In this document: piece by piece, positions 1-64,000 of the stretch | How positions within the stretch are numbered: the first letter of the stretch is position 1 | Layout of the letters: the number at the start of each line of letters is the position of its first letter | From: Ottowia sp. SB7-C50 | Lineage (GTDB): Bacteria; Pseudomonadota; Gammaproteobacteria; Burkholderiales; Burkholderiaceae_C | Direction: 5' to 3' | Assembly: GCF_033110285.1 (NCBI RefSeq) | Contig: NZ_CP136995.1 | Coordinates: 1,984,001 to 2,048,000, forward strand | DNA length: 64,000 bases | Program-made: the position numbers and the translations under genes | The notes under the pieces: model-generated | The model's input: only the letters and a program-made list of their open reading frames with translations | Database searches by the model: none | Told to the model about the DNA's origin: nothing

Positions 1-1
1 G

Positions 2-697
2 GTCGATGAGTTTGCTGCCGCCTCGTTCGCCAAGGCCGTGGCGGCGCAGCAAAGCGGCTTTCTGGCCGGCGAGATCGTGCCCGTGGTCACCGAGAAGTTC
101 GAGCTGGACGGCTACAAGCCGCGCGGCATCAAGCTGCAAGGCAAGGTGAATGAAGTGGCGCAAGACACGCATCCCCGCCCTTCCCCGCTGGAGGTGCTGG
201 CCAAGCTGCGCCCGGTGTTTGAAGGCGGCGTGCAGACCGGCGGCAACTCGTCGGCGCTGGTGGATGCGGCGGCGGCGGCCGTGGTCGCCTCGGGCGCCTA
301 CGCGAAGGCCAACGGCAAGCAGCCGCTGGCGCGCATTGTGGGCGCGGCGGCCGTCGGTGTGCCGCCGGAGATCATGGGCATCGGCCCCGCTCCCGCCATC
401 CGCTTGCTGCTGGAGCGCACCGGCCTGAAGCTGGACGACATCGGCCGTTTCGAAATCAACGAAGCACAGGGCGCGCAGACGCTGGCCGTGGGCAAAGAAC
501 TCGGGCTCGACCTGGACAAGCTCAACGTCAACGGCGGCGCCATCGCGCTGGGCCACCCGCTGGCGGCCACCGGCGTGCGCCTGACGATCACGGTGGCGCG
601 CGCCATGCAGCGCGACGGCTTGAAGTACGGCATCAGCTCGGCTTGCGTGGGCGGCGGCCAGGGCATTGCGCTGCTGCTGGAGAACCCGGCGGCCTGA
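2..697 (+). CDS. Thiolase family protein (acetyl-CoA acyltransferase), C-terminal part
   Basis: The reading frame is open from base 2, so this is the last 231 residues of a protein that begins before the window; thiolases are about 390-400 residues, so roughly 160 are missing, including the N-terminal nucleophilic Cys. Seen directly: the block NVNGGAIALGHPLAATG carrying the active-site His, and SSACVGGGQG carrying the C-terminal active-site Cys. Family knowledge: thiolases cleave 3-ketoacyl-CoA with CoA, or condense two acetyl-CoA. The usual NEAFA helix reads NEAQGAQ here, a small deviation. It is followed by a short repeat and an SDR dehydrogenase on the same strand, which fits a beta-oxidation-like operon; substrate chain length cannot be told. 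Confidence 0.93.
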   Translation, partial: VDEFAAASFAKAVAAQQSGFLAGEIVPVVTEKFELDGYKPRGIKLQGKVNEVAQDTHPRPSPLEVLAKLRPVFEGGVQTGGNSSALVDAAAAAVVASGAYAKANGKQPLARIVGAAAVGVPPEIMGIGPAPAIRLLLERTGLKLDDIGRFEINEAQGAQTLAVGKELGLDLDKLNVNGGAIALGHPLAATGVRLTITVARAMQRDGLKYGISSACVGGGQGIALLLENPAA

Positions 698-700
698 CCG

Positions 701-757
701 TTTCAATATCAAAAAGGCCTCCAGCGCTTGATGGACAAGCGCGAGCAGCTATAAAAA
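701..757 (+). repeat. Family A palindromic repeat, copy 1
   Basis: An AT-flanked imperfect palindrome with the arms CCAGCGCTTG and CAAGCGCGAGCAGCTAT, ending in a run of A. It sits between the thiolase stop and the SDR start, and its right edge lies just upstream of the SDR ribosome binding site (AACAGGAG). Same family as at 4331, 7648, 23037, 27811, 29951, 39833, 47560, 50811, 53281, 54805, 59025 and 62866. Confidence 0.8.
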
Positions 758-771
758 CAGGAGTCATCAAG

Positions 772-1536
772 ATGCAAATCAACGGACAAGCAGCCCTCGT
801 CACCGGCGGTGGCTCGGGCCTGGGCGAAGCCACGGCGCGTGAACTGGCGCGCCTGGGCGCCAAGGTGGCGGTGCTCGACCTGAACCTGGACAACGCCAAA
901 AAGGTCGCCGCCGATATCAACGGCTTGGCCATCCAATGCGACGTGAGCAATGGCGACAGCATGCAGTCGGCGATCGAGCAGGCCGCCGCCGCGCACGGCC
1001 CGGCGCGCATACTGATGCAGATCGCCGGCATCGGCTCGGCCAAGCGCGTGGTGGGCAAGGACGGCAACGCCGCGCCGCTGGAGGATTTCATCAAGGTCGT
1101 GAACGTCAACCTGATCGGCACCTATAACGCGGCGCGCCTGTTTGCTGCCGCCTGTGCCAAGCTGGAGCCGATGGAAGACGGCGAGCGCGGCGCCATGGTG
1201 TTCACCGCCAGCGTGGCCGCGTTTGACGGCCAGGTCGGCCAGCAGGCGTACAGCGCATCCAAAGGCGGCGTGGTCGGCATGACATTGCCCATGGCGCGCG
1301 ACTTGGCGCAGCACGGCATCCGCGTTTGCACCATCGCGCCGGGGCTGTTCAGCACGCCGCTGATGCGCACCCTGCCCGAGCCCGTGCAGCAGTCGCTGGC
1401 GGCATCGATCCCCTTCCCGGCCCGCCTGGGCAAGCCGGAGGAATTTGCCGAGCTGGCTTGCCACATCGTCACCAACGGGCACCTGAATGGCGAGGTGATT
1501 CGCCTGGATGGCGCGCTGCGCATGAGTCCCAGATAA
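772..1536 (+). CDS. SDR-family 3-hydroxyacyl-CoA dehydrogenase (HSD10-like)
   Basis: 254-residue short-chain dehydrogenase/reductase. The nucleotide-binding motif TGGGSGLG lies at residues 11-18 with an acidic residue after the second strand (VLDL), typical of NAD-preferring members. The catalytic Ser147, Tyr160 and Lys164 are present (TASVAAFDGQ then AYSASK). It resembles type-2 3-hydroxyacyl-CoA dehydrogenases, which oxidise (S)-3-hydroxyacyl-CoA to the 3-keto substrate that a thiolase cleaves; the partner thiolase is directly upstream. The start was chosen at ATG 772 because AACAGGAG lies just before it; upstream in-frame codons fall in the repeat and the thiolase end. A family B repeat begins directly after the TAA. 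Confidence 0.9.
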   Translation: MQINGQAALVTGGGSGLGEATARELARLGAKVAVLDLNLDNAKKVAADINGLAIQCDVSNGDSMQSAIEQAAAAHGPARILMQIAGIGSAKRVVGKDGNAAPLEDFIKVVNVNLIGTYNAARLFAAACAKLEPMEDGERGAMVFTASVAAFDGQVGQQAYSASKGGVVGMTLPMARDLAQHGIRVCTIAPGLFSTPLMRTLPEPVQQSLAASIPFPARLGKPEEFAELACHIVTNGHLNGEVIRLDGALRMSPR

Positions 1537-1645
1537 CCCCCTGTGGCGCTGACGCGCCTTCCCCCGGCGGGGGACGACGCCAGTGGCCGGGCCCAGCCCG
1601 CTCCACGGCGCCCCCCCCGCATGGCCCACCCCACGGCGACTGGTG
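1537..1645 (+). repeat. Family B intercistronic repeat, copy 1
   Basis: Begins at the base after the SDR stop codon with CCCCCTGTGGCGCTGACGCG, then a C-run/G-run hairpin, GACGACGCCAGTGGCC and a GC-rich tail. The same ordered blocks occur at 25936-26046, 27918-28010, 31043-31160 and 52432-52692, each also directly after a stop codon and in the orientation of the gene. Confidence 0.75.
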
Positions 1646-1692
1646 TTAACACTGAGTCCGTCAAACCGCTTTCAAACGTTGAGTTCCAGACC

Positions 1693-2112
1693 ATGAGCAA
1701 GACGACGATTTACGAAGTCAAGGTGATGTTCGGCGACTGCGATCCGGCCGGCATCGTGTTCTTTCCCAATTTCTGCAAGTGGATGGATGCGTCGTCGCTC
1801 GACTTCTTCATGCAATGCGGGATTCCGCCCTGGCGCGAGTTGAAGAAAACGCACGGGATCATCGGCACGCCGCTGCTGGAGATCCACACCAAGTTCTTCA
1901 AGCCCGCCACCTACGGCGACACGCTGCAGGTGCACACGCATGTGGCCGAATGGCGCGAGAAGGTGATCGTGCAAAAGCACGTCGTCAAGCGCGGCGATCT
2001 GGTGCTGTGCGAAGGGCTGGAAACGCGCGCCTTCGTGGTGCACCCCGACGGTGACCCGGATCGGCTGAAGGCCATCGCCGTGCCGGACTTCATCAAGGAG
2101 CAGTGCAGTTGA
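1693..2112 (+). CDS. Acyl-CoA thioesterase, 4-hydroxybenzoyl-CoA thioesterase family
   Basis: 139-residue single hotdog-fold protein. The N-terminal motif GDCDPAGIVFFPNF contains Asp17, the position of the catalytic Asp in 4-hydroxybenzoyl-CoA thioesterases; such enzymes hydrolyse acyl- or aroyl-CoA to the free acid and CoA. The start was placed at ATG 1693 so that the protein begins a few residues before the conserved motif; the upstream in-frame extension would translate the family B repeat. Its last codons overlap the GTG start of the next gene by 10 bases, so the two are probably translationally coupled. Context suggests a catabolic acyl-CoA operon; the true substrate is not determined. 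Confidence 0.88.
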   Translation: MSKTTIYEVKVMFGDCDPAGIVFFPNFCKWMDASSLDFFMQCGIPPWRELKKTHGIIGTPLLEIHTKFFKPATYGDTLQVHTHVAEWREKVIVQKHVVKRGDLVLCEGLETRAFVVHPDGDPDRLKAIAVPDFIKEQCS

Positions 2113-3086
2113 ACGCTCTCCATCCGTCTCGTCGCCATGTCCTCGGTTGGATGGGCGCGTCCCTGGCAGCGGCCACGCCCGGCGTGCGTGCGCAATCTGC
2201 GGGTCAGCCGTTGAAAATCCTGGTCGGCTTTGCCGCGGGCGGCTCGGCCGACCAGACGGCGCGCCTGGTGGCCGACCAGTTGCGCGTGCAGCTGAAGCGC
2301 CCCGTGGTGGTTGAAAACCGCACCGGCGCGGGCGGGCGCCTGGCGGTCGAGGCGGCCAAGGCCGCCAAGCCCGACGGCGACACGCTGGTGTTCGTGCCGC
2401 ACGGCGCCATGACGCTGTTCCAGCACATCTACCGTGGCCTGCGCTACGACCCGGTGGCCGACTTTGCGCCGGTGGGGCGCGTGGCCACGTTCGACTTTGC
2501 GCTGGCCACTGGCCCGGCCACGCCGGCCAAGACCTTCGCCGACTACCTGGAATGGGCGCGCAACCCGGCCAACAAGGCCTCGTTCGGCTCGCCCGGCGCT
2601 GGCACGGTGCCGCACTTCATCGGCCAGGGCCTGGGCGAGCGGGCCAAGCTGCAACTCACCCACGTGCCTTACCGCGGCGCCGCGCCCTCGCTGGTCGATC
2701 TGATCGGCGGCTCGATTTCGCTCGCCATCGCGCCGCTGGCCGACATGCTGGAACACCACAAGGCCGGCAAGCTGCGCGTGCTGACCACCACAGGGTCGCG
2801 CCGCTCTACCCTGCTGAGCGCCGTACCCACGCTCAAGGAATCCGGCGTCGATCTGGTGATCGACGGCTGGTATGGCCTGTACGCCCCGGCCGCCGTGCCG
2901 GCCGACACGCTGGCCACCCTGGCACGCGCGGTGCAGGCCGCCGCGCCGGCCCTGGCGCAGCCGCTGGCGCGCAACGGGCTGGTGGCCAGCGCGTCAACGC
3001 CGCAGGAACTGGCGCAAGTGCAGAAGTCCGAAACCGCCTTCTGGTCGCAACTGGTCGCGTCTTCCGGCTTCAAGCCCGAAGACTGA
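2103..3086 (+). CDS. Bug-family tripartite tricarboxylate transporter substrate-binding protein
   Basis: 327-residue periplasmic binding protein of the Bug/TctC type. The N-terminus has an Arg-Arg pair followed by a hydrophobic stretch and a cleavage-like Ala-Gln (SRRHVLGWMGAS to VRAQ), so export by Sec or possibly Tat. Seen further: the mature start PLKILVGFAAGGSADQTAR, with the FxxGGxxD ligand-pocket motif of the family, and FGSPGAGTVPHF in the second lobe. The GTG at 2103 overlaps the upstream thioesterase end; TTG at 2109 is an alternative. Burkholderiales carry large numbers of these as orphans without the TctA/TctB membrane proteins, and no permease is seen here. Ligand unknown; probably a carboxylate linked to the neighbouring catabolic genes. 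Confidence 0.9.
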   Translation: MQLNALHPSRRHVLGWMGASLAAATPGVRAQSAGQPLKILVGFAAGGSADQTARLVADQLRVQLKRPVVVENRTGAGGRLAVEAAKAAKPDGDTLVFVPHGAMTLFQHIYRGLRYDPVADFAPVGRVATFDFALATGPATPAKTFADYLEWARNPANKASFGSPGAGTVPHFIGQGLGERAKLQLTHVPYRGAAPSLVDLIGGSISLAIAPLADMLEHHKAGKLRVLTTTGSRRSTLLSAVPTLKESGVDLVIDGWYGLYAPAAVPADTLATLARAVQAAAPALAQPLARNGLVASASTPQELAQVQKSETAFWSQLVASSGFKPED

Positions 3087-3132
3087 CGCGTTCACCCTTT
3101 TTTCTTTTTCAACCACCCCAAGGAGACGACCC

Positions 3133-4272
3133 ATGACCCGCTTCACCCTCAAGGCCATCGTGGCCGCCACCGCCCTGGCTGCCAGCGGCGCCGTGCTGGC
3201 CGACATCACCATCGGCGTGATCGCGCCGCTCACCGGCCCGGCTTCCGGCCTGGGCATCCCGGTGGGCAACCAGGCCAAGCTGTGGCCCAAGACGATTGCC
3301 GGCGAAAAGCTGAACGTGATCGTGATGGACGACGCCACCGACCCGAACCAGGGCGTCACGCACGCCAAGCGCTTTGTCACCAACGACAAGGTCGACGTCA
3401 TCATGGGCTCGGTCGCCACGCCGGTGGCCGCCGCCATCGTGCAGGTGGCCGAAGAATCGGGCACGCCGCAGATTTCGTGGTCGCCCGTGGGCGTGCCGGC
3501 TGGCAAGGACAAGTGGCTGTTCCGCCTGCCGCAGTCCAACGCCGTGATGGGCCACGCCGTCATCGAGCACATGAAGAAGCAGGGCATCAAGAGCGTGGGC
3601 TTCCTCGGCTACAGCGATGCCTACGGCGAAACCTGGCTCAACGACTTCAAGCCGCAGGCCGAGAAAGCCGGCATCAAGTTCGGGCCCGTGGAGCGCTTTG
3701 CCCGCGCCGACACCAGCGTGACCGGCCAGGCGCTCAAGCTCGTGTCGGCCAACCCGGACGCGATCCTGGTCGTCGCCTCGGGCTCGGGCGCGGCCATGCC
3801 GCAGATGGCGCTGGCCGACCGCGGCTACAAGGGCAAGGTCTACCAGACCCACGCCGCTGCCACGCGCGACCTGATGCGCGTGGGCGGCAAGGCGGTCGAA
3901 GGCGGCTTCGTCGTCAGCGGCCCCGCCGTGCTGGCCGAGCAACTGCCCGATTCGCACCCGTCCAAGGCCGAAGCGATCAAGTTCGTGCAGCAGTACGAAA
4001 AAGCCTACGGCCCCGGCTCGCGCAACCAGTTTGCCGGTCACGCCTACGACTCGATCATCGTGATGGAAAAGGCGGTGCCGATCGCACTGAAGAAGGCCAA
4101 GCCCGGCACGCCCGAATTCCGCGCCGCCCTGCGCGACGCCTTTGAGCAGATCGGCAAGACCACGCTGGCGCACGGCGTGCTGAACTGGACGCCCGCCGAC
4201 CACTGGGGCTACACGCAGGACACCGGCGTGATGATGAAAGTCACCGGCGGCGAGTTCAAGGTCGAGAAGTAA
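3133..4272 (+). CDS. Branched-chain amino acid-type ABC transporter substrate-binding protein (LivK-like)
   Basis: 379-residue periplasmic binding protein, type 1 fold. A Sec signal peptide is visible at residues 1-22 (MTRFTLKAIVAATALAASG then AVLA). The mature part starts ITIGVIAPLTGPAS, the usual start of LivK-like proteins, and continues with the paired lobes (VDVIMGSVATPVAAA and KSVGFLGYSDAYGE). The AAGGAGACG ribosome binding site lies just before ATG 3133. In Burkholderiales such proteins often bind aromatic or short acids rather than branched-chain amino acids. No LivHMGF permease genes follow, so it must use a transporter encoded elsewhere. A strong hairpin follows the stop codon. Confidence 0.9.
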   Translation: MTRFTLKAIVAATALAASGAVLADITIGVIAPLTGPASGLGIPVGNQAKLWPKTIAGEKLNVIVMDDATDPNQGVTHAKRFVTNDKVDVIMGSVATPVAAAIVQVAEESGTPQISWSPVGVPAGKDKWLFRLPQSNAVMGHAVIEHMKKQGIKSVGFLGYSDAYGETWLNDFKPQAEKAGIKFGPVERFARADTSVTGQALKLVSANPDAILVVASGSGAAMPQMALADRGYKGKVYQTHAAATRDLMRVGGKAVEGGFVVSGPAVLAEQLPDSHPSKAEAIKFVQQYEKAYGPGSRNQFAGHAYDSIIVMEKAVPIALKKAKPGTPEFRAALRDAFEQIGKTTLAHGVLNWTPADHWGYTQDTGVMMKVTGGEFKVEK

Positions 4273-4286
4273 GCGGCGCCCGCACC

Positions 4287-4317
4287 GGCCGTGGCCCGCC
4301 GCGCGCGGGCCACGGCC
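4287..4317 (+). terminator. Strong hairpin after the LivK-like gene
   Basis: A perfect 13-bp stem (GGCCGTGGCCCGC paired with GCGGGCCACGGCC) with a 5-base loop starts 14 bases after the stop. There is no T-tract, so it may attenuate or protect the mRNA end rather than be a classical intrinsic terminator. Confidence 0.5.
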
Positions 4318-4330
4318 GGCATGCATGCAT

Positions 4331-4387
4331 GAAAATGGCCGCTGGCGCAGATCCAGTCTGCGCTAGCAGCTATATTAAAAATAGCAA
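4331..4387 (+). repeat. Family A palindromic repeat, copy 2
   Basis: Palindrome GGCCGCTGGCGCAGA paired with TCTGCGCTAGCAGCTAT, then an AT-rich edge. It runs up to the ATG of the acyl-CoA dehydrogenase, so the repeat supplies that gene's 5' leader and no clear Shine-Dalgarno is visible. Confidence 0.8.
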
Positions 4388-6061
4388 ATGAACGACTACC
4401 GCGTGCCCGCCGAGGACATCGGCTTCGTGCTGTTCGACGTGCTGCAGGCGCCGCGCCAGCTGGCCGACCTGCCCGCCATGGCCGACGCCGACGAGGCGCT
4501 GATGCGCCAGCTGCTCGATGAAATGGCCCGGTTCATCGACGGCGAGATCGCGCCGCTCAACCGCGCTGGCGACGAGATCGGCGCGCGCTGGCACGACGGC
4601 GCCGTCACCATGCCGCCGGGCTTTCGCGAGGCCTACCAGGCCTTCTGGCAGGCCGGCTGGCCCGCGCTGTCGGCCGACCCGGCAGACGGCGGCCAGGGCC
4701 TGCCCGCCGCGCTGGACGCCGCCCTGTACGAATCACTGAGCGCCGCCAACCACGGCTGGACCATGGCGCCGGGCCTGCTGCACGGCGCGTATGAATGCCT
4801 CAAGCACCACGGCAGCGAGGCGCTGAAAAGCCAGTACCTCGCCAAGATCGCCACCGGCGAATGGCTGGCCACCATGTGCCTGACCGAGCCGCACGCCGGC
4901 AGCGACCTGGGCCTGTGCAGCACGCGCGCCGTGCCGCAGGCCGATGGCACCTTTCAGCTGAATGGCACCAAGATCTTCATCAGCGGCGGCGAGCACGACC
5001 TGACCGACAACATCGTGCACCTGGTGCTGGCGCGCCTGCCCGATGCGCCGCCGGGGCCCAAGGGGCTGTCGCTGTTTCTGGTGCCGAAGTTTTATGCCGA
5101 TGGCGCCCGCTCGGCCGTCGCCTGCGAGCGCATCGAGGAAAAAATGGGCCTGCACGGCTCACCCACCTGCGTGATGCGCTTCGACGATGCGCGCGGCTGG
5201 CTGGTCGGGCAGCCCGGCAAGGGCCTGGCCGCCATGTTCGTCATGATGAACGCGGCCCGCCTGCATGTGGCGCTGCAGGGCATCGGCCTGCTGTCCGCCG
5301 CCTGGCAGAAGGCCGACGCCTACGCCCACGAGCGGCGCCAGATGCGCGCGCCCGGTGCCAGCCAGACCAGCGCCATCATCGAGCACCCGGCCATGCGCCG
5401 CATCCTCGACACCCAGCGCGCCTGGATCGACGGCAGCCGCGTCATCGCCTACCAGACGGCGCTGGAGCTCGACATCGCCCGCCAGCACCCCGATGGCGCG
5501 CGCCGCCAGCGCGCCGAGCGCTGGTGCGCACTGGTCACGCCGGTGCTCAAGGCCGCGTGCACGCACCAGGCCTTCCACGGCGGCAGCGACTGCCTGCAGG
5601 TGTTTGGCGGCCACGGCTACGTGCGCGAATGGGGCATCGAGCAGCACGTGCGCGACGCGCGCGTGGCCATGATCTACGAAGGCACCAACGAAATCCAGGC
5701 CATCGACCTGCTGGTGCGCAAGGTGCTGGCCGATGGCGGCGACGCCTGGTGCGCCCTGCTGGCCGACCTGCAGGCGCAGTCCACGGGCGATGCCGCCCAG
5801 GCCCTGCAGGCGCTGCAACAAGCGACCCGCGCCCTGGCGGCACGCTGCGCGGCCGACGCCACGCTGGCCTACCACGTGGCCGACGACTACCTGCGCGCCA
5901 GCGCCATCGCGCTGCTGGGCTGGGCCTGGACGCAAATTTCGGCGGCCGCGCCCGCCGCTGCGCGCTGGCAGGCGCCGGCGCGGGCTTTCAGCGACCGGGT
6001 GCTGCCCGAATTCGCCATGCGCCTGGCCATCGTCGGGCAAATGCAGCCTGCCAACGCCTGA
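4388..6061 (+). CDS. Acyl-CoA dehydrogenase
   Basis: 557-residue FAD flavoprotein that introduces the alpha-beta double bond into acyl-CoA and passes electrons to ETF (etfA/etfB lie at 25-27 kb). Seen: the FAD/substrate motif CLTEPHAGSD at residues 164-173; GTKIFISGGEHD; and the C-terminal block MIYEGTNEIQ with Glu431 at the usual catalytic-base position. Length and the tail after the catalytic block match the long acyl-CoA dehydrogenase subgroup. It is the last gene of the catabolic cluster and starts at the edge of a palindromic repeat. It is clearly different from the second, 595-residue dehydrogenase at 23.1 kb. Substrate unknown. Confidence 0.92.
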   Translation: MNDYRVPAEDIGFVLFDVLQAPRQLADLPAMADADEALMRQLLDEMARFIDGEIAPLNRAGDEIGARWHDGAVTMPPGFREAYQAFWQAGWPALSADPADGGQGLPAALDAALYESLSAANHGWTMAPGLLHGAYECLKHHGSEALKSQYLAKIATGEWLATMCLTEPHAGSDLGLCSTRAVPQADGTFQLNGTKIFISGGEHDLTDNIVHLVLARLPDAPPGPKGLSLFLVPKFYADGARSAVACERIEEKMGLHGSPTCVMRFDDARGWLVGQPGKGLAAMFVMMNAARLHVALQGIGLLSAAWQKADAYAHERRQMRAPGASQTSAIIEHPAMRRILDTQRAWIDGSRVIAYQTALELDIARQHPDGARRQRAERWCALVTPVLKAACTHQAFHGGSDCLQVFGGHGYVREWGIEQHVRDARVAMIYEGTNEIQAIDLLVRKVLADGGDAWCALLADLQAQSTGDAAQALQALQQATRALAARCAADATLAYHVADDYLRASAIALLGWAWTQISAAAPAAARWQAPARAFSDRVLPEFAMRLAIVGQMQPANA

Positions 6062-6083
6062 GTCCACCCTGCCTCCACCCGCC

Positions 6084-6653
6084 ATGACCCTGCACCGCCC
6101 GCCCCGCCTCGCCGCCACGCTGATCCGCCTTGTCGCCACGGCCGCGCTGGCGGCCAGCCTGGGCGCCTGCGCCCAGCAAGCGCCCGCGCCGAATCCCGCC
6201 GCCGCGCCCGATGTGGCCGCCATCCCCCTGGTGCTGCCGCGCACCGAACTGGTCTACGAAGCCGTGGCCGAACTGGCGCCCACGCTGGACCTGGGCGCCG
6301 GCCCGCTCGGTGATCGCCGCATGGTGCCTATCACCGGCGGCACGTTTGAAGGCCCGCGCCTGCGCGGCAAGGTGCTGGCCGGCGGTGCCGACCGCCAGTT
6401 GCTGCGCAAGGACGGCGCCCGCATGCTCGACGCGCTGTACGAGATGCAGACCGACGACGGCGCCATCATCACCGTGCACAACCAGGTGCTGACGCGGCCC
6501 GACGGCCCCGGCCGCGACTACCGCTTTTCGCACGTCACCCTGACGGCGCCCGAAGGCAAGTATGCGTGGCTGAACCAGTCCGTCCATGTCGGCACGCTGC
6601 ACAGCCTGCGGCCGCGCCCGGCGGTGCTGATCCGCGTTTACCGGCTCTATTGA
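6084..6653 (+). CDS. DUF3237-domain putative lipoprotein
   Basis: 189 residues. The N-terminus is a lipoprotein signal peptide: Arg-rich start, hydrophobic stretch, then LGAC with the acylatable Cys29, followed by an Ala/Pro linker. The remainder matches DUF3237: LPRTELVYEAVAEL, ITGGTFEGPRLRGKVLAGGAD, the run Asp-Gly-Ala-Arg-Met-Leu-Asp (DGARMLD), and TDDGAIITVHNQV. DUF3237 proteins form a small beta-barrel of unknown biochemical function; the lipid anchor would place this one on a membrane facing the periplasm. It begins 22 bases after the acyl-CoA dehydrogenase stop, so it may be cotranscribed. Confidence 0.82.
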   Translation: MTLHRPPRLAATLIRLVATAALAASLGACAQQAPAPNPAAAPDVAAIPLVLPRTELVYEAVAELAPTLDLGAGPLGDRRMVPITGGTFEGPRLRGKVLAGGADRQLLRKDGARMLDALYEMQTDDGAIITVHNQVLTRPDGPGRDYRFSHVTLTAPEGKYAWLNQSVHVGTLHSLRPRPAVLIRVYRLY

Positions 6654-6675
6654 GCGCCCCGCAGCCGACCCCGCC

Positions 6676-7146
6676 GTGAGCACGACCGACCTGCTGCCCG
6701 ACCGCGAAGCCGCCACGGCCGGCGCGCTGGACAACGACTTCCTGCAGACCATGGTGGGCTACAACGCCCGCATGGCGGCGCTGGCCGTGATTGGCCAGAT
6801 CATGCCGGGGCTGGCGACCTTCGGGCTGCGCATCGTCGATTTCTCGATCCTGTCGGTGATCCGGCACAACCCGGGCGTCACGTCGCGCCAGTTGTGCGAC
6901 GCGCTGGCCCTTCTGCCGCCCAACCTGGTCGGCAAGATCGGCGCGCTGGAAAAGCGCGGCGTGCTGGTGCGCCGGCCCCACCCGCAGGACGGCCGGGCGC
7001 TGGGCCTGCACCTGACGCCCGCCGGCGAAGCGCTGATGCGGGCGGCCGAAGACACCGTGGCCGAGCAGGAAGCGGCCGCCACCACCGCCCTCAGCACCAC
7101 CGAGCGGCGCACCCTGATCCGCCTGCTGCAGAAGCTGTATTCCTAG
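6676..7146 (+). CDS. MarR-family transcriptional regulator
   Basis: 156 residues, with a winged helix-turn-helix at about 65-120 (VTSRQLCDALALLPPNLVGK then IGALEKRGVLVRRPHPQDGRA), including the D-x-R wing motif of MarR proteins. Helices at both ends form the dimer interface. It starts with GTG at 6676, 22 bases after the DUF3237 gene, so it is likely cotranscribed with the acyl-CoA genes upstream. MarR proteins usually repress and respond to small aromatic or acyl-CoA ligands; regulation of the upstream catabolic cluster is a reasonable inference but not shown by an identified operator. Confidence 0.9.
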   Translation: MSTTDLLPDREAATAGALDNDFLQTMVGYNARMAALAVIGQIMPGLATFGLRIVDFSILSVIRHNPGVTSRQLCDALALLPPNLVGKIGALEKRGVLVRRPHPQDGRALGLHLTPAGEALMRAAEDTVAEQEAAATTALSTTERRTLIRLLQKLYS

Positions 7147-7192
7147 ACCCGCGGAAGTGGGGTTTTCCCCTTGCCGGCCCGGACGGGTCAGT

Positions 7193-7260
7193 AATTTGTA
7201 GCGCCAAACCCACGCCCCATAGGCGCAGGGAGCTATGAAACTGGTAGCGTGCTACAAATT
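7193..7260. repeat. Degenerate palindromic element with a 10-bp inverted repeat
   Basis: AATTTGTAGC at 7193-7202 is perfectly inverted as GCTACAAATT at 7251-7260, with GGCGCAGGGAGCTATGAA between. The layout is that of a decayed family A repeat. It could alternatively serve as an operator for the winged-helix gene that starts 51 bases later. Confidence 0.45.
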
Positions 7261-7311
7261 TACGATATAGTGACTCATACGCACCTTAGCGAACTTGAGG
7301 AGAAGCCTGAC

Positions 7312-7620
7312 ATGAGTTCAAAAGAAAATGCCGCCACAGGCCAGTTGCTGGCGCTGCTCGAAGCGCGCTACGCCATTCGCGTGCTGTGGGCCCTGCGCGA
7401 CGGCCATCCCCAGACGTTCCGCCTGCTGCAAGACAGCGTCGGCGGCATCACCCCCAACACACTCAACACGCGCCTGAAAGAACTGCGCGCCGCCAATCTG
7501 GTCACGCACGGTTCCGACGGCTACAGCCTCACCGTCAGCGGCGCCGACCTGGTCAAGCGCCTGTCCGACCTGCAAGCCTTCGCCACCAAGTGGGTCGCCG
7601 CCCAGGCCAAGAAGAAGTAA
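7312..7620 (+). CDS. Small HxlR-like winged-helix transcriptional regulator
   Basis: 102 residues: RYAIRVLWALRDGHPQTFRLLQ, then a recognition helix region (ITPNTLNTRLKELRAANLV) and a short wing (GYSLTVSGADL), the arrangement of HxlR/ArsR-size DNA-binding proteins. The Lys-rich end AQAKKK is basic. It starts at ATG 7312, preceded by GAGGAGAAG. The upstream 60 bases are AT-rich (around TACGATATAGT) in an otherwise GC-rich region, so a promoter is likely there. No cysteine or ligand-binding domain is seen; the signal it senses is unknown. Confidence 0.82.
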   Translation: MSSKENAATGQLLALLEARYAIRVLWALRDGHPQTFRLLQDSVGGITPNTLNTRLKELRAANLVTHGSDGYSLTVSGADLVKRLSDLQAFATKWVAAQAKKK

Positions 7621-7647
7621 ACCGGCCGCCGGCCGCGTCGGCAGGCA

Positions 7648-7710
7648 TTGAAATTCGCCTCTGGCGCTTGCCAGACAAGCGCAGGCAGCTATATTTTTAG
7701 AAGCAATTTT
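7648..7710 (+). repeat. Family A palindromic repeat, copy 3
   Basis: TGAAATTCGCCTCTGGCGCT and AAGCGCAGGCAGCTATATTT form the arms. It fills the gap between the winged-helix regulator and the FKBP gene and ends at the FKBP start region. Confidence 0.8.
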
Positions 7711-7712
7711 CC

Positions 7713-8057
7713 ATGAGCGACGGACTGCAGATCACCGACACCCGCCCCGGCACCGGCCCCGAAGCCCGCAAGGGCCAGAACGTCACCGTCCATTACACCG
7801 GCTGGCTCTACAACAACGGCCAACAGGGCGCCAAATTCGATTCCAGCCGCGACCGCAACGATCCCTTCCAGTTTCCGCTGGGCGCAGGCATGGTCATCAA
7901 GGGCTGGGACGAAGGCGTAGCCGGCATGAAGGTGGGCGGCCAGCGCACCCTCATCATTCCGCCCGACATGGGCTATGGCGCCCGTGGCGCCGGTGGCGTG
8001 ATTCCCCCCAACGCCACGCTCAAGTTCGACGTCGAATTGCTGGGCGTGTCGGGCTGA
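7713..8057 (+). CDS. FKBP-type peptidyl-prolyl cis-trans isomerase
   Basis: 114-residue single-domain FKBP. Seen: [46 protein letters not shown] and [20 protein letters not shown], covering the hydrophobic pocket residues (Tyr, Phe, Asp, Val-Ile, Trp, Tyr) of active FKBPs. It lacks the SlyD insert-in-flap domain and any signal peptide, so it is a cytoplasmic minimal isomerase that speeds proline-limited folding. It stands just upstream of the grpE-dnaK-dnaJ chaperone genes but is cut off from them by an intrinsic terminator at 8087-8112. Confidence 0.93.
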
Positions 8058-8086
8058 TTGCGTGGTCAACCGCCCTGCGGGGCCTG

Positions 8087-8112
8087 AAAAAGCCGCCTGC
8101 GGGCGGTTTTTT
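8087..8112 (+). terminator. Rho-independent terminator after the FKBP gene
   Basis: AAAAAGCCGCC, loop, GGCGGTTTTTT: a short GC stem extended by A/T pairs with a six-T tail. It ends the FKBP transcript 30 bases after its stop and isolates the grpE region. Confidence 0.85.
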
Positions 8113-8156
8113 CGTTGCTGCGGGGCCAAAAAAGGCAATTGCCATGGGTTTCCAGC

Positions 8157-8185
8157 CTTGAAAAGCCGGCTGATCGCAACCACAT
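8157..8185 (+). promoter_or_regulatory. Possible heat-shock (sigma-32) promoter for grpE
   Basis: CTTGAAA at 8157-8163 matches the sigma-32 -35 element exactly; 16 bases later CCACAT (8180-8185) is a weak -10. A better -10 word, CCCCATTT at 8195-8202, is 31 bases from the -35 and too far to pair with it. Position 48-76 bases before the grpE ATG is reasonable. Confidence 0.3.
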
Positions 8186-8232
8186 GCAAGCAAACCCCAT
8201 TTCCACACCGATCGTCATTCAACTGAACCTGC

Positions 8233-8802
8233 ATGCACGACCCCAAAAACCCCTACCCCCACCACTCCTTCGACCCGCCCATGAGTTCCGAGGAACTGGA
8301 GGCCGCGGCAGCCGCCGAGGCCGCTGAACTCACCGCGGCGCACGACAACGCGCTGGCCGAGGTGCAGGCGCTGAAGGCCCAGGTCGCCGATCTGACCGAC
8401 CAGTCGCTGCGCGCCCAGGCCGAGGCGCAGAACGCCCGCCGCCGCGCCGACGACGAAGTGGCCAAGGTCCGCAAGTTCGCCGTCGAATCCTTCGCCGAAA
8501 GCCTGCTGCCGGTCATCGACAGCCTGGAAGCGGCACTGAAGATCGACAACGCCAGCGCCGAGCAGTTGCGCGAAGGCACCGAAGCCACGCTGCGCCAGTT
8601 GCTGTCGGCGCTGGAGCGCAACAAGGTGGTTGAAGTGAACCCCGCGGCGGGCGCCCGATTCGACCCGACCGACCAGCAGGCCATCAGCATGGTGCCGTCG
8701 GAGCAGGAGCCGAACACCGTCGTCCACGTGCTGCAGAAGGGCTACACCATTGCCGACCGCGTGCTGCGCCCGGCGCTGGTCACCGTCGCGGCGCCGAAAT
8801 AA
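8233..8802 (+). CDS. grpE: GrpE nucleotide exchange factor
   Basis: 189 residues. An Ala/Glu-rich helix at about 20-75 forms the long coiled coil of the GrpE dimer. The C-terminal beta domain contains [20 protein letters not shown] and [21 protein letters not shown], the GrpE signature. It releases ADP from DnaK so that the chaperone cycle can continue. dnaK follows after 79 bases and dnaJ after that, the standard order grpE-dnaK-dnaJ. The start at ATG 8233 gives a normal length; the in-frame Met at 8281 is an alternative start giving a shorter protein. Confidence 0.97.
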
Positions 8803-8813
8803 CGCGCCCCGCG

Positions 8814-8841
8814 CTTGAAAACCCCTCGCGCAACCGCAGCT
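8814..8841 (+). promoter_or_regulatory. Possible heat-shock (sigma-32) promoter for dnaK
   Basis: CTTGAAA at 8814-8820, then 13 bases, then CCGCAGCT, a partial match to the sigma-32 -10 (CCCCATNT). It lies in the grpE-dnaK gap, about 40 bases before dnaK's ribosome binding site (CGGAGAAC). A second promoter inside this operon would be plausible but is not proven. Confidence 0.3.
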
Positions 8842-8881
8842 TCAGGCTATTCCACTTCATTTCAGATTCACGGAGAACAAC

Positions 8882-10813
8882 ATGGCAAAGATCATTGGCA
8901 TTGACTTGGGCACCACCAACAGCTGCGTGGCCATCATGGAAGGCAACTCGACCAAGGTGATCGAGAACGCCGAAGGCGCGCGCACCACGCCGTCCATCGT
9001 CGCGTACCAGGAAGACGGCGACATCCTGGTTGGCGCGCCGGCCAAGCGCCAGGCCGTCACCAACCCCAAGAACACCATCTACGCCGTCAAGCGCCTGATC
9101 GGCCGCAAGTTCGACGAGAAAGAGGTGCAGAAGGACATCGGCCTGATGCCCTACCAGATTGTCAAGGCCGACAACGGCGACGCCTGGGTCGAGGTGCGCG
9201 GCAAGAAGCTGTCGCCGCCGCAGATTAGCGCCGAAATCCTGCGCAAGATGAAGAAAACCGCCGAGGACTACCTGGGCGAGGCCGTGACCGAGGCCGTGAT
9301 CACCGTGCCGGCCTACTTCAACGACAGCCAGCGCCAGGCCACCAAGGACGCGGGCCGCATCGCCGGCCTGGAAGTCAAGCGCATCATCAACGAGCCGACG
9401 GCCGCCGCGCTGGCATTCGGCCTGGACAAGGACGTCAAGGGCGACCGCAAGATCGCCGTCTATGACCTGGGCGGCGGCACGTTCGACGTGTCGATCATCG
9501 AGATCGCCGACGTCGATGGCGAAAAGCAGTTCGAGGTGCTGTCCACCAACGGCGACACCTTCCTGGGTGGCGAAGACTTCGACCAGCGCATCATCGACTA
9601 CGTCATCACCGAGTTCAAGAAGGAAGCCGGCGTTGACCTGAAGAACGACGTGCTGGCCCTGCAGCGCCTGAAGGAAGCGGCCGAAAAGGCCAAGATCGAG
9701 CTGTCGTCCGCGCAAGCCACCGACATCAACCTGCCCTACATCACGGCCGACGCCTCGGGCCCCAAGCACCTGAACATCAAGCTCACGCGTGCCAAGTTCG
9801 AAAGCCTGGTCGAGGACCTGATCGAGCGCTCCATCGCGCCCTGCCGCACCGCCATCAAGGACGCGGGCGTGTCCGTGGGCGACATCGACGACGTGATCCT
9901 GGTCGGCGGCCAGACCCGCATGCCCAAGGTGCAGGACAAGGTGAAGGAGTTCTTCGGCAAGGAGCCGCGCAAGGACGTCAACCCCGACGAGGCGGTGGCC
10001 GTGGGCGCCGCCATCCAGGGCCAGGTGCTGTCGGGCGACCGCAAGGACGTGCTGCTGCTCGACGTCACCCCGTTGTCGCTCGGCATCGAGACCCTGGGCG
10101 GCGTGATGACGAAGATGATCACCAAGAACACCACCATCCCGACCAAGTTCGCGCAGACCTTCTCGACCGCCGACGATAACCAGCCGGCCGTGACGATCAA
10201 GGTCTATCAGGGCGAGCGTGAGCTGGCCAGCGGCAACAAGCTGCTGGGCGAGTTCAACCTGGAAGGCATTGCGCCCGCCCCGCGCGGCATGCCGCAGATC
10301 GAGGTGACCTTCGACATCGACGCCAACGGCATCCTGCACGTGTCGGCCAAGGACAAGGCCACCGGCAAGGAGAACAAGATCACCATCAAGGCGAACTCGG
10401 GCCTGTCCGAGTCCGAGATCCAGCAGATGGTGAAGGACGCCGAGCTGAACGCTGCCGAAGACCACAAGCGGGTCGAGCTGGTGCAGGCCCGCAACCAGGG
10501 CGACGCCATGGTGCACAGCGTGCGCAAGTCGGTCTCCGAGCACGGCGACAAGCTGGATGCCGGCGAAAAGACCCAGATCGAGGATGCGATCAAGGCGCTG
10601 GAAGAGGCGATCAAGGGCGACGACAAGGCCGCCATCGACGCCAAGACCGAGGCGCTGATGACCGCCAGCCAGAAGCTGGGCGAGAAGATGTACGCCGACG
10701 CAGCCGCGGCCCAGGGCGCGGGCGCAGCGCCGGGTGCCGGTGCACAGGCTTCCTCGGCCGCGGCCGACGACAACGTGGTCGACGCCGAGGTGAAGGAAGT
10801 CAAGAAAGACTGA
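8882..10813 (+). CDS. dnaK: Hsp70 chaperone DnaK
   Basis: 643 residues, normal length. The ATPase domain starts [19 protein letters not shown]; the phosphate motifs [13 protein letters not shown] and [12 protein letters not shown] are present, followed by the hydrophobic linker [15 protein letters not shown], the substrate-binding beta sandwich, and an alpha lid ending in an Ala/Gly-rich tail and the acidic [11 protein letters not shown] typical of proteobacterial DnaK. It binds exposed hydrophobic peptides in an ATP-controlled way with DnaJ and GrpE, both adjacent. No gaps or shifts are seen in the gene. An intrinsic terminator follows at 10851-10891. Confidence 0.99.
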
Positions 10814-10850
10814 CGGGTGCTGCGCGGCCCTGGCCCGCGCGCCCCCGTGC

Positions 10851-10891
10851 GCCGCGCAGATGAGCACTGGCATCGTCTGCGCGGCTTTGTT
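10851..10891 (+). terminator. Rho-independent terminator between dnaK and dnaJ
   Basis: GCCGCGCAGA (10851-10860) pairs perfectly with TCTGCGCGGC (10876-10885) around a 15-base loop, followed by TTTGTT. It should reduce read-through, so dnaJ may be expressed at a lower level or from its own promoter. Confidence 0.8.
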
Positions 10892-10920
10892 ATGTCGAGA
10901 GTGGAAATCGAGAATCCCTG

Positions 10921-12045
10921 ATGGCCAAGCGCGATTACTACGAAGTTCTGGGCGTGCCCAAGAACGCGTCCGATGACGAGATCAAGAAGGCATACCGCAA
11001 GCTGGCGATGAAGTATCACCCGGACCGCAACCAGGGTGACGCGCAAACCGCCGAGCTGAAGTTCAAGGAGGCCAAGGAAGCCTACGAGATGCTGTCGGAC
11101 CCGCAGAAGAAGGCGGCGTACGACCAGTACGGCCATGCCGGCGTGGACCCCAACATGCGCGGCGGCCCGGACGGTTTTGGCGGTTTTGCCGAGGCCTTCG
11201 GCGACATCTTCGGCGACATCTTCGGCCAGCAGCGCGGTGGCCGGGGCGGCCAGCAGATCTACCGCGGCGCCGACCTCAGCTACGCCATGGAAGTGACGCT
11301 GGAAGAAGCGGCCGCCGGCAAGGACGCGCAGATTCGCATCCCCAGCTGGGACGAGTGCGAGACCTGCCACGGCAGCGGCGCCAAGGCGGGCACCAGCGCC
11401 ACCACCTGCGGCACTTGCCACGGCCAGGGCGTGGTGCAGATGCGCCAGGGCTTCTTCAGCGTGCAGCAGACCTGCCCCCATTGCCGCGGCAAGGGCAAGA
11501 TCATCAAGGACCCCTGCGGCACCTGCCATGGACAGGGCAAGGTCAAGCAGCAGAAGACGCTGGAAGTGAAGATTCCGGCCGGCATCGACGACGGCATGCG
11601 CATCCGCTCAGCCGGCAACGGCGAGCCGGGCACCAACGGCGGCCCGCCGGGCGACCTCTTCATAGAGATTCGCCTGAAGAAGCATGACATCTTCGAGCGC
11701 GACGGCGACGACCTTCACTGCGTGGTGCCGATCAGCTTTGCCGCAGCCGCGCTGGGCGGCGAAATCGAGGTGCCCACGCTGAACGGCAAGGCCGCCATCG
11801 ACATTCCCGACGGCACGCAGGCCGGCAAGCAGTTCCGCCTGCGCGGCAAGGGCATCCGGGGCGTTCGTTCGTCGTATCCGGGCGACCTGTACTGCCACAT
11901 CAGCATCGAGACGCCGGTGAAGCTGACCGAACACCAGCGCAAGCTGCTGAAAGAGTTCGACGAGTCGCTGAAAAAAGGCGGGGCCAAGCATTCGCCCAGC
12001 ACCGAGAGCTGGACGGATCGGCTCAAGAGCTTCTTTGGAGCGTGA
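10921..12045 (+). CDS. dnaJ: Hsp40 co-chaperone DnaJ
   Basis: 374 residues. The J domain occupies residues 1-70 with the HPD tripeptide at 33-35 that triggers DnaK ATP hydrolysis. A Gly/Phe-rich segment follows ([20 protein letters not shown]). The zinc region has four CxxCxGxG repeats: [24 protein letters not shown] and CGTCHGQG. The C-terminal substrate-binding domain and the dimerisation end ([16 protein letters not shown]) are intact. All parts of a class I DnaJ are present. It delivers substrates to DnaK. Confidence 0.99.
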
Positions 12046-12198
12046 GGCGAGCGACCGAATTTCGGCTGTACCCGGGCCGGTAGTTGTTGCGTGGCATTAG
12101 ACTGACGGCCGGCTGCATGGGCGGATTCACCCCTTGGCCGTCCTCGCACCTCGCTGTTGACCCGAAAGACATCCACGTGAAGCCGCCCCGCTTCCTCG

Positions 12199-12286
12199 TC
12201 ATTCCCGCGAAGGCGGGAATGCACAGTCGCTGCCCTCAGCCTTGCCGGTGGAGCCATGGATTCCCGCCTGCGCGGGAGTGACAGTC
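12199..12286. repeat. REP-like element (family C), copy 1
   Basis: Starts CGTCATTCCCGCGAAGGCGG and ends GGATTCCCGCCTGCGCGGGA, two hairpins in inverse orientation about 45 bases apart. This kind of element is widespread in Proteobacteria. It lies between dnaJ and the phosphoethanolamine transferase gene; the rest of the gap (12046-12198) shows no gene or clear terminator. A second pair is at 49079-49166. Confidence 0.75.
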
Positions 12287-12310
12287 TTCCAAGTCGTTTG
12301 ATTTCGCACG

Positions 12311-14020
12311 GTGCCTTTCTCCCCTGCCCCCACGTTGCCTGACCGGCGCCGCTCGTTCGGCCGAATGGGCGGTGGGCGGGACGCAGCGTGGTCGATGCGG
12401 CCGGCCACGTTGGTGCTCCTGGTCACGCTGTGGATCGCCACCATCGGCAACGTGGCGCTGTGGCGTGCCATGGCCGCCCTGCCGGAACTGGCCGACGGTC
12501 GCGGCCTGGCCTTCATGGTCGCTTTTGGCGTGGGCGTGGCCGCGCTGACGGCCCTGCCGCTGGCGCTGCTGGCCTGGCGCTGGACGCTGAAGCCCGTGCT
12601 GGTGCTGTTCTTGCTGGCGGCCGCGGGCGGCGCCTTCTTCATGGTCAGCTACGGCATCGTCATCGACCGCACCATGATGATCAACGTGCTGCTGACCGAC
12701 TCGCGCGAAGCGCGCGACCTGCTCAGCCCGCAGCTGTTCGGGGTGCTGGCCGTGCTCGGCGTGGTGCCTGCACTGGCGGTGTGGCGTGCCCCGGTGCGCT
12801 GGGCCACTCCCGGTCGGCAGGCCTTTCACAACCTGGCGCTGGCCTTGCTGGCCGTGGCGGTGGTGGTGGCGTCGGCGGGCCTGTTCTTTCGCGACCTGTC
12901 GTCGACCATGCGCAACCACACACAGCTGCGCTTTCTCATCAACCCGCTCAATTCGTTCTACGCGCTGGCCATCATCGGGCAACAGCCGGTCCAACGCAGC
13001 GGCGTGGCCGTGCTACCCCTCGGCGAAGATGCGCAGCTGAAGCCACCCGCCACCGGCGCCAAGCCACCGCTGGTGGTCATGGTGCTGGGCGAAACCGCCC
13101 GCGCCGACCACCTTGGTCTGAACGGCTACGCGCGTGACACCACGCCGCGCCTGGCGCGTGAAAACGTCGCCAGCCTGCGCAATGTGTGGTCCTGCGGCAC
13201 CAACACGGCGGCGTCGGTGCCTTGCATGTTCTCTCACCTGGGGCGCGAGGCGTTCGAAAGCCGGGACGCCAACACCGAAGGCCTGGTCGACGTGCTGCAA
13301 CGCGCCGGCTATGGCGTGCTGTGGCTGGACAACCAGGCGGGCGGTTGCAAGGGCGTGTGCGACCGCGTACCCAAGGTCGATTACAAGCAGCTGCACGCCG
13401 CCGCTCCCGACCTGTGCAGCGGGGACGAGTGCTTTGATGAAGTCATGCTGCGCGGTCTGGACGAGCGCATCGCGGCCTTGCCGGCCGAGCGGCGCGCCCG
13501 CGGTGTGGTGGTGTTCATGCACCAGATGGGCAGCCACGGCCCGGCCTACTACAAGCGCACACCGGCCGCGCACAAGCGGTTCACGCCCGAGTGCACGACC
13601 AATGCCTTGCAGCAGTGCCCGCGCGAGCAGGTGGTCAACGCGTACGACAACACCATCCTGTACACCGACCATTTCCTGGCGCAGGCCATTGACTGGATGC
13701 GCACGCACGACGCAGCTTCGGCCACGGCGCTGGTGTATCTGTCCGACCACGGCGAATCGCTGGGTGAGAACAACCTGTACCTGCACGGTCTGCCCTACCG
13801 GATGGCGCCCGATGTGCAAAAGCGCGTCCCTTGGGTCACCTGGCTGTCACCGCGGTTCGAGCAGCAAAGTGGTGTCACGGTGGCGTGCCTGAAGGCCAAG
13901 GCCGATGAACGAGCGTCGCACGACCATTACTTCCACACCGCGCTGGGCCTGCTGGGCGTGCAGACGCAGGTGTATCGACCCCAGCTTGATCTGAGCGCCA
14001 GCTGCCGCGCGGCCGGCTGA
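12311..14020 (+). CDS. eptA: Lipid A phosphoethanolamine transferase (EptA/MCR family)
   Basis: 569 residues. Five hydrophobic helices lie within residues 31-195, then a periplasmic alkaline-phosphatase-like domain. Catalytic parts seen: VLGETARADH with the metal-binding Glu261, CGTNTAASVPCMFSHLGR with the nucleophile Thr299, and LSDHGESLGE with the metal-binding Asp-His pair. Cysteines are arranged as in the disulphide-stabilised EptA proteins. The enzyme moves phosphoethanolamine from phosphatidylethanolamine to lipid A in the inner membrane, lowering surface negative charge. The GTG at 12311 is used; the Met at residue 29 (MRPATLVLL), just before the first helix, is an equally likely start. 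It stands alone, convergent with the DUF1854 gene. Confidence 0.9.
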   Translation: MPFSPAPTLPDRRRSFGRMGGGRDAAWSMRPATLVLLVTLWIATIGNVALWRAMAALPELADGRGLAFMVAFGVGVAALTALPLALLAWRWTLKPVLVLFLLAAAGGAFFMVSYGIVIDRTMMINVLLTDSREARDLLSPQLFGVLAVLGVVPALAVWRAPVRWATPGRQAFHNLALALLAVAVVVASAGLFFRDLSSTMRNHTQLRFLINPLNSFYALAIIGQQPVQRSGVAVLPLGEDAQLKPPATGAKPPLVVMVLGETARADHLGLNGYARDTTPRLARENVASLRNVWSCGTNTAASVPCMFSHLGREAFESRDANTEGLVDVLQRAGYGVLWLDNQAGGCKGVCDRVPKVDYKQLHAAAPDLCSGDECFDEVMLRGLDERIAALPAERRARGVVVFMHQMGSHGPAYYKRTPAAHKRFTPECTTNALQQCPREQVVNAYDNTILYTDHFLAQAIDWMRTHDAASATALVYLSDHGESLGENNLYLHGLPYRMAPDVQKRVPWVTWLSPRFEQQSGVTVACLKAKADERASHDHYFHTALGLLGVQTQVYRPQLDLSASCRAAG

Positions 14021-14051
14021 ACGGGTGGGTTGCGGCCCTGGCGCCGTCGCC

Positions 14052-14528
14052 CTACAGGAACCGGTCGAGCAGCTTGCGGCTGTGCTTGTCCATCTCCATC
14101 AGATCGCGGATCAGGTATTGCACGCCGTGCGCGTCGTTGACGATCAGCAGCCCCGGCCCCAGGCGCCGAATGTCTTCCTCGCCCTTGAGGACGAAGCTGG
14201 TCGGCCCACGGTCGGTTTCCACGACCCAGGTGCTGGGCGTGGCAAAGCTGCTGACGGATTTCAGGCTGCGCAGCACGGGCATGAATTCGCGCTGCTCCAG
14301 CGCTTCGGACAGCAGCGCCTGCTCCGCTGCGGGCAGCGCGCTCAGCCTTGGGACCCAGGCCAGTTCGTGGCCATCGGTGTCGACCAGGCTGACGCCTTCG
14401 TCGGGCGCCGCGATGGGAAAGGCGCGCACCGCCACCACGCCGATGTGCTCGTTGCCCTGCGCATCGGTCAGCACCAGGCGCCCGAACGCGTCACGGCGCA
14501 ACCCGAAAACGATGCTCGCCGCGCTCAT
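14052..14528 (-). CDS. DUF1854 protein of the cyanophycin locus
   Basis: 158 residues, no signal peptide or membrane segment. It matches the DUF1854 family: a beta-rich start (ASIVFGLRRDAFGRLVL), PIAAPDEGVSLVDTDGHELAW, a central REFMPVLRSLKSVSSFATPS and LLIVNDAHGVQYLIRDL near the end. This family regularly accompanies cyanophycin synthetases in Betaproteobacteria and carries no known activity. Its ATG overlaps the stop of the ABC transporter gene (ATGA, 14525-14528), so the two are translationally coupled and probably work together. The two convergent genes here end only 31 bases apart. Confidence 0.85.
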   Translation of the reverse strand: MSAASIVFGLRRDAFGRLVLTDAQGNEHIGVVAVRAFPIAAPDEGVSLVDTDGHELAWVPRLSALPAAEQALLSEALEQREFMPVLRSLKSVSSFATPSTWVVETDRGPTSFVLKGEEDIRRLGPGLLIVNDAHGVQYLIRDLMEMDKHSRKLLDRFL

Positions 14529-16859
14529 TTGTGCTCCTCCTTCAGCCCGGCCGCGGGGTCGACTTCGGCCTCACGGTCGATGAGCGGCGCGGTCGGCAAG
14601 GCCGGCGGGGGCGCGGGCGGATCTTCCGTGACCAGCATGCGGTCGCGTTCGGCCTTTTCCTGCCGCGCCTGCGCTTCGTACAAACGCCAGTACGCGCCGC
14701 GGTGGGCCATCAACTGGTCGTGCGTGCCCTCTTCCACCTTGAGTCCCTTGTCCATCACCACCAGCCGGTCGGCCTTGCGCAGGGTGGACAGGCGGTGCGC
14801 GATGGCGATGGTGGTGCGCCCGCGCACCAGGTTGTCGAGCGCCTTCTGGATCTCGCGCTCGGTCTCGGTGTCGACCGACGCCGTCGCTTCGTCGAGGATC
14901 AGGATGCGCGGGTCGATCAGCAGCGCGCGGGCAATGCTGATGCGCTGGCGCTCGCCGCCCGACAGCCCCTGGCCGCGCTCGCCCACCAGCGAGTCGTAGC
15001 CCTGCGGCAACCGCAGGATGAATTCGTGCGCGTGCGCGGCCCGTGCGGCCGCGACGATCTCCTCGCGCGTGGCGTCAGGCTTGCCGTAGGCGATGTTTTC
15101 GGCGATGGTGCCGAAAAACAGGAAAGGCTCCTGCAGCACCAGCCCCACGTGGCGCCGATAGTCGGCCACGCGCACCTGCCGCAGGTCGACGCCGTCCACC
15201 AGGATGGCGCCCTGCGTCACGTCGTAGAAGCGGCAGATCAGGTTGACCAGCGTGCTCTTGCCCGAGCCCGAATGACCGACCAGGCCAATCATTTCGCCCG
15301 GCTCGATGGTCAGGTCCAGCCCCCGGATGACCGAACGGTTGCCGTAGCGCAGCGCCGCGTTGCGCACTTCGATGCGGCCTTCCACCCGATTCAGCGCCAC
15401 CGGGTTCCTGGGCTCGGGTACGCTGGATTCGTGGTCCAGAATCTCGAAGATGCGCTTGGTCGCCGACGCCGCCTTCTGGGTGACCGACACGATGCGGCTC
15501 ATCGAATCCAGCCGGCTGTAAAAGCGTCCGATGTAGGCGATGAAGGCGGTCAGCACACCGACCGTGATCTGCCCGCGGCTGACCAGCCAGATGCCGGCCG
15601 CCCACACCACCAGCAGCCCGATCTCGGTCAGCAGCGTGACGGTGGGCGAAAACAGCGACCACAGCTTGTTCAGCTTGTCGTTGACCGCTAGGTTGTAGCG
15701 GTTGGCCTCTTTGAAACGGCCAGCCTCGCGCTCTTCCTGCGCGAAGGCCTTGACCACGCGGATGCCGGGTATGGTGTCGGCCAGGACGTTGGTCACCTCG
15801 CTCCAAACCCGGTCGATCTTCTCAAAGCCGGTACGTAGTCGGTCGCGCACCACGTGGATCAGCCAGGCAATGATCGGCAGCGGCACCAGGGTGACCATGG
15901 CCAGCGTCGGGTCGATGGAGAACAGGATCACCGCCGTCATGCCGATCATCAGCACATCGGTCGCAAAGTCGAGCAGATGCAGGGACAGGAAGACGTTGAT
16001 GCGATCCGTTTCCGATCCAATTCGCGCCATCAGGTCGCCCGTGCGGCGGCCGCCAAAGTATTCCAGTGAAAGATTGAGCAAGTGCTCGTAAGTGCTTGTG
16101 CGCAGGTCGGCGCCGATGCGCTCTGACACCAGGGCCAGGATGTAGGTCTTGGCCCAGCTGAGCACCCACGCCAGCAGCGATGCGCCCAGCAGGCCCGACA
16201 GCAGCAGCGTCACATAGCCGGTGTCAATCTGCTGCCCGTTCTGGAACGGGATCAGCACCTTGTCCATCAGGGGCATCGTCAGGTACGGGGGCACCAGCGT
16301 GGCGGCGGTGGCCGCCAGCGTCAGGCAAAAGGCCACGAACAGGCGCCAGCGGTACGGCCGTGCAAAGCGCCACAGGCGAAACAGCGTCCAGGTGGACGGC
16401 GGCTTGTCCTCGGGCAGGTCCTCCGGCTCGTCCGCCTCGGGACCGATGGGCTCGTCCACCGGCACAGCCGCGGCACCCTGGGATGCCGCAAGCGCCCGTT
16501 CGAATTGGCCCAGCAGTTGCAGCGCGGCCGGGTTGTGGCCCAGCGTGAAGCGCCAGACAGCCAGTTGCTGCTGCGGATCGCGCAATTCGAGCGTGCCCAC
16601 GCCGGCATAGTCGTGGTGCGACAGCGACAGTCCGGGGGTCAGATCCCAGCTGCGCCATGCCGTTTCATCCGGAAACCGCGATATAAGCCGTTGATCTGTA
16701 ATGACGAGCGTGCCGGCCCCGAAGCGAAGCTGCCGATTCAGGTCAACTTCCAGCGTGGCCAGCACGTTTTCAGATGGGCGCAGTGAAACCCCTGCGGTGG
16801 CCAGTTCGGAATCCAGCCGAGCAGTCGGGCCGACGACGTGGGGGGGTGGCTGACGACAT
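14525..16859 (-). CDS. Cyanophycin-associated ABC transporter (fused membrane and ATPase domains), shifted near the start
   Basis: About 777 residues if the frameshift is corrected. An N-terminal soluble domain of about 170 residues (VDLNRQLRFGAGTLVITDQR) precedes a six-helix exporter domain (LFRLWRFARPYRWRLFVAF onward) and a nucleotide-binding domain with Walker A GLVGHSGSGKST, signature LSGGERQR, Walker B ILILDEATASVD and H-loop IAHRLSTL. It resembles MsbA-type exporters with an added N-domain. The best start is ATG 16859, but it is joined to the frame only if the G7 run at 16840-16846 is read as six; otherwise an internal GTG (VLATLEVDLN) is the first usable start. Divergent from cphA', 83 bases apart. 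The transported molecule is unknown; an arginine/aspartate-derived compound or a role in granule handling is inference. Confidence 0.82.
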
Positions 16860-16942
16860 GAATTCAGAAATACGGCGGGCCGGGAAAATGCCGAGACGGC
16901 GGCCCTTCGCAAACAATCATCGAGGAAAGCGAGCGCACTTCC

Positions 16943-19244
16943 ATGAGGCGAATCGACCAGAACCAGCCTGGCTTGTTCGGCGGTGGCGGATTGTATCCCC
17001 GCATCCACACGGCCACGGCCGAGCAGACCGAGCCTTCGGCTGAAACCTGCCCGGCGCGCCAGTTTGCGGACATCGTGATCCGCCGCATGTCGCACCTGCA
17101 GGGCCCCAATGTCTGGACCTACCGCGCCGTGATCGAGGCCGTGGTCGACATCGGTGAGCTTGAGGACTTCCCCTCCAACACGCTTCCCGGCTTCTACCAG
17201 CGGCTGACCGGCTGGCTGCCCGGCCTGATCGAGCACCGCTGCAGCGTCGGCCGGCGCGGCGGCTTCCTGATGCGCCTGCGCGACGGCACCTGGCCCGGCC
17301 ACATCCTGGAGCATGTGGCGCTGGAGCTGCAGACGCAGGCCGGCATGAAGACCGGTTTTGGCAAGGCGCGCATGACGCACGAACGCGGCGTCTACAAGGT
17401 CGTCATCCGCACCCGCAACGAGGCCATCGGCAAGCTGGCGCTGACCTCCGCCCGCGACCTGGTCATGGCCGCCATCAACGACAAGCCCTACGACGTGGCC
17501 GCCACCATCGCCAAACTGACCGACATGGTCGACCGCCAGTGCCTGGGCCCCAGCACCGCCTGCATCGTGGACGCCGCCAACGAGCGCGACATCCCCGCCA
17601 TCCGCCTGAACGACGGCAACCTGGTGCAACTGGGGCACGGCGCGGCCCAACGCCGCATCTGGACGGCCGAGACCGACCGCACCAGCGCCATCGCCGAAGG
17701 CATCTCGCGCGACAAGGACCTGACCAAGCAGCTGCTGGCCGCCGCTGGCGTGCCGGTGCCCGAGGGCCGCACCGTCGAATCGGCCGAAGCCGCCTGGGAC
17801 GCGGCCGAGGACATTGGCTTGCCGGTCGTCGTCAAGCCGTCCGACGGCAACCACGCCCGGGGCGTGTCGCTCAACCTCAAGACACGCGATGAAGTGATCC
17901 ATGCCTTCGCCGCAGCGGAGCAGGAAGGCTCCGAGGTGATCGTCGAGCGCTTCATCCCCGGCCAGGAGCATCGCCTGCTGGTGGTGGGCGGCAAGGTCGT
18001 GGCCGCCACGCGCGGCGAAATCATCCGCGTCGGCGGCGATGGCAAGTCTTCCATCGCCCAGCTGATCGATACCCAGGTCAACACCGACCCGCGCCGCGGC
18101 GAGGAAGAGCACCTGCCGCTCGAAACCCTGCGCGCCAACGACCCCGTGCTGCTGTTGCTGCTGCAGCGCCAGGGCCTGACACCCGACAGCGTGCTGCCGC
18201 GTGGCGAATCCGCCGTGGTGCAGCGCACCGGCAACATGGCCATCGACGTGACCGGCCAGGTGCACCCCGACATTGCCGAACAGATGGCGCTGGCCGCCCG
18301 CGTGGTCGGGCTGGACATTGCCGGCATCGACCTGGTGGTGGAAGACATCGCCCAGCCGCTGGCCCCCCCAGGGCGGCGCCATCGTCGAAGTCAACGCCGG
18401 CCCAGGCTTGCTGATGCACCTGAAACCGGCTGTGGGCCGGGCGCAGCCGGTGGGCGAGGCCATCGCCAGCCACCTGTTCCCGCCGGGCGCATCGGGGCGC
18501 ATCCCCATCGTCGGCATCGTCGGTGACGGGCAAAGCTCGCTGGCGGCGCGGCTGACCGGCACGCTGATCCAGCTGCACGGCCTCAACGCCGCCACGGCCT
18601 GCCGTGACGGCCTGTTCCTGGGCAAACGCCAGCTGGCCGCGGCCGACGCGCTGGGCCACGAGGCCTGCGAACGCATGCTGATCAACCGCACGGTGCAGGC
18701 GGCGGTGTTCGAGACTTCGCCCCGCCACATCCTGACCGAAGGCCTGCCCTACGACCGCTGCCAGATCGGCGTGGTCATGGCCATGCCCGGCCCGCAGGGG
18801 CTGGAAGACCAGTACATCACCGACGCCGAACAGATGCCCAACGTGGTCCGCACCCAGGTCGACGTGGTGCTGCCGCAAGGCGCGTCGGTGCTGAACGCCG
18901 ACGACGCCCACGTGCTGGAACTGGCCGATTACAGCGACGGCGAGGTGGTGCTCTACAGCCTCGACCCCGCCAGCGAAGCGCTCGCCGCGCACCGCGGCCG
19001 CAAGGGGCGCGCCGTATTCGCCCGCGGCGACGCCATCGTGCTGGCCAGCGGCGCCGAAGAAACCCTGCTGCTGCAGTTGCACAGCCCGGATTTCTCTGCC
19101 CTGTCGGCCAACCTGCCTGCCGATGTGCGGCCGCATGTGCTGGCTGCGGTGGCCACGGCCTGGGCGCTCGGCATCCCGGCGGATCTGATCCGCGCCGGTT
19201 TGTTGCGATTCGGTGAAATTCAGTCGGCCGCGGCTGTCCACTGA
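16943..19244 (+). CDS. Cyanophycin synthetase-like protein CphA' (frameshifted)
   Basis: About 766 residues after correcting one base. N-terminal domain (MSHLQGPNVWTYRAVIEAVV, GELEDFPSN), then an ATP-grasp domain with SRDKDLTKQLLAAAGVPVPEG, VVVKPSDGNHARGVSLN and IVEVNAGPGLLMHL, then a Mur-ligase-like domain. The latter's ATP loop, GTNGKTT in CphA, reads GIVGDGQSSLAARL here, so the Lys is lost and the ligase site that adds arginine is probably dead. The C-terminus is also shorter than in CphA. The frame breaks in the C7 run at 18363-18369; six C restore the conserved reading. A two-gene order cphA'-cphA is known in Cupriavidus and relatives. The CphA' role is not settled; a helper subunit or dipeptide-using variant is possible. 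Confidence 0.85.
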
Positions 19245-19296
19245 TTCGCACGCTCGTCCGTTGCATCTCTCAGTTGCACTGTCTTTAGGACATTTC

Positions 19297-21969
19297 ATGG
19301 AAGTCACCCGCATTCGCGCCCTGCGCGGTCCCAACCTGTGGAGCCGCCATACAGCCATCGAGGCTGTCGTCACCTGCGACGGCGCCGAGCGCGATCTGCG
19401 CACCACGCCCGCCTTCGAAAAGCGGCTGCGTGAGCTGTTTCCCTCCGTGGGCGGGCTGCATGCCAACAAGCCCAGCACCCCCATTTCGATGGCACACGCG
19501 CTGGAGCTGACCGCGCTGGCGCTGCAGGCCGAGGCCGGTTGCCCGGTCACCTTCAGCCGCACCACCCCGACCGAGATCGAAGGCACCTTCCAGGTCGCCG
19601 TGCAGTACACCGAAGAAGCCGTCGGTCGCCTGGCCTTTGAAAAAGCCCAGCAGCTGTGCCGCGCCGCCGCCGACGGCGGCAGCTTTGACCTGGCCGGCAC
19701 GCTGGCCGAATTGCGCGAGCTGGACGAAGACGAGCGCCTGGGCCCGTCCACCGGCGCCATCGTCGACGCCGCCGTGCAGCGCGGCATCCCGTTCAAGCGG
19801 CTGACCAGCGGCAGCCTGGTGCAGCTGGGCTGGGGCAGCCAGCAGCGCCGCATCCAGGCGGCCGAGGTCGACGGCACCAGCGCCATCGCCGAAGCCATCG
19901 CCCAGGACAAGGACCTGACCAAGAAGCTGCTGCACTCCGCCGGCGTGCCGGTGCCGATGGGCCGCCCCGTCACCGACCTGGAAGACGCCTGGGCCGCTGC
20001 GCAGGAGATCGGCCTGCCCGTGGTCGTGAAGCCGCAGGACGGCAACCAGGGCAAGGGCGTCACGGTGGGCATCATCGACCGCCAACATTTTGAAATCGGC
20101 TACCGCGCCGCGTCGGAATACGGCGCCGTGATGGTCGAGCGCTACCTGCCCGGCCACGACTTCCGCCTGCTGGTGGTGGGCAACAAGCTGGTGGCCGCCG
20201 CCCGGCGCGACCCGCCACTGGTCATCGGCGATGGCCAGCACACGGTGCGCGAACTGGTGGCCGAGGTCAACCTAGACCCCCGTCGCGGCGAAGGCCACGG
20301 CACCTCGCTGACCAAGATCCGCATCGACGCCATTGCCGAGGCGCGCCTGGCCGCGCAAGGCTTCACGCCCGACAGCGTGCCGGCCAAGGGCCAGCGCGTG
20401 GTGCTGCGCAACAACGCCAACCTGTCTACCGGCGGCACCGCCACCGACGTGACCGACAGCGTGCACCCCGAAGTCGCCGCGCGCGCCATCGAGGCCGCGC
20501 AGACCGTGGGCCTCGATATCTGCGGCGTCGACGTGGTGTGCGAAACCGTCATCAAGCCGCTGGAAGAACAGAACGGCGGCATCGTCGAAGTCAATGCCGC
20601 GCCCGGCCTGCGCATGCACATCAGCCCCTCGTTCGGCAAGGGCCGCGACGTCGGCGGCGCCGTGATGGACCTGATGTACCCCGATGGCGGCAACGGCCGC
20701 GTGCCGGTCATCGCCGTCACGGGCACCAATGGCAAGACCACCACGGTCCGCCTCACGGCGCACCTGCTCAAGGCCAACGGCCTGCGCGTGGGCATGACCA
20801 ACACCGACGGCGTGTACGTCAACGGCCGCCAGATCGATTCGGGCGACTGCTCCGGCCCGCGCAGCGCGCGCAACGTGCTGGCGCACCCCGACGTGGACGC
20901 CGCCGTGCTGGAAACCGCGCGCGGCGGCCTGTTGCGCGAAGGCCTGGCGTTCGACCAGTGCGACGTCGCCATCGTCACCAACCTGGGCGGCGGCGACCAC
21001 CTGGGCCTGAACTACATCACCACGCTGGAAGACCTGAAGGTGCTCAAGCGCGTGATCGTGCTGAATGTGGCGCCCACCGGCACCGCCGTGCTCAACGCCG
21101 CCGACCCGGCGGTCGTCGCGATGGCGCCGCACTGCCCCGGCAAGGTCACTTTCTTCGCACAGGACGGCCACCACCCCGTCATTGCCACGCACATGGCGCA
21201 GGGCAAGCGCGTGGTGTTCGTCGATCGCGGCGACATCGTCTGCGTCGAGGACGGCTTCATGAAGCGCCTGCCGCTGGCGCGCGTGCCGCTGACGCGCAAG
21301 GGCGTGCTCGGCTTCCAGGTTGAGAACTGCATGGCCTCGGTGGCCGCCGCCTGGGCGATTGGCACGCCGTGGGAAGCCATCCAGAAAGGCCTGGCCACGT
21401 TCATCAGCGACCTGCACGGCGTGCCCGGGCGCTTCAACGTGTTCGACCACGCGGGCGCCACCGTGATCGCCGACTACGGCCACAACCCGGACGCCATCGC
21501 CGCGCTGGTGGCGGGCGTGCAGAACATGCCTGCGCGCCGCCGCTCGGTGGTGATCAGCGGCGCGGGCGACCGGCGCGACGAGGACATTCGCGGCCAGACA
21601 CGCATCCTGGGCGCGGCTTTCGACGACGTGATCCTGTACCAGGACGCCTGCCAGCGCGGCCGCGCCGACGGCGAAGTGCTGGGCCTGCTGCGCCAGGGGC
21701 TGGAAGGCGCCACGCGCACCCGGCACGTCGAAGAAATCCACGGCGAACTCGCCGCGATCGACCGCGCCCTGGGCCAGCTCAAGTCGGGCGACCTGTGCCT
21801 CGTGCTGATCGACCAGGTCGAAGAAGCGTTGGCACACATCCAGCAGCGCGTGGATGAAGCCAACCTTGCTCAAGCCAAGCCGGCCAGCCCGCGCAAATCG
21901 GCCACGCGCAGCGCGCGGCCCAAGCGCAGCAAGGCGACCACCACCGTGGCGCTGGGCCTGCGCCTCTGA
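19297..21969 (+). CDS. cphA: Cyanophycin synthetase CphA
   Basis: 890 residues, normal for CphA1. N-terminal domain from MEVTRIRALRGPNLWSRH; ATP-grasp domain (QDKDLTKKLLHSAGVPVPMG, VVVKPQDGNQGKGVTVGI, VEVNAAPGLRMHISPSFGKG) that adds aspartate to the backbone; Mur-ligase-like domain with an intact ATP loop GTNGKTT at residues 476-482 that adds arginine to the side chain; HNPDAI and VISGAGDRRDED near the end. It makes multi-L-arginyl-poly-L-aspartate without a ribosome, a nitrogen and carbon store. The C-terminus is a Lys/Arg/Ala-rich tail. ATG 19297 was chosen because it begins the conserved MEVTRIR. It follows cphA' by 52 bases. No cyanophycinase gene is in the window. Confidence 0.97.
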   Translation: MEVTRIRALRGPNLWSRHTAIEAVVTCDGAERDLRTTPAFEKRLRELFPSVGGLHANKPSTPISMAHALELTALALQAEAGCPVTFSRTTPTEIEGTFQVAVQYTEEAVGRLAFEKAQQLCRAAADGGSFDLAGTLAELRELDEDERLGPSTGAIVDAAVQRGIPFKRLTSGSLVQLGWGSQQRRIQAAEVDGTSAIAEAIAQDKDLTKKLLHSAGVPVPMGRPVTDLEDAWAAAQEIGLPVVVKPQDGNQGKGVTVGIIDRQHFEIGYRAASEYGAVMVERYLPGHDFRLLVVGNKLVAAARRDPPLVIGDGQHTVRELVAEVNLDPRRGEGHGTSLTKIRIDAIAEARLAAQGFTPDSVPAKGQRVVLRNNANLSTGGTATDVTDSVHPEVAARAIEAAQTVGLDICGVDVVCETVIKPLEEQNGGIVEVNAAPGLRMHISPSFGKGRDVGGAVMDLMYPDGGNGRVPVIAVTGTNGKTTTVRLTAHLLKANGLRVGMTNTDGVYVNGRQIDSGDCSGPRSARNVLAHPDVDAAVLETARGGLLREGLAFDQCDVAIVTNLGGGDHLGLNYITTLEDLKVLKRVIVLNVAPTGTAVLNAADPAVVAMAPHCPGKVTFFAQDGHHPVIATHMAQGKRVVFVDRGDIVCVEDGFMKRLPLARVPLTRKGVLGFQVENCMASVAAAWAIGTPWEAIQKGLATFISDLHGVPGRFNVFDHAGATVIADYGHNPDAIAALVAGVQNMPARRRSVVISGAGDRRDEDIRGQTRILGAAFDDVILYQDACQRGRADGEVLGLLRQGLEGATRTRHVEEIHGELAAIDRALGQLKSGDLCLVLIDQVEEALAHIQQRVDEANLAQAKPASPRKSATRSARPKRSKATTTVALGLRL

Positions 21970-21994
21970 CCGGCGCGCTTGTCTGCCACCCGCA

Positions 21995-22020
21995 AAAAAG
22001 CCCGCGCAAGCGGGCTTTTT
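21995..22020. terminator. Bidirectional terminator between cphA and nitronate monooxygenase
   Basis: AAAAAGCCCGC, loop GCAA, GCGGGCTTTTT: an 11-base symmetrical stem with A and T tracts, so it can end both convergent transcripts. Confidence 0.9.
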
Positions 22021-22042
22021 GCTGGGCAATGCTGCCGCGCGA

Positions 22043-23011
22043 TCAGAGCGCCAGACGCTGCCGCGCTTCGGCGTACTCGCGCTTCAGGCGAGCAATCAGC
22101 TCGGCCGCGGGCACCACCTGCTTGATGGCGCCAATGCCCTGCCCGCAACCCCAGATGTCCTTCCACGCCTTGGCGGCGCGCGCGTCGCCACCGGCGGTGC
22201 CGAAGTTCATCTTGCTCGGGTCGCTCTGCGGCAGGTTGTCCGGGTCCATGCCGGCGTTGCGGATGCTGCCCTTGAGGTAGTTGCCCAGCACGCCGGTGTA
22301 GAAGTTGCTGTAGACGATGTCGTCCGAATCGCTCTCGCAGATCATCCGCTTGTAGTCATCGACGGCGCGCGCCTCGTCGGTGGCGATGAAGGCCGAACCG
22401 ATGTAGGCCAGGTCGGCCCCACATGCCTGCGCCGCCAGGATGGCGCCGCCCGAGGCGATGGCGCCCGACAGCGCCACCGGGCCATCGAACCATTCACGGA
22501 TTTCCTGCACCATGGCAAACGGGCTCTTGGCGCTGGCGTGGCCGCCGGCGCCGGCCGCCACGGGGATCAGGCCGTCGGCGCCCTTCTCGATCGCCTTGTG
22601 CGCGAACACGTTGTTGATGACGTCGTGCATCACGATGCCGCCCCAGCTGTGCACGGCCTGGTTCACGTCCTCTCGGGCGCCCAGGCTGGTGATGATGATG
22701 GGCACCTTGTACTTGGCGCACAGCTGCATGTCGTGCTCGAGCCGGTCGTTGCTCTTGTGCACGATCTGGTTGATGGCAAAGGGCGCGGCGGGGTTGTCGG
22801 GGTTCGCCTTGTCCCAGGCGGCCAGCGCCTCGGTGATCTCGGCCAGCCATTCGTCCAGCTGCTCGGCCGGGCGTGCATTGAGCGCGGGCATGGAGCCGAC
22901 CACGCCGGACGTGCATTGGGCGATCACCAGCTTGGGGTTGCTGATGATGAACAGCGGCGAGCCGATGACGGGAAACTTCAGTTGCTTCAGGACGGGCGGC
23001 AGTTTGGACAT
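22043..23011 (-). CDS. Nitronate monooxygenase / 2-nitropropane dioxygenase family protein
   Basis: 322-residue TIM-barrel FMN protein. Seen: PVIGSPLFIISNPKLVIAQ at the start, ADGLIPVAAGAGGHAS with the catalytic-region His of class I-like members, VALSGAIASGGAILAAQACGADLAYIGSAF for phosphate binding of FMN. It oxidises alkyl nitronates such as propionate 3-nitronate, or acts on another flavin substrate; the family is broad and some members are enoyl reductases. It lies downstream of an acyl-CoA dehydrogenase on the same strand, separated by a family A repeat, so it may be cotranscribed. Confidence 0.88.
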   Translation of the reverse strand: MSKLPPVLKQLKFPVIGSPLFIISNPKLVIAQCTSGVVGSMPALNARPAEQLDEWLAEITEALAAWDKANPDNPAAPFAINQIVHKSNDRLEHDMQLCAKYKVPIIITSLGAREDVNQAVHSWGGIVMHDVINNVFAHKAIEKGADGLIPVAAGAGGHASAKSPFAMVQEIREWFDGPVALSGAIASGGAILAAQACGADLAYIGSAFIATDEARAVDDYKRMICESDSDDIVYSNFYTGVLGNYLKGSIRNAGMDPDNLPQSDPSKMNFGTAGGDARAAKAWKDIWGCGQGIGAIKQVVPAAELIARLKREYAEARQRLAL

Positions 23012-23036
23012 GGTGGATTTTTCCGTTGCGATCTGG

Positions 23037-23105
23037 AAAATATTAACGAAAACAGCCTTCTGCGCCTGTCGCGCAAGCGCAGAACGCTATTAAATGAGTA
23101 GCAAT
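23037..23105 (-). repeat. Family A palindromic repeat, copy 4
   Basis: AAAACAGCCTTCTGCGCCTG and GCAAGCGCAGAACGCTATTA arms with AT-rich borders. It fills the gap between the acyl-CoA dehydrogenase stop (23109) and the nitronate monooxygenase start. Confidence 0.8.
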
Positions 23106-23108
23106 CGA

Positions 23109-24896
23109 TCAGAAGGCTTCGAGCGCCAGCGCGGTCACGCTGTCCGCGCCGTCGACGATGGCATCGCGCACGCCCGGCACGCGCGTCAGGATGTGGTCGG
23201 CGTAGAAGCGCGCGGTGGCGATCTTGGCGGTCATGAAAGCCACGTCCTGCCCGGCGGCCAGCTGCTTTTCGGCCGCCATCAGCGCGCGGCCCAGTTGCCA
23301 GCCGGCCACCAGGTTGCCGGTCAGCAGCAGGTAGGGCACGCTGCCCGCATAGGCGGCGTTCGGGTCGGCCTTGGATTGCGCAGCGATGAAATCGACCACG
23401 TCGATGAAGGCTTCGCGCGCGGCCTTCAGGCGCTTGGCGACGGCCTTGGCGTTGTCGCTGCCGGCGGCCAGTTCCTTCTCGGTCGCCTCGATCTGGCTGG
23501 CGATGGCCTTGGCCGTCTGCCCGCCGTCGCGCGCCGTCTTGCGGCCGACCAGGTCATTGGCCTGGATGGCGGTGGTGCCTTCGTAGATGGTCAGGATCTT
23601 GGCGTCGCGGTAGTACTGCGCGGCACCGGTTTCCTCGATGAAGCCCATGCCACCGTGCACCTGCACGCCCAGGTCGGTGGCTTCCAGGCTCATCTCGGTG
23701 CTGTAGCCCTTGACCAGCGGCACCATGAATTCGTAGAAGGTCTGGTTCTGGCGGCGCACCTCGGCATCCGGATGGTGGTGCGCGGCGTCGTAGGCCGCCG
23801 CCGCGGTGCTGGCCATGGCGCGGCAGCCTTCGGTCAGCGCGCGCATCGTCATCAGCATGCGTCGCACGTCGGGGTGGTGGATGATGGTGGCGGCGCCCTT
23901 TACGCTGCCGTCGACCGGGCGGCTCTGCACGCGGTCGTTGGCGTACTGCACCGCCTTCTGGTAAGCGCGCTCGGCAATAGCGATGCCCTGCACGCCGACG
24001 GCGTAGCGCGCGGCGTTCATCATGATGAACATGTACTCTAGGCCGCGGTTTTCCTCACCCACCAGATAGCCGATAGCGCCGCCGTGGTCACCATACTGCA
24101 GCACGGCCGTGGGGCTGGCCTTGATGCCCATCTTGTGTTCGATGCTGACGCAGTAGACGTCGTTGCGGTCACCCAGGCTGCCGTCTTGGTTGACCATGAA
24201 CTTGGGCACCACGAACAGGCTGATGCCCTTGACGCCCTCGGGCGCGCCCGACACGCGGGCCAGCACCAGGTGGACAATGTTGTCCGCCATGTCGTGCTCG
24301 CCGTAGGTGATGAAGATCTTGGTGCCGAAGACACGATAGGTGCCGTCGGGCTGCGGTTCGGCACGGGTGCGCACGGCCGCCAGATCGCTGCCGGCCTGCG
24401 GCTCGGTCAGGTTCATGGTGCCGGTCCATTCGCCGGAAATCAGCTTCTCCAGATAGGTCGACTTGAGCTCGTCGCCGCCCGCCGTCAGCAGTGCCTCGAT
24501 GGCGCCGTCGGTCAACAGCGGGCACAGCGCGAAGCTGAGGTTGGCCGAATTCAGGATTTCGCCGCAGGCGGCGCCAATGGTCTTGGGCAGGCCCTGGCCA
24601 CCAAAGTCGGCCGGGTGCTGCAGGCCCTGCCAGCCACCTTCGGTGTATTGCTGATAAGCCTCCTTGAAGCCCTTGCTGGTGGTGACCGAAGTGCCCGAAT
24701 GGCTGGACGGCGCCTTGTCGGCGTCGGCGTTCAGCGGCGCCACCACTTCCTCGTTGAAGCGCGCGCACTCTTCCAGCACGGCCTGCGCGGTCTCCTGGCC
24801 CGCATCCTCGAAGCCCGGGATCTTGGCGATTTCATCGATCCGCGCCAGATGTTCGATGTTGAACATCATGTCCTTGACGGGGGCCTTGTAGCTCAT
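23109..24896 (-). CDS. Acyl-CoA dehydrogenase with C-terminal extension
   Basis: 595 residues, the length of the subgroup with an extra C-terminal domain (includes DmdC-type 3-methylthiopropanoyl-CoA dehydrogenases and several long or unusual acyl-CoA dehydrogenases). Seen: MNLTEPQAGSD for FAD and substrate, FGTKIFITYGEHDMADNIVH, HGGMGFIEE, and ILTIYEGTTAIQANDLVGRK with the Glu catalytic base. The C-terminal helical part runs from about 480 to 595. It follows etfB-etfA on the same strand, so electrons pass straight to that ETF pair, but a terminator between etfA and this gene suggests partial uncoupling. Substrate undetermined. Confidence 0.93.
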   Translation of the reverse strand: MSYKAPVKDMMFNIEHLARIDEIAKIPGFEDAGQETAQAVLEECARFNEEVVAPLNADADKAPSSHSGTSVTTSKGFKEAYQQYTEGGWQGLQHPADFGGQGLPKTIGAACGEILNSANLSFALCPLLTDGAIEALLTAGGDELKSTYLEKLISGEWTGTMNLTEPQAGSDLAAVRTRAEPQPDGTYRVFGTKIFITYGEHDMADNIVHLVLARVSGAPEGVKGISLFVVPKFMVNQDGSLGDRNDVYCVSIEHKMGIKASPTAVLQYGDHGGAIGYLVGEENRGLEYMFIMMNAARYAVGVQGIAIAERAYQKAVQYANDRVQSRPVDGSVKGAATIIHHPDVRRMLMTMRALTEGCRAMASTAAAAYDAAHHHPDAEVRRQNQTFYEFMVPLVKGYSTEMSLEATDLGVQVHGGMGFIEETGAAQYYRDAKILTIYEGTTAIQANDLVGRKTARDGGQTAKAIASQIEATEKELAAGSDNAKAVAKRLKAAREAFIDVVDFIAAQSKADPNAAYAGSVPYLLLTGNLVAGWQLGRALMAAEKQLAAGQDVAFMTAKIATARFYADHILTRVPGVRDAIVDGADSVTALALEAF

Positions 24897-24920
24897 GGTT
24901 CGCTCCTCACACAGATTTCT

Positions 24921-24954
24921 TCAAAAAAGAAAGGGCATCGCACGCGATGCCCTT
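24921..24954 (-). terminator. Rho-independent terminator after etfA
   Basis: Read on the minus strand: AAGGGCATCGC paired perfectly with GCGATGCCCTT around a two-base gap, followed by TTTCTTTTTT. It lies 38 bases past the etfA stop and before the acyl-CoA dehydrogenase start. Confidence 0.85.
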
Positions 24955-24991
24955 GCAAGATGGCAGGCTGCGCCAGACGGCGCGCGCCGGA

Positions 24992-25924
24992 TCAAAGGGC
25001 CTTGACCAGTTCAGGCACGGCCGTGAACAGATCGGCCTCCAGGCCGTAGTCGGCCACGCTGAAGATCGGCGCCTCGGGGTCCTTGTTGATGGCCACGATG
25101 ACCTTGCTGTCCTTCATGCCCGCCAGGTGCTGGATGGCGCCCGAAATGCCAGCGGCAATGTACAGCTGCGGCGCCACGATCTTGCCGGTCTGGCCGACCT
25201 GCAGGTCGTTGGGCGCGTAGCCGGCGTCCACCGCGGCGCGGCTGGCGCCGATGGCGGCGCCCAGCTTGTCGGCCAGGGGGGTAATGACTTCCGTGAACTT
25301 TTCGGCGCTGCCCAGCGCGCGGCCGCCGGACACGACGATCTTGGCCGCCGTCAGTTCGGGCCGGTCGTTCTTGGCGATTTCCTGGCCGACGAAGCTGCTC
25401 TTGCCGCTGTCGGCGGTGGCCTGGGCGGTTTCAACCGCCGCGCTGCCGCCGCTGGCGGCTGCCGCGTCGAAACCGGTGGTGCGCACGGTGATGACCTTGG
25501 TGGCATCGCCGCTTTGCACCACGGCAATGGCGTTGCCGGCGTAGATGGGGCGCTCGAAGGTATCGGCGCTGTCGACCTTGGTGATGTCGCTGATCTGCGC
25601 GACGTCGAGCTTGGCGGCGACGCGCGGAGCGACGTTCTTGCCGCTGGCGGTGGCCGGGAACAGGATGTGGCTGTAGCTGCCGGCCAGGGCCAGCACCTGC
25701 GCGGCCACGTTTTCGGCCAGGCCGTGGGCGAAGGCTTCGCCGTCGGCGTGGATCACCTTGCTGACGCCAGCGATCTGGCTGGCGGCCTGCGCGGCGGCGC
25801 CGGCGTTGTGGCCGGCCACGAGCACGTGGACATCACCGCCGCAGGCAGCGGCGGCGGTGACGGTGTTGAGGGTGGCGGGCTTGATGCTGGCGTTGTCGTG
25901 TTCGGCAATGACGAGTGCGGTCAT
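24992..25924 (-). CDS. etfA: Electron transfer flavoprotein alpha subunit
   Basis: 310 residues. The N-terminal domain starts [20 protein letters not shown]. The C-terminal FAD-binding domain has [49 protein letters not shown], and [20 protein letters not shown], the ETF-alpha signature. With EtfB it carries electrons from acyl-CoA dehydrogenases to ETF-ubiquinone oxidoreductase. It follows etfB after a family B repeat and precedes an acyl-CoA dehydrogenase. No anomaly seen. Confidence 0.98.
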
Positions 25925-25935
25925 GGTTTGAATCC

Positions 25936-26046
25936 TAGGGGGTCAAGGGGGCGCCGGTCCTTTCCAGGGCACCCGCGGAACTGGCTTTGCCAGGCCGCTG
26001 GGTGCGTCCCCTTGGGGGAAGGTGGCCGGCAGGCCGACTCAGGGGG
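25936..26046 (-). repeat. Family B intercistronic repeat, copy 2
   Basis: On the minus strand it begins at the base after the etfB stop with CCCCCTGAGTCGGCCTGCCG and ends just before etfA. It contains the C-run/G-run hairpin (CCCCCAAGGGG) and a GGCCTGGCAAAGCC hairpin. Confidence 0.75.
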
Positions 26047-26796
26047 TTAGATAACTTTCGCTTCGTTCTTCAGCTTGTCGACCAAGGTCGCCACGTCAGG
26101 CACCTTGATGCCAGCGCCGCGCTTGGGCGGCTCCATCACTTTCAGCGTCTTCAGGCGCGGCTTGACGTCGACGCCCAGGTCCTCGGGCTTGACCACGTCG
26201 AGCTGCTTCTTCTTGGCCTTCATGATGTTGGGCAGCGTGACGTAGCGCGGCTCGTTCAGGCGCAGGTCGGTGGTGACCACCGCCGGCAGCGTGACGGCGA
26301 TGGTTTCCAGGCCGCCGTCGACTTCGCGCGTGACCTGGGCCTTGCCGTCGGCCACTTCGACCTTGCTGGCGAAGGTGGCCTGCGGCAGGTCGGCCAGCGC
26401 GGCCAGCATCTGGCCGGTCTGGTTGGCGTCGTCGTCAATCGCCTGCTTGCCCAGGATGACCAGCTGCGGCTGCTCCTTGTCGACCAGCGCCTTCAGCAGC
26501 TTGGCGACGGCCAGCGGCTGCAGCTCTTCGGCGGTTTCGACCAGGATGCCGCGGTCGGCGCCGATGGCCATGGCGGTGCGCAGCGTTTCCTGCGACTTGG
26601 CATCGCCGCAGGAAACGGCGATGATTTCGGAGACAACACCCTTTTCCTTCAGGCGGACAGCTTCCTCGACGGCGATTTCGTCGAACGGATTCATGCTCAT
26701 CTTGACGTTGGCGATGTCCACGCCGGTCTGGTCGGACTTCACGCGCACTTTCACGTTGTAGTCCACCACGCGCTTGACGGCGACGAGTGCTTTCAT
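26047..26796 (-). CDS. etfB: Electron transfer flavoprotein beta subunit
   Basis: 249 residues, normal length. Starts [20 protein letters not shown]; contains [20 protein letters not shown], the ADP/AMP-binding loop region [33 protein letters not shown] and the conserved ETF-beta end [14 protein letters not shown]. It binds AMP and holds EtfA's FAD in place. The ATG at 26796 was chosen since the protein then begins with the family's MK(A/V)LV; a 21-residue upstream extension lacks family similarity. First gene of the etf operon. Confidence 0.98.
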
Positions 26797-26977
26797 TTCT
26801 GGGAATCTCCTGGGTTGATGTTCTGGCGTCGCGCCGGTCAGGCCCGGCTCGAAAACCATTCTAGTTCAGCGCATCGGCGTGCCGGCCCATCCGTGTGGCA
26901 GGGGGCGCGGCTCAAATCGAACGACCGTGCTTTTTAATTATAGGGTGAGAGGGGGCCTGCGGCGCACACTGTGCAGT

Positions 26978-27793
26978 TCATTGGCCGCTGCTGCGCCAGG
27001 ACGGTGGGCGTTTGTCGATGAAGGCCTGCACGCCCTCCTGCGCCACGTCCCACATCATGTTGCACGCCATGGCCTGGCCGGCCAGCTGATAGGCGGCTTC
27101 GATGCCCAGTTCGCGCTGCCGATAGAACAGCTCCTTGCCGGCCGCGATGGCTTCGCGCGGCTTGGCCAATATGGCGCGCACCCATTCGTCGACCGCCGCA
27201 TCCAGCCCATCGGCCGGCACCACGCGGTTGACCAGCCCGCGCGCCCGCGCCTCGTCGGCCGAAATGAAACCGCCCGTCACCAGCATTTCCATGGCTTGCT
27301 TGGGCTGCATGTTGCGCACCAGCGGCACACTGGGTGTCGAGCAGAACAAGCCCACGTCGATGCCGTTGACGCCAAAGCGCGCCGAATCCACCGCCACCGC
27401 CATGTCGCATTGCGCCACCAGCTGGCAGCCCGCCGCCGTGGCCAGCCCTTGCACCCGCGCAATAACGGGCACCGGCAGTTTCAGGATCGACAGCATGACC
27501 TGGCTGCACTGCGCAAACAGCGCCTGGTAATAGTCGAGGCGTGGGCTGGCCTTCATCTGCTTGAGGTCGTGCCCCGCGCAGAAGGCCTTGCCCTCGGCGC
27601 CAATCACCAGCACCCGCGCCCCGGCGTCGGCCGCGATGGCGTCGAGCTGGCGCTGCAGATCGGCCAGCACCTCTTCGCTCAGCACGTTGAACGCCCTGGG
27701 CTGGTTGAGCGTGATCCAGTGCACGCCGCGCTCGTCACGCCGGTGCAGCACCGGCGCGTCGGCCAAAGGCTCCGCTTGGGCAGTCGCGGTCAT
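26978..27793 (-). CDS. Enoyl-CoA hydratase/isomerase-family protein (ECHDC3-like), without the usual catalytic glutamates
   Basis: 271-residue crotonase-fold protein. Oxyanion-hole parts are visible: AFCAGHDLKQMK and VQGLATAAGCQLVAQCDMAV. In enoyl-CoA hydratases two Glu residues activate water; here the first position reads Gln (AGCQLV) and the second region reads FGVNGIDVGLFC, with the usual Pro-Glu replaced by Asn-Gly. Therefore simple hydration is unlikely, as in ECHDC3-type proteins whose reaction is not defined. It ends with PPSWRSSGQ. Same strand and downstream of the HDAC-like gene, with family A and B repeats between. Confidence 0.85.
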   Translation of the reverse strand: MTATAQAEPLADAPVLHRRDERGVHWITLNQPRAFNVLSEEVLADLQRQLDAIAADAGARVLVIGAEGKAFCAGHDLKQMKASPRLDYYQALFAQCSQVMLSILKLPVPVIARVQGLATAAGCQLVAQCDMAVAVDSARFGVNGIDVGLFCSTPSVPLVRNMQPKQAMEMLVTGGFISADEARARGLVNRVVPADGLDAAVDEWVRAILAKPREAIAAGKELFYRQRELGIEAAYQLAGQAMACNMMWDVAQEGVQAFIDKRPPSWRSSGQ

Positions 27794-27810
27794 CGGGCGT
27801 CTCCTTTTTA

Positions 27811-27862
27811 CTATAATAAAAATAGCACTCTACGCTTATTCGACAAGCGCAAGTGCCATATC
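27811..27862 (-). repeat. Family A palindromic repeat, copy 5
   Basis: AAAATAGCACTCTACGCTTA and CGACAAGCGCAAGTGCCATA arms, AT-rich left edge, just upstream of the crotonase gene start. Confidence 0.7.
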
Positions 27863-27917
27863 TTAGTCACGTCCGAGCGGCTGCACAGCAAGCCGCCGCG
27901 TATTCAGATGGCCGCGG

Positions 27918-28010
27918 AGCAGGCCAAGCGCGGACGCCGCGCTCGGGGTCCCCCGAGCGCCAGCGTCGTCCCCCTGGGGGGATGGCGGCCGCAGGCCGAC
28001 TCAGGGGGGA
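27918..28010 (-). repeat. Family B intercistronic repeat, copy 3
   Basis: On the minus strand it starts directly after the HDAC-like gene's TGA with CCCCCCTGAGTCGGCCTGCG, then CCCCCCAGGGGG hairpin, GACGACGCTGGCGCTC and a long GC-rich inverted repeat (CTCGGGGGACCCCGAG). Confidence 0.75.
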
Positions 28011-28961
28011 TCAAACATCCGCCAGCACGCGGACGTGGGCCTCCACGCTGCGCGCCAGCGCCGACAGGTTGTAGCCGCCTTCCAGGCAGCTGACGATGCG
28101 GCCCTGCGAAAAGCGCTGCGCGACGGACTTGATGCGGTCGGTCATCCAGGCGTAGTCCTGCTCGGTCAGGCCCAGCTGGCCCATGTCGTCCTCGCGGTGC
28201 GCGTCGAAGCCGGCGCTGATGAAGATCAGCTCGGGCTGGTGCGCCTCCAGCCGCGGGATCCACATCATCTCGACCAGCTCGCGGATGTCCATGCCCTTGG
28301 TGTAGGCCGGCACCGGCAGGTTGACGAGGTTGGGCGCGTCCTTGGCCGTGCCTTCGGGGTAGAACGGGTGCTGGTAGAAGCTGCACATCAGGATGCGCTC
28401 GTCGCCCGCCACGATGTCCTCGGTGCCGTTGCCGTGGTGCACGTCGAAGTCGATGATGGCGGTGCGCTTGACGCCGTGGCGCTCGCAGGCGTACTTGGCC
28501 GCCACCGCCACGTTGCTGAAAAAGCAGAAGCCCATGGCCTGGTTGCGCGTGGCATGGTGGCCGGGCGGGCGCGTGGCGCAGAAGGCGTTTTCGAGTTCGC
28601 CGGTCATCACTGCGTCGACCGCGTCGATGGCGGCGCCGGCCGACAGCAGCGCGGCGCGGTAGGTGTGGCTGTTCATCGACGTGTCGGGGTCGAGCGCGTA
28701 ATGGTCAGGCCCGCCCGCCAGCATTTCTTCGACCAGGATGTCGTTGAGCCCGCGCAGCGCGGCCACGTGGCGACGGCCGTGCGCCAGCAGCAATTCGCCC
28801 ATGGCGGCGGGCGTCGCCTCGCGGCGGTCGAGCGCATCGCCCACGCCGGTGATCAGCAACCGGTCCTCGATGGCGTCCAGCCGTTCGGGGCATTCGGGGT
28901 GGCCAGCACCCATGTCGTGCTTGCGGCAATCGGGGTGTGTAAAAAACCCGGTTCTACCCAT
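28011..28961 (-). CDS. Histone deacetylase-family protein (acetylpolyamine/acyl-amide hydrolase type)
   Basis: 316 residues. The arginase-deacetylase fold motifs are complete: GHPECPERL near the start, RPPGHHATRNQAMGFCFFSN with the general-base pair His135-His136, IIDFDVHHGNGTED with metal ligands Asp173 and His175, SAGFDAHREDDMG with metal ligand Asp253, and EGGYNLSAL with the transition-state Tyr. So a zinc-dependent amide hydrolase is expected. Bacterial members deacetylate polyamines or other small amides, or reverse protein lysine acetylation; nothing here decides. ATG 28961 was used since the conserved N-terminus (MGRTGFFTHP) starts there. Divergent from the MoxR gene. Confidence 0.92.
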   Translation of the reverse strand: MGRTGFFTHPDCRKHDMGAGHPECPERLDAIEDRLLITGVGDALDRREATPAAMGELLLAHGRRHVAALRGLNDILVEEMLAGGPDHYALDPDTSMNSHTYRAALLSAGAAIDAVDAVMTGELENAFCATRPPGHHATRNQAMGFCFFSNVAVAAKYACERHGVKRTAIIDFDVHHGNGTEDIVAGDERILMCSFYQHPFYPEGTAKDAPNLVNLPVPAYTKGMDIRELVEMMWIPRLEAHQPELIFISAGFDAHREDDMGQLGLTEQDYAWMTDRIKSVAQRFSQGRIVSCLEGGYNLSALARSVEAHVRVLADV

Positions 28962-29014
28962 GCCAGTCTCCTTCTTTTCGCGATACAGCGTCAAATATCC
29001 GTTACCTTCCTTGC

Positions 29015-29935
<921 letters not shown>

Positions 29936-29950
29936 CGGTGCCGATTCAGA

Positions 29951-30020
29951 AACTACATTTTTGATAGCTGCTCGTGCACGCCAGACAAGCGCTAGCGGCC
30001 TTTTTTATTTAAAATTTTCA
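29951..30020 (+). repeat. Family A palindromic repeat, copy 6
   Basis: TTTTTGATAGCTGCTCGTGC and CAAGCGCTAGCGGCCTTTTTT are the arms, with AT-rich flanks on both sides. Lies between the MoxR and DUF58 genes. Confidence 0.85.
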
Positions 30021-30043
30021 TTGCGCTCACCCGTCCCGCAGGC

Positions 30044-31039
30044 ATGGCGTCACCCACCGCTTCGACAATGCCCGCCCCACCCTGGTGGGCGCTGCGTGCC
30101 CGCGCCGGCGCGCGCCTGCGCCGCTGGTGGCATGACCGGCTGCCGCTGTCCGACAGCCTGACGCTGACGCAGCGCAACGTCTACATCGTGCCGACGCGCG
30201 CGGGGTGGATGCTGGCGGCCACGCTGGGTGTGCTGCTCATCGCCTCGATCAACTACCAGCTCAACCTGGGCTATCTGCTCACCTTTCTGCTGGCGGGCTG
30301 CGCCGCCGCCGGCATGGTGGTGTGCCACCACACGCTGCGCGGGCTGACGCTGCACCTGCTACCGCCGCAGCCGCTGTTCGCGGGCAACCTCGCCACGCTG
30401 GACGTGAAGCTGGTCAACGCCCGCCGCGAGGCGCGCCATGCCATCGGCGTGGCCTTGCTCGATACCGACCACTGGTCCTTCGCCGACGTGCCCGCGCAGG
30501 GCGACAGCACGGTACAGGTCAGCTTCAAGCCTGCACGGCGCGGCCTGCACCGCGTGCCCACGCTGACCGCCGAAACGCGCTTTCCGCTCGGCACCTTTCG
30601 CGTCTGGACGGTGTGGCGCCCCGCCGCGCGGGTACTGGTCTACCCCACGCCCGAAGCGCAGCCGCCCGCGCTGCCGCCGGGCGAGCCGCGCTCGGGCACC
30701 GGTGTGGCGGCCGGTGTGCGTGCCAGCGGCGAATTCGACGGCGTGCGCGGCTACCAGCGCGGCGACCCGATGAAGCTGGTGGTGTGGAAGAAGTTCGCCA
30801 AGTCGGGCGAGCTTGTCAGCCGCGACACCCTGCACATGCAGCGGCAAGAGTTGTGGCTGGACTTCGCCCGCGCCGGCAGCGTGGACACCGAGGCGCGCCT
30901 GTCGCGCCTGACGGCCTGGGTGCTGGCGGCCGACGCGCAGGGACTGGACTACGGCCTGCGCCTGCCGGGGGTCCAGATCAAGCCGGGCAGCGGCGCGGCG
31001 CACCGCCTGCGCTGCCTGGAATCCCTGGCAAAAGCATGA
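30044..31039 (+). CDS. DUF58-domain membrane protein
   Basis: 331 residues. Two adjacent hydrophobic helices at about 48-95 (GWMLAATLGVLLIASINYQ, then LGYLLTFLLAGCAAAGMVV) anchor it; the C-terminal soluble part holds the DUF58 motif VRGYQRGDPMKLVVWKKFAK. The fold of this region is related to von Willebrand A domains, but the metal site is usually incomplete. DUF58 proteins are constant partners of MoxR ATPases; presumably a target of the upstream ATPase. Start ATG 30044 gives a short Pro-rich lead. A family B repeat follows the TGA at once. Confidence 0.9.
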   Translation: MASPTASTMPAPPWWALRARAGARLRRWWHDRLPLSDSLTLTQRNVYIVPTRAGWMLAATLGVLLIASINYQLNLGYLLTFLLAGCAAAGMVVCHHTLRGLTLHLLPPQPLFAGNLATLDVKLVNARREARHAIGVALLDTDHWSFADVPAQGDSTVQVSFKPARRGLHRVPTLTAETRFPLGTFRVWTVWRPAARVLVYPTPEAQPPALPPGEPRSGTGVAAGVRASGEFDGVRGYQRGDPMKLVVWKKFAKSGELVSRDTLHMQRQELWLDFARAGSVDTEARLSRLTAWVLAADAQGLDYGLRLPGVQIKPGSGAAHRLRCLESLAKA

Positions 31040-31042
31040 CAT

Positions 31043-31160
31043 TCCCCCCTGAGTCGCTTCGCGCCTTCCCCCCAGGGGGACGACGCCAGTGGCCGGTACA
31101 AGCCCGGCCACGGCGCCCCCGCGTGGCCTGCTCCGCGGCCGCCGGATTTGGCGCGTCTGG
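31043..31160 (+). repeat. Family B intercistronic repeat, copy 4
   Basis: CCCCCCTGAGTCGCTTCGCG, then CCCCCCAGGGGG hairpin, GACGACGCCAGTGGCCGGTA, and CGGCCACGGCGCCCCCGCG. It begins 3-4 bases after the DUF58 stop and fills the gap up to the TgpA gene. Confidence 0.8.
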
Positions 31161-31196
31161 GCGCGCGCGCGCCATGCCATGGATGGCGCCAGCACC

Positions 31197-33241
31197 ATGA
31201 AATGGGCCACTCTTGCCCACCTGCCGCGCGATGCGCGCGACACGCTGTTCCTGCTGGCCGTCATCGGCTGGGTGATGCTGCCGCAGGTGACGCACCTGCC
31301 CGTCTGGGCCAGCGCGCTGGCGGCCGGCGTGCTGGTGTGGCGCGGCTGGCTGGCCATGGCCGCGCGGCCGCTGCCGGGGCGCTGGTGGCTGGTGGCGCTG
31401 CTGGCCGTGGCGCTGGCGGGCACCTGGGCCACGCACCGCACGCTGCTGGGGCGCGATGCGGGCGTCACGCTGGTGGTGATGCTGCTGGCGCTGAAGACGC
31501 TGGAGCTGCGCGCGCGGCGCGACGCGCTGGTGGTGTTCTTCCTCGGCTTCTTCACGCTGCTGACCAACTTCTTCTATTCGCAGTCGCTGGCGGTGGCGGC
31601 GGCCATGCTGGTGGGGCTGCTGGGCCTGCTGACGGCGCTGGTCAACGCGCACCGGCCGGTCGGCCAGCCGCGCCTGCGCGAATCGGCGTGGATGGCCGGA
31701 AAGATGGCGTTGGCCGGCGCACCGGTGATGCTGGCGCTGTTCGTGCTGTTTCCGCGCTTCTCGCCGCTTTGGGGCATTCCGAGCGACGCGCTGGCGGGGC
31801 GCAGCGGGCTGTCGTCCACCATGACGGTGGGCCACATCGCCCGCCTGGCGCTGGACGACGGCATCGCCATGCGCGTCAAGTTCGACGGCGCGCCGCCGCC
31901 GGCCGGCAGCCTGTACTTTCGCGGCCCGGTGCTGAGCCATTTCGACGGCCGCACCTGGACGCCGCGCGGCGGCAGCGACGGCGACGGCTTCGAAACCGCG
32001 CTGACGCCCGGCCCCGCCGACCTGCAATTGCTGGGCGAGCCCGTCCGCTACGAAGTCACGCTGGAGCCCAGCAACCGCCCCTGGCTGCTGCCGCTGGACG
32101 TGGCCGGCAAGCCGCCCCAGCTGCCGGGCGACCAGCGCGCCCGCATGACGGCAGACATGCAGTGGCTCACCTATCGCCCGGTCACCGAACTGCTGCGTTA
32201 CCGCGCCGAAAGCCACCTGCGCTTCCGCTACGGCCTGCTGGGCTGGGACCAGCGACCGCGCCGCGATTTTTCGGCCGACCTGAGGCTGCCGCCGACCTAC
32301 AACCCGCGCACCGTGGCGCTGGCCGAACAGCTGCGCCAGTCGGTGGGCAACGATCCGCAGGCGCTGGTGCAGGCCGCGCTGCAGCGCCTGCGCACCGGCG
32401 GCTACGAATACACGCTGGAGCCCGGCACCGCCGGCCAGCACACGGCGGACGAGTTCTGGTTCGACACCAAGGCCGGCTTCTGCGAACACATCAGCTCGGC
32501 CTTCGTCGTGCTGCTGCGCGCCGCGGGGGGTGCCGGCGCGCGTCGTCACCGGCTTTCAGGGGGGGCGAATTGAACGGCATCGACGGCTACTGGGTGGTGC
32601 GCAACGCCGACGCCCACGCCTGGACCGAAGTCTGGTACCCCACCCAGGGCTGGGTGCGCGTGGACCCGACCGGCGCCGTCTCGCCGGGGCGCATCGGGCA
32701 GTTTCAGCGCCTGCGCGCGCCCGACGGCGTGGTGGCTGGCGCCATCGGCACGCTCAGCCCCACGCTGCTGGTGCAGCTGCGCAGCGTGTGGGACGCCGTC
32801 AACAACCGCTGGAACCAGTGGGTGCTGAACTACACGCAAGGCCGCCAGCTCGACCTGCTGCGCAGCCTGGGCTTTGACAACCCCAGCTGGCAAGACCTGG
32901 GCAAACTGATCGCCTACGTGCTGACGGCGGTGGCCCTGGCCGGCGCCGCGTGGGCCCGCTGGGACCGCGGCCAGCACGACCCCTGGCTGCGCCAGCTGGC
33001 CCGCGTGCGCCGGCGGCTGCTGGACGCCGGCATCGACGCCCCGCCCCAGGCACCACCCCGCACGCTGCTGCAACAGGTGGCCGCCAGCGCGCTGCCACCC
33101 GAGCTGCGCCAGCCGCTCACCGACTGGCTGCTGGCCTTTGAACGCCTGCGCTACGCCCCCGCTGGCAGCCACGCGGGCCGCAGCCTCGCTACACTGCAGC
33201 GCGACTTTCAACGCCTTCCCTGGCCCCGCCGCCGCCCATGA
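31197..33241 (+). CDS. TgpA-type membrane transglutaminase (DUF3488), two frameshifts
   Basis: About 680 residues after two one-base corrections. Several N-terminal membrane helices (residues about 15-185), a periplasmic transglutaminase-like domain, another membrane helix (LIAYVLTAVALAGAAW) and a cytoplasmic tail. Catalytic triad: Cys in KAGFCEHISSAF (about 427), His in DAHAWTEVWYP, Asp in VRVDPTG. The frame is lost at the G6 run 32525-32530 and again at the G7 run 32559-32565; dropping one G in each restores AGVPARVVTGFQGGELNGI. In Pseudomonas a homologue, TgpA, is essential; such proteins probably act on periplasmic peptides or peptidoglycan-linked groups. The stop overlaps the MltB start (ATGA). 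Confidence 0.87.
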
Positions 33242-34344
33242 CCACCACACCCGACCGACCGCTAGACCGCCGCCGCCTGATTGCTACACTTTGCATAGCT
33301 GCTGGCGCTCTATCCACGGGCGCCAACGCGCAAAATCGTTCACAAAACCGGCGCCGCGCCGCCAACCCACCCGAACAGCGCTACGCCGACCGCCCCGACG
33401 CCATGCGCTTTGCCGACGACATGGCCGCGCGCCGTGGCCTGTCAGCGGAATGGACGCGCGCCGCCATCGGCCAGGCCCTGTACCTGCCGAACGTGCCGCG
33501 CCTGATGCTGCCGCCCGCGCGCGGTACCGCCAAGAACTGGCGCGTGTACCGCAGCCGCTTCATCGACCCGGTGCGCATCCGCGCCGGCGTGCAGTTCTGG
33601 CGCCGCAACCGCGCCGCACTGGCGCGCGCCGAAGCCGAATTCGGCGTACCGCCCGAAATCGTCGTCGGCATCATCGGTGTCGAAACCATCTACGGCCAGA
33701 ACATGGGCAGCTTCCGCGTCATCGACGCGCTGGCCACGCTGACCTTCGACTTTCCCCCGCAGCACCCGCGCGCGCAGGCGCGGCAGGCGTTTTTCCAGGA
33801 CGAGCTGGAGCAGTTCCTCAGCCTGTGCCAGCGCACCGGGGTAGACCCGCTCACCCCGCTGGGCAGCTACGCCGGCGCCATGGGCATGCCACAGTTCATG
33901 CCGTCCAGCTGGGTCAAATACGCCATCGACTTCGACGGCGACGGCCGCGTCGACCTGTGGAACAGCGAAACCGACGTCATCGGCTCGGTCGCCAACTACT
34001 TCAAAGGCTACGGCTGGCAGCCCGGCCTACCCACGCACTACCCCGTGCGCCTGACCCCCGAAGCCCAGATGGACGCCCTGCTGGCGCCCGACATCCTGCC
34101 CAGCTTCAGCGCCGACAGTTTTGCCGCCAAAGGCGCCCTGCCCCTCAACGGCGGCACCGCCCACCCCGGCAAGCTGGCCCTGATCGAACTGCAGAACGGC
34201 GACCCCGCCCTGCCCGGCAACGAGCCGCAATACGTCGCCGGCACCGAGAACTTCTACGTCATCACGCGCTACAACTGGAGCAGTTATTACGCGATGGCGG
34301 TGATCGACCTGGGGCAGGAAGTGGCGGCGGTGGTGGGGCGCTGA
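33238..34344 (+). CDS. mltB: Lytic murein transglycosylase B
   Basis: 368 residues. SLT-type lysozyme fold of the MltB family: VPPEIVVGIIGVETIYGQNMG with catalytic Glu149, GAMGMPQFMPSSW, DFDGDGRVDLWNSETDVIGSVANYF. It cleaves the MurNAc-GlcNAc bond of peptidoglycan with 1,6-anhydro formation. The N-terminus (RRRLIATLCIAAGALSTGA) is a weak, Ser/Thr-rich signal peptide with no lipobox, so it is a soluble periplasmic member. The DNA for this signal peptide (33279-33335) looks like a family A repeat read as protein. Its ATG overlaps the TgpA stop by four bases, showing translational coupling. Confidence 0.92.
   Translation: MTTTPDRPLDRRRLIATLCIAAGALSTGANAQNRSQNRRRAANPPEQRYADRPDAMRFADDMAARRGLSAEWTRAAIGQALYLPNVPRLMLPPARGTAKNWRVYRSRFIDPVRIRAGVQFWRRNRAALARAEAEFGVPPEIVVGIIGVETIYGQNMGSFRVIDALATLTFDFPPQHPRAQARQAFFQDELEQFLSLCQRTGVDPLTPLGSYAGAMGMPQFMPSSWVKYAIDFDGDGRVDLWNSETDVIGSVANYFKGYGWQPGLPTHYPVRLTPEAQMDALLAPDILPSFSADSFAAKGALPLNGGTAHPGKLALIELQNGDPALPGNEPQYVAGTENFYVITRYNWSSYYAMAVIDLGQEVAAVVGR
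33279..33335 (+). repeat. Family A-like sequence inside the mltB signal peptide
   Basis: ATTGCTACACTTTGCATAGC, then TGCTGGCGCTC and GGGCGCCAACGCGCAAAAT: the same arm words as the intergenic repeats, read in frame as residues 14-33. It is imperfect, so chance resemblance remains possible. Confidence 0.4.
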
Positions 34345-34388
34345 CTTTCGTAGGACGGGCATTCATGCCCGCGATCGCGCCCGCAAAA

Positions 34389-35348
34389 TCACCCGGCGGT
34401 CGGCACCAGAAAATCCCGGCTGACATGCGCCCCCAACTGGTTCACCCGATCCAGAAACTGCGTCAGGAACGCATGCAGCCCGGTGGCCAGGATGTCGTCG
34501 ATGTGGCCGTAGCGCAGTTCGGCGCGCAGGCGGCCGGCGTGGCGCATGGTGGGGCCTTGGGGTTCGGCACCGACCAGCAGCAGGTTGTTGAGCACTTCGC
34601 TCATGCAGTGGTGCAATGACCGCGGCATGGCTTCGCGCAGCATCAGCAGTTCGGCCACGCGCTCGGGCTCGATGACGTCGCGGTAGACCTTGCGGTAGAT
34701 CTCGAAGCCGCTCAGGCTGCGCAGGATCGCGGCCCAGTGGTAGAAGTCGTATTCCAGATCCTTCTCGCTGGCAGCGCCGAAGAATTCGCTTTCGACGGCG
34801 TGAAACTTCACGTCGAGGATGCGCGCGGTGTTGTCGGCCCGCTCCAGGAAGGTGCCCAGGCGCAGGAAGTGAAACGCCTCGTCCTGCAGCATGGTGCCCA
34901 GCGTGACGCCGCGCGACAGGTGGGAGCGAAATTTCACCCATTCGAAGAACGCGCCGGGGTCGCGGTCGAAGGCGCCTTCATGGCGCATGCGGCCGATTTC
35001 CAGCCAGGTCTGGTTCAGCGTTTCCCACACTTCGGTGGTGAGCGTGCCGCGCACGGCGCGGGCGTTTTCGCGCGCTGCCTTCAGGCAGGCAATGATGGAG
35101 GCAGGGTTGTCCTCGTCCAGCACCATGAAGTGCATCACGCCCTGCGGCGTGACGTCGCCATGGCGCGCGCTGTAGGCGGGCAGCAGTTCGGACAGCGACA
35201 GCACGCCCAGCCAGCCATATTGCGACACCGCCGCCGATTGCGGCAGCAGCGAGGTTTCGTAATGCACGTTGAGCATGCGGGCGGTGTTCTCGGCCCGCTC
35301 CGTGTAGCGGGACATCCAGAACAGGTGATCGGCGGTGCGGGAGAGCAT
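34389..35348 (-). CDS. Alpha-E domain protein (stand-alone)
   Basis: 319 residues, all-helical. Starts MLSRTADHLFWMSRYTERA, the alpha-E signature, and contains FLERADNTARILDVKFH, RVAELLMLREAMPRSLHHC and HVSRDFLVPT. Alpha-E proteins have no established activity but are nearly always next to circularly permuted ATP-grasp and transglutaminase genes, and comparative genomics has proposed that these three form a peptide-ligating/peptidase system. Here the ATP-grasp partner is 347 bases upstream on the same strand. The first 58 bases of the gene are repeated twice upstream by a 150-bp tandem amplification. Confidence 0.9.
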   Translation of the reverse strand: MLSRTADHLFWMSRYTERAENTARMLNVHYETSLLPQSAAVSQYGWLGVLSLSELLPAYSARHGDVTPQGVMHFMVLDEDNPASIIACLKAARENARAVRGTLTTEVWETLNQTWLEIGRMRHEGAFDRDPGAFFEWVKFRSHLSRGVTLGTMLQDEAFHFLRLGTFLERADNTARILDVKFHAVESEFFGAASEKDLEYDFYHWAAILRSLSGFEIYRKVYRDVIEPERVAELLMLREAMPRSLHHCMSEVLNNLLLVGAEPQGPTMRHAGRLRAELRYGHIDDILATGLHAFLTQFLDRVNQLGAHVSRDFLVPTAG

Positions 35349-35650
35349 GGGTCAGTTCCAGTTAAGCCTCGAACCCCGGCGCGCTGACGCGCGCGGCGGT
35401 GTTGTGGTGCTGCGCACCCTGTCCGCTACCGCGGACAGAACGGCCCGCTCGGTGTAGCGGGACATCCAGAACAGGTGATCGGCGGTGCGGGAGAGCATGG
35501 GTCAGTTCCAGTTAAGCCTCGAACCCCGGCGCGCTGACGCGCGCGGCGGTGTTGTGGTGCTGCGCACCCTGTCCGCTACCGCGGACAGAACGGCACGCTC
35601 CGTGTAGCGGGACATCCAGAACAGGTGATTGGCGGTGCGTGAAAGCATGG
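35291..35650 (-). repeat. Tandem 150-bp amplification of the alpha-E gene start
   Basis: Units 35291-35440, 35441-35590 and a partial third unit 35591-about 35650 have a 150-base period and near-identity. Unit 1 holds the real ATG (35348); the other ATGs at 35498 and 35648 each open a 48-codon reading frame that shares the first 19 residues (MLSRTADHLFWMSRYTERA, one change in the third) and then runs to an unrelated end and a TGA. The junction contains the palindrome GTCCGCTACCGCGGAC. This occupies the gap between the ATP-grasp and alpha-E genes; the remaining 35651-35695 shows nothing. Confidence 0.9.
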
Positions 35651-35695
35651 GTGAAGTTCCGCATTGGGCGTTGAACGTTGAGCGTGGCGTGCTGT

Positions 35696-37237
35696 TCAGA
35701 ACGACTGGCTTTGACTCTGAAAGCCGGACGCCGAGCGCTGCACCTGGCGTTGCGTGCCAAGGGCCGAGCCTTCCTCCAGCACCCACGTGTCCTTGGTGCC
35801 CCCACCCTGCGACGAGTTGACCACCAGCGAGCCCTGCTTGAGCGCGACGCGCGTCAGGCCGCCGGGGACCATCTGCACCTCGGTGCCGCTCAGCACGAAC
35901 GGGCGCAGGTCGATGTGGCGCGGGGCGATGCCGGCGTCGACGTAGGTGGGGCAGCTGGACAGGCTGAGCGTGGGCTGGGCGATGTAGCCGTCGGGCCGGG
36001 CCAGCACGGCGCGGCCGAATTCCTCGATCTCGGCGGCGGTGGACGCGGGGCCGACCAGCATGCCGTAGCCGCCGGCGCCGTGCACTTCCTTCACCACCAG
36101 GTCCTTCATGTTGGCCATGACGTATTTCAGGTCGTCCGCGTCGCGGCACATGTAGGTGGGCACGTTGTTCAGGATCGGCTTCTCACCCAGGTAGAACTCG
36201 ATCATCTTGGGCACGTAGGGGTAGATCGACTTGTCGTCGGCCACGCCGGTGCCGACACCATTGCAGATGGTCACATTGCCCGCGCGATACGCCGCCATCA
36301 GCCCGGCGCAGCCCAGCGATGAGTCGGCGCGGAACACCTGCGGGTCGAGGAAGTCGTCGTCCACGCGGCGGTAGATCACGTCCACCCGCTGCGGGCCGCG
36401 CGTGGTGCGCATGTAGACGAAGCCGTCCTTGACAAACAGGTCCTGCCCCTCTACCAGCTCGACGCCCATCTGCTGCGCCAGGAAGGCGTGCTCAAAGTAG
36501 GCGCTGTTGTACATGCCGGGCGTCAGCACCACCACGGTGGGGTCGGCCGACGTGCTGGGGCTGCTGGCGCGCAGGGTTTCGAGCAGCAGGTCGGGGTAAT
36601 GCGCGACGGGCGCCACGCGGTGCTGGCTGAACAGGTGCGGAAACAGCCGCATCATCATCTTGCGGTCTTCCAGCATGTAGCTGACGCCGCTGGGCACGCG
36701 CAGGTTGTCCTCCAGCACGTAATACTCGCCCTGGCCGTCGGCGTTGCCGGCGCGCACGATGTCCACGCCCGAGATGTGCGAATAGATTTGGTTGGGCACC
36801 GCCACGCCCTGCATGATGGGGCGGTATTGCGCGTTGTTCATCACCTGCTCGCGCGGCACGATGCCGGCCTTCAGGATTTCCTGCCCGTGGTAGACGTCGT
36901 GGATGAAGCGGTTGAGCGCCGTCACGCGCTGCACCAGGCCGCGCTGCAGCATGTCCCACTCGGGGGCGGGGATGATGCGCGGGATCAGGTCGAAGGGAAT
37001 CAGCCGCTCGGTGCCGGCGCCGTCCTCGTCCTTGGCGCCGTACACGGCAAAGGTGATGCCGACGCGGCGAAAGATGACCTCGGCCTCCTCCCGGCGCGCG
37101 CGCATGACGTCGGCGCTCTGGCCCGCCAGCCAGCCGGCGTAGCTGCGGTAATGGCCGCGGATCGCGCTGCCGTGGTAGGCCTGCGGGTCGGCCTGGGTCG
37201 AGGCCAGGCTTTCGTACATCTCGTCGAACGGGTGCAT
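35696..37237 (-). CDS. Circularly permuted ATP-grasp protein (type 2)
   Basis: 513 residues. Begins HPFDEMYESLASTQADPQAY and contains RIIPAPEWDMLQRGLVQRV, ISGVDIVRAGNADGQGEYYV, EDNLRVPSGVSYMLEDRKMM, LTPGMYNSAYFEHAFLAQQM, VDVIYRRVDDDFLDP, NGVGTGVADDK and YVMANMKDLVVKEVHGAGGYG, the hallmark set of this family (DUF404/407 type). ATP-grasp enzymes join a carboxylate to an amine via an acyl-phosphate, here in a permuted domain order. ATG 37237 is preceded by GAGGAG; Met at 37279 is an alternative. It is followed on the same strand by the alpha-E gene, its usual partner. The amine and acid substrates are unknown. Confidence 0.92.
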   Translation of the reverse strand: MHPFDEMYESLASTQADPQAYHGSAIRGHYRSYAGWLAGQSADVMRARREEAEVIFRRVGITFAVYGAKDEDGAGTERLIPFDLIPRIIPAPEWDMLQRGLVQRVTALNRFIHDVYHGQEILKAGIVPREQVMNNAQYRPIMQGVAVPNQIYSHISGVDIVRAGNADGQGEYYVLEDNLRVPSGVSYMLEDRKMMMRLFPHLFSQHRVAPVAHYPDLLLETLRASSPSTSADPTVVVLTPGMYNSAYFEHAFLAQQMGVELVEGQDLFVKDGFVYMRTTRGPQRVDVIYRRVDDDFLDPQVFRADSSLGCAGLMAAYRAGNVTICNGVGTGVADDKSIYPYVPKMIEFYLGEKPILNNVPTYMCRDADDLKYVMANMKDLVVKEVHGAGGYGMLVGPASTAAEIEEFGRAVLARPDGYIAQPTLSLSSCPTYVDAGIAPRHIDLRPFVLSGTEVQMVPGGLTRVALKQGSLVVNSSQGGGTKDTWVLEEGSALGTQRQVQRSASGFQSQSQSF

Positions 37238-37339
37238 GGCCTTCGGGGCTCCTCTGTGTTCCTGGCGGTCGGTCGGCATGTGTGCCGTTTCGTGACTAGC
37301 ATAGCAAGATGCAAGCCATGTCCGGCGGCGCACCAGCCT

Positions 37340-39823
37340 TCAGGGCAGCCGGTGGTGCCAGTAGCGCGCCGCGTGCGCGCGCTCGCACCGCAGTGCATCG
37401 GGTTGTGCACTGTTCCAGCGCATCGCACCACAACGGGGCGAATCGGCCACCCGCACGCCGCGCGCGGTGTAGCGCGCCAGCACCTCGGGCACCGGGTGGC
37501 CAAAGCGGTTGCGATAGCCAGACTGGATCAGCGCCCAGTCGGGGCGCACGGCGGCGACGAAGTCCGGCGTGGACGAGGTGCGGCTGCCGTGGTGCGGCAC
37601 CAGCAGCACGTTGGCGCGCAGAGCGTTGCCGTGCACAGCCACCAGCGCGCGTTCCTGCTCGGCCTCGATGTCGCCCACCAGCAGCGCCGCGCGGCCGCCG
37701 CCCTGCACGCGCAGCACGCAGCTCATGGCGTTCGATTTTCTCGGTGCGCCATAGTCCGCCGCGGCCGGGTGCAGCAATTCGAAGCGCACGCCGTCCCAGT
37801 CCCACGCCTGCCCGGCCTGGCAGCGCATGGCGGTGCGCGCGCCTTGCAATTCGTGCCCTTCCTCGATGGACGACAGCAGCGCCGCGCTGCGCTGCATGGC
37901 CAGCACGGCCCCGGCGCCGCCGGTGTGGTCGCTGTCGCGGTGGCTCAGCACCAGCGTGTCGACGCGCTCGCCCAGCGCGCGCAGCAGCGGCACCAGCACG
38001 CGGTGGCCGGCGTCGCTTTCCAGTGAATAGCGCGGCCCGGCGTCGTACACCAGCGTGTGGGTGGCGGTGCGCACCAGCACCGCGTTGCCCTGCCCCACGT
38101 CGGCCGCCAGCAGCTCGAACTGGCCGGGCACGGGCCGCGCCGGCTGCCACAGCAGCAGGGGCAGCACCAGCGGCAGCCCCGCCACGCGCAGCGCCCACGG
38201 CCAGCGCAGGGCCAGCAGCAGCGCCCCACCCACCGCCGCCACGCCCAGCGGCAGTGGCGCGCTGGCCAGCGACACACTGGCACCGGGCCAGCTGGCCAGC
38301 CACTGCAGCAGCGCGGCCAGCGGCTGCAAGGCCCAGGCCGCCGCCTGCCACAGCGGCGCCCACGCCATGCCCAGCATGGCCAGCGGCGTGACCACCAGCG
38401 TCACCCACGGAATCGCCAGCAGGTTGGCCAGCAGGCCCACCACCGAGGCCTGCCCGAACAGGATCAGCGACAGCGGCGTCAGCGCCAGCGTGACCACCCA
38501 TTGCTCGCGCAAAAGACGCCCAAAATGCCCGCGTGCGCCTGTCTGCAGGGCGGATGCCGCTCCTGAATCGGTAGCAAACAGCACGCCGACGGCGACAAAG
38601 CTCAGCCAGAACCCGGCCTGCAGCAGCGCCCATGGGTCGGCCAGCAGCACCACCGCGCAGGCCAGCAGCCAGGTCAGCCACCAGGGCCAGCGCACGCCGG
38701 CCAGTTTCAGCAGCGACACCGTGGCCAGCATCAGCACCGTGCGCTGCGCCGGCACGCCCCAGCCGCTGAACAGCGCATATGCGCCCGCCAGCAGCACGCC
38801 GCCGATCAGCGCCGCGTGCGGCGCCGGCAGCAGCAGGCAAGGGTCCAGCCGCGCCGGCAGCCCCCAACGGGCCGAACGCCGCCACAGCCCGCCAACCAGC
38901 GCCGCGGCCAGCCAGGCAAACATGGTGATGTGCAGGCCCGAGATGCTCATCAGGTGCGCCACGCCGGTGGCGCGAAAGATGTCCCAGTCGGCCCGCTCGA
39001 TGACCGCCTGGTCGCCCGTCACCAGCGCGGCGACGATGCCGGCAAAGCGCCGCCCTTCATCACCCTGCCCCGCGCCGCCGGCCAGGATGCGGTCGCGCAC
39101 CGACTGGCGCGCGCGCTCGATCGGGAAGGCCGCGCCTTCTGCCAGCCGCCGTGGCGGCGCATCGCGCGGGCCGGCGCGCACGTAGCCGGTGGCGCGCACG
39201 CCCTGCTCCCACAGCCACAGTTCGTAGTCAAAGCCGTGCGGATTCAAGTTGCCGTGCGGTGCCTTCAGGCGTGCGGTGAACTGCCAGCGGTCGCCCGCGC
39301 GCAAATCGGCCGCCAGCGGGCGCGCGGCGTCGGTCTCGTCCGCGGTGCTGGCCGAGCCGTACCACGCCAGCTGCACGCGCGGCGGCACCGCCACGGGTTG
39401 GCCGTCGATCTGCGCCGCTTCGACGTCAAAGCGAAAGCGCCAGCCCATGTCGCCGCGTTGCGGCATGCGGCTGACAAGGCCGGTGAGCACCACGTCGCGC
39501 CCCTCGATGGCGGGGGCGAGCGCCTGCGCCTGCAACGCACCCGCGCGCAGCCCCACGCCTGCGAAGGCCGCCAGCGCCGCGGCCAGCGCGCACAGCGCCA
39601 TCGGCACGCGGGCGCGGGGCCCAGCGCTGGCGCGCCAGGCCAGCACCAGTCCCACCAGCGCCGCCGCCAGCAGTGCGGCGTAAGCCCCCGGCTGCCACAG
39701 CGCGACCTGCTGCAGCTGCGCCGCCGTGCCCGCCACCACGCCCGCCAGCGCCGCCGGCAGCATCAGCCCCACCCGGCGCGCGGCAAGGTCAGCGGGCGGC
39801 ACGGGGGCGGCGGTCATGTCCAC
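37340..39823 (-). CDS. comEC: ComEC/Rec2-family DNA internalisation protein
   Basis: 827 residues. N-terminal membrane helices and a DUF4131-type soluble loop, then the competence membrane domain (GVAHLMSISGLHITMFAWLA and following helices), and a C-terminal metallo-beta-lactamase-like domain with LVLSHRDSDHTGG (about residue 626) and VPHHGSRTSSTPDF. ComEC is the inner-membrane channel that carries single-stranded DNA into the cytoplasm during natural transformation. The GTG at 39823 is used; ATG two codons later is equally good. It lies between two alpha-E/ATP-grasp sets without being functionally linked to them. FATDSGAASALQTGARG (38559-38578) may be a repeat-derived insertion. Confidence 0.92.
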   Translation of the reverse strand: MDMTAAPVPPADLAARRVGLMLPAALAGVVAGTAAQLQQVALWQPGAYAALLAAALVGLVLAWRASAGPRARVPMALCALAAALAAFAGVGLRAGALQAQALAPAIEGRDVVLTGLVSRMPQRGDMGWRFRFDVEAAQIDGQPVAVPPRVQLAWYGSASTADETDAARPLAADLRAGDRWQFTARLKAPHGNLNPHGFDYELWLWEQGVRATGYVRAGPRDAPPRRLAEGAAFPIERARQSVRDRILAGGAGQGDEGRRFAGIVAALVTGDQAVIERADWDIFRATGVAHLMSISGLHITMFAWLAAALVGGLWRRSARWGLPARLDPCLLLPAPHAALIGGVLLAGAYALFSGWGVPAQRTVLMLATVSLLKLAGVRWPWWLTWLLACAVVLLADPWALLQAGFWLSFVAVGVLFATDSGAASALQTGARGHFGRLLREQWVVTLALTPLSLILFGQASVVGLLANLLAIPWVTLVVTPLAMLGMAWAPLWQAAAWALQPLAALLQWLASWPGASVSLASAPLPLGVAAVGGALLLALRWPWALRVAGLPLVLPLLLWQPARPVPGQFELLAADVGQGNAVLVRTATHTLVYDAGPRYSLESDAGHRVLVPLLRALGERVDTLVLSHRDSDHTGGAGAVLAMQRSAALLSSIEEGHELQGARTAMRCQAGQAWDWDGVRFELLHPAAADYGAPRKSNAMSCVLRVQGGGRAALLVGDIEAEQERALVAVHGNALRANVLLVPHHGSRTSSTPDFVAAVRPDWALIQSGYRNRFGHPVPEVLARYTARGVRVADSPRCGAMRWNSAQPDALRCERAHAARYWHHRLP

Positions 39824-39832
39824 TCACGCGAT

Positions 39833-39890
39833 CAAATTGCTATGGTTTCAGAAGCATGATTTGCAGTCCTGGCAAGCGCACAGGCGATGA
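39833..39890 (+). repeat. Family A palindromic repeat, copy 7
   Basis: AAATTGCTATGGTTTCAGAA, GTCCTGGCAAGCGCACAGGC. Located in the divergent gap between comEC and the DUF2126 gene; the rest of the 169-base gap holds the DUF2126 gene's leader (CAGGAAACCCC before ATG 39993). Confidence 0.65.
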
Positions 39891-39992
39891 CGGGACATCA
39901 GCCTACTCGGTCAAGGCCGGTTTTCGTCACAGGGCATGGCCCACAGCTTGCTAGCATGCGTAGCGTATCGGATCACCCGATCAGGAAACCCC

Positions 39993-42900
39993 ATGCCCAT
40001 CCATGCCGCGCTGCACCACGTCACCCACTACCGCTACGACCGGCCCGTGCAACTGGGGCCGCAGGTGGTGCGCCTGCGCCCAGCGCCGCATTGCCGCAGC
40101 AAGATCATTTCGTATTCGCTGGCAGTCGAGCCGGCCAGCCACTTCCTCAACTGGCAGCAAGACCCGTTCGCCAACTGGCAGGCGCGCCTGCTCTTCCCGA
40201 CAAGACCACCGAGTTCAAGGTCACGGTCGACCTGGTGGCCGAGATGGCGGTCTACAACCCGTTCGACTTTTTTCTGGAACCGGAGGCGGAGAACTTCCCT
40301 TTCAGCTACGACCCGCTATTGAAAGAAGAGCTGGCGCCGTACCTGGCGCGCGGGCAGAACGGCGATTTGTTTGAAAAATACCTGGCCGGCATCGACCGCC
40401 GCCCGCAGCGCACCATCGACTTTCTGGTCGGCCTGAACCAGCGCCTGCAGCACGACATCGGCTACCTGATCCGCATGGAACCCGGCGTGCAGACGCCCGA
40501 GCAGACGTTGCAAAAAGCCAGCGGCTCGTGCCGCGATTCGGGCTGGCTGCTGGTGCAGCTGCTGCGCCATTGCGGGCTGGCGGCGCGCTTCGTGTCGGGC
40601 TACCTGATCCAGCTGAAGGCCGACCAGAAGTCGCTCGACGGGCCGAGCGGCACCGAGGTGGACTTCACCGACCTGCACGCCTGGTGCGAGGTCTATTTGC
40701 CCGGCGCCGGCTGGATCGGGCTGGACCCCACATCGGGCTTGCTGGCCGGCGAAGGCCACATCCCGCTGGCCTGCACGCCGCAGCCCAGCGGTGCCGCGCC
40801 CATCGAGGGGCTGGTGGACGAGGCCAAGGTCGAATTCCGCCACGACATGGCCGTCACGCGCATCCACGAATCGCCGCGCGTCACCCTGCCCTACAGCGAC
40901 GCGCAGTGGGACGCGATCCTGAAGCTCGGCGACGAAGTCGATGTGCAACTGCAGGCCGACGACGTGCGCCTGACCATGGGCGGCGAGCCCACCTTCGTCG
41001 GCATCGACGACCGCGACGGGCCGGAGTGGAACACCGCCGCGCTCGGCCCCACCAAGCGCGTGTTCGCGCTCGATTTGCTGCACCGGCTGAAGGCCAAATA
41101 TGGCCCCAATGGCTTTTTGCACCTGGGCCAGGGCAAGTGGTACCCCGGCGAGCAGCTGCCGCGCTGGGCGCTCAGCCTGTACTGGCGGCCCGACGGCCAG
41201 CCGCTGTGGCACAACCCCGCGCTGCTGGCCGACGAGCGCCAGCCACAGCGCGCCCGGCCCGAGGACGCCGAGCGCTTCATCCACGCGCTGGCACGGCGGT
41301 TGGGCGTGGGCACGCAGACCATCCGCCCCGGTTACGAAGACCCGTGGCACTTCATCCAGGCCGAGCGGCGCCTGCCGATCAACGTCGACCCTTTCAACAG
41401 CCAGCTGGGCGACGAGATGGAGCGTGCGCGCCTGCGCCGCGTCTTCACGCAGGGGCTGGACAAGGTGATCGGCTACCTGCTGCCGCTGCGCGCGGCCTCG
41501 CAACTGGCAGAGTCGCCCGACTTCCTGCGCGAAGTCCCGCCCGATCAGCGCCCGCGCTGGCTCACCGGCCGCTGGTGGTTCCGTGACGACCGGCTGTACC
41601 TGGTGCCCGGCGATTCGCCCATGGGTTTCAGGCTGCCCCTGAGCAGCCTGCCGTGGGTCAGCGACGACGACCTGCCAAAGTCCTTCCCCAAGGACCCTTA
41701 TGCGCCCGATGAGTCCGATGCGCTGGATGCAAGCGCGGAGGGTGCTCCTGAAAAAGAAGCAATCGACCCCAACGACCGCGCGCCCGAACGCGGCGAATCG
41801 GCCGCCTGGGTGCCGCGCACCGCACTGGTGGTGGAGGTGCGCGACCCGGTGCGTTCGCACACACCCGACACCGACCTGCCCGAGATCGAGGGCGACGACG
41901 AGGCCGCCGAAGCCCGCCGCGCCGCGCGCAGCGCACACCAGGCCGCCGTCGCCAAATACGCGCTGAAGGCGGGCAAGTCGAGCCTGCTGTACGTCTTCAT
42001 GCCGCCGCTGGACCATGTCGAGGACTACCTGGCGCTGGTCGCCGCCATCGAGCAGACCGCCGCCGAGCTGAACTTGCCGGTGGTGATGGAAGGCTACCCC
42101 CCACCACGCGACAAGCGGCTGAAGATGCTGCAGATCACGCCCGACCCCGGCGTGATCGAGGCCAACATCCAGCCGGTGACGAACTGGCGCGAGCTGGTGG
42201 ACAACACCGAGTTCCTGTACAGCCAGGCGTTTGAGAGCCGCCTGTCGGCCGAGAAGTTCATGACCGACGGCCGCCACACCGGCACCGGCGGCGGCAACCA
42301 CTTTGTGCTGGGCGGCGCCACGCCCGACGACAGCCCGTTTTTGCGCCAGCCCGAGCTGCTGGCCAGCCTGATCCTGTACTGGCACAACCATCCGTCGCTG
42401 TCCTACCTGTTCAGCGGCCTGTTCATCGGCCCCACCAGCCAGGCGCCGCGCGTGGACGAGGCGCGCAACGACCAGCTGTACGAGCTGGAGATTGCGCTGC
42501 AAGAGATCCACAAGGCCCGCCAGGAACGCGGTGAGGCGATGCCGCCCTGGCTGGTCGATCGATCCTTGCGCAACATCCTGATCGACGTCACCGGCAACAC
42601 GCACCGCAGTGAGTTCTGCATCGACAAGCTGTATTCGCCCGAAGGCCCCACCGGCCGACTGGGCCTGCTGGAGATGCGCGCCTTCGAGATGCCGCCGCAC
42701 GCCCGCATGTCGATTGCGCAGCAGTTGCTGATGCGCGCGCTGGTGGCGCGTTTCTGGCGCACGCCCTACACCGGGCCGGCGGCGCGCTGGGGCACGCAGC
42801 TGCACGACCGCTTCATGCTGCCGGCCTATATCCACCAGGACTTCGAGGACGTGATGGCCGATATGCGGCGCGTCGGCTACGCCTTTGACAGCGCGTGGTT

Positions 42901-43477
42901 TGCGCCGCATTTCGAGTTCCGCTTCCCCATCGTCGGCGACGTGAACGTGCTGGGCATGCGGCTGGAGTTGCGCAACGCGCTGGAACCCTGGCACGTGATG
43001 GGCGAGGAAAGCAGCGGCGGCGGCACCGCGCGCTACGTTGATTCATCGCTGGAACGGCTGGAGATGCGCGTCGCGGGCTTCAACCCCAGCCGCTACGCCA
43101 TCACCTGCAACGGCCACGCGCTGCCGCTGCAGGCGCTGGGCGTCGAAGGCGAATACGTCGCCGGCGTGCGCTTCAAGGCGTGGAACCCGTGGTCGTCGCT
43201 GCACCCCTCGATCAAGCCGCACGGACCGCTGGTGTTCGACGTGTTCGACACCTGGTCGGGCCGCTCGGTGGGCGGCTGCCAGTACCACGTGGCGCATCCG
43301 GGCGGGCGCAATTACGACACCTTCCCCATCAACGCCTACGAAGCCGAAAGCCGCCGGCTGGCGCGCTTCTTCCCCATCGGTCACACGGCGGGGGCGATGG
43401 ATGTGCCGCCCGCCACGCTGAATGCGCCCGGCTCGCGCGAGTTTCCGTGCACGCTGGACTTGCGACGCACCAATTGA
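39993..43477 (+). CDS. Transglutaminase-like/DUF2126 protein, frameshifted near the start
   Basis: About 1161 residues when one missing base is restored. N-terminal transglutaminase_N region ([20 protein letters not shown]), transglutaminase core with Cys in [15 protein letters not shown] (about 178), His in [11 protein letters not shown] (about 229) and Asp in GLDPTSGLL, then a long DUF2126 region ([49 protein letters not shown]). The break is in TTCCCGAC at 40196-40199: one extra C or G joins LLFP to DKTTEFKV. The segment 41710-41800 encodes a poorly conserved Ser/Ala/Glu-rich stretch. Likely an amidase or protease of the same peptide system as the following genes, with which it shares direction and close spacing. 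Confidence 0.88.
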
Positions 43478-43521
43478 GTGCAAATGCGACAATGACCGCA
43501 ACGTGACTGCCCCGCCCGAGG

Positions 43522-46140
43522 ATGAACGCACCGGATCTGCCCGCTGCCGCGCCCCTGTCGGCTGACCGCTTCGAGTTTCCGTCGAGCGACGCCGACCACT
43601 TCGACGAAATGCACGCCCGGCCCGCGCTGGACCACGCGCCGGCCGGTTCGCCCGAGTCCGCTGCCAGTGGCCCGCTGACGCCGGCGTGGGCCGAATTCTT
43701 CCGCCACTGCGGCCCCGCCCATCCGCAAGAACTGAGCCGCCGCGCCGCGCAACTGGCGCGCCAGCTGCGCGACAACGGTGTCACCTACAACGTCTATGCG
43801 GACGAGGTCAATCTGCAGCGCCCCTGGCCGCTGGACCTGTTTCCGCTGCTGATTCCGCCCAGCGACTGGGCGCTGATCGAAGCGGGCGTGCTGCAACGCG
43901 TGCGGGTGCTCGAAACCGTGATGTCCGACATCTACGGCGAGCGCCGCCTGCTGAAAGACGGCCTGCTGCCCGCCGCGCTGGTGCAGGGCCACCCCGACTA
44001 CCTGCGCGCCATGCACGGCGTGCCCGCCGTGGGCGGCAACTTCCTGCACGTGGTGGCCTTTGACCTGGCGCGCGGCCCGCGCGGCCACTGGTGGGTGGTG
44101 TCGCAGCGCACGCAGGCGCCGTCGGGCCTGGGCTACCTGCTGGAAAACCGCTCGGCCGTGTCCACCCAGTTTCCTGACGCGTTCGAAACCATGAACGTGC
44201 GCCGCCTGGCCGACACCTACCGCGGCTTCATCGAAGGCCTGAAAGCCATGGTGCCGGCGGGCGCCGATTCGCACATCGCGCTGCTCACGCCCGGGCCGTA
44301 CAACGAGACGTACTTCGAACATTCGTACCTGGCGCGCTACCTGGGCGCCACGCTGGTCGAAGGCGGCGACCTGACGGTGCGCAACCAGCGCCTGTACCTG
44401 AAGACGCTGCACGGTCTGCGGCCGGTGCACGGGCTGATCAAGCGGGTGGACGACGCCTTTCTCGACCCGCTGGAGATGCGCCCCGAATCGCGCCTGGGCG
44501 TGCCCGGCCTGTTGCAGGCGGTGCGCGCCGGCACGGTGCTGGTGGCCAATGCACCAGGCGCGGGCTTTCTCGAATCCAGCGCGCTGCTGGGCTTCTTGCC
44601 CGCGCTGGCGCGGCACCTGCTGGGCGAAGAGCTGAAGCTGCCCGCCCTGCACACCTGGTGGTGCGGCGAACCCGCCGCGCTGCGTGCGGTGATGCCGCGG
44701 CTGGACCAGTGCGTCATCAAGCCGACCTACCCGTGGTCGACCAGCCGCGGCACCTTCCGGGCCGGCGTGGGGCCGTTGATGAGCCCCGACGTGCTGGCGT
44801 CGTGGGCCGACAGCATCCGCCGCGTGCCGGAGGAACACACCGTGCAGGCCTACATGTCGCCGTCGCAGATGCCCACCTGGCGCACCGGCGACCAGGCCGG
44901 CATCGTGCCGCGCGCGGCCATCCTGCGCGTGTTCGCGCTGTCCGACGGCGCCGGCTCGTGGCGTGTGCTGCCGGGCGGCATGACGCGCCTGGTGGGCGAA
45001 AGCGCCGGCCTGGCCACGATGGCGCTGGGCGGCAGCAGCGCCGACACCTGGGTGCTGGCCGATGCGCCGACGATGGAAACGCCCGAGTTCGACCTGAGCG
45101 CGCTGGCCCCCATCACGCCCACCGACACCGCGCTGGTGCAGCGCGAGCGCCTGATCACCAGCCGCTCGGCCGAGAACCTGTTCTGGCTGGGCCGCTACAC
45201 CGAGCGTGCCGAAAGCAGCGCCCGGCTGGCGCGCATCGCCCTGCACGCCCTGCACGGCGAGGAAGAACCCAGCGTGGCGCAGCTGATGTGGCTGGGCCAG
45301 CTGGCCGAAACCGCCGGCCTGGTGCCCGAAGACGCGCCTTCGCCGCTGGACGACCGCGCGGCCTTCGAGCACCTGCTGATCCACGGCCTGGCCGACACCG
45401 ACGACGTGCCCGGCGTCGGCTACGCGCTGCGCAGCCTGCGCCTGGCCGCCGGCGCGCTGCGCGAACGCCTGTCGCCCGAGCACTGGGGTTTCATCAAGGA
45501 AGCCGAGGAGCGCTTTCTGCGTGAAGGCGCGGCGCTGCGCGGCGGCCCGGCGCACGCCGAGGCCGAGGCCCTGCATTCGCTGACGCAGCTGTCGCGCGCG
45601 CTGGCCGCCATCACCGGCGCGCAGCAGGACCGCATGTGGCGCGACGACGGCTGGCGCCTGATGACCATCGGCCGGCAGATCGAGCGGCTGACCTGGCTGT
45701 CGGTGGCGCTGTCGCGGGGCTTCTACACCAACGCCGTGCACGACGCGGCGGGCCACGGCGTGGTGCTGGACCTGTTCGATTCGACCATCTCCTTCCACGC
45801 CCGCTACCAGCGCAGCCGCTCGATGGCCGCGCTGATCGAGCACGTGGTGCTGAACCACCAGAACCCGCGCTCGCTGGGCTGGGTGGTGCAGCGGCTGCGC
45901 ACGCTGCTGGCGCGCCTGCACGCCAACGACCCGCACCAGCTGGAAGACCTGTCGCTGCGCCTGCGCAACCCCCTGCCCGAAGACCTGCCGATGCTGTGCG
46001 AATCCGACCGCATTGGCGACTTCATCCACCTGCAGGCGCTGCTGGCGCACTTCATCGACGTCGGCGCGCACCTGTCCAACGACATCGGGCTGCGCCACTT
46101 CACCCACACCGCCGACGCGGCCCGCAGCGTGGGGGCCTGA
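43522..46140 (+). CDS. Fusion of circularly permuted ATP-grasp and alpha-E domains
   Basis: 872 residues. Residues about 60-540 are a permuted ATP-grasp (VYADEVNLQRPWPLDLFPLL, FDLARGPRGHWWVVSQRTQA, PSGLGYLLENRSAVSTQFPD, LTPGPYNETYFEHSYLARYL, VIKPTYPWSTSRGTFRAG); residues 545-872 are an alpha-E domain starting ITSRSAENLFWLGRYTERAE. The same two activities are separate proteins at 34.4-37.2 kb. Fusion strongly supports that these proteins act as one complex. It begins 44 bases after the DUF2126 gene and its stop is five bases from the next start, so all three genes form an operon. Reaction and substrate unknown. Confidence 0.92.
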   Translation: MNAPDLPAAAPLSADRFEFPSSDADHFDEMHARPALDHAPAGSPESAASGPLTPAWAEFFRHCGPAHPQELSRRAAQLARQLRDNGVTYNVYADEVNLQRPWPLDLFPLLIPPSDWALIEAGVLQRVRVLETVMSDIYGERRLLKDGLLPAALVQGHPDYLRAMHGVPAVGGNFLHVVAFDLARGPRGHWWVVSQRTQAPSGLGYLLENRSAVSTQFPDAFETMNVRRLADTYRGFIEGLKAMVPAGADSHIALLTPGPYNETYFEHSYLARYLGATLVEGGDLTVRNQRLYLKTLHGLRPVHGLIKRVDDAFLDPLEMRPESRLGVPGLLQAVRAGTVLVANAPGAGFLESSALLGFLPALARHLLGEELKLPALHTWWCGEPAALRAVMPRLDQCVIKPTYPWSTSRGTFRAGVGPLMSPDVLASWADSIRRVPEEHTVQAYMSPSQMPTWRTGDQAGIVPRAAILRVFALSDGAGSWRVLPGGMTRLVGESAGLATMALGGSSADTWVLADAPTMETPEFDLSALAPITPTDTALVQRERLITSRSAENLFWLGRYTERAESSARLARIALHALHGEEEPSVAQLMWLGQLAETAGLVPEDAPSPLDDRAAFEHLLIHGLADTDDVPGVGYALRSLRLAAGALRERLSPEHWGFIKEAEERFLREGAALRGGPAHAEAEALHSLTQLSRALAAITGAQQDRMWRDDGWRLMTIGRQIERLTWLSVALSRGFYTNAVHDAAGHGVVLDLFDSTISFHARYQRSRSMAALIEHVVLNHQNPRSLGWVVQRLRTLLARLHANDPHQLEDLSLRLRNPLPEDLPMLCESDRIGDFIHLQALLAHFIDVGAHLSNDIGLRHFTHTADAARSVGA

Positions 46141-46144
46141 CGCC

Positions 46145-47077
46145 ATGCGCCTGCGCATCACGCACGACACCGCCTACCGCTACGAGCCCGCGGTGCTGAC
46201 CGCCATGCACATGGTGCACCTGACGCCGCCGCCCACGCGCTGCCAGGACCGGCTGGACGCGCGCCTGCAGGTCAGCCCGCAGCCGACGTCGATCACCGAA
46301 TCGCTCGACGTCTACCGCAACGTGCGCACCTTCTTCGAGATTGCCGGCTCGCACGACAGCCTGCTGGTGCGCGCCAGCAGCCTGGTCGAAACCTACCCCC
46401 CCGAGCCCGCCGGCAGCACCATCAGCTGGGACGCGGTGCGCGACAGCTTCGTCTACCACGTGGGCGCCGAATGGCACCCGGCGGCCGAATTCATCTACCC
46501 CTCGACCTACGTCCACCCCGGCGAGGTGTTCGCCGACTACGCGCGCCCGTCCTTCGCGCCCGGCCGGCCGCTGATCGACGCCGCGCGCGAGCTGATGCAG
46601 CGCGTGCACGAGGACTTCACCTACGCCAGCCACAGCACCGAGATCAGCACGCCCGCCGCCGAGGCGCTGGCGCAGCGGCGCGGCGTGTGCCAGGACTTCA
46701 GCCACGTCATGCTGGCCTGCCTGCGGTCGATGGGCGTGCCGGCGCGCTACGTGTCGGGCTACCTGCTGACGCAGCCGCCGCCCGGCCAGCCCCGGCTGGT
46801 GGGCAGCGATGCATCGCACGCCTGGGTGTCGGTGTTTCTGCCCGACCTGGCGGCGCAGGCCGGCGGCCACGGCTGGTACGACCTGGACCCGACCAACCAC
46901 CGCGACGGCTGGAGCACGCCTGGCGAAGACTTCGTGCGGCTGGCGGTGGGGCGCGACTACGCCGACATCTCGCCCATGCGCGGGGTCATCCACGGCGGCA
47001 GCGGCCACCACCTGGACGTCGGGGTTACAGTGGAACCGTGCACCGCCGCCACGCTGGCCGAGGCGCCGCCCCTGTAA
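46145..47077 (+). CDS. Transglutaminase-family cysteine amidase
   Basis: 310 residues, no signal peptide. Starts MRLRITHDTAYRYEPAVLT, the transglutaminase_N domain. Catalytic Cys about 181 in RRGVCQDFSHVMLACLRSMG, His about 224 in SDASHAWVSVFLP, Asp about 247 in WYDLDPTNH, with GVPARYVSGYL between. Bacterial cytoplasmic members are thought to hydrolyse or transfer peptide bonds. It starts five bases after the ATP-grasp/alpha-E fusion stop, third gene of that operon; together the operon has two transglutaminases, one ligase and one alpha-E. Confidence 0.93.
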   Translation: MRLRITHDTAYRYEPAVLTAMHMVHLTPPPTRCQDRLDARLQVSPQPTSITESLDVYRNVRTFFEIAGSHDSLLVRASSLVETYPPEPAGSTISWDAVRDSFVYHVGAEWHPAAEFIYPSTYVHPGEVFADYARPSFAPGRPLIDAARELMQRVHEDFTYASHSTEISTPAAEALAQRRGVCQDFSHVMLACLRSMGVPARYVSGYLLTQPPPGQPRLVGSDASHAWVSVFLPDLAAQAGGHGWYDLDPTNHRDGWSTPGEDFVRLAVGRDYADISPMRGVIHGGSGHHLDVGVTVEPCTAATLAEAPPL

Positions 47078-47097
47078 CCCGACCTACCTTTTTCATC

Positions 47098-47553
47098 ATG
47101 AGCGTCTACGACAAACTCCAGCAGCTCGGCATCCAACTGCCGCCCGTGTCCGTCCCGGCCGCCGCCTACGTGCCCTTTGTGCAGACGGGCCAGCTGGTGT
47201 TCCTGTCCGGCCACATCGCGCGCCGCGACGGCAAGCCCTGGGTGGGCAAGCTGGGCCAGAACATGACGACCGAAGAAGGCGCCCTGGCCGCGCGCGCCGT
47301 CGCCATCGACCTGCTGGGCACGCTGCACGCCGCCGTGGGCGACCTGAACCGCGTGCAGCGCATCGTCAAGGTGATGAGCCTGGTCAACAGCGCGCTCGAC
47401 TACACCGAGCAGCACCTGGTCACCAACGGCTGCTCGGCCCTGCTGGGCGAAGTGTTCGGCGACAAGGGCGCCCACGCCCGCAGCGCGTTTGGCGTGGCGC
47501 AGATTCCGCTGGGCGCGTGCGTCGAGATCGAGATGATTGCGGAAGTGGCCTGA
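47098..47553 (+). CDS. RidA (YjgF/YER057c)-family protein
   Basis: 151 residues, single trimer-forming RidA domain of the longer, YoaB-like subgroup (KLQQLGIQLPPVSVPAAAYV, GQLVFLSGHIARRDGKPWVG, then RSAFGVAQIPLGACVEIEMI). True RidA hydrolyses reactive enamine/imine intermediates formed by PLP enzymes; this needs a conserved Arg in the C-terminal strand region, and the Arg in ARSAFGVAQ is at a suitable place. Members of this subgroup are often of uncertain activity. It starts 20 bases after the transglutaminase gene and may ride in that operon. Confidence 0.88.
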   Translation: MSVYDKLQQLGIQLPPVSVPAAAYVPFVQTGQLVFLSGHIARRDGKPWVGKLGQNMTTEEGALAARAVAIDLLGTLHAAVGDLNRVQRIVKVMSLVNSALDYTEQHLVTNGCSALLGEVFGDKGAHARSAFGVAQIPLGACVEIEMIAEVA

Positions 47554-47559
47554 CACGGA

Positions 47560-47615
47560 TGCTCTTTATTTGATAGCTGTCCGCGCTTATCTGTCAAGCG
47601 CTACCAGCCAAAAAC
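47560..47615 (+). repeat. Family A palindromic repeat, copy 8
   Basis: TCTTTATTTGATAGCTGTCC, GTCAAGCGCTACCAGCCAAA. Lies after the RidA gene and overlaps the stop codon of the convergent MFS gene. Confidence 0.8.
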
Positions 47616-48953
47616 CCTGAAACCGGACGCGAAGGACGCCAAGGGTTCGCGAAGGACGCGAAAGAACAGCCAAAAAAGGCTCGAAAGCTCTCTCTCCCTC
47701 TGGGAGAGGGTTGGGGTGAGGGCCAGCGGCGCGTGATCCATCAAGACGCCCCACCCTATACCGCGCCTCCATCCCCCTCGCCCGCCACCGCCCCCCTGCA
47801 ACGGCGGTATCGCCCGCGCCCCCAGCGCCAGCGCGCTGCACACCAGCCAGAACAGACCCGCCACGCCGATGACGGTGCCGATCGAGCCGAACAGCATGGG
47901 CAGCAGAAAGCTGGAAAAGTTGATCGTCATCACCCGCAGCGCCATCGCCTCGCCCTGGCGCTGCGGCGGCGACACCTGGTGCAGCAGGCTCAGCACCATG
48001 GGCTGCACCGAGCCCAGCGCCACCCCCAGCACAATGGAGCACAGACCCATCGTCAGCGGGCCGTGCATCAGCGGATAAATCAGCAGCGTGCACGCGGCCG
48101 TCAACGTGGCGGCGTACATCACGCGCCATTCGGCCACGCGCTCGGCGACCAGGGGCAGTGCCATGCGCACGCCGGCCGCCGCGATGGCGAACGCGCCCAG
48201 CAGCGCGCCGATGGTCGACGCCGACAGGCCGCGCTCATGCCCCAGGATCGGCAGCACGAAGGTGTGCACGTCCCACGCCATGGCCTGCAGCCAGTTGACC
48301 ACCAGCAGCCGCCGCAGCATCGGCACCGACAGCAGATCCCACACCGACGGCGCGTCGCGCCGCGGCGCGGGCGGCGGCAGCGCCTGTTCGGGCGCGCCGC
48401 GCGCCAGCACCCAGCAGGCCAGCGGCAGCAGCGTCAGCAGCCCGAAGGCGGCGCGAAAGCCGGTTTCATGCGCCGGCTGCGGCCCCGCGTGGTCGATCAG
48501 CAGCCCCGTGACCAGCGGCCCCAGAAAATTGGCCATGGCCGGCGCGATGGCGATCCAGCTGAACACCGTCTTCAGCTCCGACGGATGCGCCGCCGCCCGC
48601 CCCACGTGCCGCTGCAGGCTGATCTGCGCCGTGCCAGCGGCCGCGCCGGTCAGCAGCGCCATGGCGCACAGCACGCCGAAGCGCGGCCACAGCACGGCCA
48701 GCCCCGTGCCCAGCATGGCCGCGCCCACCGCCAGCCGCAACGGCAGCTTCAACCCGTGCCGGTCGGCCAGCCGCCCCGCCGGCAGCGCCAGCACCACCGG
48801 CGACAGCGCAAACAGCGCCAGCAGTACCCCCACCTGCACCGCGCTGTAACCCAGTTGCAGCGCCAGCAAAGGCGCCGCCAGCCGCGCGCCCGTCATGGCG
48901 CTGTGCACGCAGACCTGCGCGGCGACCAGGCGCAGCAGTTCGCGGCTTTTCAT
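47601..48953 (-). CDS. MFS transporter
   Basis: 450 residues with about 12 hydrophobic helices. The loop-2/3 motif LADRHGLKLPLRLAVG matches the major facilitator signature G-x-x-x-D-R/K-x-G-R. Substrate cannot be inferred. The body of the family ends near residue 385 (ALGARAIPPLQ); the last 65 residues (GGGGGRGGWRRGIGWG onwards, including LTPTLSQREREL) are translated from three repeat elements, so the original stop was lost or the tail is non-functional. ATG 48953 starts a good first helix; an earlier in-frame ATG at 48995 falls in repeat DNA. Confidence 0.85.
   Translation of the reverse strand: MKSRELLRLVAAQVCVHSAMTGARLAAPLLALQLGYSAVQVGVLLALFALSPVVLALPAGRLADRHGLKLPLRLAVGAAMLGTGLAVLWPRFGVLCAMALLTGAAAGTAQISLQRHVGRAAAHPSELKTVFSWIAIAPAMANFLGPLVTGLLIDHAGPQPAHETGFRAAFGLLTLLPLACWVLARGAPEQALPPPAPRRDAPSVWDLLSVPMLRRLLVVNWLQAMAWDVHTFVLPILGHERGLSASTIGALLGAFAIAAAGVRMALPLVAERVAEWRVMYAATLTAACTLLIYPLMHGPLTMGLCSIVLGVALGSVQPMVLSLLHQVSPPQRQGEAMALRVMTINFSSFLLPMLFGSIGTVIGVAGLFWLVCSALALGARAIPPLQGGGGGRGGWRRGIGWGVLMDHAPLALTPTLSQRERELSSLFWLFFRVLREPLASFASGFRVFGW
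47628..47723. repeat. Two further repeat types under the MFS gene end
   Basis: GACGCGAAGGACGCCAAGGG with TTCGCGAAGGACGCGAAAG (family D, as at 48.98-49.25 kb and 53.39-53.50 kb), then CTCTCTCCCTCTGGGAGAGG followed by GTTGGGGTGAGGG, a hairpin element seen in many Proteobacteria. They are read as protein at the C-terminal end of the MFS gene. Confidence 0.7.
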
Positions 48954-48977
48954 GCGGAGGGTTGCGGGGTGGAGACG

Positions 48978-49245
48978 CTCATTTTTTGAACGCAAAGGGC
49001 GCTAAGGTGACGCGGAAGGCGCAAAAGCCTGTCGATGAAATGCGGCTGGACCTGCGAGAGCGACGCACTGCTCTTCCGTCACTCCCGCGAAGGCGGGAAT
49101 CCAACGGCGTATCGAGGCGTCGCGGCGATAGTGGCATGGATTCCCGCCTTCGCGGGAATGACGGATTTCTTCAAGTCGTTTGCTTTCGAAGCAAGAATTC
49201 CTTCTGCGACTTTTGCGTCACCTCTGCGCCCTTTGCGTTCAAAAA
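48978..49245. repeat. Composite inverted repeat (families D and C) between MFS and rmuC
   Basis: The 309-base gap holds no gene. GCTCATTTTTTGAACGCAAA at the left recurs inverted at the right end (TTTGCGTTCAAAAAATGAGC); the matching extends to about 38 bases, including GGCGC and AGGTGACGC. Inside lies a pair of family C hairpins (TCACTCCCGCGAAGGCGGGA at 49079 and GATTCCCGCCTTCGCGGGAA at 49139). The layout is that of a small inverted-repeat element with REP sequences at its core. Confidence 0.75.
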
Positions 49246-49262
49246 ATGAGCGCCCCACTCCC

Positions 49263-50807
49263 TCACCCATCCTGCCCATCCCCCACGCCCGCGTCCGTCA
49301 CGCCCGGCAGCAGCGCCTGGGCTTCGCCGTCGGGCAGCGCCTCGACCTTCTTGAGCGCGCGGTTCATCATGTTGGTGCGGGTCTGCGCTGTCTCCAGCGT
49401 CTTGACCACGGCGTCGGCCTGCGACTTCACCTTGTCCAGCATGCCGCCGAACTTGCCGAACTCGGTCTTCACCGCGCCCAGCACTTGCCACACCTCGCTG
49501 CTGCGCTTTTCCAGCGCCAGCGTCCTGAAACCCATTTGCAAACTGTTGAGCATGGCCAGCAGCGTGGTCGGCCCGGCCAGGGTGATGCGGTGGTCGCGCT
49601 GCAGCGCCTCCATCAGGCCGGGGCGGCGCAGCACCTCTGCGTACAGCCCCTCGGTCGGCAAAAACAGGATGGCGAAGTCGGTGGTGTGCGGCGGCTCGAC
49701 GTACTTGTCGGCCATGCCACGCGCCTCCAGCCGGATGCGCGCCTCCAGTGCCTTGGCCGCCGCCTCGGCGCCCAGCGCGTCGGCGCGCTGCTGCGCGTCC
49801 AGCAGGCGCTCGTAGTCTTCGTTGGGAAACTTCGCGTCAATCGGCAGCCAGACGGCGCTGGCCGCTCCTGAATCCGAAGCACCGCGGCCCGGCAGCTTGA
49901 TGGCGAAGTCCACCGCGTTGCGGCTGCCCGGCCGCGTGCAGACCTGCGCCGCGTACTGCTCGGGCGCAAACACCTGTTCCAGCAGCGCGGCCAGTTGCGC
50001 CTCGCCGAACATGCCGCGCGTCTTCACGTTGGTCAGCAGGTGCTTCAAATCGCCCACGCCCTGCGCCAGCGTCTGCATCTCGCCCAGGCCCTTGTGCACC
50101 TGCTCCAGCCGCTCGGCCACCTGCTTGAACGATTCGCCCAGGCGCGCCTGCAGCGTGGACTGCAGCTTCTCGTCCACCGTCTGTCGCATTTCGTCCAGCT
50201 TGGCGGTGTTGGCGGCCTGCAGTTGCGCCAGCTGCTGCTCCAGCGTGCCGCGCACCTCGGTCATGCGGCGAGCGTTGGTTTCACTTAAAGATTGAAGCTG
50301 CTGCGTCAACGTCTCCGACAGCGAGCCGCGCAGGTGCGCCAGCTGCTGCGCAAAAGCGTCGATCTGCGCGTTCTGCGTGCGCGTGGCCTCGGCCGCCTGC
50401 TGCGCCATACCCAGGCCCAGCGCCTGCAGCTGATTCACCAGCGTGTCGCCCAGCGTGCCGCGCAACTGCGTCAGCTGCGCCGACAGCGCGTCGACCTGCG
50501 CGTTCTGCGTGCGCAGGCCTTCCGCGCCCTGGCGCACCACCGCGTCCTGAAACGTTGCCAATGCGTGCGACAGCTCCTGCCGCCCTTCGCGCGCGCTGCC
50601 GCCGATCTCTTGCCGCAACTCACGCTCCAGCCGCTCGCTGTGCTGGCCCACGGCGGCGCCTACCAGTTGCTGCACCTCGCCGCGCGACGCCACGTCGTCG
50701 GGCCGCCGCGGCCGCTTGAGCAGCAAGGCCAGCACCAGCAAAAGGTTCAGCCCCAGTGCCGCCAATGCCAGCCATAACACCCAGTCGGGCCACGAAGAAC
50801 TGCTCAT
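49263..50807 (-). CDS. rmuC: DNA recombination protein RmuC
   Basis: 514 residues. One N-terminal membrane helix (VLWLALAALGLNLLLVLALL), a long coiled coil with near-repeats (LSAQLTQLRGTLGDTLVNQL, FAQQLAHLRGSLSETLTQQL) to residue about 245, then the RmuC nuclease-like domain with LLTNVKTRGMFGEAQL, VWLPIDAKFPNEDYERLLDA and FAILFLPTEGLYAEVL. RmuC limits inversions at short inverted repeats in E. coli; here it is next to many such repeats. The stretch GASDSGAASA (49864-49880) interrupts a conserved region and resembles the family A core. Downstream of the D-2-hydroxyacid dehydrogenase on the same strand. Confidence 0.94.
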   Translation of the reverse strand: MSSSSWPDWVLWLALAALGLNLLLVLALLLKRPRRPDDVASRGEVQQLVGAAVGQHSERLERELRQEIGGSAREGRQELSHALATFQDAVVRQGAEGLRTQNAQVDALSAQLTQLRGTLGDTLVNQLQALGLGMAQQAAEATRTQNAQIDAFAQQLAHLRGSLSETLTQQLQSLSETNARRMTEVRGTLEQQLAQLQAANTAKLDEMRQTVDEKLQSTLQARLGESFKQVAERLEQVHKGLGEMQTLAQGVGDLKHLLTNVKTRGMFGEAQLAALLEQVFAPEQYAAQVCTRPGSRNAVDFAIKLPGRGASDSGAASAVWLPIDAKFPNEDYERLLDAQQRADALGAEAAAKALEARIRLEARGMADKYVEPPHTTDFAILFLPTEGLYAEVLRRPGLMEALQRDHRITLAGPTTLLAMLNSLQMGFRTLALEKRSSEVWQVLGAVKTEFGKFGGMLDKVKSQADAVVKTLETAQTRTNMMNRALKKVEALPDGEAQALLPGVTDAGVGDGQDG

Positions 50808-50810
50808 CTC

Positions 50811-50876
50811 ACTCCTGATTCAATAGCTGCTGGCGCTGGACTGGCAAGCGCAGGCAGCGGTTTTGATTCAAATCTT
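50811..50876 (-). repeat. Family A palindromic repeat, copy 9
   Basis: ACTCCTGATTCAATAGCTGC, TGGCGCTGGACTGGCAAGCG, CAGGCAGCGGTTTTGATTCA: one of the best-preserved copies. It fills the gap between the dehydrogenase stop and the rmuC start. Confidence 0.85.
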
Positions 50877-51873
50877 CTAGCGCGAACCAATCACTTCGGG
50901 ATTCAGCGGCGTGACCGGCTTGCCCTGCGTGAGGTAGCCGATCAGGTTGTCGGCCGCCAAATTGGCCATTGCCTTGCGCGTGGGCACGGTGGCGCTGCCG
51001 ATGTGGGGGGGTGAGCACGACGTTGGGCACGGTGAGCAGGTCGGGGTGGACAGTGGGTTCGCCTTCGAACACGTCAAGGCCGGCGGCGGCGATGCGGTTG
51101 TCGCGCAGGGCCTGGGCCAGTGCGGCGTCGTCGACGATGCCGCCGCGCGCGATGTTGACCAGGGTGGCGGTGGGCTTCATCAGCGCCAGTTCGGCGGCGC
51201 CGATGGCGTGGTGCGATTCCCTCGAATACGGCAGCACCAGCACCAGGTGGTCGGCGGTCTTGAGCAGCTCATCCTTGCTGACGTAGCGGGCCTTGACTTC
51301 GGCCTCGTCGCCTTCAGGCAGGCGCGAGCGGTTGTGGTAGATGACCTTCATGCCAAATCCAAGCGCGCCGCGCCGCGCGATTGCTTGGCCGATGCGGCCC
51401 ATGCCCAGGATGCCGAGCGTGCTGCCGTGTATGTCCTGGCCGATCATCATGTCGTAGGCCCAGCGGTCCCACTTGCCGGCGCGCAGGAAGTGCTCGGACT
51501 CGGCCACGCGGCGCGCGGCGGCCATCAGCAGCGCAAAGCCCATGTCGGCGGTGGTTTCGGTGAGTACTCCGGGGGCGTTGGTGGCCAGCACGCCGGCGGC
51601 GGTCATGGCGGGCACGTCGAAGTTGTTGTAGCCGACGGCCATGTTGGCGCAGATTTTCAGGTCGGGGCAGGCCTTGAGCAGGTCGGCGTCAATGCGCTCG
51701 CTGCCGGTGGTGAACACGCCGTGCTTGCCTTGCAGGCGGCGGACGAGTTCATCGCGCGGCCACAAGTCGTCGGACGGGTTGGTTTCGACGTCGAAATGCT
51801 GGGCCAGCTTGTCGATGATTTCGGGGAAGACGGCGCGGGCGATGAGGATGTGGGGGCGTGCTGCGGTATTCAT
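50877..51873 (-). CDS. D-2-hydroxyacid dehydrogenase (glyoxylate/hydroxypyruvate reductase B-like), frameshifted
   Basis: 331 residues after removing one base. NAD(P) motif LGILGMGRIGQAIARRGAL, LVNIARGGIVDDAAL with the catalytic Arg, VFEGEP with Glu, and TPHIGSAT with the catalytic His. The family reduces glyoxylate, hydroxypyruvate or 2-ketogluconate. The G7 run at 51005-51011 has one G too many just at the TPH, so uncorrected translation loses the catalytic His and the C-terminal end (ATVPTRKAMANLAADNLIGY). ATG 51873; no leader. Probably cotranscribed with rmuC. Confidence 0.88.
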
Positions 51874-51900
51874 GAGGCCATTCTAGGGATGGCCCCGCGT

Positions 51901-52410
51901 TCATGCCGGCGCACGCAGCGCGCGCGGGTCATACAACCAGCGCCGCAGCTTGGTGACGCGCAGCTGGCCCGCATGCGGGTGCGCGGGGTTGATGAGCAGG
52001 TTGTGTTCTTCGGGTACGACGACCGAGGGCACCTGCGCCAGCAGGCTGCCGCCCCGGGCGGCCCAGGCGGTGCCCCCGGCGATGCTGACGCGGCCGGCGG
52101 GCAAGGCGTCCCAGCCGACGTGCTGGCCACCGTCGAACACGGTGCGCAGGCCCCAGGCGGCGACCGGGATGTCGATGCGCACCAGGTAGCGGTTGAGCGG
52201 CAGCGCAATGCTGCCACCCAGGTGCACCACCGTCTCAAGGCAGGCCAGCGCGCGCGAGCTGCTGGCATAGACCAGCGGCGTGCCGCGCGCGTTCCAGCGG
52301 CCGCCGGTGGCCCGCGCACCGGCGCCGCTCAGGTCGTCGGCGGTGTAGTCGGGCGTGTCGGTGGCGATGCGCCAGACGCTGATGGTGTCGGCGGCGGCTG
52401 CGTCGTCCAT
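51901..52410 (-). CDS. RES-domain toxin
   Basis: 169 residues. RES family: ISVWRIATDTPDYTADDLSG with Arg, GGRWNARGTPLVYASSSRAL with the second Arg and Tyr, then ACLETVVHL with Glu, matching the Arg/Tyr/Glu active-site residues of RES toxins. These degrade cytoplasmic NAD+ or ADP-ribosylate targets. The start was placed at MDDAAAADTI; an earlier ATG at 52431 would add seven residues translated from repeat DNA. Unlike most RES/Xre pairs, it is 282 bases from its antitoxin, the gap being filled by repeats. Confidence 0.85.
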   Translation of the reverse strand: MDDAAAADTISVWRIATDTPDYTADDLSGAGARATGGRWNARGTPLVYASSSRALACLETVVHLGGSIALPLNRYLVRIDIPVAAWGLRTVFDGGQHVGWDALPAGRVSIAGGTAWAARGGSLLAQVPSVVVPEEHNLLINPAHPHAGQLRVTKLRRWLYDPRALRAPA

Positions 52411-52431
52411 CACGCACCGTCCAAACGGCAT

Positions 52432-52692
52432 CCCGTGACCCCAGACGCAAGGCCGTGGTGCAGGCCACTGGCGTTGTTCCCCCTAGGAGTCTGCGCGGCA
52501 GAAGGAGCGTCGGCTGCAACGCGCGAGAAAACGGTCCATCGCGGCGCTGCCTCCGGCGCCCATAGCCCGGCTATGGGCTTGTCGGTACACCGAAGCTGTC
52601 CTCGTTTTTCGCGCGTTTCGCTTCGACGCCTTCTACCGCGCAGACTCCTAGCGCAGCAGCCGCAGGAAGGCGCGCAGCGGCTCAGAGGGGCG
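52432..52692 (-). repeat. Family B repeat (copy 5) interrupted by a hairpin element, inside the toxin-antitoxin operon
   Basis: On the minus strand, the antitoxin TGA is followed by CGCCCCTCTGAGCCGCTGCG and CGCCTTCCTGCGG, the left half of family B; then the 169-bp hairpin (52483-52651); then GGGGAACAACGCCAGTGGCC and TGCACCACGGCC, the right half. The toxin start follows. Confidence 0.7.
52483..52651. repeat. 169-bp hairpin element with CTAG ends
   Basis: CTAGGAGTCTGCGCGG at the left is inverted as CCGCGCAGACTCCTAG at the right, and pairing continues inward through GAAGG..CGTCG and GCGCGAGAAAACG against CGTTTTTCGCGC. The centre carries the small palindrome CCCATAGCCCGGCTATGGG. No open frame inside. 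A diverged partial copy is at 61329-61425. Confidence 0.85.
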
Positions 52693-53190
52693 TCACGCAT
52701 ACACGCCGGATTTCATCTGGTACAGCAGCGTGCTGACGGCTTCGCGGCCGTCGGCGGTGTCCAGCAGGTCTTGCGGCGCCAGGCCGCCCAGTGCGGGCAC
52801 CGGGTCGGCCATCCAGCGGGCGAACCAGCGGGCGGCGTCGAAGTTGTCGGGCGCGCTGCCGGCTTCGCGCACCATGGCGTCGACCTGGCCGATCAGCCTT
52901 TCAATGCCGACCAGCTTTTCGCCTTCGAACTGCGACAGCGGGCCGCGCTGGGTGATCTTGCGCTCGACCGTGGAGCGCGCCAGCCCCAGCACGCGCATGA
53001 ATTGGTCACGCGGCAGGCCCATGGCGTCGGCCAGCGTAACCACTTCGCGTGCGGGCACGCCCTGCTTGACGCGCTGCGAGCGTTCCATGGGCGACAGCCA
53101 ATAAGCCGCCGTGGCAGCGCCGTGCAGGGCGTAGCTGCCCAGGCGGTCAGACACGGCGGGCGCAGCGGCAGAAGAAAGCGATGCGGACAT
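52693..53190 (-). CDS. Xre/MbcA/ParS-type antitoxin (DUF2384)
   Basis: 165 residues. N-terminal helix-turn-helix (PAREVVTLADAMGLPRDQFM, then VLGLARSTVERK) followed by the DUF2384 helical domain (GIERLIGQVDAMVREAGSAP, DAARWFARWMADPVPALGG) and the end STLLYQMKSGVYA, which in homologues inserts into the RES active site. It neutralises the downstream RES toxin and probably represses the operon. ATG 53190 was chosen (MSASLSSAA); ATG 53214 is possible. The usual overlap with the toxin gene is absent because of inserted repeats. Confidence 0.88.
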   Translation of the reverse strand: MSASLSSAAAPAVSDRLGSYALHGAATAAYWLSPMERSQRVKQGVPAREVVTLADAMGLPRDQFMRVLGLARSTVERKITQRGPLSQFEGEKLVGIERLIGQVDAMVREAGSAPDNFDAARWFARWMADPVPALGGLAPQDLLDTADGREAVSTLLYQMKSGVYA

Positions 53191-53280
53191 GGCGGCCTCC
53201 ATCAATAGAGACAAATTTTATGCCCAAACAAGACAGAACACAAGCCCTGAACCCCATGCCGTGGCTTGACAGGCGGCTTC

Positions 53281-53335
53281 ACTATCGAATCAATAGCTTA
53301 TTGCGCTGATCAGGCAAGCGCGCAAGCCCGATTTC
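53281..53335 (-). repeat. Family A palindromic repeat, copy 10
   Basis: CGAATCAATAGCTTATTGCG, AGGCAAGCGCGCAAGCCCGA. Lies in the 340-base gap between the monooxygenase stop and the antitoxin start; the rest of the gap holds the family D hairpin and no gene. Confidence 0.7.
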
Positions 53336-53384
53336 GCTGGATTGCGCACGGGTTGCAAGTTTGCCCAACCACCCACCCCAAACA

Positions 53385-53505
53385 GCCGGACGCAGAGGAC
53401 GCAAAGATTCCGCAGAGGACGCAAAAAAAAACCAAAAACCAGTTTTCTGGCTGTTCCCTTTCGCGTCCTTCGCGAACCCTTTGCGTCCTTCGCGTCGGTA
53501 TTCAG
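53385..53505. repeat. Large family D hairpin
   Basis: GACGCAGAGGACGCAAAGAT and CCGCAGAGGACGCAAA on the left are inverted on the right as TTTCGCGTCCTTCGCGAACC and CTTTGCGTCCTTCGCGTC; the centre is CCAAAAACCAGTTTTCTGGC. A stem of about 45 bases can form. Confidence 0.75.
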
Positions 53506-53530
53506 ACAGTCACCGCTGGACGCAATCCAC

Positions 53531-54736
53531 TCACCCCGCGTACAGCCAAGGCACGTCCAGAATCCGCTCGCCCAGCAGGCGGATGGACGCATCGCGCCCC
53601 AGGCGCACCAGCCCGGTCGAATGGAAGATGCGGCCGTTGCGGATCGAGCGCGCCTGCACGCGTGCGCAGCGCTGCCAGCGCGCCAGCGCGTAGCGCTTGA
53701 GGCGCGTGGGCACGTCCACGGCGTCCATGGCCAGCGCGCGGGCCAGTTCGGCCGCGTCTTCGATGGCCATGCCGGCGCCCTGGGCCAGGTACGGGCGCAT
53801 GGGGTGGGCGGCGTCGCCCGCCAGCGCCACCAGGCCGCGCGCCATCTGGTCGGCGCCTTCGACCGGCGGCCGGTCGGCCAGCGCCCACAGGCGCCAGGCG
53901 TGGTCGTTCACGGTGGCGTCGGGCACGGCAGCGATCAGTTCGCGCAGCGGCGCGCAGATGTCGCCGTGCGCCTGCATGGCGCGCTGCAGGTCGATGGCGT
54001 TGGCGCCGTGGTCCCAGCCCTGCGCGTCGGCCGGCGGGTCGCCATGGACGATGGCGACCACGTTCATCCACTCGCCCCGCCGCACGGGGTACTGCACCAC
54101 GTGCAGGCGCGGGCCGAGCCAGGCGGTGACCTGCGTGGTGCGCAGCGCGGCGGGCAGCGCCGACTGGCGCAGCATGGTCCGGTAGGCCAGGTGGCCGGTC
54201 ACGCGCGGCGGGCCGTCGTTCAGCAACTGCTGGCGCACACGGCTCCACACGCCGTCCGCGCCCAGCAGCGCGTCGCCTTCGATCTGCTGCCCCGCCACGG
54301 TGCTGAGCGTGACAGCCTTGCCGTCGTCGGCGTAGCTGGCCAGCCAATGGTCCAGGTTGAGGTGCACGTTGGGCTGGCTGCCCGCGGCCATGCACAGCAC
54401 GCGGTGCAGATCGGCGCGGTGCACCGTGGCGTAAGGCGCGCCATAGCGTTGCTGCGCGGTGGCGCCCAGCGCCAGCGCGCCCAGGTCGGCGCCGCTGGTG
54501 GCATTGCGCACCTGCAGCCGATCAGGAAACGCGGCCACGGCGCGCAACTCGTCGCCCAGGCCCCAGGCCTGCAGGATGCGCATGACATTGGGGCCCAGCT
54601 GCACGCCCGCGCCCACCTCGCTGAATTCGGCCGCGCGCTCGTACAGGCGTACTTCCCACCCCGCGCGCGCCACCGCCAGTGCCGCCGCCAGTCCGCCAAT
54701 GCCGCCACCGGCAATCAGAAGCTGTTGTGTCGTCAT
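53531..54736 (-). CDS. FAD-dependent aromatic monooxygenase (salicylate/3-hydroxybenzoate hydroxylase-like)
   Basis: 401 residues. FAD motif LIAGGGIGGLAAALAVARAG with acidic end LYERA, the DG motif GADGVWSRVRQQL and the second FAD motif VALAGDAAHPMRPYLAQGAG, complete for group A flavoprotein monooxygenases that hydroxylate phenolic acids with NAD(P)H and oxygen. Candidates are salicylate 1-hydroxylase and 3-hydroxybenzoate 6-hydroxylase; sequence alone does not separate them. ATG 54736 starts directly before the FAD motif. No ring-cleavage genes nearby, so its pathway is elsewhere or it acts on another ring substrate. Confidence 0.88.
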   Translation of the reverse strand: MTTQQLLIAGGGIGGLAAALAVARAGWEVRLYERAAEFSEVGAGVQLGPNVMRILQAWGLGDELRAVAAFPDRLQVRNATSGADLGALALGATAQQRYGAPYATVHRADLHRVLCMAAGSQPNVHLNLDHWLASYADDGKAVTLSTVAGQQIEGDALLGADGVWSRVRQQLLNDGPPRVTGHLAYRTMLRQSALPAALRTTQVTAWLGPRLHVVQYPVRRGEWMNVVAIVHGDPPADAQGWDHGANAIDLQRAMQAHGDICAPLRELIAAVPDATVNDHAWRLWALADRPPVEGADQMARGLVALAGDAAHPMRPYLAQGAGMAIEDAAELARALAMDAVDVPTRLKRYALARWQRCARVQARSIRNGRIFHSTGLVRLGRDASIRLLGERILDVPWLYAG

Positions 54737-54804
54737 GCGCCGATTGTGCCGCCGCCCGCACCGCGTCTGGCTGACGCAGCGCAAGCGTGTGCGCTGCCTT
54801 GAAG

Positions 54805-54870
54805 TTAAAGACAAAAAAGCGCCGCCAGCGCTTGTCTGGCCGGCGTGGACAGCTATCAAATTTTTATCAA
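54805..54870 (-). repeat. Family A palindromic repeat, copy 11
   Basis: GACAAAAAAGCGCCGCCAGC and GGACAGCTATCAAATTTTTA. Overlaps the last base or two of the LysE/ArgO stop region and fills the gap to the monooxygenase. Confidence 0.8.
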
Positions 54871-55490
54871 GACAGCTGCCGCGCCAGCAGTTGCCAGGCG
54901 ATGCCGAACATCAGCGCCGCCACCGCCAGATCCAGCACGCGCCACGCCGCCGGCCGCGCGAACAACGGCGTCAACAGCCGCGCGCCGTAGCCCAGTGCCG
55001 CAAACCACAGCGCACTGGCCGCGCCCGCCCCGGCCAGAAACACCGGCCGCAGCGCCGCAGGCTGTCCCGCGCCCACGGCGCCCACCAGCACCACGGTGTC
55101 CATGTAGACGTGCGGGTTGAGCAGGCTGATGGCCAGCACCTGCCGCACCACCTGCGCGCGCGACGCGCCCTGCCCCGCACCCGACGCGATCAACCGCCCC
55201 GGCACCAGCGCGCGCCGCAAGGCCTGCAGGCCATAGAACGCCAGCGCCGCTGCGCCGGCCCAGGCGATCACGGTCAACGCGCGCGGCGACGACTGCACCA
55301 GTGCGCCCAAGCCGAACACGCCACCGGCCATCAGCGCCACATCCAAGCCCGCGCACACCGCCACCACCGCCCCGACATGCTCGCGCCGCAGCCCCTGGCG
55401 CAGCACGAAGGCGTTTTGCGCGCCAATGGCGACGATGAGGGAGAGGCTGAGGGTGAAGCCGGTGAGGAAGGGACTGCCGATCGTGAACAT
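54867..55490 (-). CDS. LysE/ArgO-family amino acid exporter
   Basis: 207 residues, six hydrophobic helices. Starts MFTIGSPFLTGFTLSLSLIV then AIGAQNAFVLRQGLRREHVG, the LysE/ArgO signature; later AISLLNPHVYMDTVVLVGAV with the conserved Asn-Pro. ArgO and LysE export arginine and lysine (or toxic analogues); which one here is not clear. An earlier ATG adds 14 residues without similarity. Upstream of the FAD monooxygenase on the same strand. No LysG/ArgP regulator adjacent. Confidence 0.9.
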   Translation of the reverse strand: MFTIGSPFLTGFTLSLSLIVAIGAQNAFVLRQGLRREHVGAVVAVCAGLDVALMAGGVFGLGALVQSSPRALTVIAWAGAAALAFYGLQALRRALVPGRLIASGAGQGASRAQVVRQVLAISLLNPHVYMDTVVLVGAVGAGQPAALRPVFLAGAGAASALWFAALGYGARLLTPLFARPAAWRVLDLAVAALMFGIAWQLLARQLS

Positions 55491-55592
55491 CCGAGAGCAA
55501 GTTTCAGTGTGCAGATCGGAACAGACCCGCATTTCCGATGGGCGATCACGATGGGTTTGGCGGAATTACCGCGAGTTTCTGGCCTACGCGGG

Positions 55593-55985
55593 CTACAGGA
55601 ACGCATCAAGCCACTCTAGAAATTCCTGCCTCCGAGTATCGACAAAGAACACCAAGACCCACACCGGGTAAGTCGCAAAACCCAACCACTGCAGGATGTC
55701 GCACAGTCGCAGCGCACCAATGAGATCTCGGGTTTGCGGTATCTTGCGCAATTCCCGAGATGATTTTCCCCATATGTATTCACGCTTGACCGCTTGCACC
55801 GTAGCCAAGTGACCGGCGATCCATTCCGACACCAGCATCGAATCCTGATGCTTGATCGCAATAAGTGTCGCCACCAGGCTTTCTCTCACGAGTTGTTTAA
55901 CCGCCGACGCCAGAACCAATACGACTGCGCCGAGAAGGACAATGACCGGAACGACCATCGTTACCTGCTTGGGCAACATAAGCAC
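55593..55985 (-). CDS. Small membrane protein of unknown function
   Basis: 130 residues, not recognised. One strong N-terminal helix (VVPVIVLLGAVVLVLASAV) and another near the C-terminus (ILQWLGFATYPVWVLVFFVD), with a charged middle (WGKSSRELRKIPQTRDLIG). The region is visibly less GC-rich than its surroundings and uses more A/T-ending codons, which suggests a different origin. It starts 9 bases after the aconitase stop, so it may be translated from that transcript. A short region (55491-55592) before the LysE gene is empty. Confidence 0.6.
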   Translation of the reverse strand: MLMLPKQVTMVVPVIVLLGAVVLVLASAVKQLVRESLVATLIAIKHQDSMLVSEWIAGHLATVQAVKREYIWGKSSRELRKIPQTRDLIGALRLCDILQWLGFATYPVWVLVFFVDTRRQEFLEWLDAFL

Positions 55986-55994
55986 CTTACTTCG

Positions 55995-58926
<2,932 letters not shown>

Positions 58927-59024
58927 GGCGTAACTCCTTGGTATAGGGCGATCCGTGCGAGCCGGGTTGCCAATCATTGTGTCAGGCGCGCGCTGCACTT
59001 TGCACGGGCATGGGTTTACACCCG

Positions 59025-59088
59025 TGTTTTAGCATCAAAACAGGCCGCCAGCGCTTATCTGTAGTGCGCAGTCAGCTATCAAAAAATG
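59025..59088 (-). repeat. Family A palindromic repeat, copy 12
   Basis: GTTTTAGCATCAAAACAGGC, CGCCAGCGCTTATCTGTAGT, GCGCAGTCAGCTATCAAAAA. Lies between the macro-domain gene terminator and the aconitase promoter region. Confidence 0.8.
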
Positions 59089-59111
59089 ACTGGCGCAAGC
59101 CACTGGCACGC

Positions 59112-59148
59112 AAAAAAGCCCCGGCAGGCGGGCGCCTGCGCGGGGCTT
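59112..59148 (-). terminator. Rho-independent terminator after the macro-domain gene
   Basis: On the minus strand AAGCCCCGCGCAGGCG pairs with CGCCTGCCGGGGCTT (one bulge), then TTTTTTGCG. It stands 19 bases past the stop codon. Confidence 0.85.
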
Positions 59149-59166
59149 GGCTTACCGGCGGGCCGG

Positions 59167-59673
59167 TCAGGCGAGCTTTTCGTCCGCCTTCTGGTCCTTG
59201 CGGTACACCTCGTACACCAGCACGGGCACGCCCAGGTCGCCCAGGTGCTGCTGGATCAGCGGCTTGACGTCGGCCCAGTCCAGCGCGCCCACGCCCGTGG
59301 CCAGGCGCGGCAGCGCCACGCTCTTGATGCCGTCCTTGCGCACCAGCGCGGCCAGCTCGCGCAGGGCGCGGTTCACGTCTTCCAGCTTGGCCTTGACCGG
59401 GCGCGCCGACTTGGCCTGGCTTTGCATGCCCTGGGTCAGCAGGTTGACGATGCCGCGCACACTGCCGTCTTCGTTGACGCCGCCCCAGGCCCAGACTTCG
59501 CCCGTATCAGGCTGGCGGGCGTGCATGGCGTGGCGGTAGTCCTTGACCATGGACGGAAAGCGTTCGCGCAGTGCCAGCGCCAGACCGGAATCAAACGGGT
59601 CGTGCGTGGCAATGCCGTGGGCGATGACCTGAGCGTCGCTCAACAGAATGTCGCCTTCGACTTCACGGATCAT
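59167..59673 (-). CDS. Macro-domain (ADP-ribose-binding) protein
   Basis: 168 residues. Starts MIREVEGDILLSDAQVIAHG, then HDPFDSGLALALRERFPSMV (in place of the usual N-x-x-x-GGG-A), IVNLLTQGMQS and VALPRLATGVGALDWADVKP, the second ADP-ribose loop G-x-G. Macro domains bind ADP-ribose and may remove it from proteins or nucleic acids; the group close to this one is not well characterised. It lies divergent from the U32 gene, 137 bases apart, and is upstream of aconitase but ended by its own terminator. Confidence 0.82.
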   Translation of the reverse strand: MIREVEGDILLSDAQVIAHGIATHDPFDSGLALALRERFPSMVKDYRHAMHARQPDTGEVWAWGGVNEDGSVRGIVNLLTQGMQSQAKSARPVKAKLEDVNRALRELAALVRKDGIKSVALPRLATGVGALDWADVKPLIQQHLGDLGVPVLVYEVYRKDQKADEKLA

Positions 59674-59810
59674 GGATTCTCCTTGGTGGGGTTGATAAAC
59701 ATCGCTTCATGGACACCATAGCCCATGCCCGCACCGCGCGTCTTGACACGAGTCAAGACATGTCGCTTGGCCCCGCCATCCAAAAACCCCGGAACGCCGA
59801 CAATAGCGGC

Positions 59811-61196
59811 ATGACGCTGAAATCCCCCGAATTGCTGCTGCCCGCGGGCAGCCTGGACAAGATGCGCGCGGCCTACGACTTCGGTGCCGACGCGGTCTAC
59901 GCCGGCCAGCCGCGCTATAGCCTGCGTGCGCGCAACAACGAATTCCGCCTGGAACAGATCGCCACCGGCATTGCCGAGGCGCACGCGCGCGGCAAGAAAT
60001 TCTTCGTCACCAGCAACCTGATCGCCCACAACGACAAGCTGCGCACCTACCTGCGCGATCTGGAGCCCGTGGTCGCGCTGAAGCCCGACGCGCTCATCAT
60101 GGCCGATGCCGGCCTCATCATGCTGGTGCGCGAGAAGTGGCCGCACATCCCCATCCACCTGAGCGTGCAGGCCAACACCACCAACTGGGCGGCGGTGAAG
60201 TTCTGGCAGAACATGGGCGTGGCGCGCATCATCCTCTCGCGCGAACTCAGCCTGGCCGAAGTCGAGCAGATCCGCCAGGAATGCCCCGACATGGAGCTGG
60301 AAGTGTTTGTGCACGGCGCGCTGTGCATTGCCTACAGCGGGCGCTGCCTGCTGTCAGGCTACTTCAACCGGCGCGACCCCAACCAGGGCACCTGCACCAA
60401 CGCCTGCCGCTGGAACTACAAGACGATGGACGCCGACGTCGACCCCAACACGGGTGAGGCTTTGGCGCGCGGTGATCGGCTGGCAGGCTTCAGCTTCAGC
60501 GGCGAGCAGGAACAAGCGGAACAGTCCACCTGCGGCAACGGCCAGCGCCACCCCGCCGCCGACAAGGTGTACCTGATCGAGGAAGAAGGCCGCCCCGGCC
60601 AGCTCATGCCGATCATGGAAGATGAGCACGGCACCTACATCATGAACAGCAAGGACTTGCGCGCGGTGGAGCAGGTCGAGAAGCTGACCAGGATCGGCGT
60701 CGATTCGCTCAAGGTTGAAGGCCGCACCAAGAGCCTGTACTACGTGGCCCGCACCGCGCAAACCTACCGCCGCGCCATCGACGACGCGGTGGCCGGCCGC
60801 CCGTTCAACCCGCAGCTGATCAGCGAGCTGGAAGGCTTGGCCAACCGGGGCTACACCAGCGGCTTTCTGGAGCGGCGCCCCGCCAACGATTACCAGAACT
60901 ATGAAACCGGCCACTCGGTCGCCACGCGCAGCCAGTTCGTGGGCGAAGTCAAGGGCGTGGCCGACGGCTGGGCCGAGGTCGAAACCAAGAACCGCTTTGC
61001 CGTGGGCGACTGGATCGAGATCATCACGCCGCAAGGCAACCGCACCGTGCAGTTGCAGGTCATGAAGAACGCCGAAGGCCAGTCGATCGACGTGGCCGCC
61101 GGCAACCCGCTGCGGGTGTGGATCCCGGTCGAGGGCCCCGCCGAACGCGGCTTGATTGCCCGCCTGGCCGACGCGCCGCTGGCATCCCAGGTTTGA
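59811..61196 (+). CDS. U32-family protein TrhP/YegQ (tRNA uridine 5-hydroxylation)
   Basis: 461 residues. U32 signature EVFVHGALCIAYSGRCLLSG (about 163-182) with following Cys in QGTCTNACRWNYK, which provide iron-sulfur or metal-binding cysteines. Starts LKSPELLLPAGSLDKMRAAY, as in YegQ. YegQ/TrhP makes 5-hydroxyuridine at the tRNA wobble position using prephenate. Contains an extra stretch (FSGEQEQAEQSTCGNGQRHP) not common in close relatives. ATG 59811 was chosen because the protein then begins with the conserved block; a 34-residue upstream extension lacks similarity. The 249 bases after it hold only a degraded repeat. Confidence 0.9.
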   Translation: MTLKSPELLLPAGSLDKMRAAYDFGADAVYAGQPRYSLRARNNEFRLEQIATGIAEAHARGKKFFVTSNLIAHNDKLRTYLRDLEPVVALKPDALIMADAGLIMLVREKWPHIPIHLSVQANTTNWAAVKFWQNMGVARIILSRELSLAEVEQIRQECPDMELEVFVHGALCIAYSGRCLLSGYFNRRDPNQGTCTNACRWNYKTMDADVDPNTGEALARGDRLAGFSFSGEQEQAEQSTCGNGQRHPAADKVYLIEEEGRPGQLMPIMEDEHGTYIMNSKDLRAVEQVEKLTRIGVDSLKVEGRTKSLYYVARTAQTYRRAIDDAVAGRPFNPQLISELEGLANRGYTSGFLERRPANDYQNYETGHSVATRSQFVGEVKGVADGWAEVETKNRFAVGDWIEIITPQGNRTVQLQVMKNAEGQSIDVAAGNPLRVWIPVEGPAERGLIARLADAPLASQV

Positions 61197-61328
61197 CCTC
61201 ACCCCGTCTGCACGCCCATGGCGCTGGCCTGCCTGCACTGCGGCGCCGAGAACCGCGATGCCTGCGCATGCGCCAGCAGCAGGACGCGCTGCGGCAGTAG
61301 CGAAAGCTGACGGCGCCACGCATCGAAG

Positions 61329-61425
61329 CGTCTGCGCGGCAGAAAAATCGTCAGCTGCAGCGCTCGAGCAACCGGTCCATCGCGGCGCTATTGCGTGCGC
61401 CACACTGACCACGGGCTTGTGTGCA
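61329..61425. repeat. Diverged partial copy of the hairpin element
   Basis: GCGTCTGCGCGGCAGAA, TCAGCTGCAGCGCTCGAG, CGGTCCATCGCGGCGCT and GGGCTTGTGTGCAT follow the order of the left and centre parts of the element at 52483-52651. The right arm is missing except for ACCGCGCAGAACC at 61432-61444. Lies between yegQ and thiS, convergent genes. Confidence 0.65.
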
Positions 61426-61445
61426 TCACCACACCGCGCAGAACC

Positions 61446-61697
61446 CTATCCGCCCACGATGGGCTGAAACAGCAGCACGGTGTCGCCGTCGGCCAGCACG
61501 CGGCCCGCACGCGCTGCGCGGGCGACGAATTCACCGTTGACCGCCGTGCCGACGCCCTGCGGCGCGTGGCCCAGCTGATCGACCAGGTCGGCCAGCGTGG
61601 TGCCGGCCGGCAGCGATCGCGGCGCACCGTCGAGGCGGATCGAGATGTCGGCCGGCATCGATGGCTCAGGCATGGGGGATGGCTCGCACGTGTTCAT
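61446..61697 (-). CDS. thiS: Sulfur carrier protein ThiS
   Basis: 83 residues. Ubiquitin-like: ISIRLDGAPRSLPAGTTLAD, VGTAVNGEFVARAARAGRVL, GDTVLLFQPIVGG with the C-terminal Gly-Gly that is thiocarboxylated to deliver sulfur for the thiazole of thiamine. The start at 61697 overlaps the thiO stop by four bases (ATGA), arguing for translational coupling; a Met at about 61658 would give the shorter, more usual length. The usual thiG and thiE do not follow; yegQ is convergent. Confidence 0.85.
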   Translation of the reverse strand: MNTCEPSPMPEPSMPADISIRLDGAPRSLPAGTTLADLVDQLGHAPQGVGTAVNGEFVARAARAGRVLADGDTVLLFQPIVGG

Positions 61698-62857
61698 GCG
61701 TCGGTGGCCGCCAGCGCACCTGCATTCGCCACGCCATAGAAGGGTGACGCCAAACCCAGCCACGACACTTGCCGCGCGGCCTGCTCCAGCAGCGCCGGCG
61801 CCAGCAGCCAGCCGTGGCGGAACAGGCCGTTGATGCGCAGCAGGCGGCCGCTGTGTTCGATGCGCGGGTTGTTGTCGGGCAGCGCGGGGCGCAGGTTGAC
61901 GTCCATCTTCACGATGCGCGCCTCGGCCAGCGCGGGCACCACGCTGTGCGCGGCGGCCATCAGTTCGACAGCGCTGCGCAGGCTGACGGGGGATCGGTCT
62001 TCGCTCTCGATCTCGCTGGCGCCCACCAGCACGTCGTGCGCACTGCGCGGCACGATGTACACGCGATGGCGCGGGTGCAGCAGGCGCACCGGGCGCGTGA
62101 GGCCGTGACCCGCGCAGTCAAGCCAGATCACTTCGCCGCGCACGCCGCGCACCGACAGCTCAGGCTTGGCACCGATGCCGCGCACGTCTATCACCGCGTC
62201 AAAGGCCAGCACGCGGCCATCGGCCAGCCGAAGTGTGCCGCCGCCTTCGCCCGCTTCAACGGCCAATACGCGTTGACCCCAATGCCAGTCTGCGCCGTCT
62301 GCTCCTGAATAAAGAGCATTCATCATCGCCACCGTGTCGACGAAGCCTTCGCCCGGTAGCAGCCAGGCGTGGGCGGGCCCCTGTATTGATGGTTCCATCT
62401 CACGCAAGGCCTGCGCATGCAACGTCTGCACACCTTCGGCCGGGCTGGCGGCGCGCCACTCCGGCGTGGCCGCCGCCGCCTGCATACGCGCCAGCACGCG
62501 CTGCGCGGCCCCCAGGTCGGGCCGGTGCGCCACCAGCAGGCTGCCGCCGACCGTCACCGTGGGCGAGCCCGGCAAGGCCGCCGCGATCTTCGGCCACAGC
62601 GCTAGCGAACGCCACCCCAGCGCTGCCACGGCGGGCTCGGCGTTGTCCAGCTCTGACAGCGGACTGAGCATGCCCGCCGCCGTAAACCCCGCCGCCGTGG
62701 GCACGTAGGGTTCGGGCGCCTGGCTGCGCACGACAGCCCGCTCATCGACTGCGGGGTCGAACACCGACACGCGGTGGCCGGCCTGCGACAGGCGCCACGC
62801 CAGCAGTCGGCCGAGCAGGCCGGCGCCCGCAATGCCGATGCGCAGTCGATCAGCCAT
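61694..62857 (-). CDS. thiO: Glycine oxidase ThiO (FAD)
   Basis: 387 residues. Starts RLRIGIAGAGLLGRLLAWRL with acidic end VFDPA, the FAD motif of the DAO fold; LPGEGFVDTVAMMNALYSGA; VIDVRGIGAK; RHRVYIVPRSAHDVLVGASE; INGLFRHGWLLAPALLEQAA. It oxidises glycine to imine glyoxylate for thiazole synthesis, replacing ThiH in aerobes. The segment LYSGADGADWHWGQ is encoded by a family A-like core (62301-62320). The start codon at 62857 leaves MADRLRIGIAG; an upstream ATG adds four residues. Between thiC and thiS. Confidence 0.9.
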   Translation of the reverse strand: MADRLRIGIAGAGLLGRLLAWRLSQAGHRVSVFDPAVDERAVVRSQAPEPYVPTAAGFTAAGMLSPLSELDNAEPAVAALGWRSLALWPKIAAALPGSPTVTVGGSLLVAHRPDLGAAQRVLARMQAAAATPEWRAASPAEGVQTLHAQALREMEPSIQGPAHAWLLPGEGFVDTVAMMNALYSGADGADWHWGQRVLAVEAGEGGGTLRLADGRVLAFDAVIDVRGIGAKPELSVRGVRGEVIWLDCAGHGLTRPVRLLHPRHRVYIVPRSAHDVLVGASEIESEDRSPVSLRSAVELMAAAHSVVPALAEARIVKMDVNLRPALPDNNPRIEHSGRLLRINGLFRHGWLLAPALLEQAARQVSWLGLASPFYGVANAGALAATDA

Positions 62858-62865
62858 GGATGACT

Positions 62866-62917
62866 TCAATTTTCATAGCGTTCGACGCTGGTCCAGCCAG
62901 CGCCTGCACCACAAATG
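62866..62917 (-). repeat. Family A palindromic repeat, copy 13
   Basis: CAATTTTCATAGCGTTCGAC, GGTCCAGCCAGCGCCTGCAC. Fills the gap between thiC and thiO. Confidence 0.65.
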
Positions 62918-62920
62918 ACC

Positions 62921-64000
<1,080 letters not shown>

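Follow-up and report, generated by a model that had tools for sequence, protein, structure and literature searches.

Two alpha-E/ATP-grasp gene sets of Ottowia sp. SB7-C50 may form one amide-ligase system that joins a split ligase with a degenerate fused partner

The alpha-E/ATP-grasp/transglutaminase or Anbu type of system, to which the genes described here belong, is already known. Iyer et al. in 2009 reportedly described alpha-E/ATP-grasp/transglutaminase and DUF2126 neighbourhoods and proposed for them a system of peptide synthesis or tagging. The two gene sets analysed in this study share their domain set with those neighbourhoods; compared with them, the pairing of the sets, the sigma-54-type sites and the RidA gene were measured in the present analysis. 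A homologue with a solved structure is 3n6x, a putative glutathionylspermidine synthase from Methylobacillus flagellatus, which matches the split ATP-grasp protein of our locus (P0002) with 1.5e-204 and the fused one (P0005) with 4.6e-78. In the alignment to P0002, 3n6x carries the split-type motifs, and we know of no activity of this protein. Eukaryotic glutathione synthetases and the E. coli proteins GspS and YgiC show about 9-14% identity, and the E-x-N motif is absent from the fused protein of our locus.

The Anbu operon of P. putida (PP_2685-2688) and Y. bercovieri contains the same pair of ATP-grasp and alpha-E proteins with a transglutaminase-like partner, and it has a nitrogen-linked regulation that our sets probably share (PMC6376114, PMC7801951). 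Unlike the Anbu operon, set 1 of our locus has no transglutaminase of its own, and the locus has DUF2126 and a degenerate fused paralogue in addition. Anbu was not found in the 3.61 Mb genome, in which the sole proteasome-like match was hslV beside hslU. The ATP-grasp protein of the Y. bercovieri Anbu operon releases phosphate from ATP (PMC6376114), and this supports catalysis by the split type. The same paper also describes a pull-down in which Anbu, not the ATP-grasp protein, was the bait and which gave no specific partner; that operon has no fused protein. The rlo operon of P. aeruginosa (PMC12239564) resembles our locus in that an ATP-grasp protein (RloC) has a catalytically inactive operon partner. 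There, the inactive part is the transglutaminase RloB, the ATP-grasp protein is compared with RimK, and the gene set is different.

The window, that is, the whole stretch of DNA analysed in this study, is 64,000 nucleotides long. The features that concern us are as follows.

34389-35348, minus strand: alpha-E protein of set 1, 319 aa (Pfam PF04168, E 9.7e-99)
35291-35660, minus strand: 150-bp tandem repeats, 2.5 copies, at the start of the alpha-E gene
35696-37237, minus strand: split permuted ATP-grasp ligase of set 1, P0002 (Pfam PF14403 CP_ATPgrasp_2, E 3.7e-164)
37303-37318, minus strand: sigma-54-type -24/-12 site of set 1, lying after the stop of comEC and before the start of the ATP-grasp gene
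37340-39823, minus strand: the DNA-uptake gene comEC (Pfam), a common upstream neighbour of the split set, between set 1 and set 2
39937-39952, plus strand: sigma-54-type -24/-12 site of set 2
39993-43477, plus strand: Transglut_core::DUF2126 gene of set 2 (Pfam), frame-broken in the assembly near 40.2 kb
43522-46140, plus strand: CP_ATPgrasp_2::Alpha-E fusion of set 2, P0005 (Pfam, E 4.7e-137 and 8.7e-53)
about 43843-44991, plus strand: degenerate ATP-grasp part of the fusion (aa 108-490)
about 45157-46101, plus strand: alpha-E part of the fusion (aa 546-860)
46145-47077, plus strand: small transglutaminase-like protein of set 2 (Pfam)
47098-47553, plus strand: RidA/YjgF-family protein, 151 aa, a further gene of set 2 (PF14588, E 3e-14)

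The Pfam matches agree with the gene positions that the original prediction had given for both sets, and with its view that these are two paralogous alpha-E/permuted ATP-grasp sets of which one is fused. Against the CP_ATPgrasp_2 profile (cut-off 32), P0002 scored 546.6 bits and P0005 457.4 bits, in each case over the whole domain. In the 3.61 Mb one-contig genome this profile gave two matches, none beyond set 1 and set 2, and the alpha-E profile gave no full-length match beyond the two sets; its two extra matches were 20-residue leader copies. The fused proteins of named genomes that were nearest to P0005 came from Ottowia, with 77% and 71% identity among the matches listed, which would probably place the host in Ottowia or near it within the Comamonadaceae. 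The gene comEC stands directly before the split set also in five genomes that lack set 2 (G003, G010, G018, G027 and G043), and the comEC neighbourhood is thus independent of set 2. On the strand opposite to set 1, genes for a MoxR-type ATPase, a TgpA-like protein and a lytic transglycosylase (SLT_2) adjoin it at 29015-34344, and the TgpA-like gene (31148-33241) gave a weak Transglut_core match.

The two types of ATP-grasp protein were compared residue by residue. The residues E208, N210, D366, D367, K368 and D475 were present in 88 of 88 split-type rows, and none of the six was present in any of the 41 family fused rows, P0005 included, or in any of 30 further fused rows. The split motifs, that is, E-x-N, DDK, K415, the glycine-rich loop G-Y-G and D475, were found in all 49 family rows (P0002 included) and in all 39 others. 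From the order of the motifs, and from the literature on glutathione synthetase and GspS, we take these residues to be the probable ligands of metal and nucleotide. Other positions of the pocket (R184, R210, E266, D283, D315, R469, R489 and D508) are conserved in the fused proteins, and K514 was kept in 17 of the 30 further fused rows. The structural model of the fusion has the glutathione synthetase fold, and the fused proteins group as one branch. As for alpha-E, every row compared had both ER motifs (51 of 51 for the split type and 39 of 39 for the fused type; E17-R18 and E169-R170 in set 1), and many other invariants of the split alpha-E are lost in the fused one.

These residues give the ATP-grasp part of the fusion the appearance of a pseudoenzyme, which would have lost its catalysis. 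The statement that both sets keep a ligase therefore fails at the residue level, because the fused ATP-grasp lacks the catalytic motifs, and the assignment of the fusion as an ATP-dependent ligase is wrong or unsupported for the same reason. The original prediction had itself named the loss of conserved ATP-grasp ligands as evidence against this assignment. At the sequence level those ligands are lost in the fusion and retained in the split protein. In the genome of Ottowia thiooxydans (G317, with the locus L166), two fused-type ATP-grasp proteins and one split-type protein were observed.

The distribution of the two sets was surveyed in 60 genomes of the same family with the profiles PF09899, PF04168, PF14403, PF00227 and PF08379. 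Both sets were present in 38 genomes, the split set only in 14, the fused set only in 2, and neither in 6; the permuted ATP-grasp profile matched 55 of the 60. Such a survey of Burkholderiales had been proposed along with the prediction, and by its outcome 38 of the 40 fusion-bearing family genomes have both sets and one more, G050, has a broken split set, so that a split-type gene was present in 39 of the 40. In G050, one of the two genomes counted as fused only, the pieces of the split set lie at contig ends; the other, G008, gave no trace of the split type in an assembly that is 65% complete. Among the genomes with neither set, G019 carries a fused-type ATP-grasp without alpha-E, plus a cut-off split-type piece with His at position 210.

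In the phylum sample of 120 genomes, searched with the fused alignment as the query, 69 genomes matched, and among the matches listed all 37 fused-type genomes also carry the split type. The fused type was called by an open frame of at least 800 aa in 35 of these and by profile in G173 and G144. There were also 18 named genomes in which the split set was not in view at the fused locus. A split-type match was found elsewhere in 17 of them, two of these matches being partial and all being typed by score and frame length only, and the sole exception was G334, a 2.2 Mb metagenome assembly. We regard G008, G334 and G019 as weak exceptions to the rule that the fused type occurs with the split type. 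To speak of a duplicated system is thus misleading, as the fused type occurred without any trace of the split type only in G008 and G334.

In family genomes with both sets on the same contig, the distance between them was 3.5-22 kb. They stand in series on one strand in 15 family genomes (layouts of 7, 3, 3, 1 and 1 genomes), including G017, which is without DUF2126, and 17 loci are arranged divergently like the window, either fully or in a truncated or reduced version. A transglutaminase directly with the split ATP-grasp/alpha-E pair was found in one of the 38 family genomes holding both sets; set 1 of the window has none. Considering co-occurrence and layout together, the two sets look like one system. 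At the locus L109 (G037), a single frame of 878 aa holds a transglutaminase-like domain and the split ATP-grasp.

Both sets also have promoter-like sites. Upstream regions whose start codon was placed by motif numbered 74 for the split set and 43 for set 2, or 72 and 39 after identical ones were dropped, and a site was counted when it fitted GG-N10-GC with at most three mismatches at 20-140 nt upstream of the start. Such a site was present in 67 of 72 split and 38 of 39 set 2 regions (shuffle means, 4.7 and 1.8; opposite strand of the same regions, 5 and 8), counts that are not independent trials because the loci are related. At two mismatches the numbers were 43 and 35, with shuffle means of 0.8 and 0.3. 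The sites of the split set lie mostly 38-48 nt upstream of the start, and 81 nt upstream in the window. The window as a whole has 13 sigma-54-type matches, no excess over the shuffle mean of 19.4, and the weight therefore rests on the position and conservation of the sites. In the phylum sample, at no more than two mismatches, a site stood before 0 of 17 fused genes and 1 of 8 DUF2126 genes. The NtrC palindrome GCACN7GTGC was not enriched at one mismatch (25 split and 9 set 2 regions; shuffles, 21.5 and 12.6), and without mismatch it was found 5 and 0 times (shuffles, 1.1 and 1.0).

Published data on related genes agree with this in part. In nitrogen-limited P. putida, the levels of PP_2686-2688 rise strongly and that of PP_2685 (Anbu) much less, and the operon PP_2685-2688 is called likely to be controlled by NtrB/NtrC (PMC7801951); a further source on its nitrogen response is PMC3325844. 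The PP_2688 promoter gave a 3.7-fold nitrogen response and the PP_2685 promoter none (PMC8050072), and operon expression is cited as unchanged in other conditions (PMC5666114). A table of the NtrC regulon of B. cenocepacia gives values of -8.2 and -9.4 for DUF404/407 and DUF403 proteins (PMC5491218), and in marine metagenomes DUF403/404/407 and Bact_transglu_N accompany domains of urea metabolism (PMC3597751). Read with these data, the conserved sigma-54-type promoters suggest that both operons may be switched on in nitrogen starvation, which would be the probable signal in our organism as well.

The other genes of set 2 differ in how firmly they are kept. The DUF2126 part of the first gene matched its profile with 1292 bits and lies downstream of the frame break, by which the first ~68 codons (ATG at 39993) are out of frame with the remainder. 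The Bact_transglu_N match of this gene is in a frame of 143 aa, and relatives on an uncut contig have at least 1121 aa. The break may be a sequencing error or an early stage of gene loss. Both domains of the predicted transglutaminase-DUF2126 protein were thus matched, but its gene is broken in this assembly. The profile search of the 60 family genomes did not find DUF2126 in G017 and G026, and the loci L166-L168, of which one comes from O. thiooxydans, do not contain it within their own extent. Being missing in several genomes and frame-broken here, DUF2126 is the most dispensable part of the system. Only set 2 had been said to keep peptide-cleaving partners, and indeed both Bact_transglu_N matches of the genome fall in set 2; Pfam, however, describes DUF2126 as a putative amidoligase, and to count its gene plainly among the peptide-cleaving partners is therefore too simple.

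The small transglutaminase-like partner is as predicted: it starts 4 nt past the stop of the fusion, and Cys-His-Asp (C226, H269 and D292), which we take to be the triad of this family, is present in 39 of 39 aligned family proteins. The three genes named for set 2 are all present, but the list omitted the RidA/YjgF gene, which follows the small transglutaminase after a gap of 20 nt. Scored by a gene end 300-900 nt past the small transglutaminase, RidA was present in 65 of 77 named loci, which come from the best 80 of at least 587 relatives and therefore lean towards close kin, and in 16 of 39 family loci with a small transglutaminase. In the other 23 family loci, some of which end early, it was not found after that gene. 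Outliers were L242, with a cut-off piece, and L229, with RidA 4.8 kb away. Farther along the window, a RES-domain protein (51901-52431) is possibly half of a toxin-antitoxin pair.

The start of the set 1 alpha-E gene is itself repeated. Its first ~19 codons occur three times in the window with hairpin-rich spacers of 93 nt between them, and the upstream copies form leader ORFs, the nearer of which has 48 aa. A comparable arrangement, in which the alpha-E codons are duplicated once or twice upstream and the spacer is hairpin-rich or related, was seen in nine genomes (G000, G015, G010, G023, G034, L231, L236, G253 and G307), seven of which came from 150 overlapping loci with an alpha-E start and two from a search with the spacer pattern. 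In these nine the leader ORFs have 40-53 aa, seven end no more than 11 nt from the next ATG, and in five, codons 18-24 of alpha-E recur in inverted orientation within the spacer. Across 200 family genomes the spacer-core pattern matched 17 times, in 14 genomes (3 times when reversed as a control); nine of the 17 matches were at alpha-E in six genomes and eight elsewhere, where the 3-kb locus had no alpha-E start. Translational coupling of alpha-E and site-specific duplication are both possible explanations of these repeats.

We think it fairly probable that set 1 and set 2 together make up a single composite amide-ligase system under sigma-54 control, in which an active split ligase has a non-catalytic fused partner. 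That is, sigma-54 would turn on both sets, most likely in nitrogen starvation, and the split ATP-grasp with its alpha-E would be the working ligase, in which ATP activates a carboxylate that is then joined to an amine, as in glutathione synthetase. The fused protein would no longer bind ATP and metal in the usual way and would be kept as a non-catalytic partner that presumably associates with alpha-E and the split ligase. Its role may be scaffolding, gating, or the presentation of a peptide or protein substrate. The small transglutaminase-like protein would trim or transfer the product, DUF2126 might contribute a second, dispensable ligase step, and RidA, where present, would clear imine or enamine by-products. 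More tentatively, and as a claim that falls somewhat short of probable, we propose that across the phylum the pseudo-ATP-grasp::alpha-E protein may be an obligate regulatory or substrate-presenting subunit of a catalytically active ATP-grasp/alpha-E ligase and that the two, with the transglutaminase-like enzyme and often RidA, may make a peptide or protein tag of nitrogen starvation. To our knowledge, such a heteromer of ligase and pseudo-ligase has no counterpart in the ATP-grasp superfamily.

Other explanations have to be considered. The fused ATP-grasp might be repurposed and not dead, with a rebuilt site that uses, for example, another nucleotide orientation or a transfer chemistry and gives a different product. 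The many conserved pocket residues would fit this idea, as would K415, a position at which 30 of the 41 family fused rows still have Lys, and new invariants of the fused type such as E351, where the split type has Asp. We nevertheless regard it as unlikely, considering that the glycine-rich loop is gapped in 17 of the 30 further fused rows and that both E-x-N residues are gone in all fused rows compared. The same loss of catalytic motifs makes very improbable the earlier view of two active ligase systems with the fusion as an ATP-dependent amino acid ligase, although both proteins match CP_ATPgrasp_2 strongly and 3n6x by sequence, and the fusion model has the fold noted above. Lost catalytic residues and the broken DUF2126 gene next to it could also mark the fused protein as a decaying paralogue without function. 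This is hardly credible for genes whose reading frames are long and uninterrupted and which, throughout the phylum sample, are conserved and have invariants of their own.

It might also be supposed that two separate pathways have a neighbourhood and a sigma-54 switch in common but no reaction, and that the fused set acts alone, together with the transglutaminase and RidA that belong to it. In favour of this, each of the divergently arranged sets is preceded by a promoter-like site, the split set is in some genomes found on a different contig or at a distance from the fused locus, and the split-set tree shows at least 6 changes between presence and absence of the fused set (without G040, whose assembly is 74% complete). 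A fused set is, however, almost never found without a split-type gene, and the series layouts recur. We therefore consider separate pathways quite improbable and prefer the composite system of split ligase and fused partner.

In conclusion, our literature searches found no description of a degenerate ATP-grasp::alpha-E partner, and the pairing of ligase and pseudo-ligase may be the new part of this work as far as the literature was searched, although Iyer et al. in 2009 may have noted such a partner before us. The alpha-E/ATP-grasp/transglutaminase system is widespread, as seen from the permuted ATP-grasp in the family and from the fused alignment in the phylum. Our results give it a candidate trigger, namely sigma-54 and nitrogen limitation, and the RidA gene offers a chemical hint towards imine or enamine intermediates. 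They also indicate from which of the two ATP-grasp proteins catalysis is to be expected, and predict that the fused protein would be needed as a partner wherever it is present.
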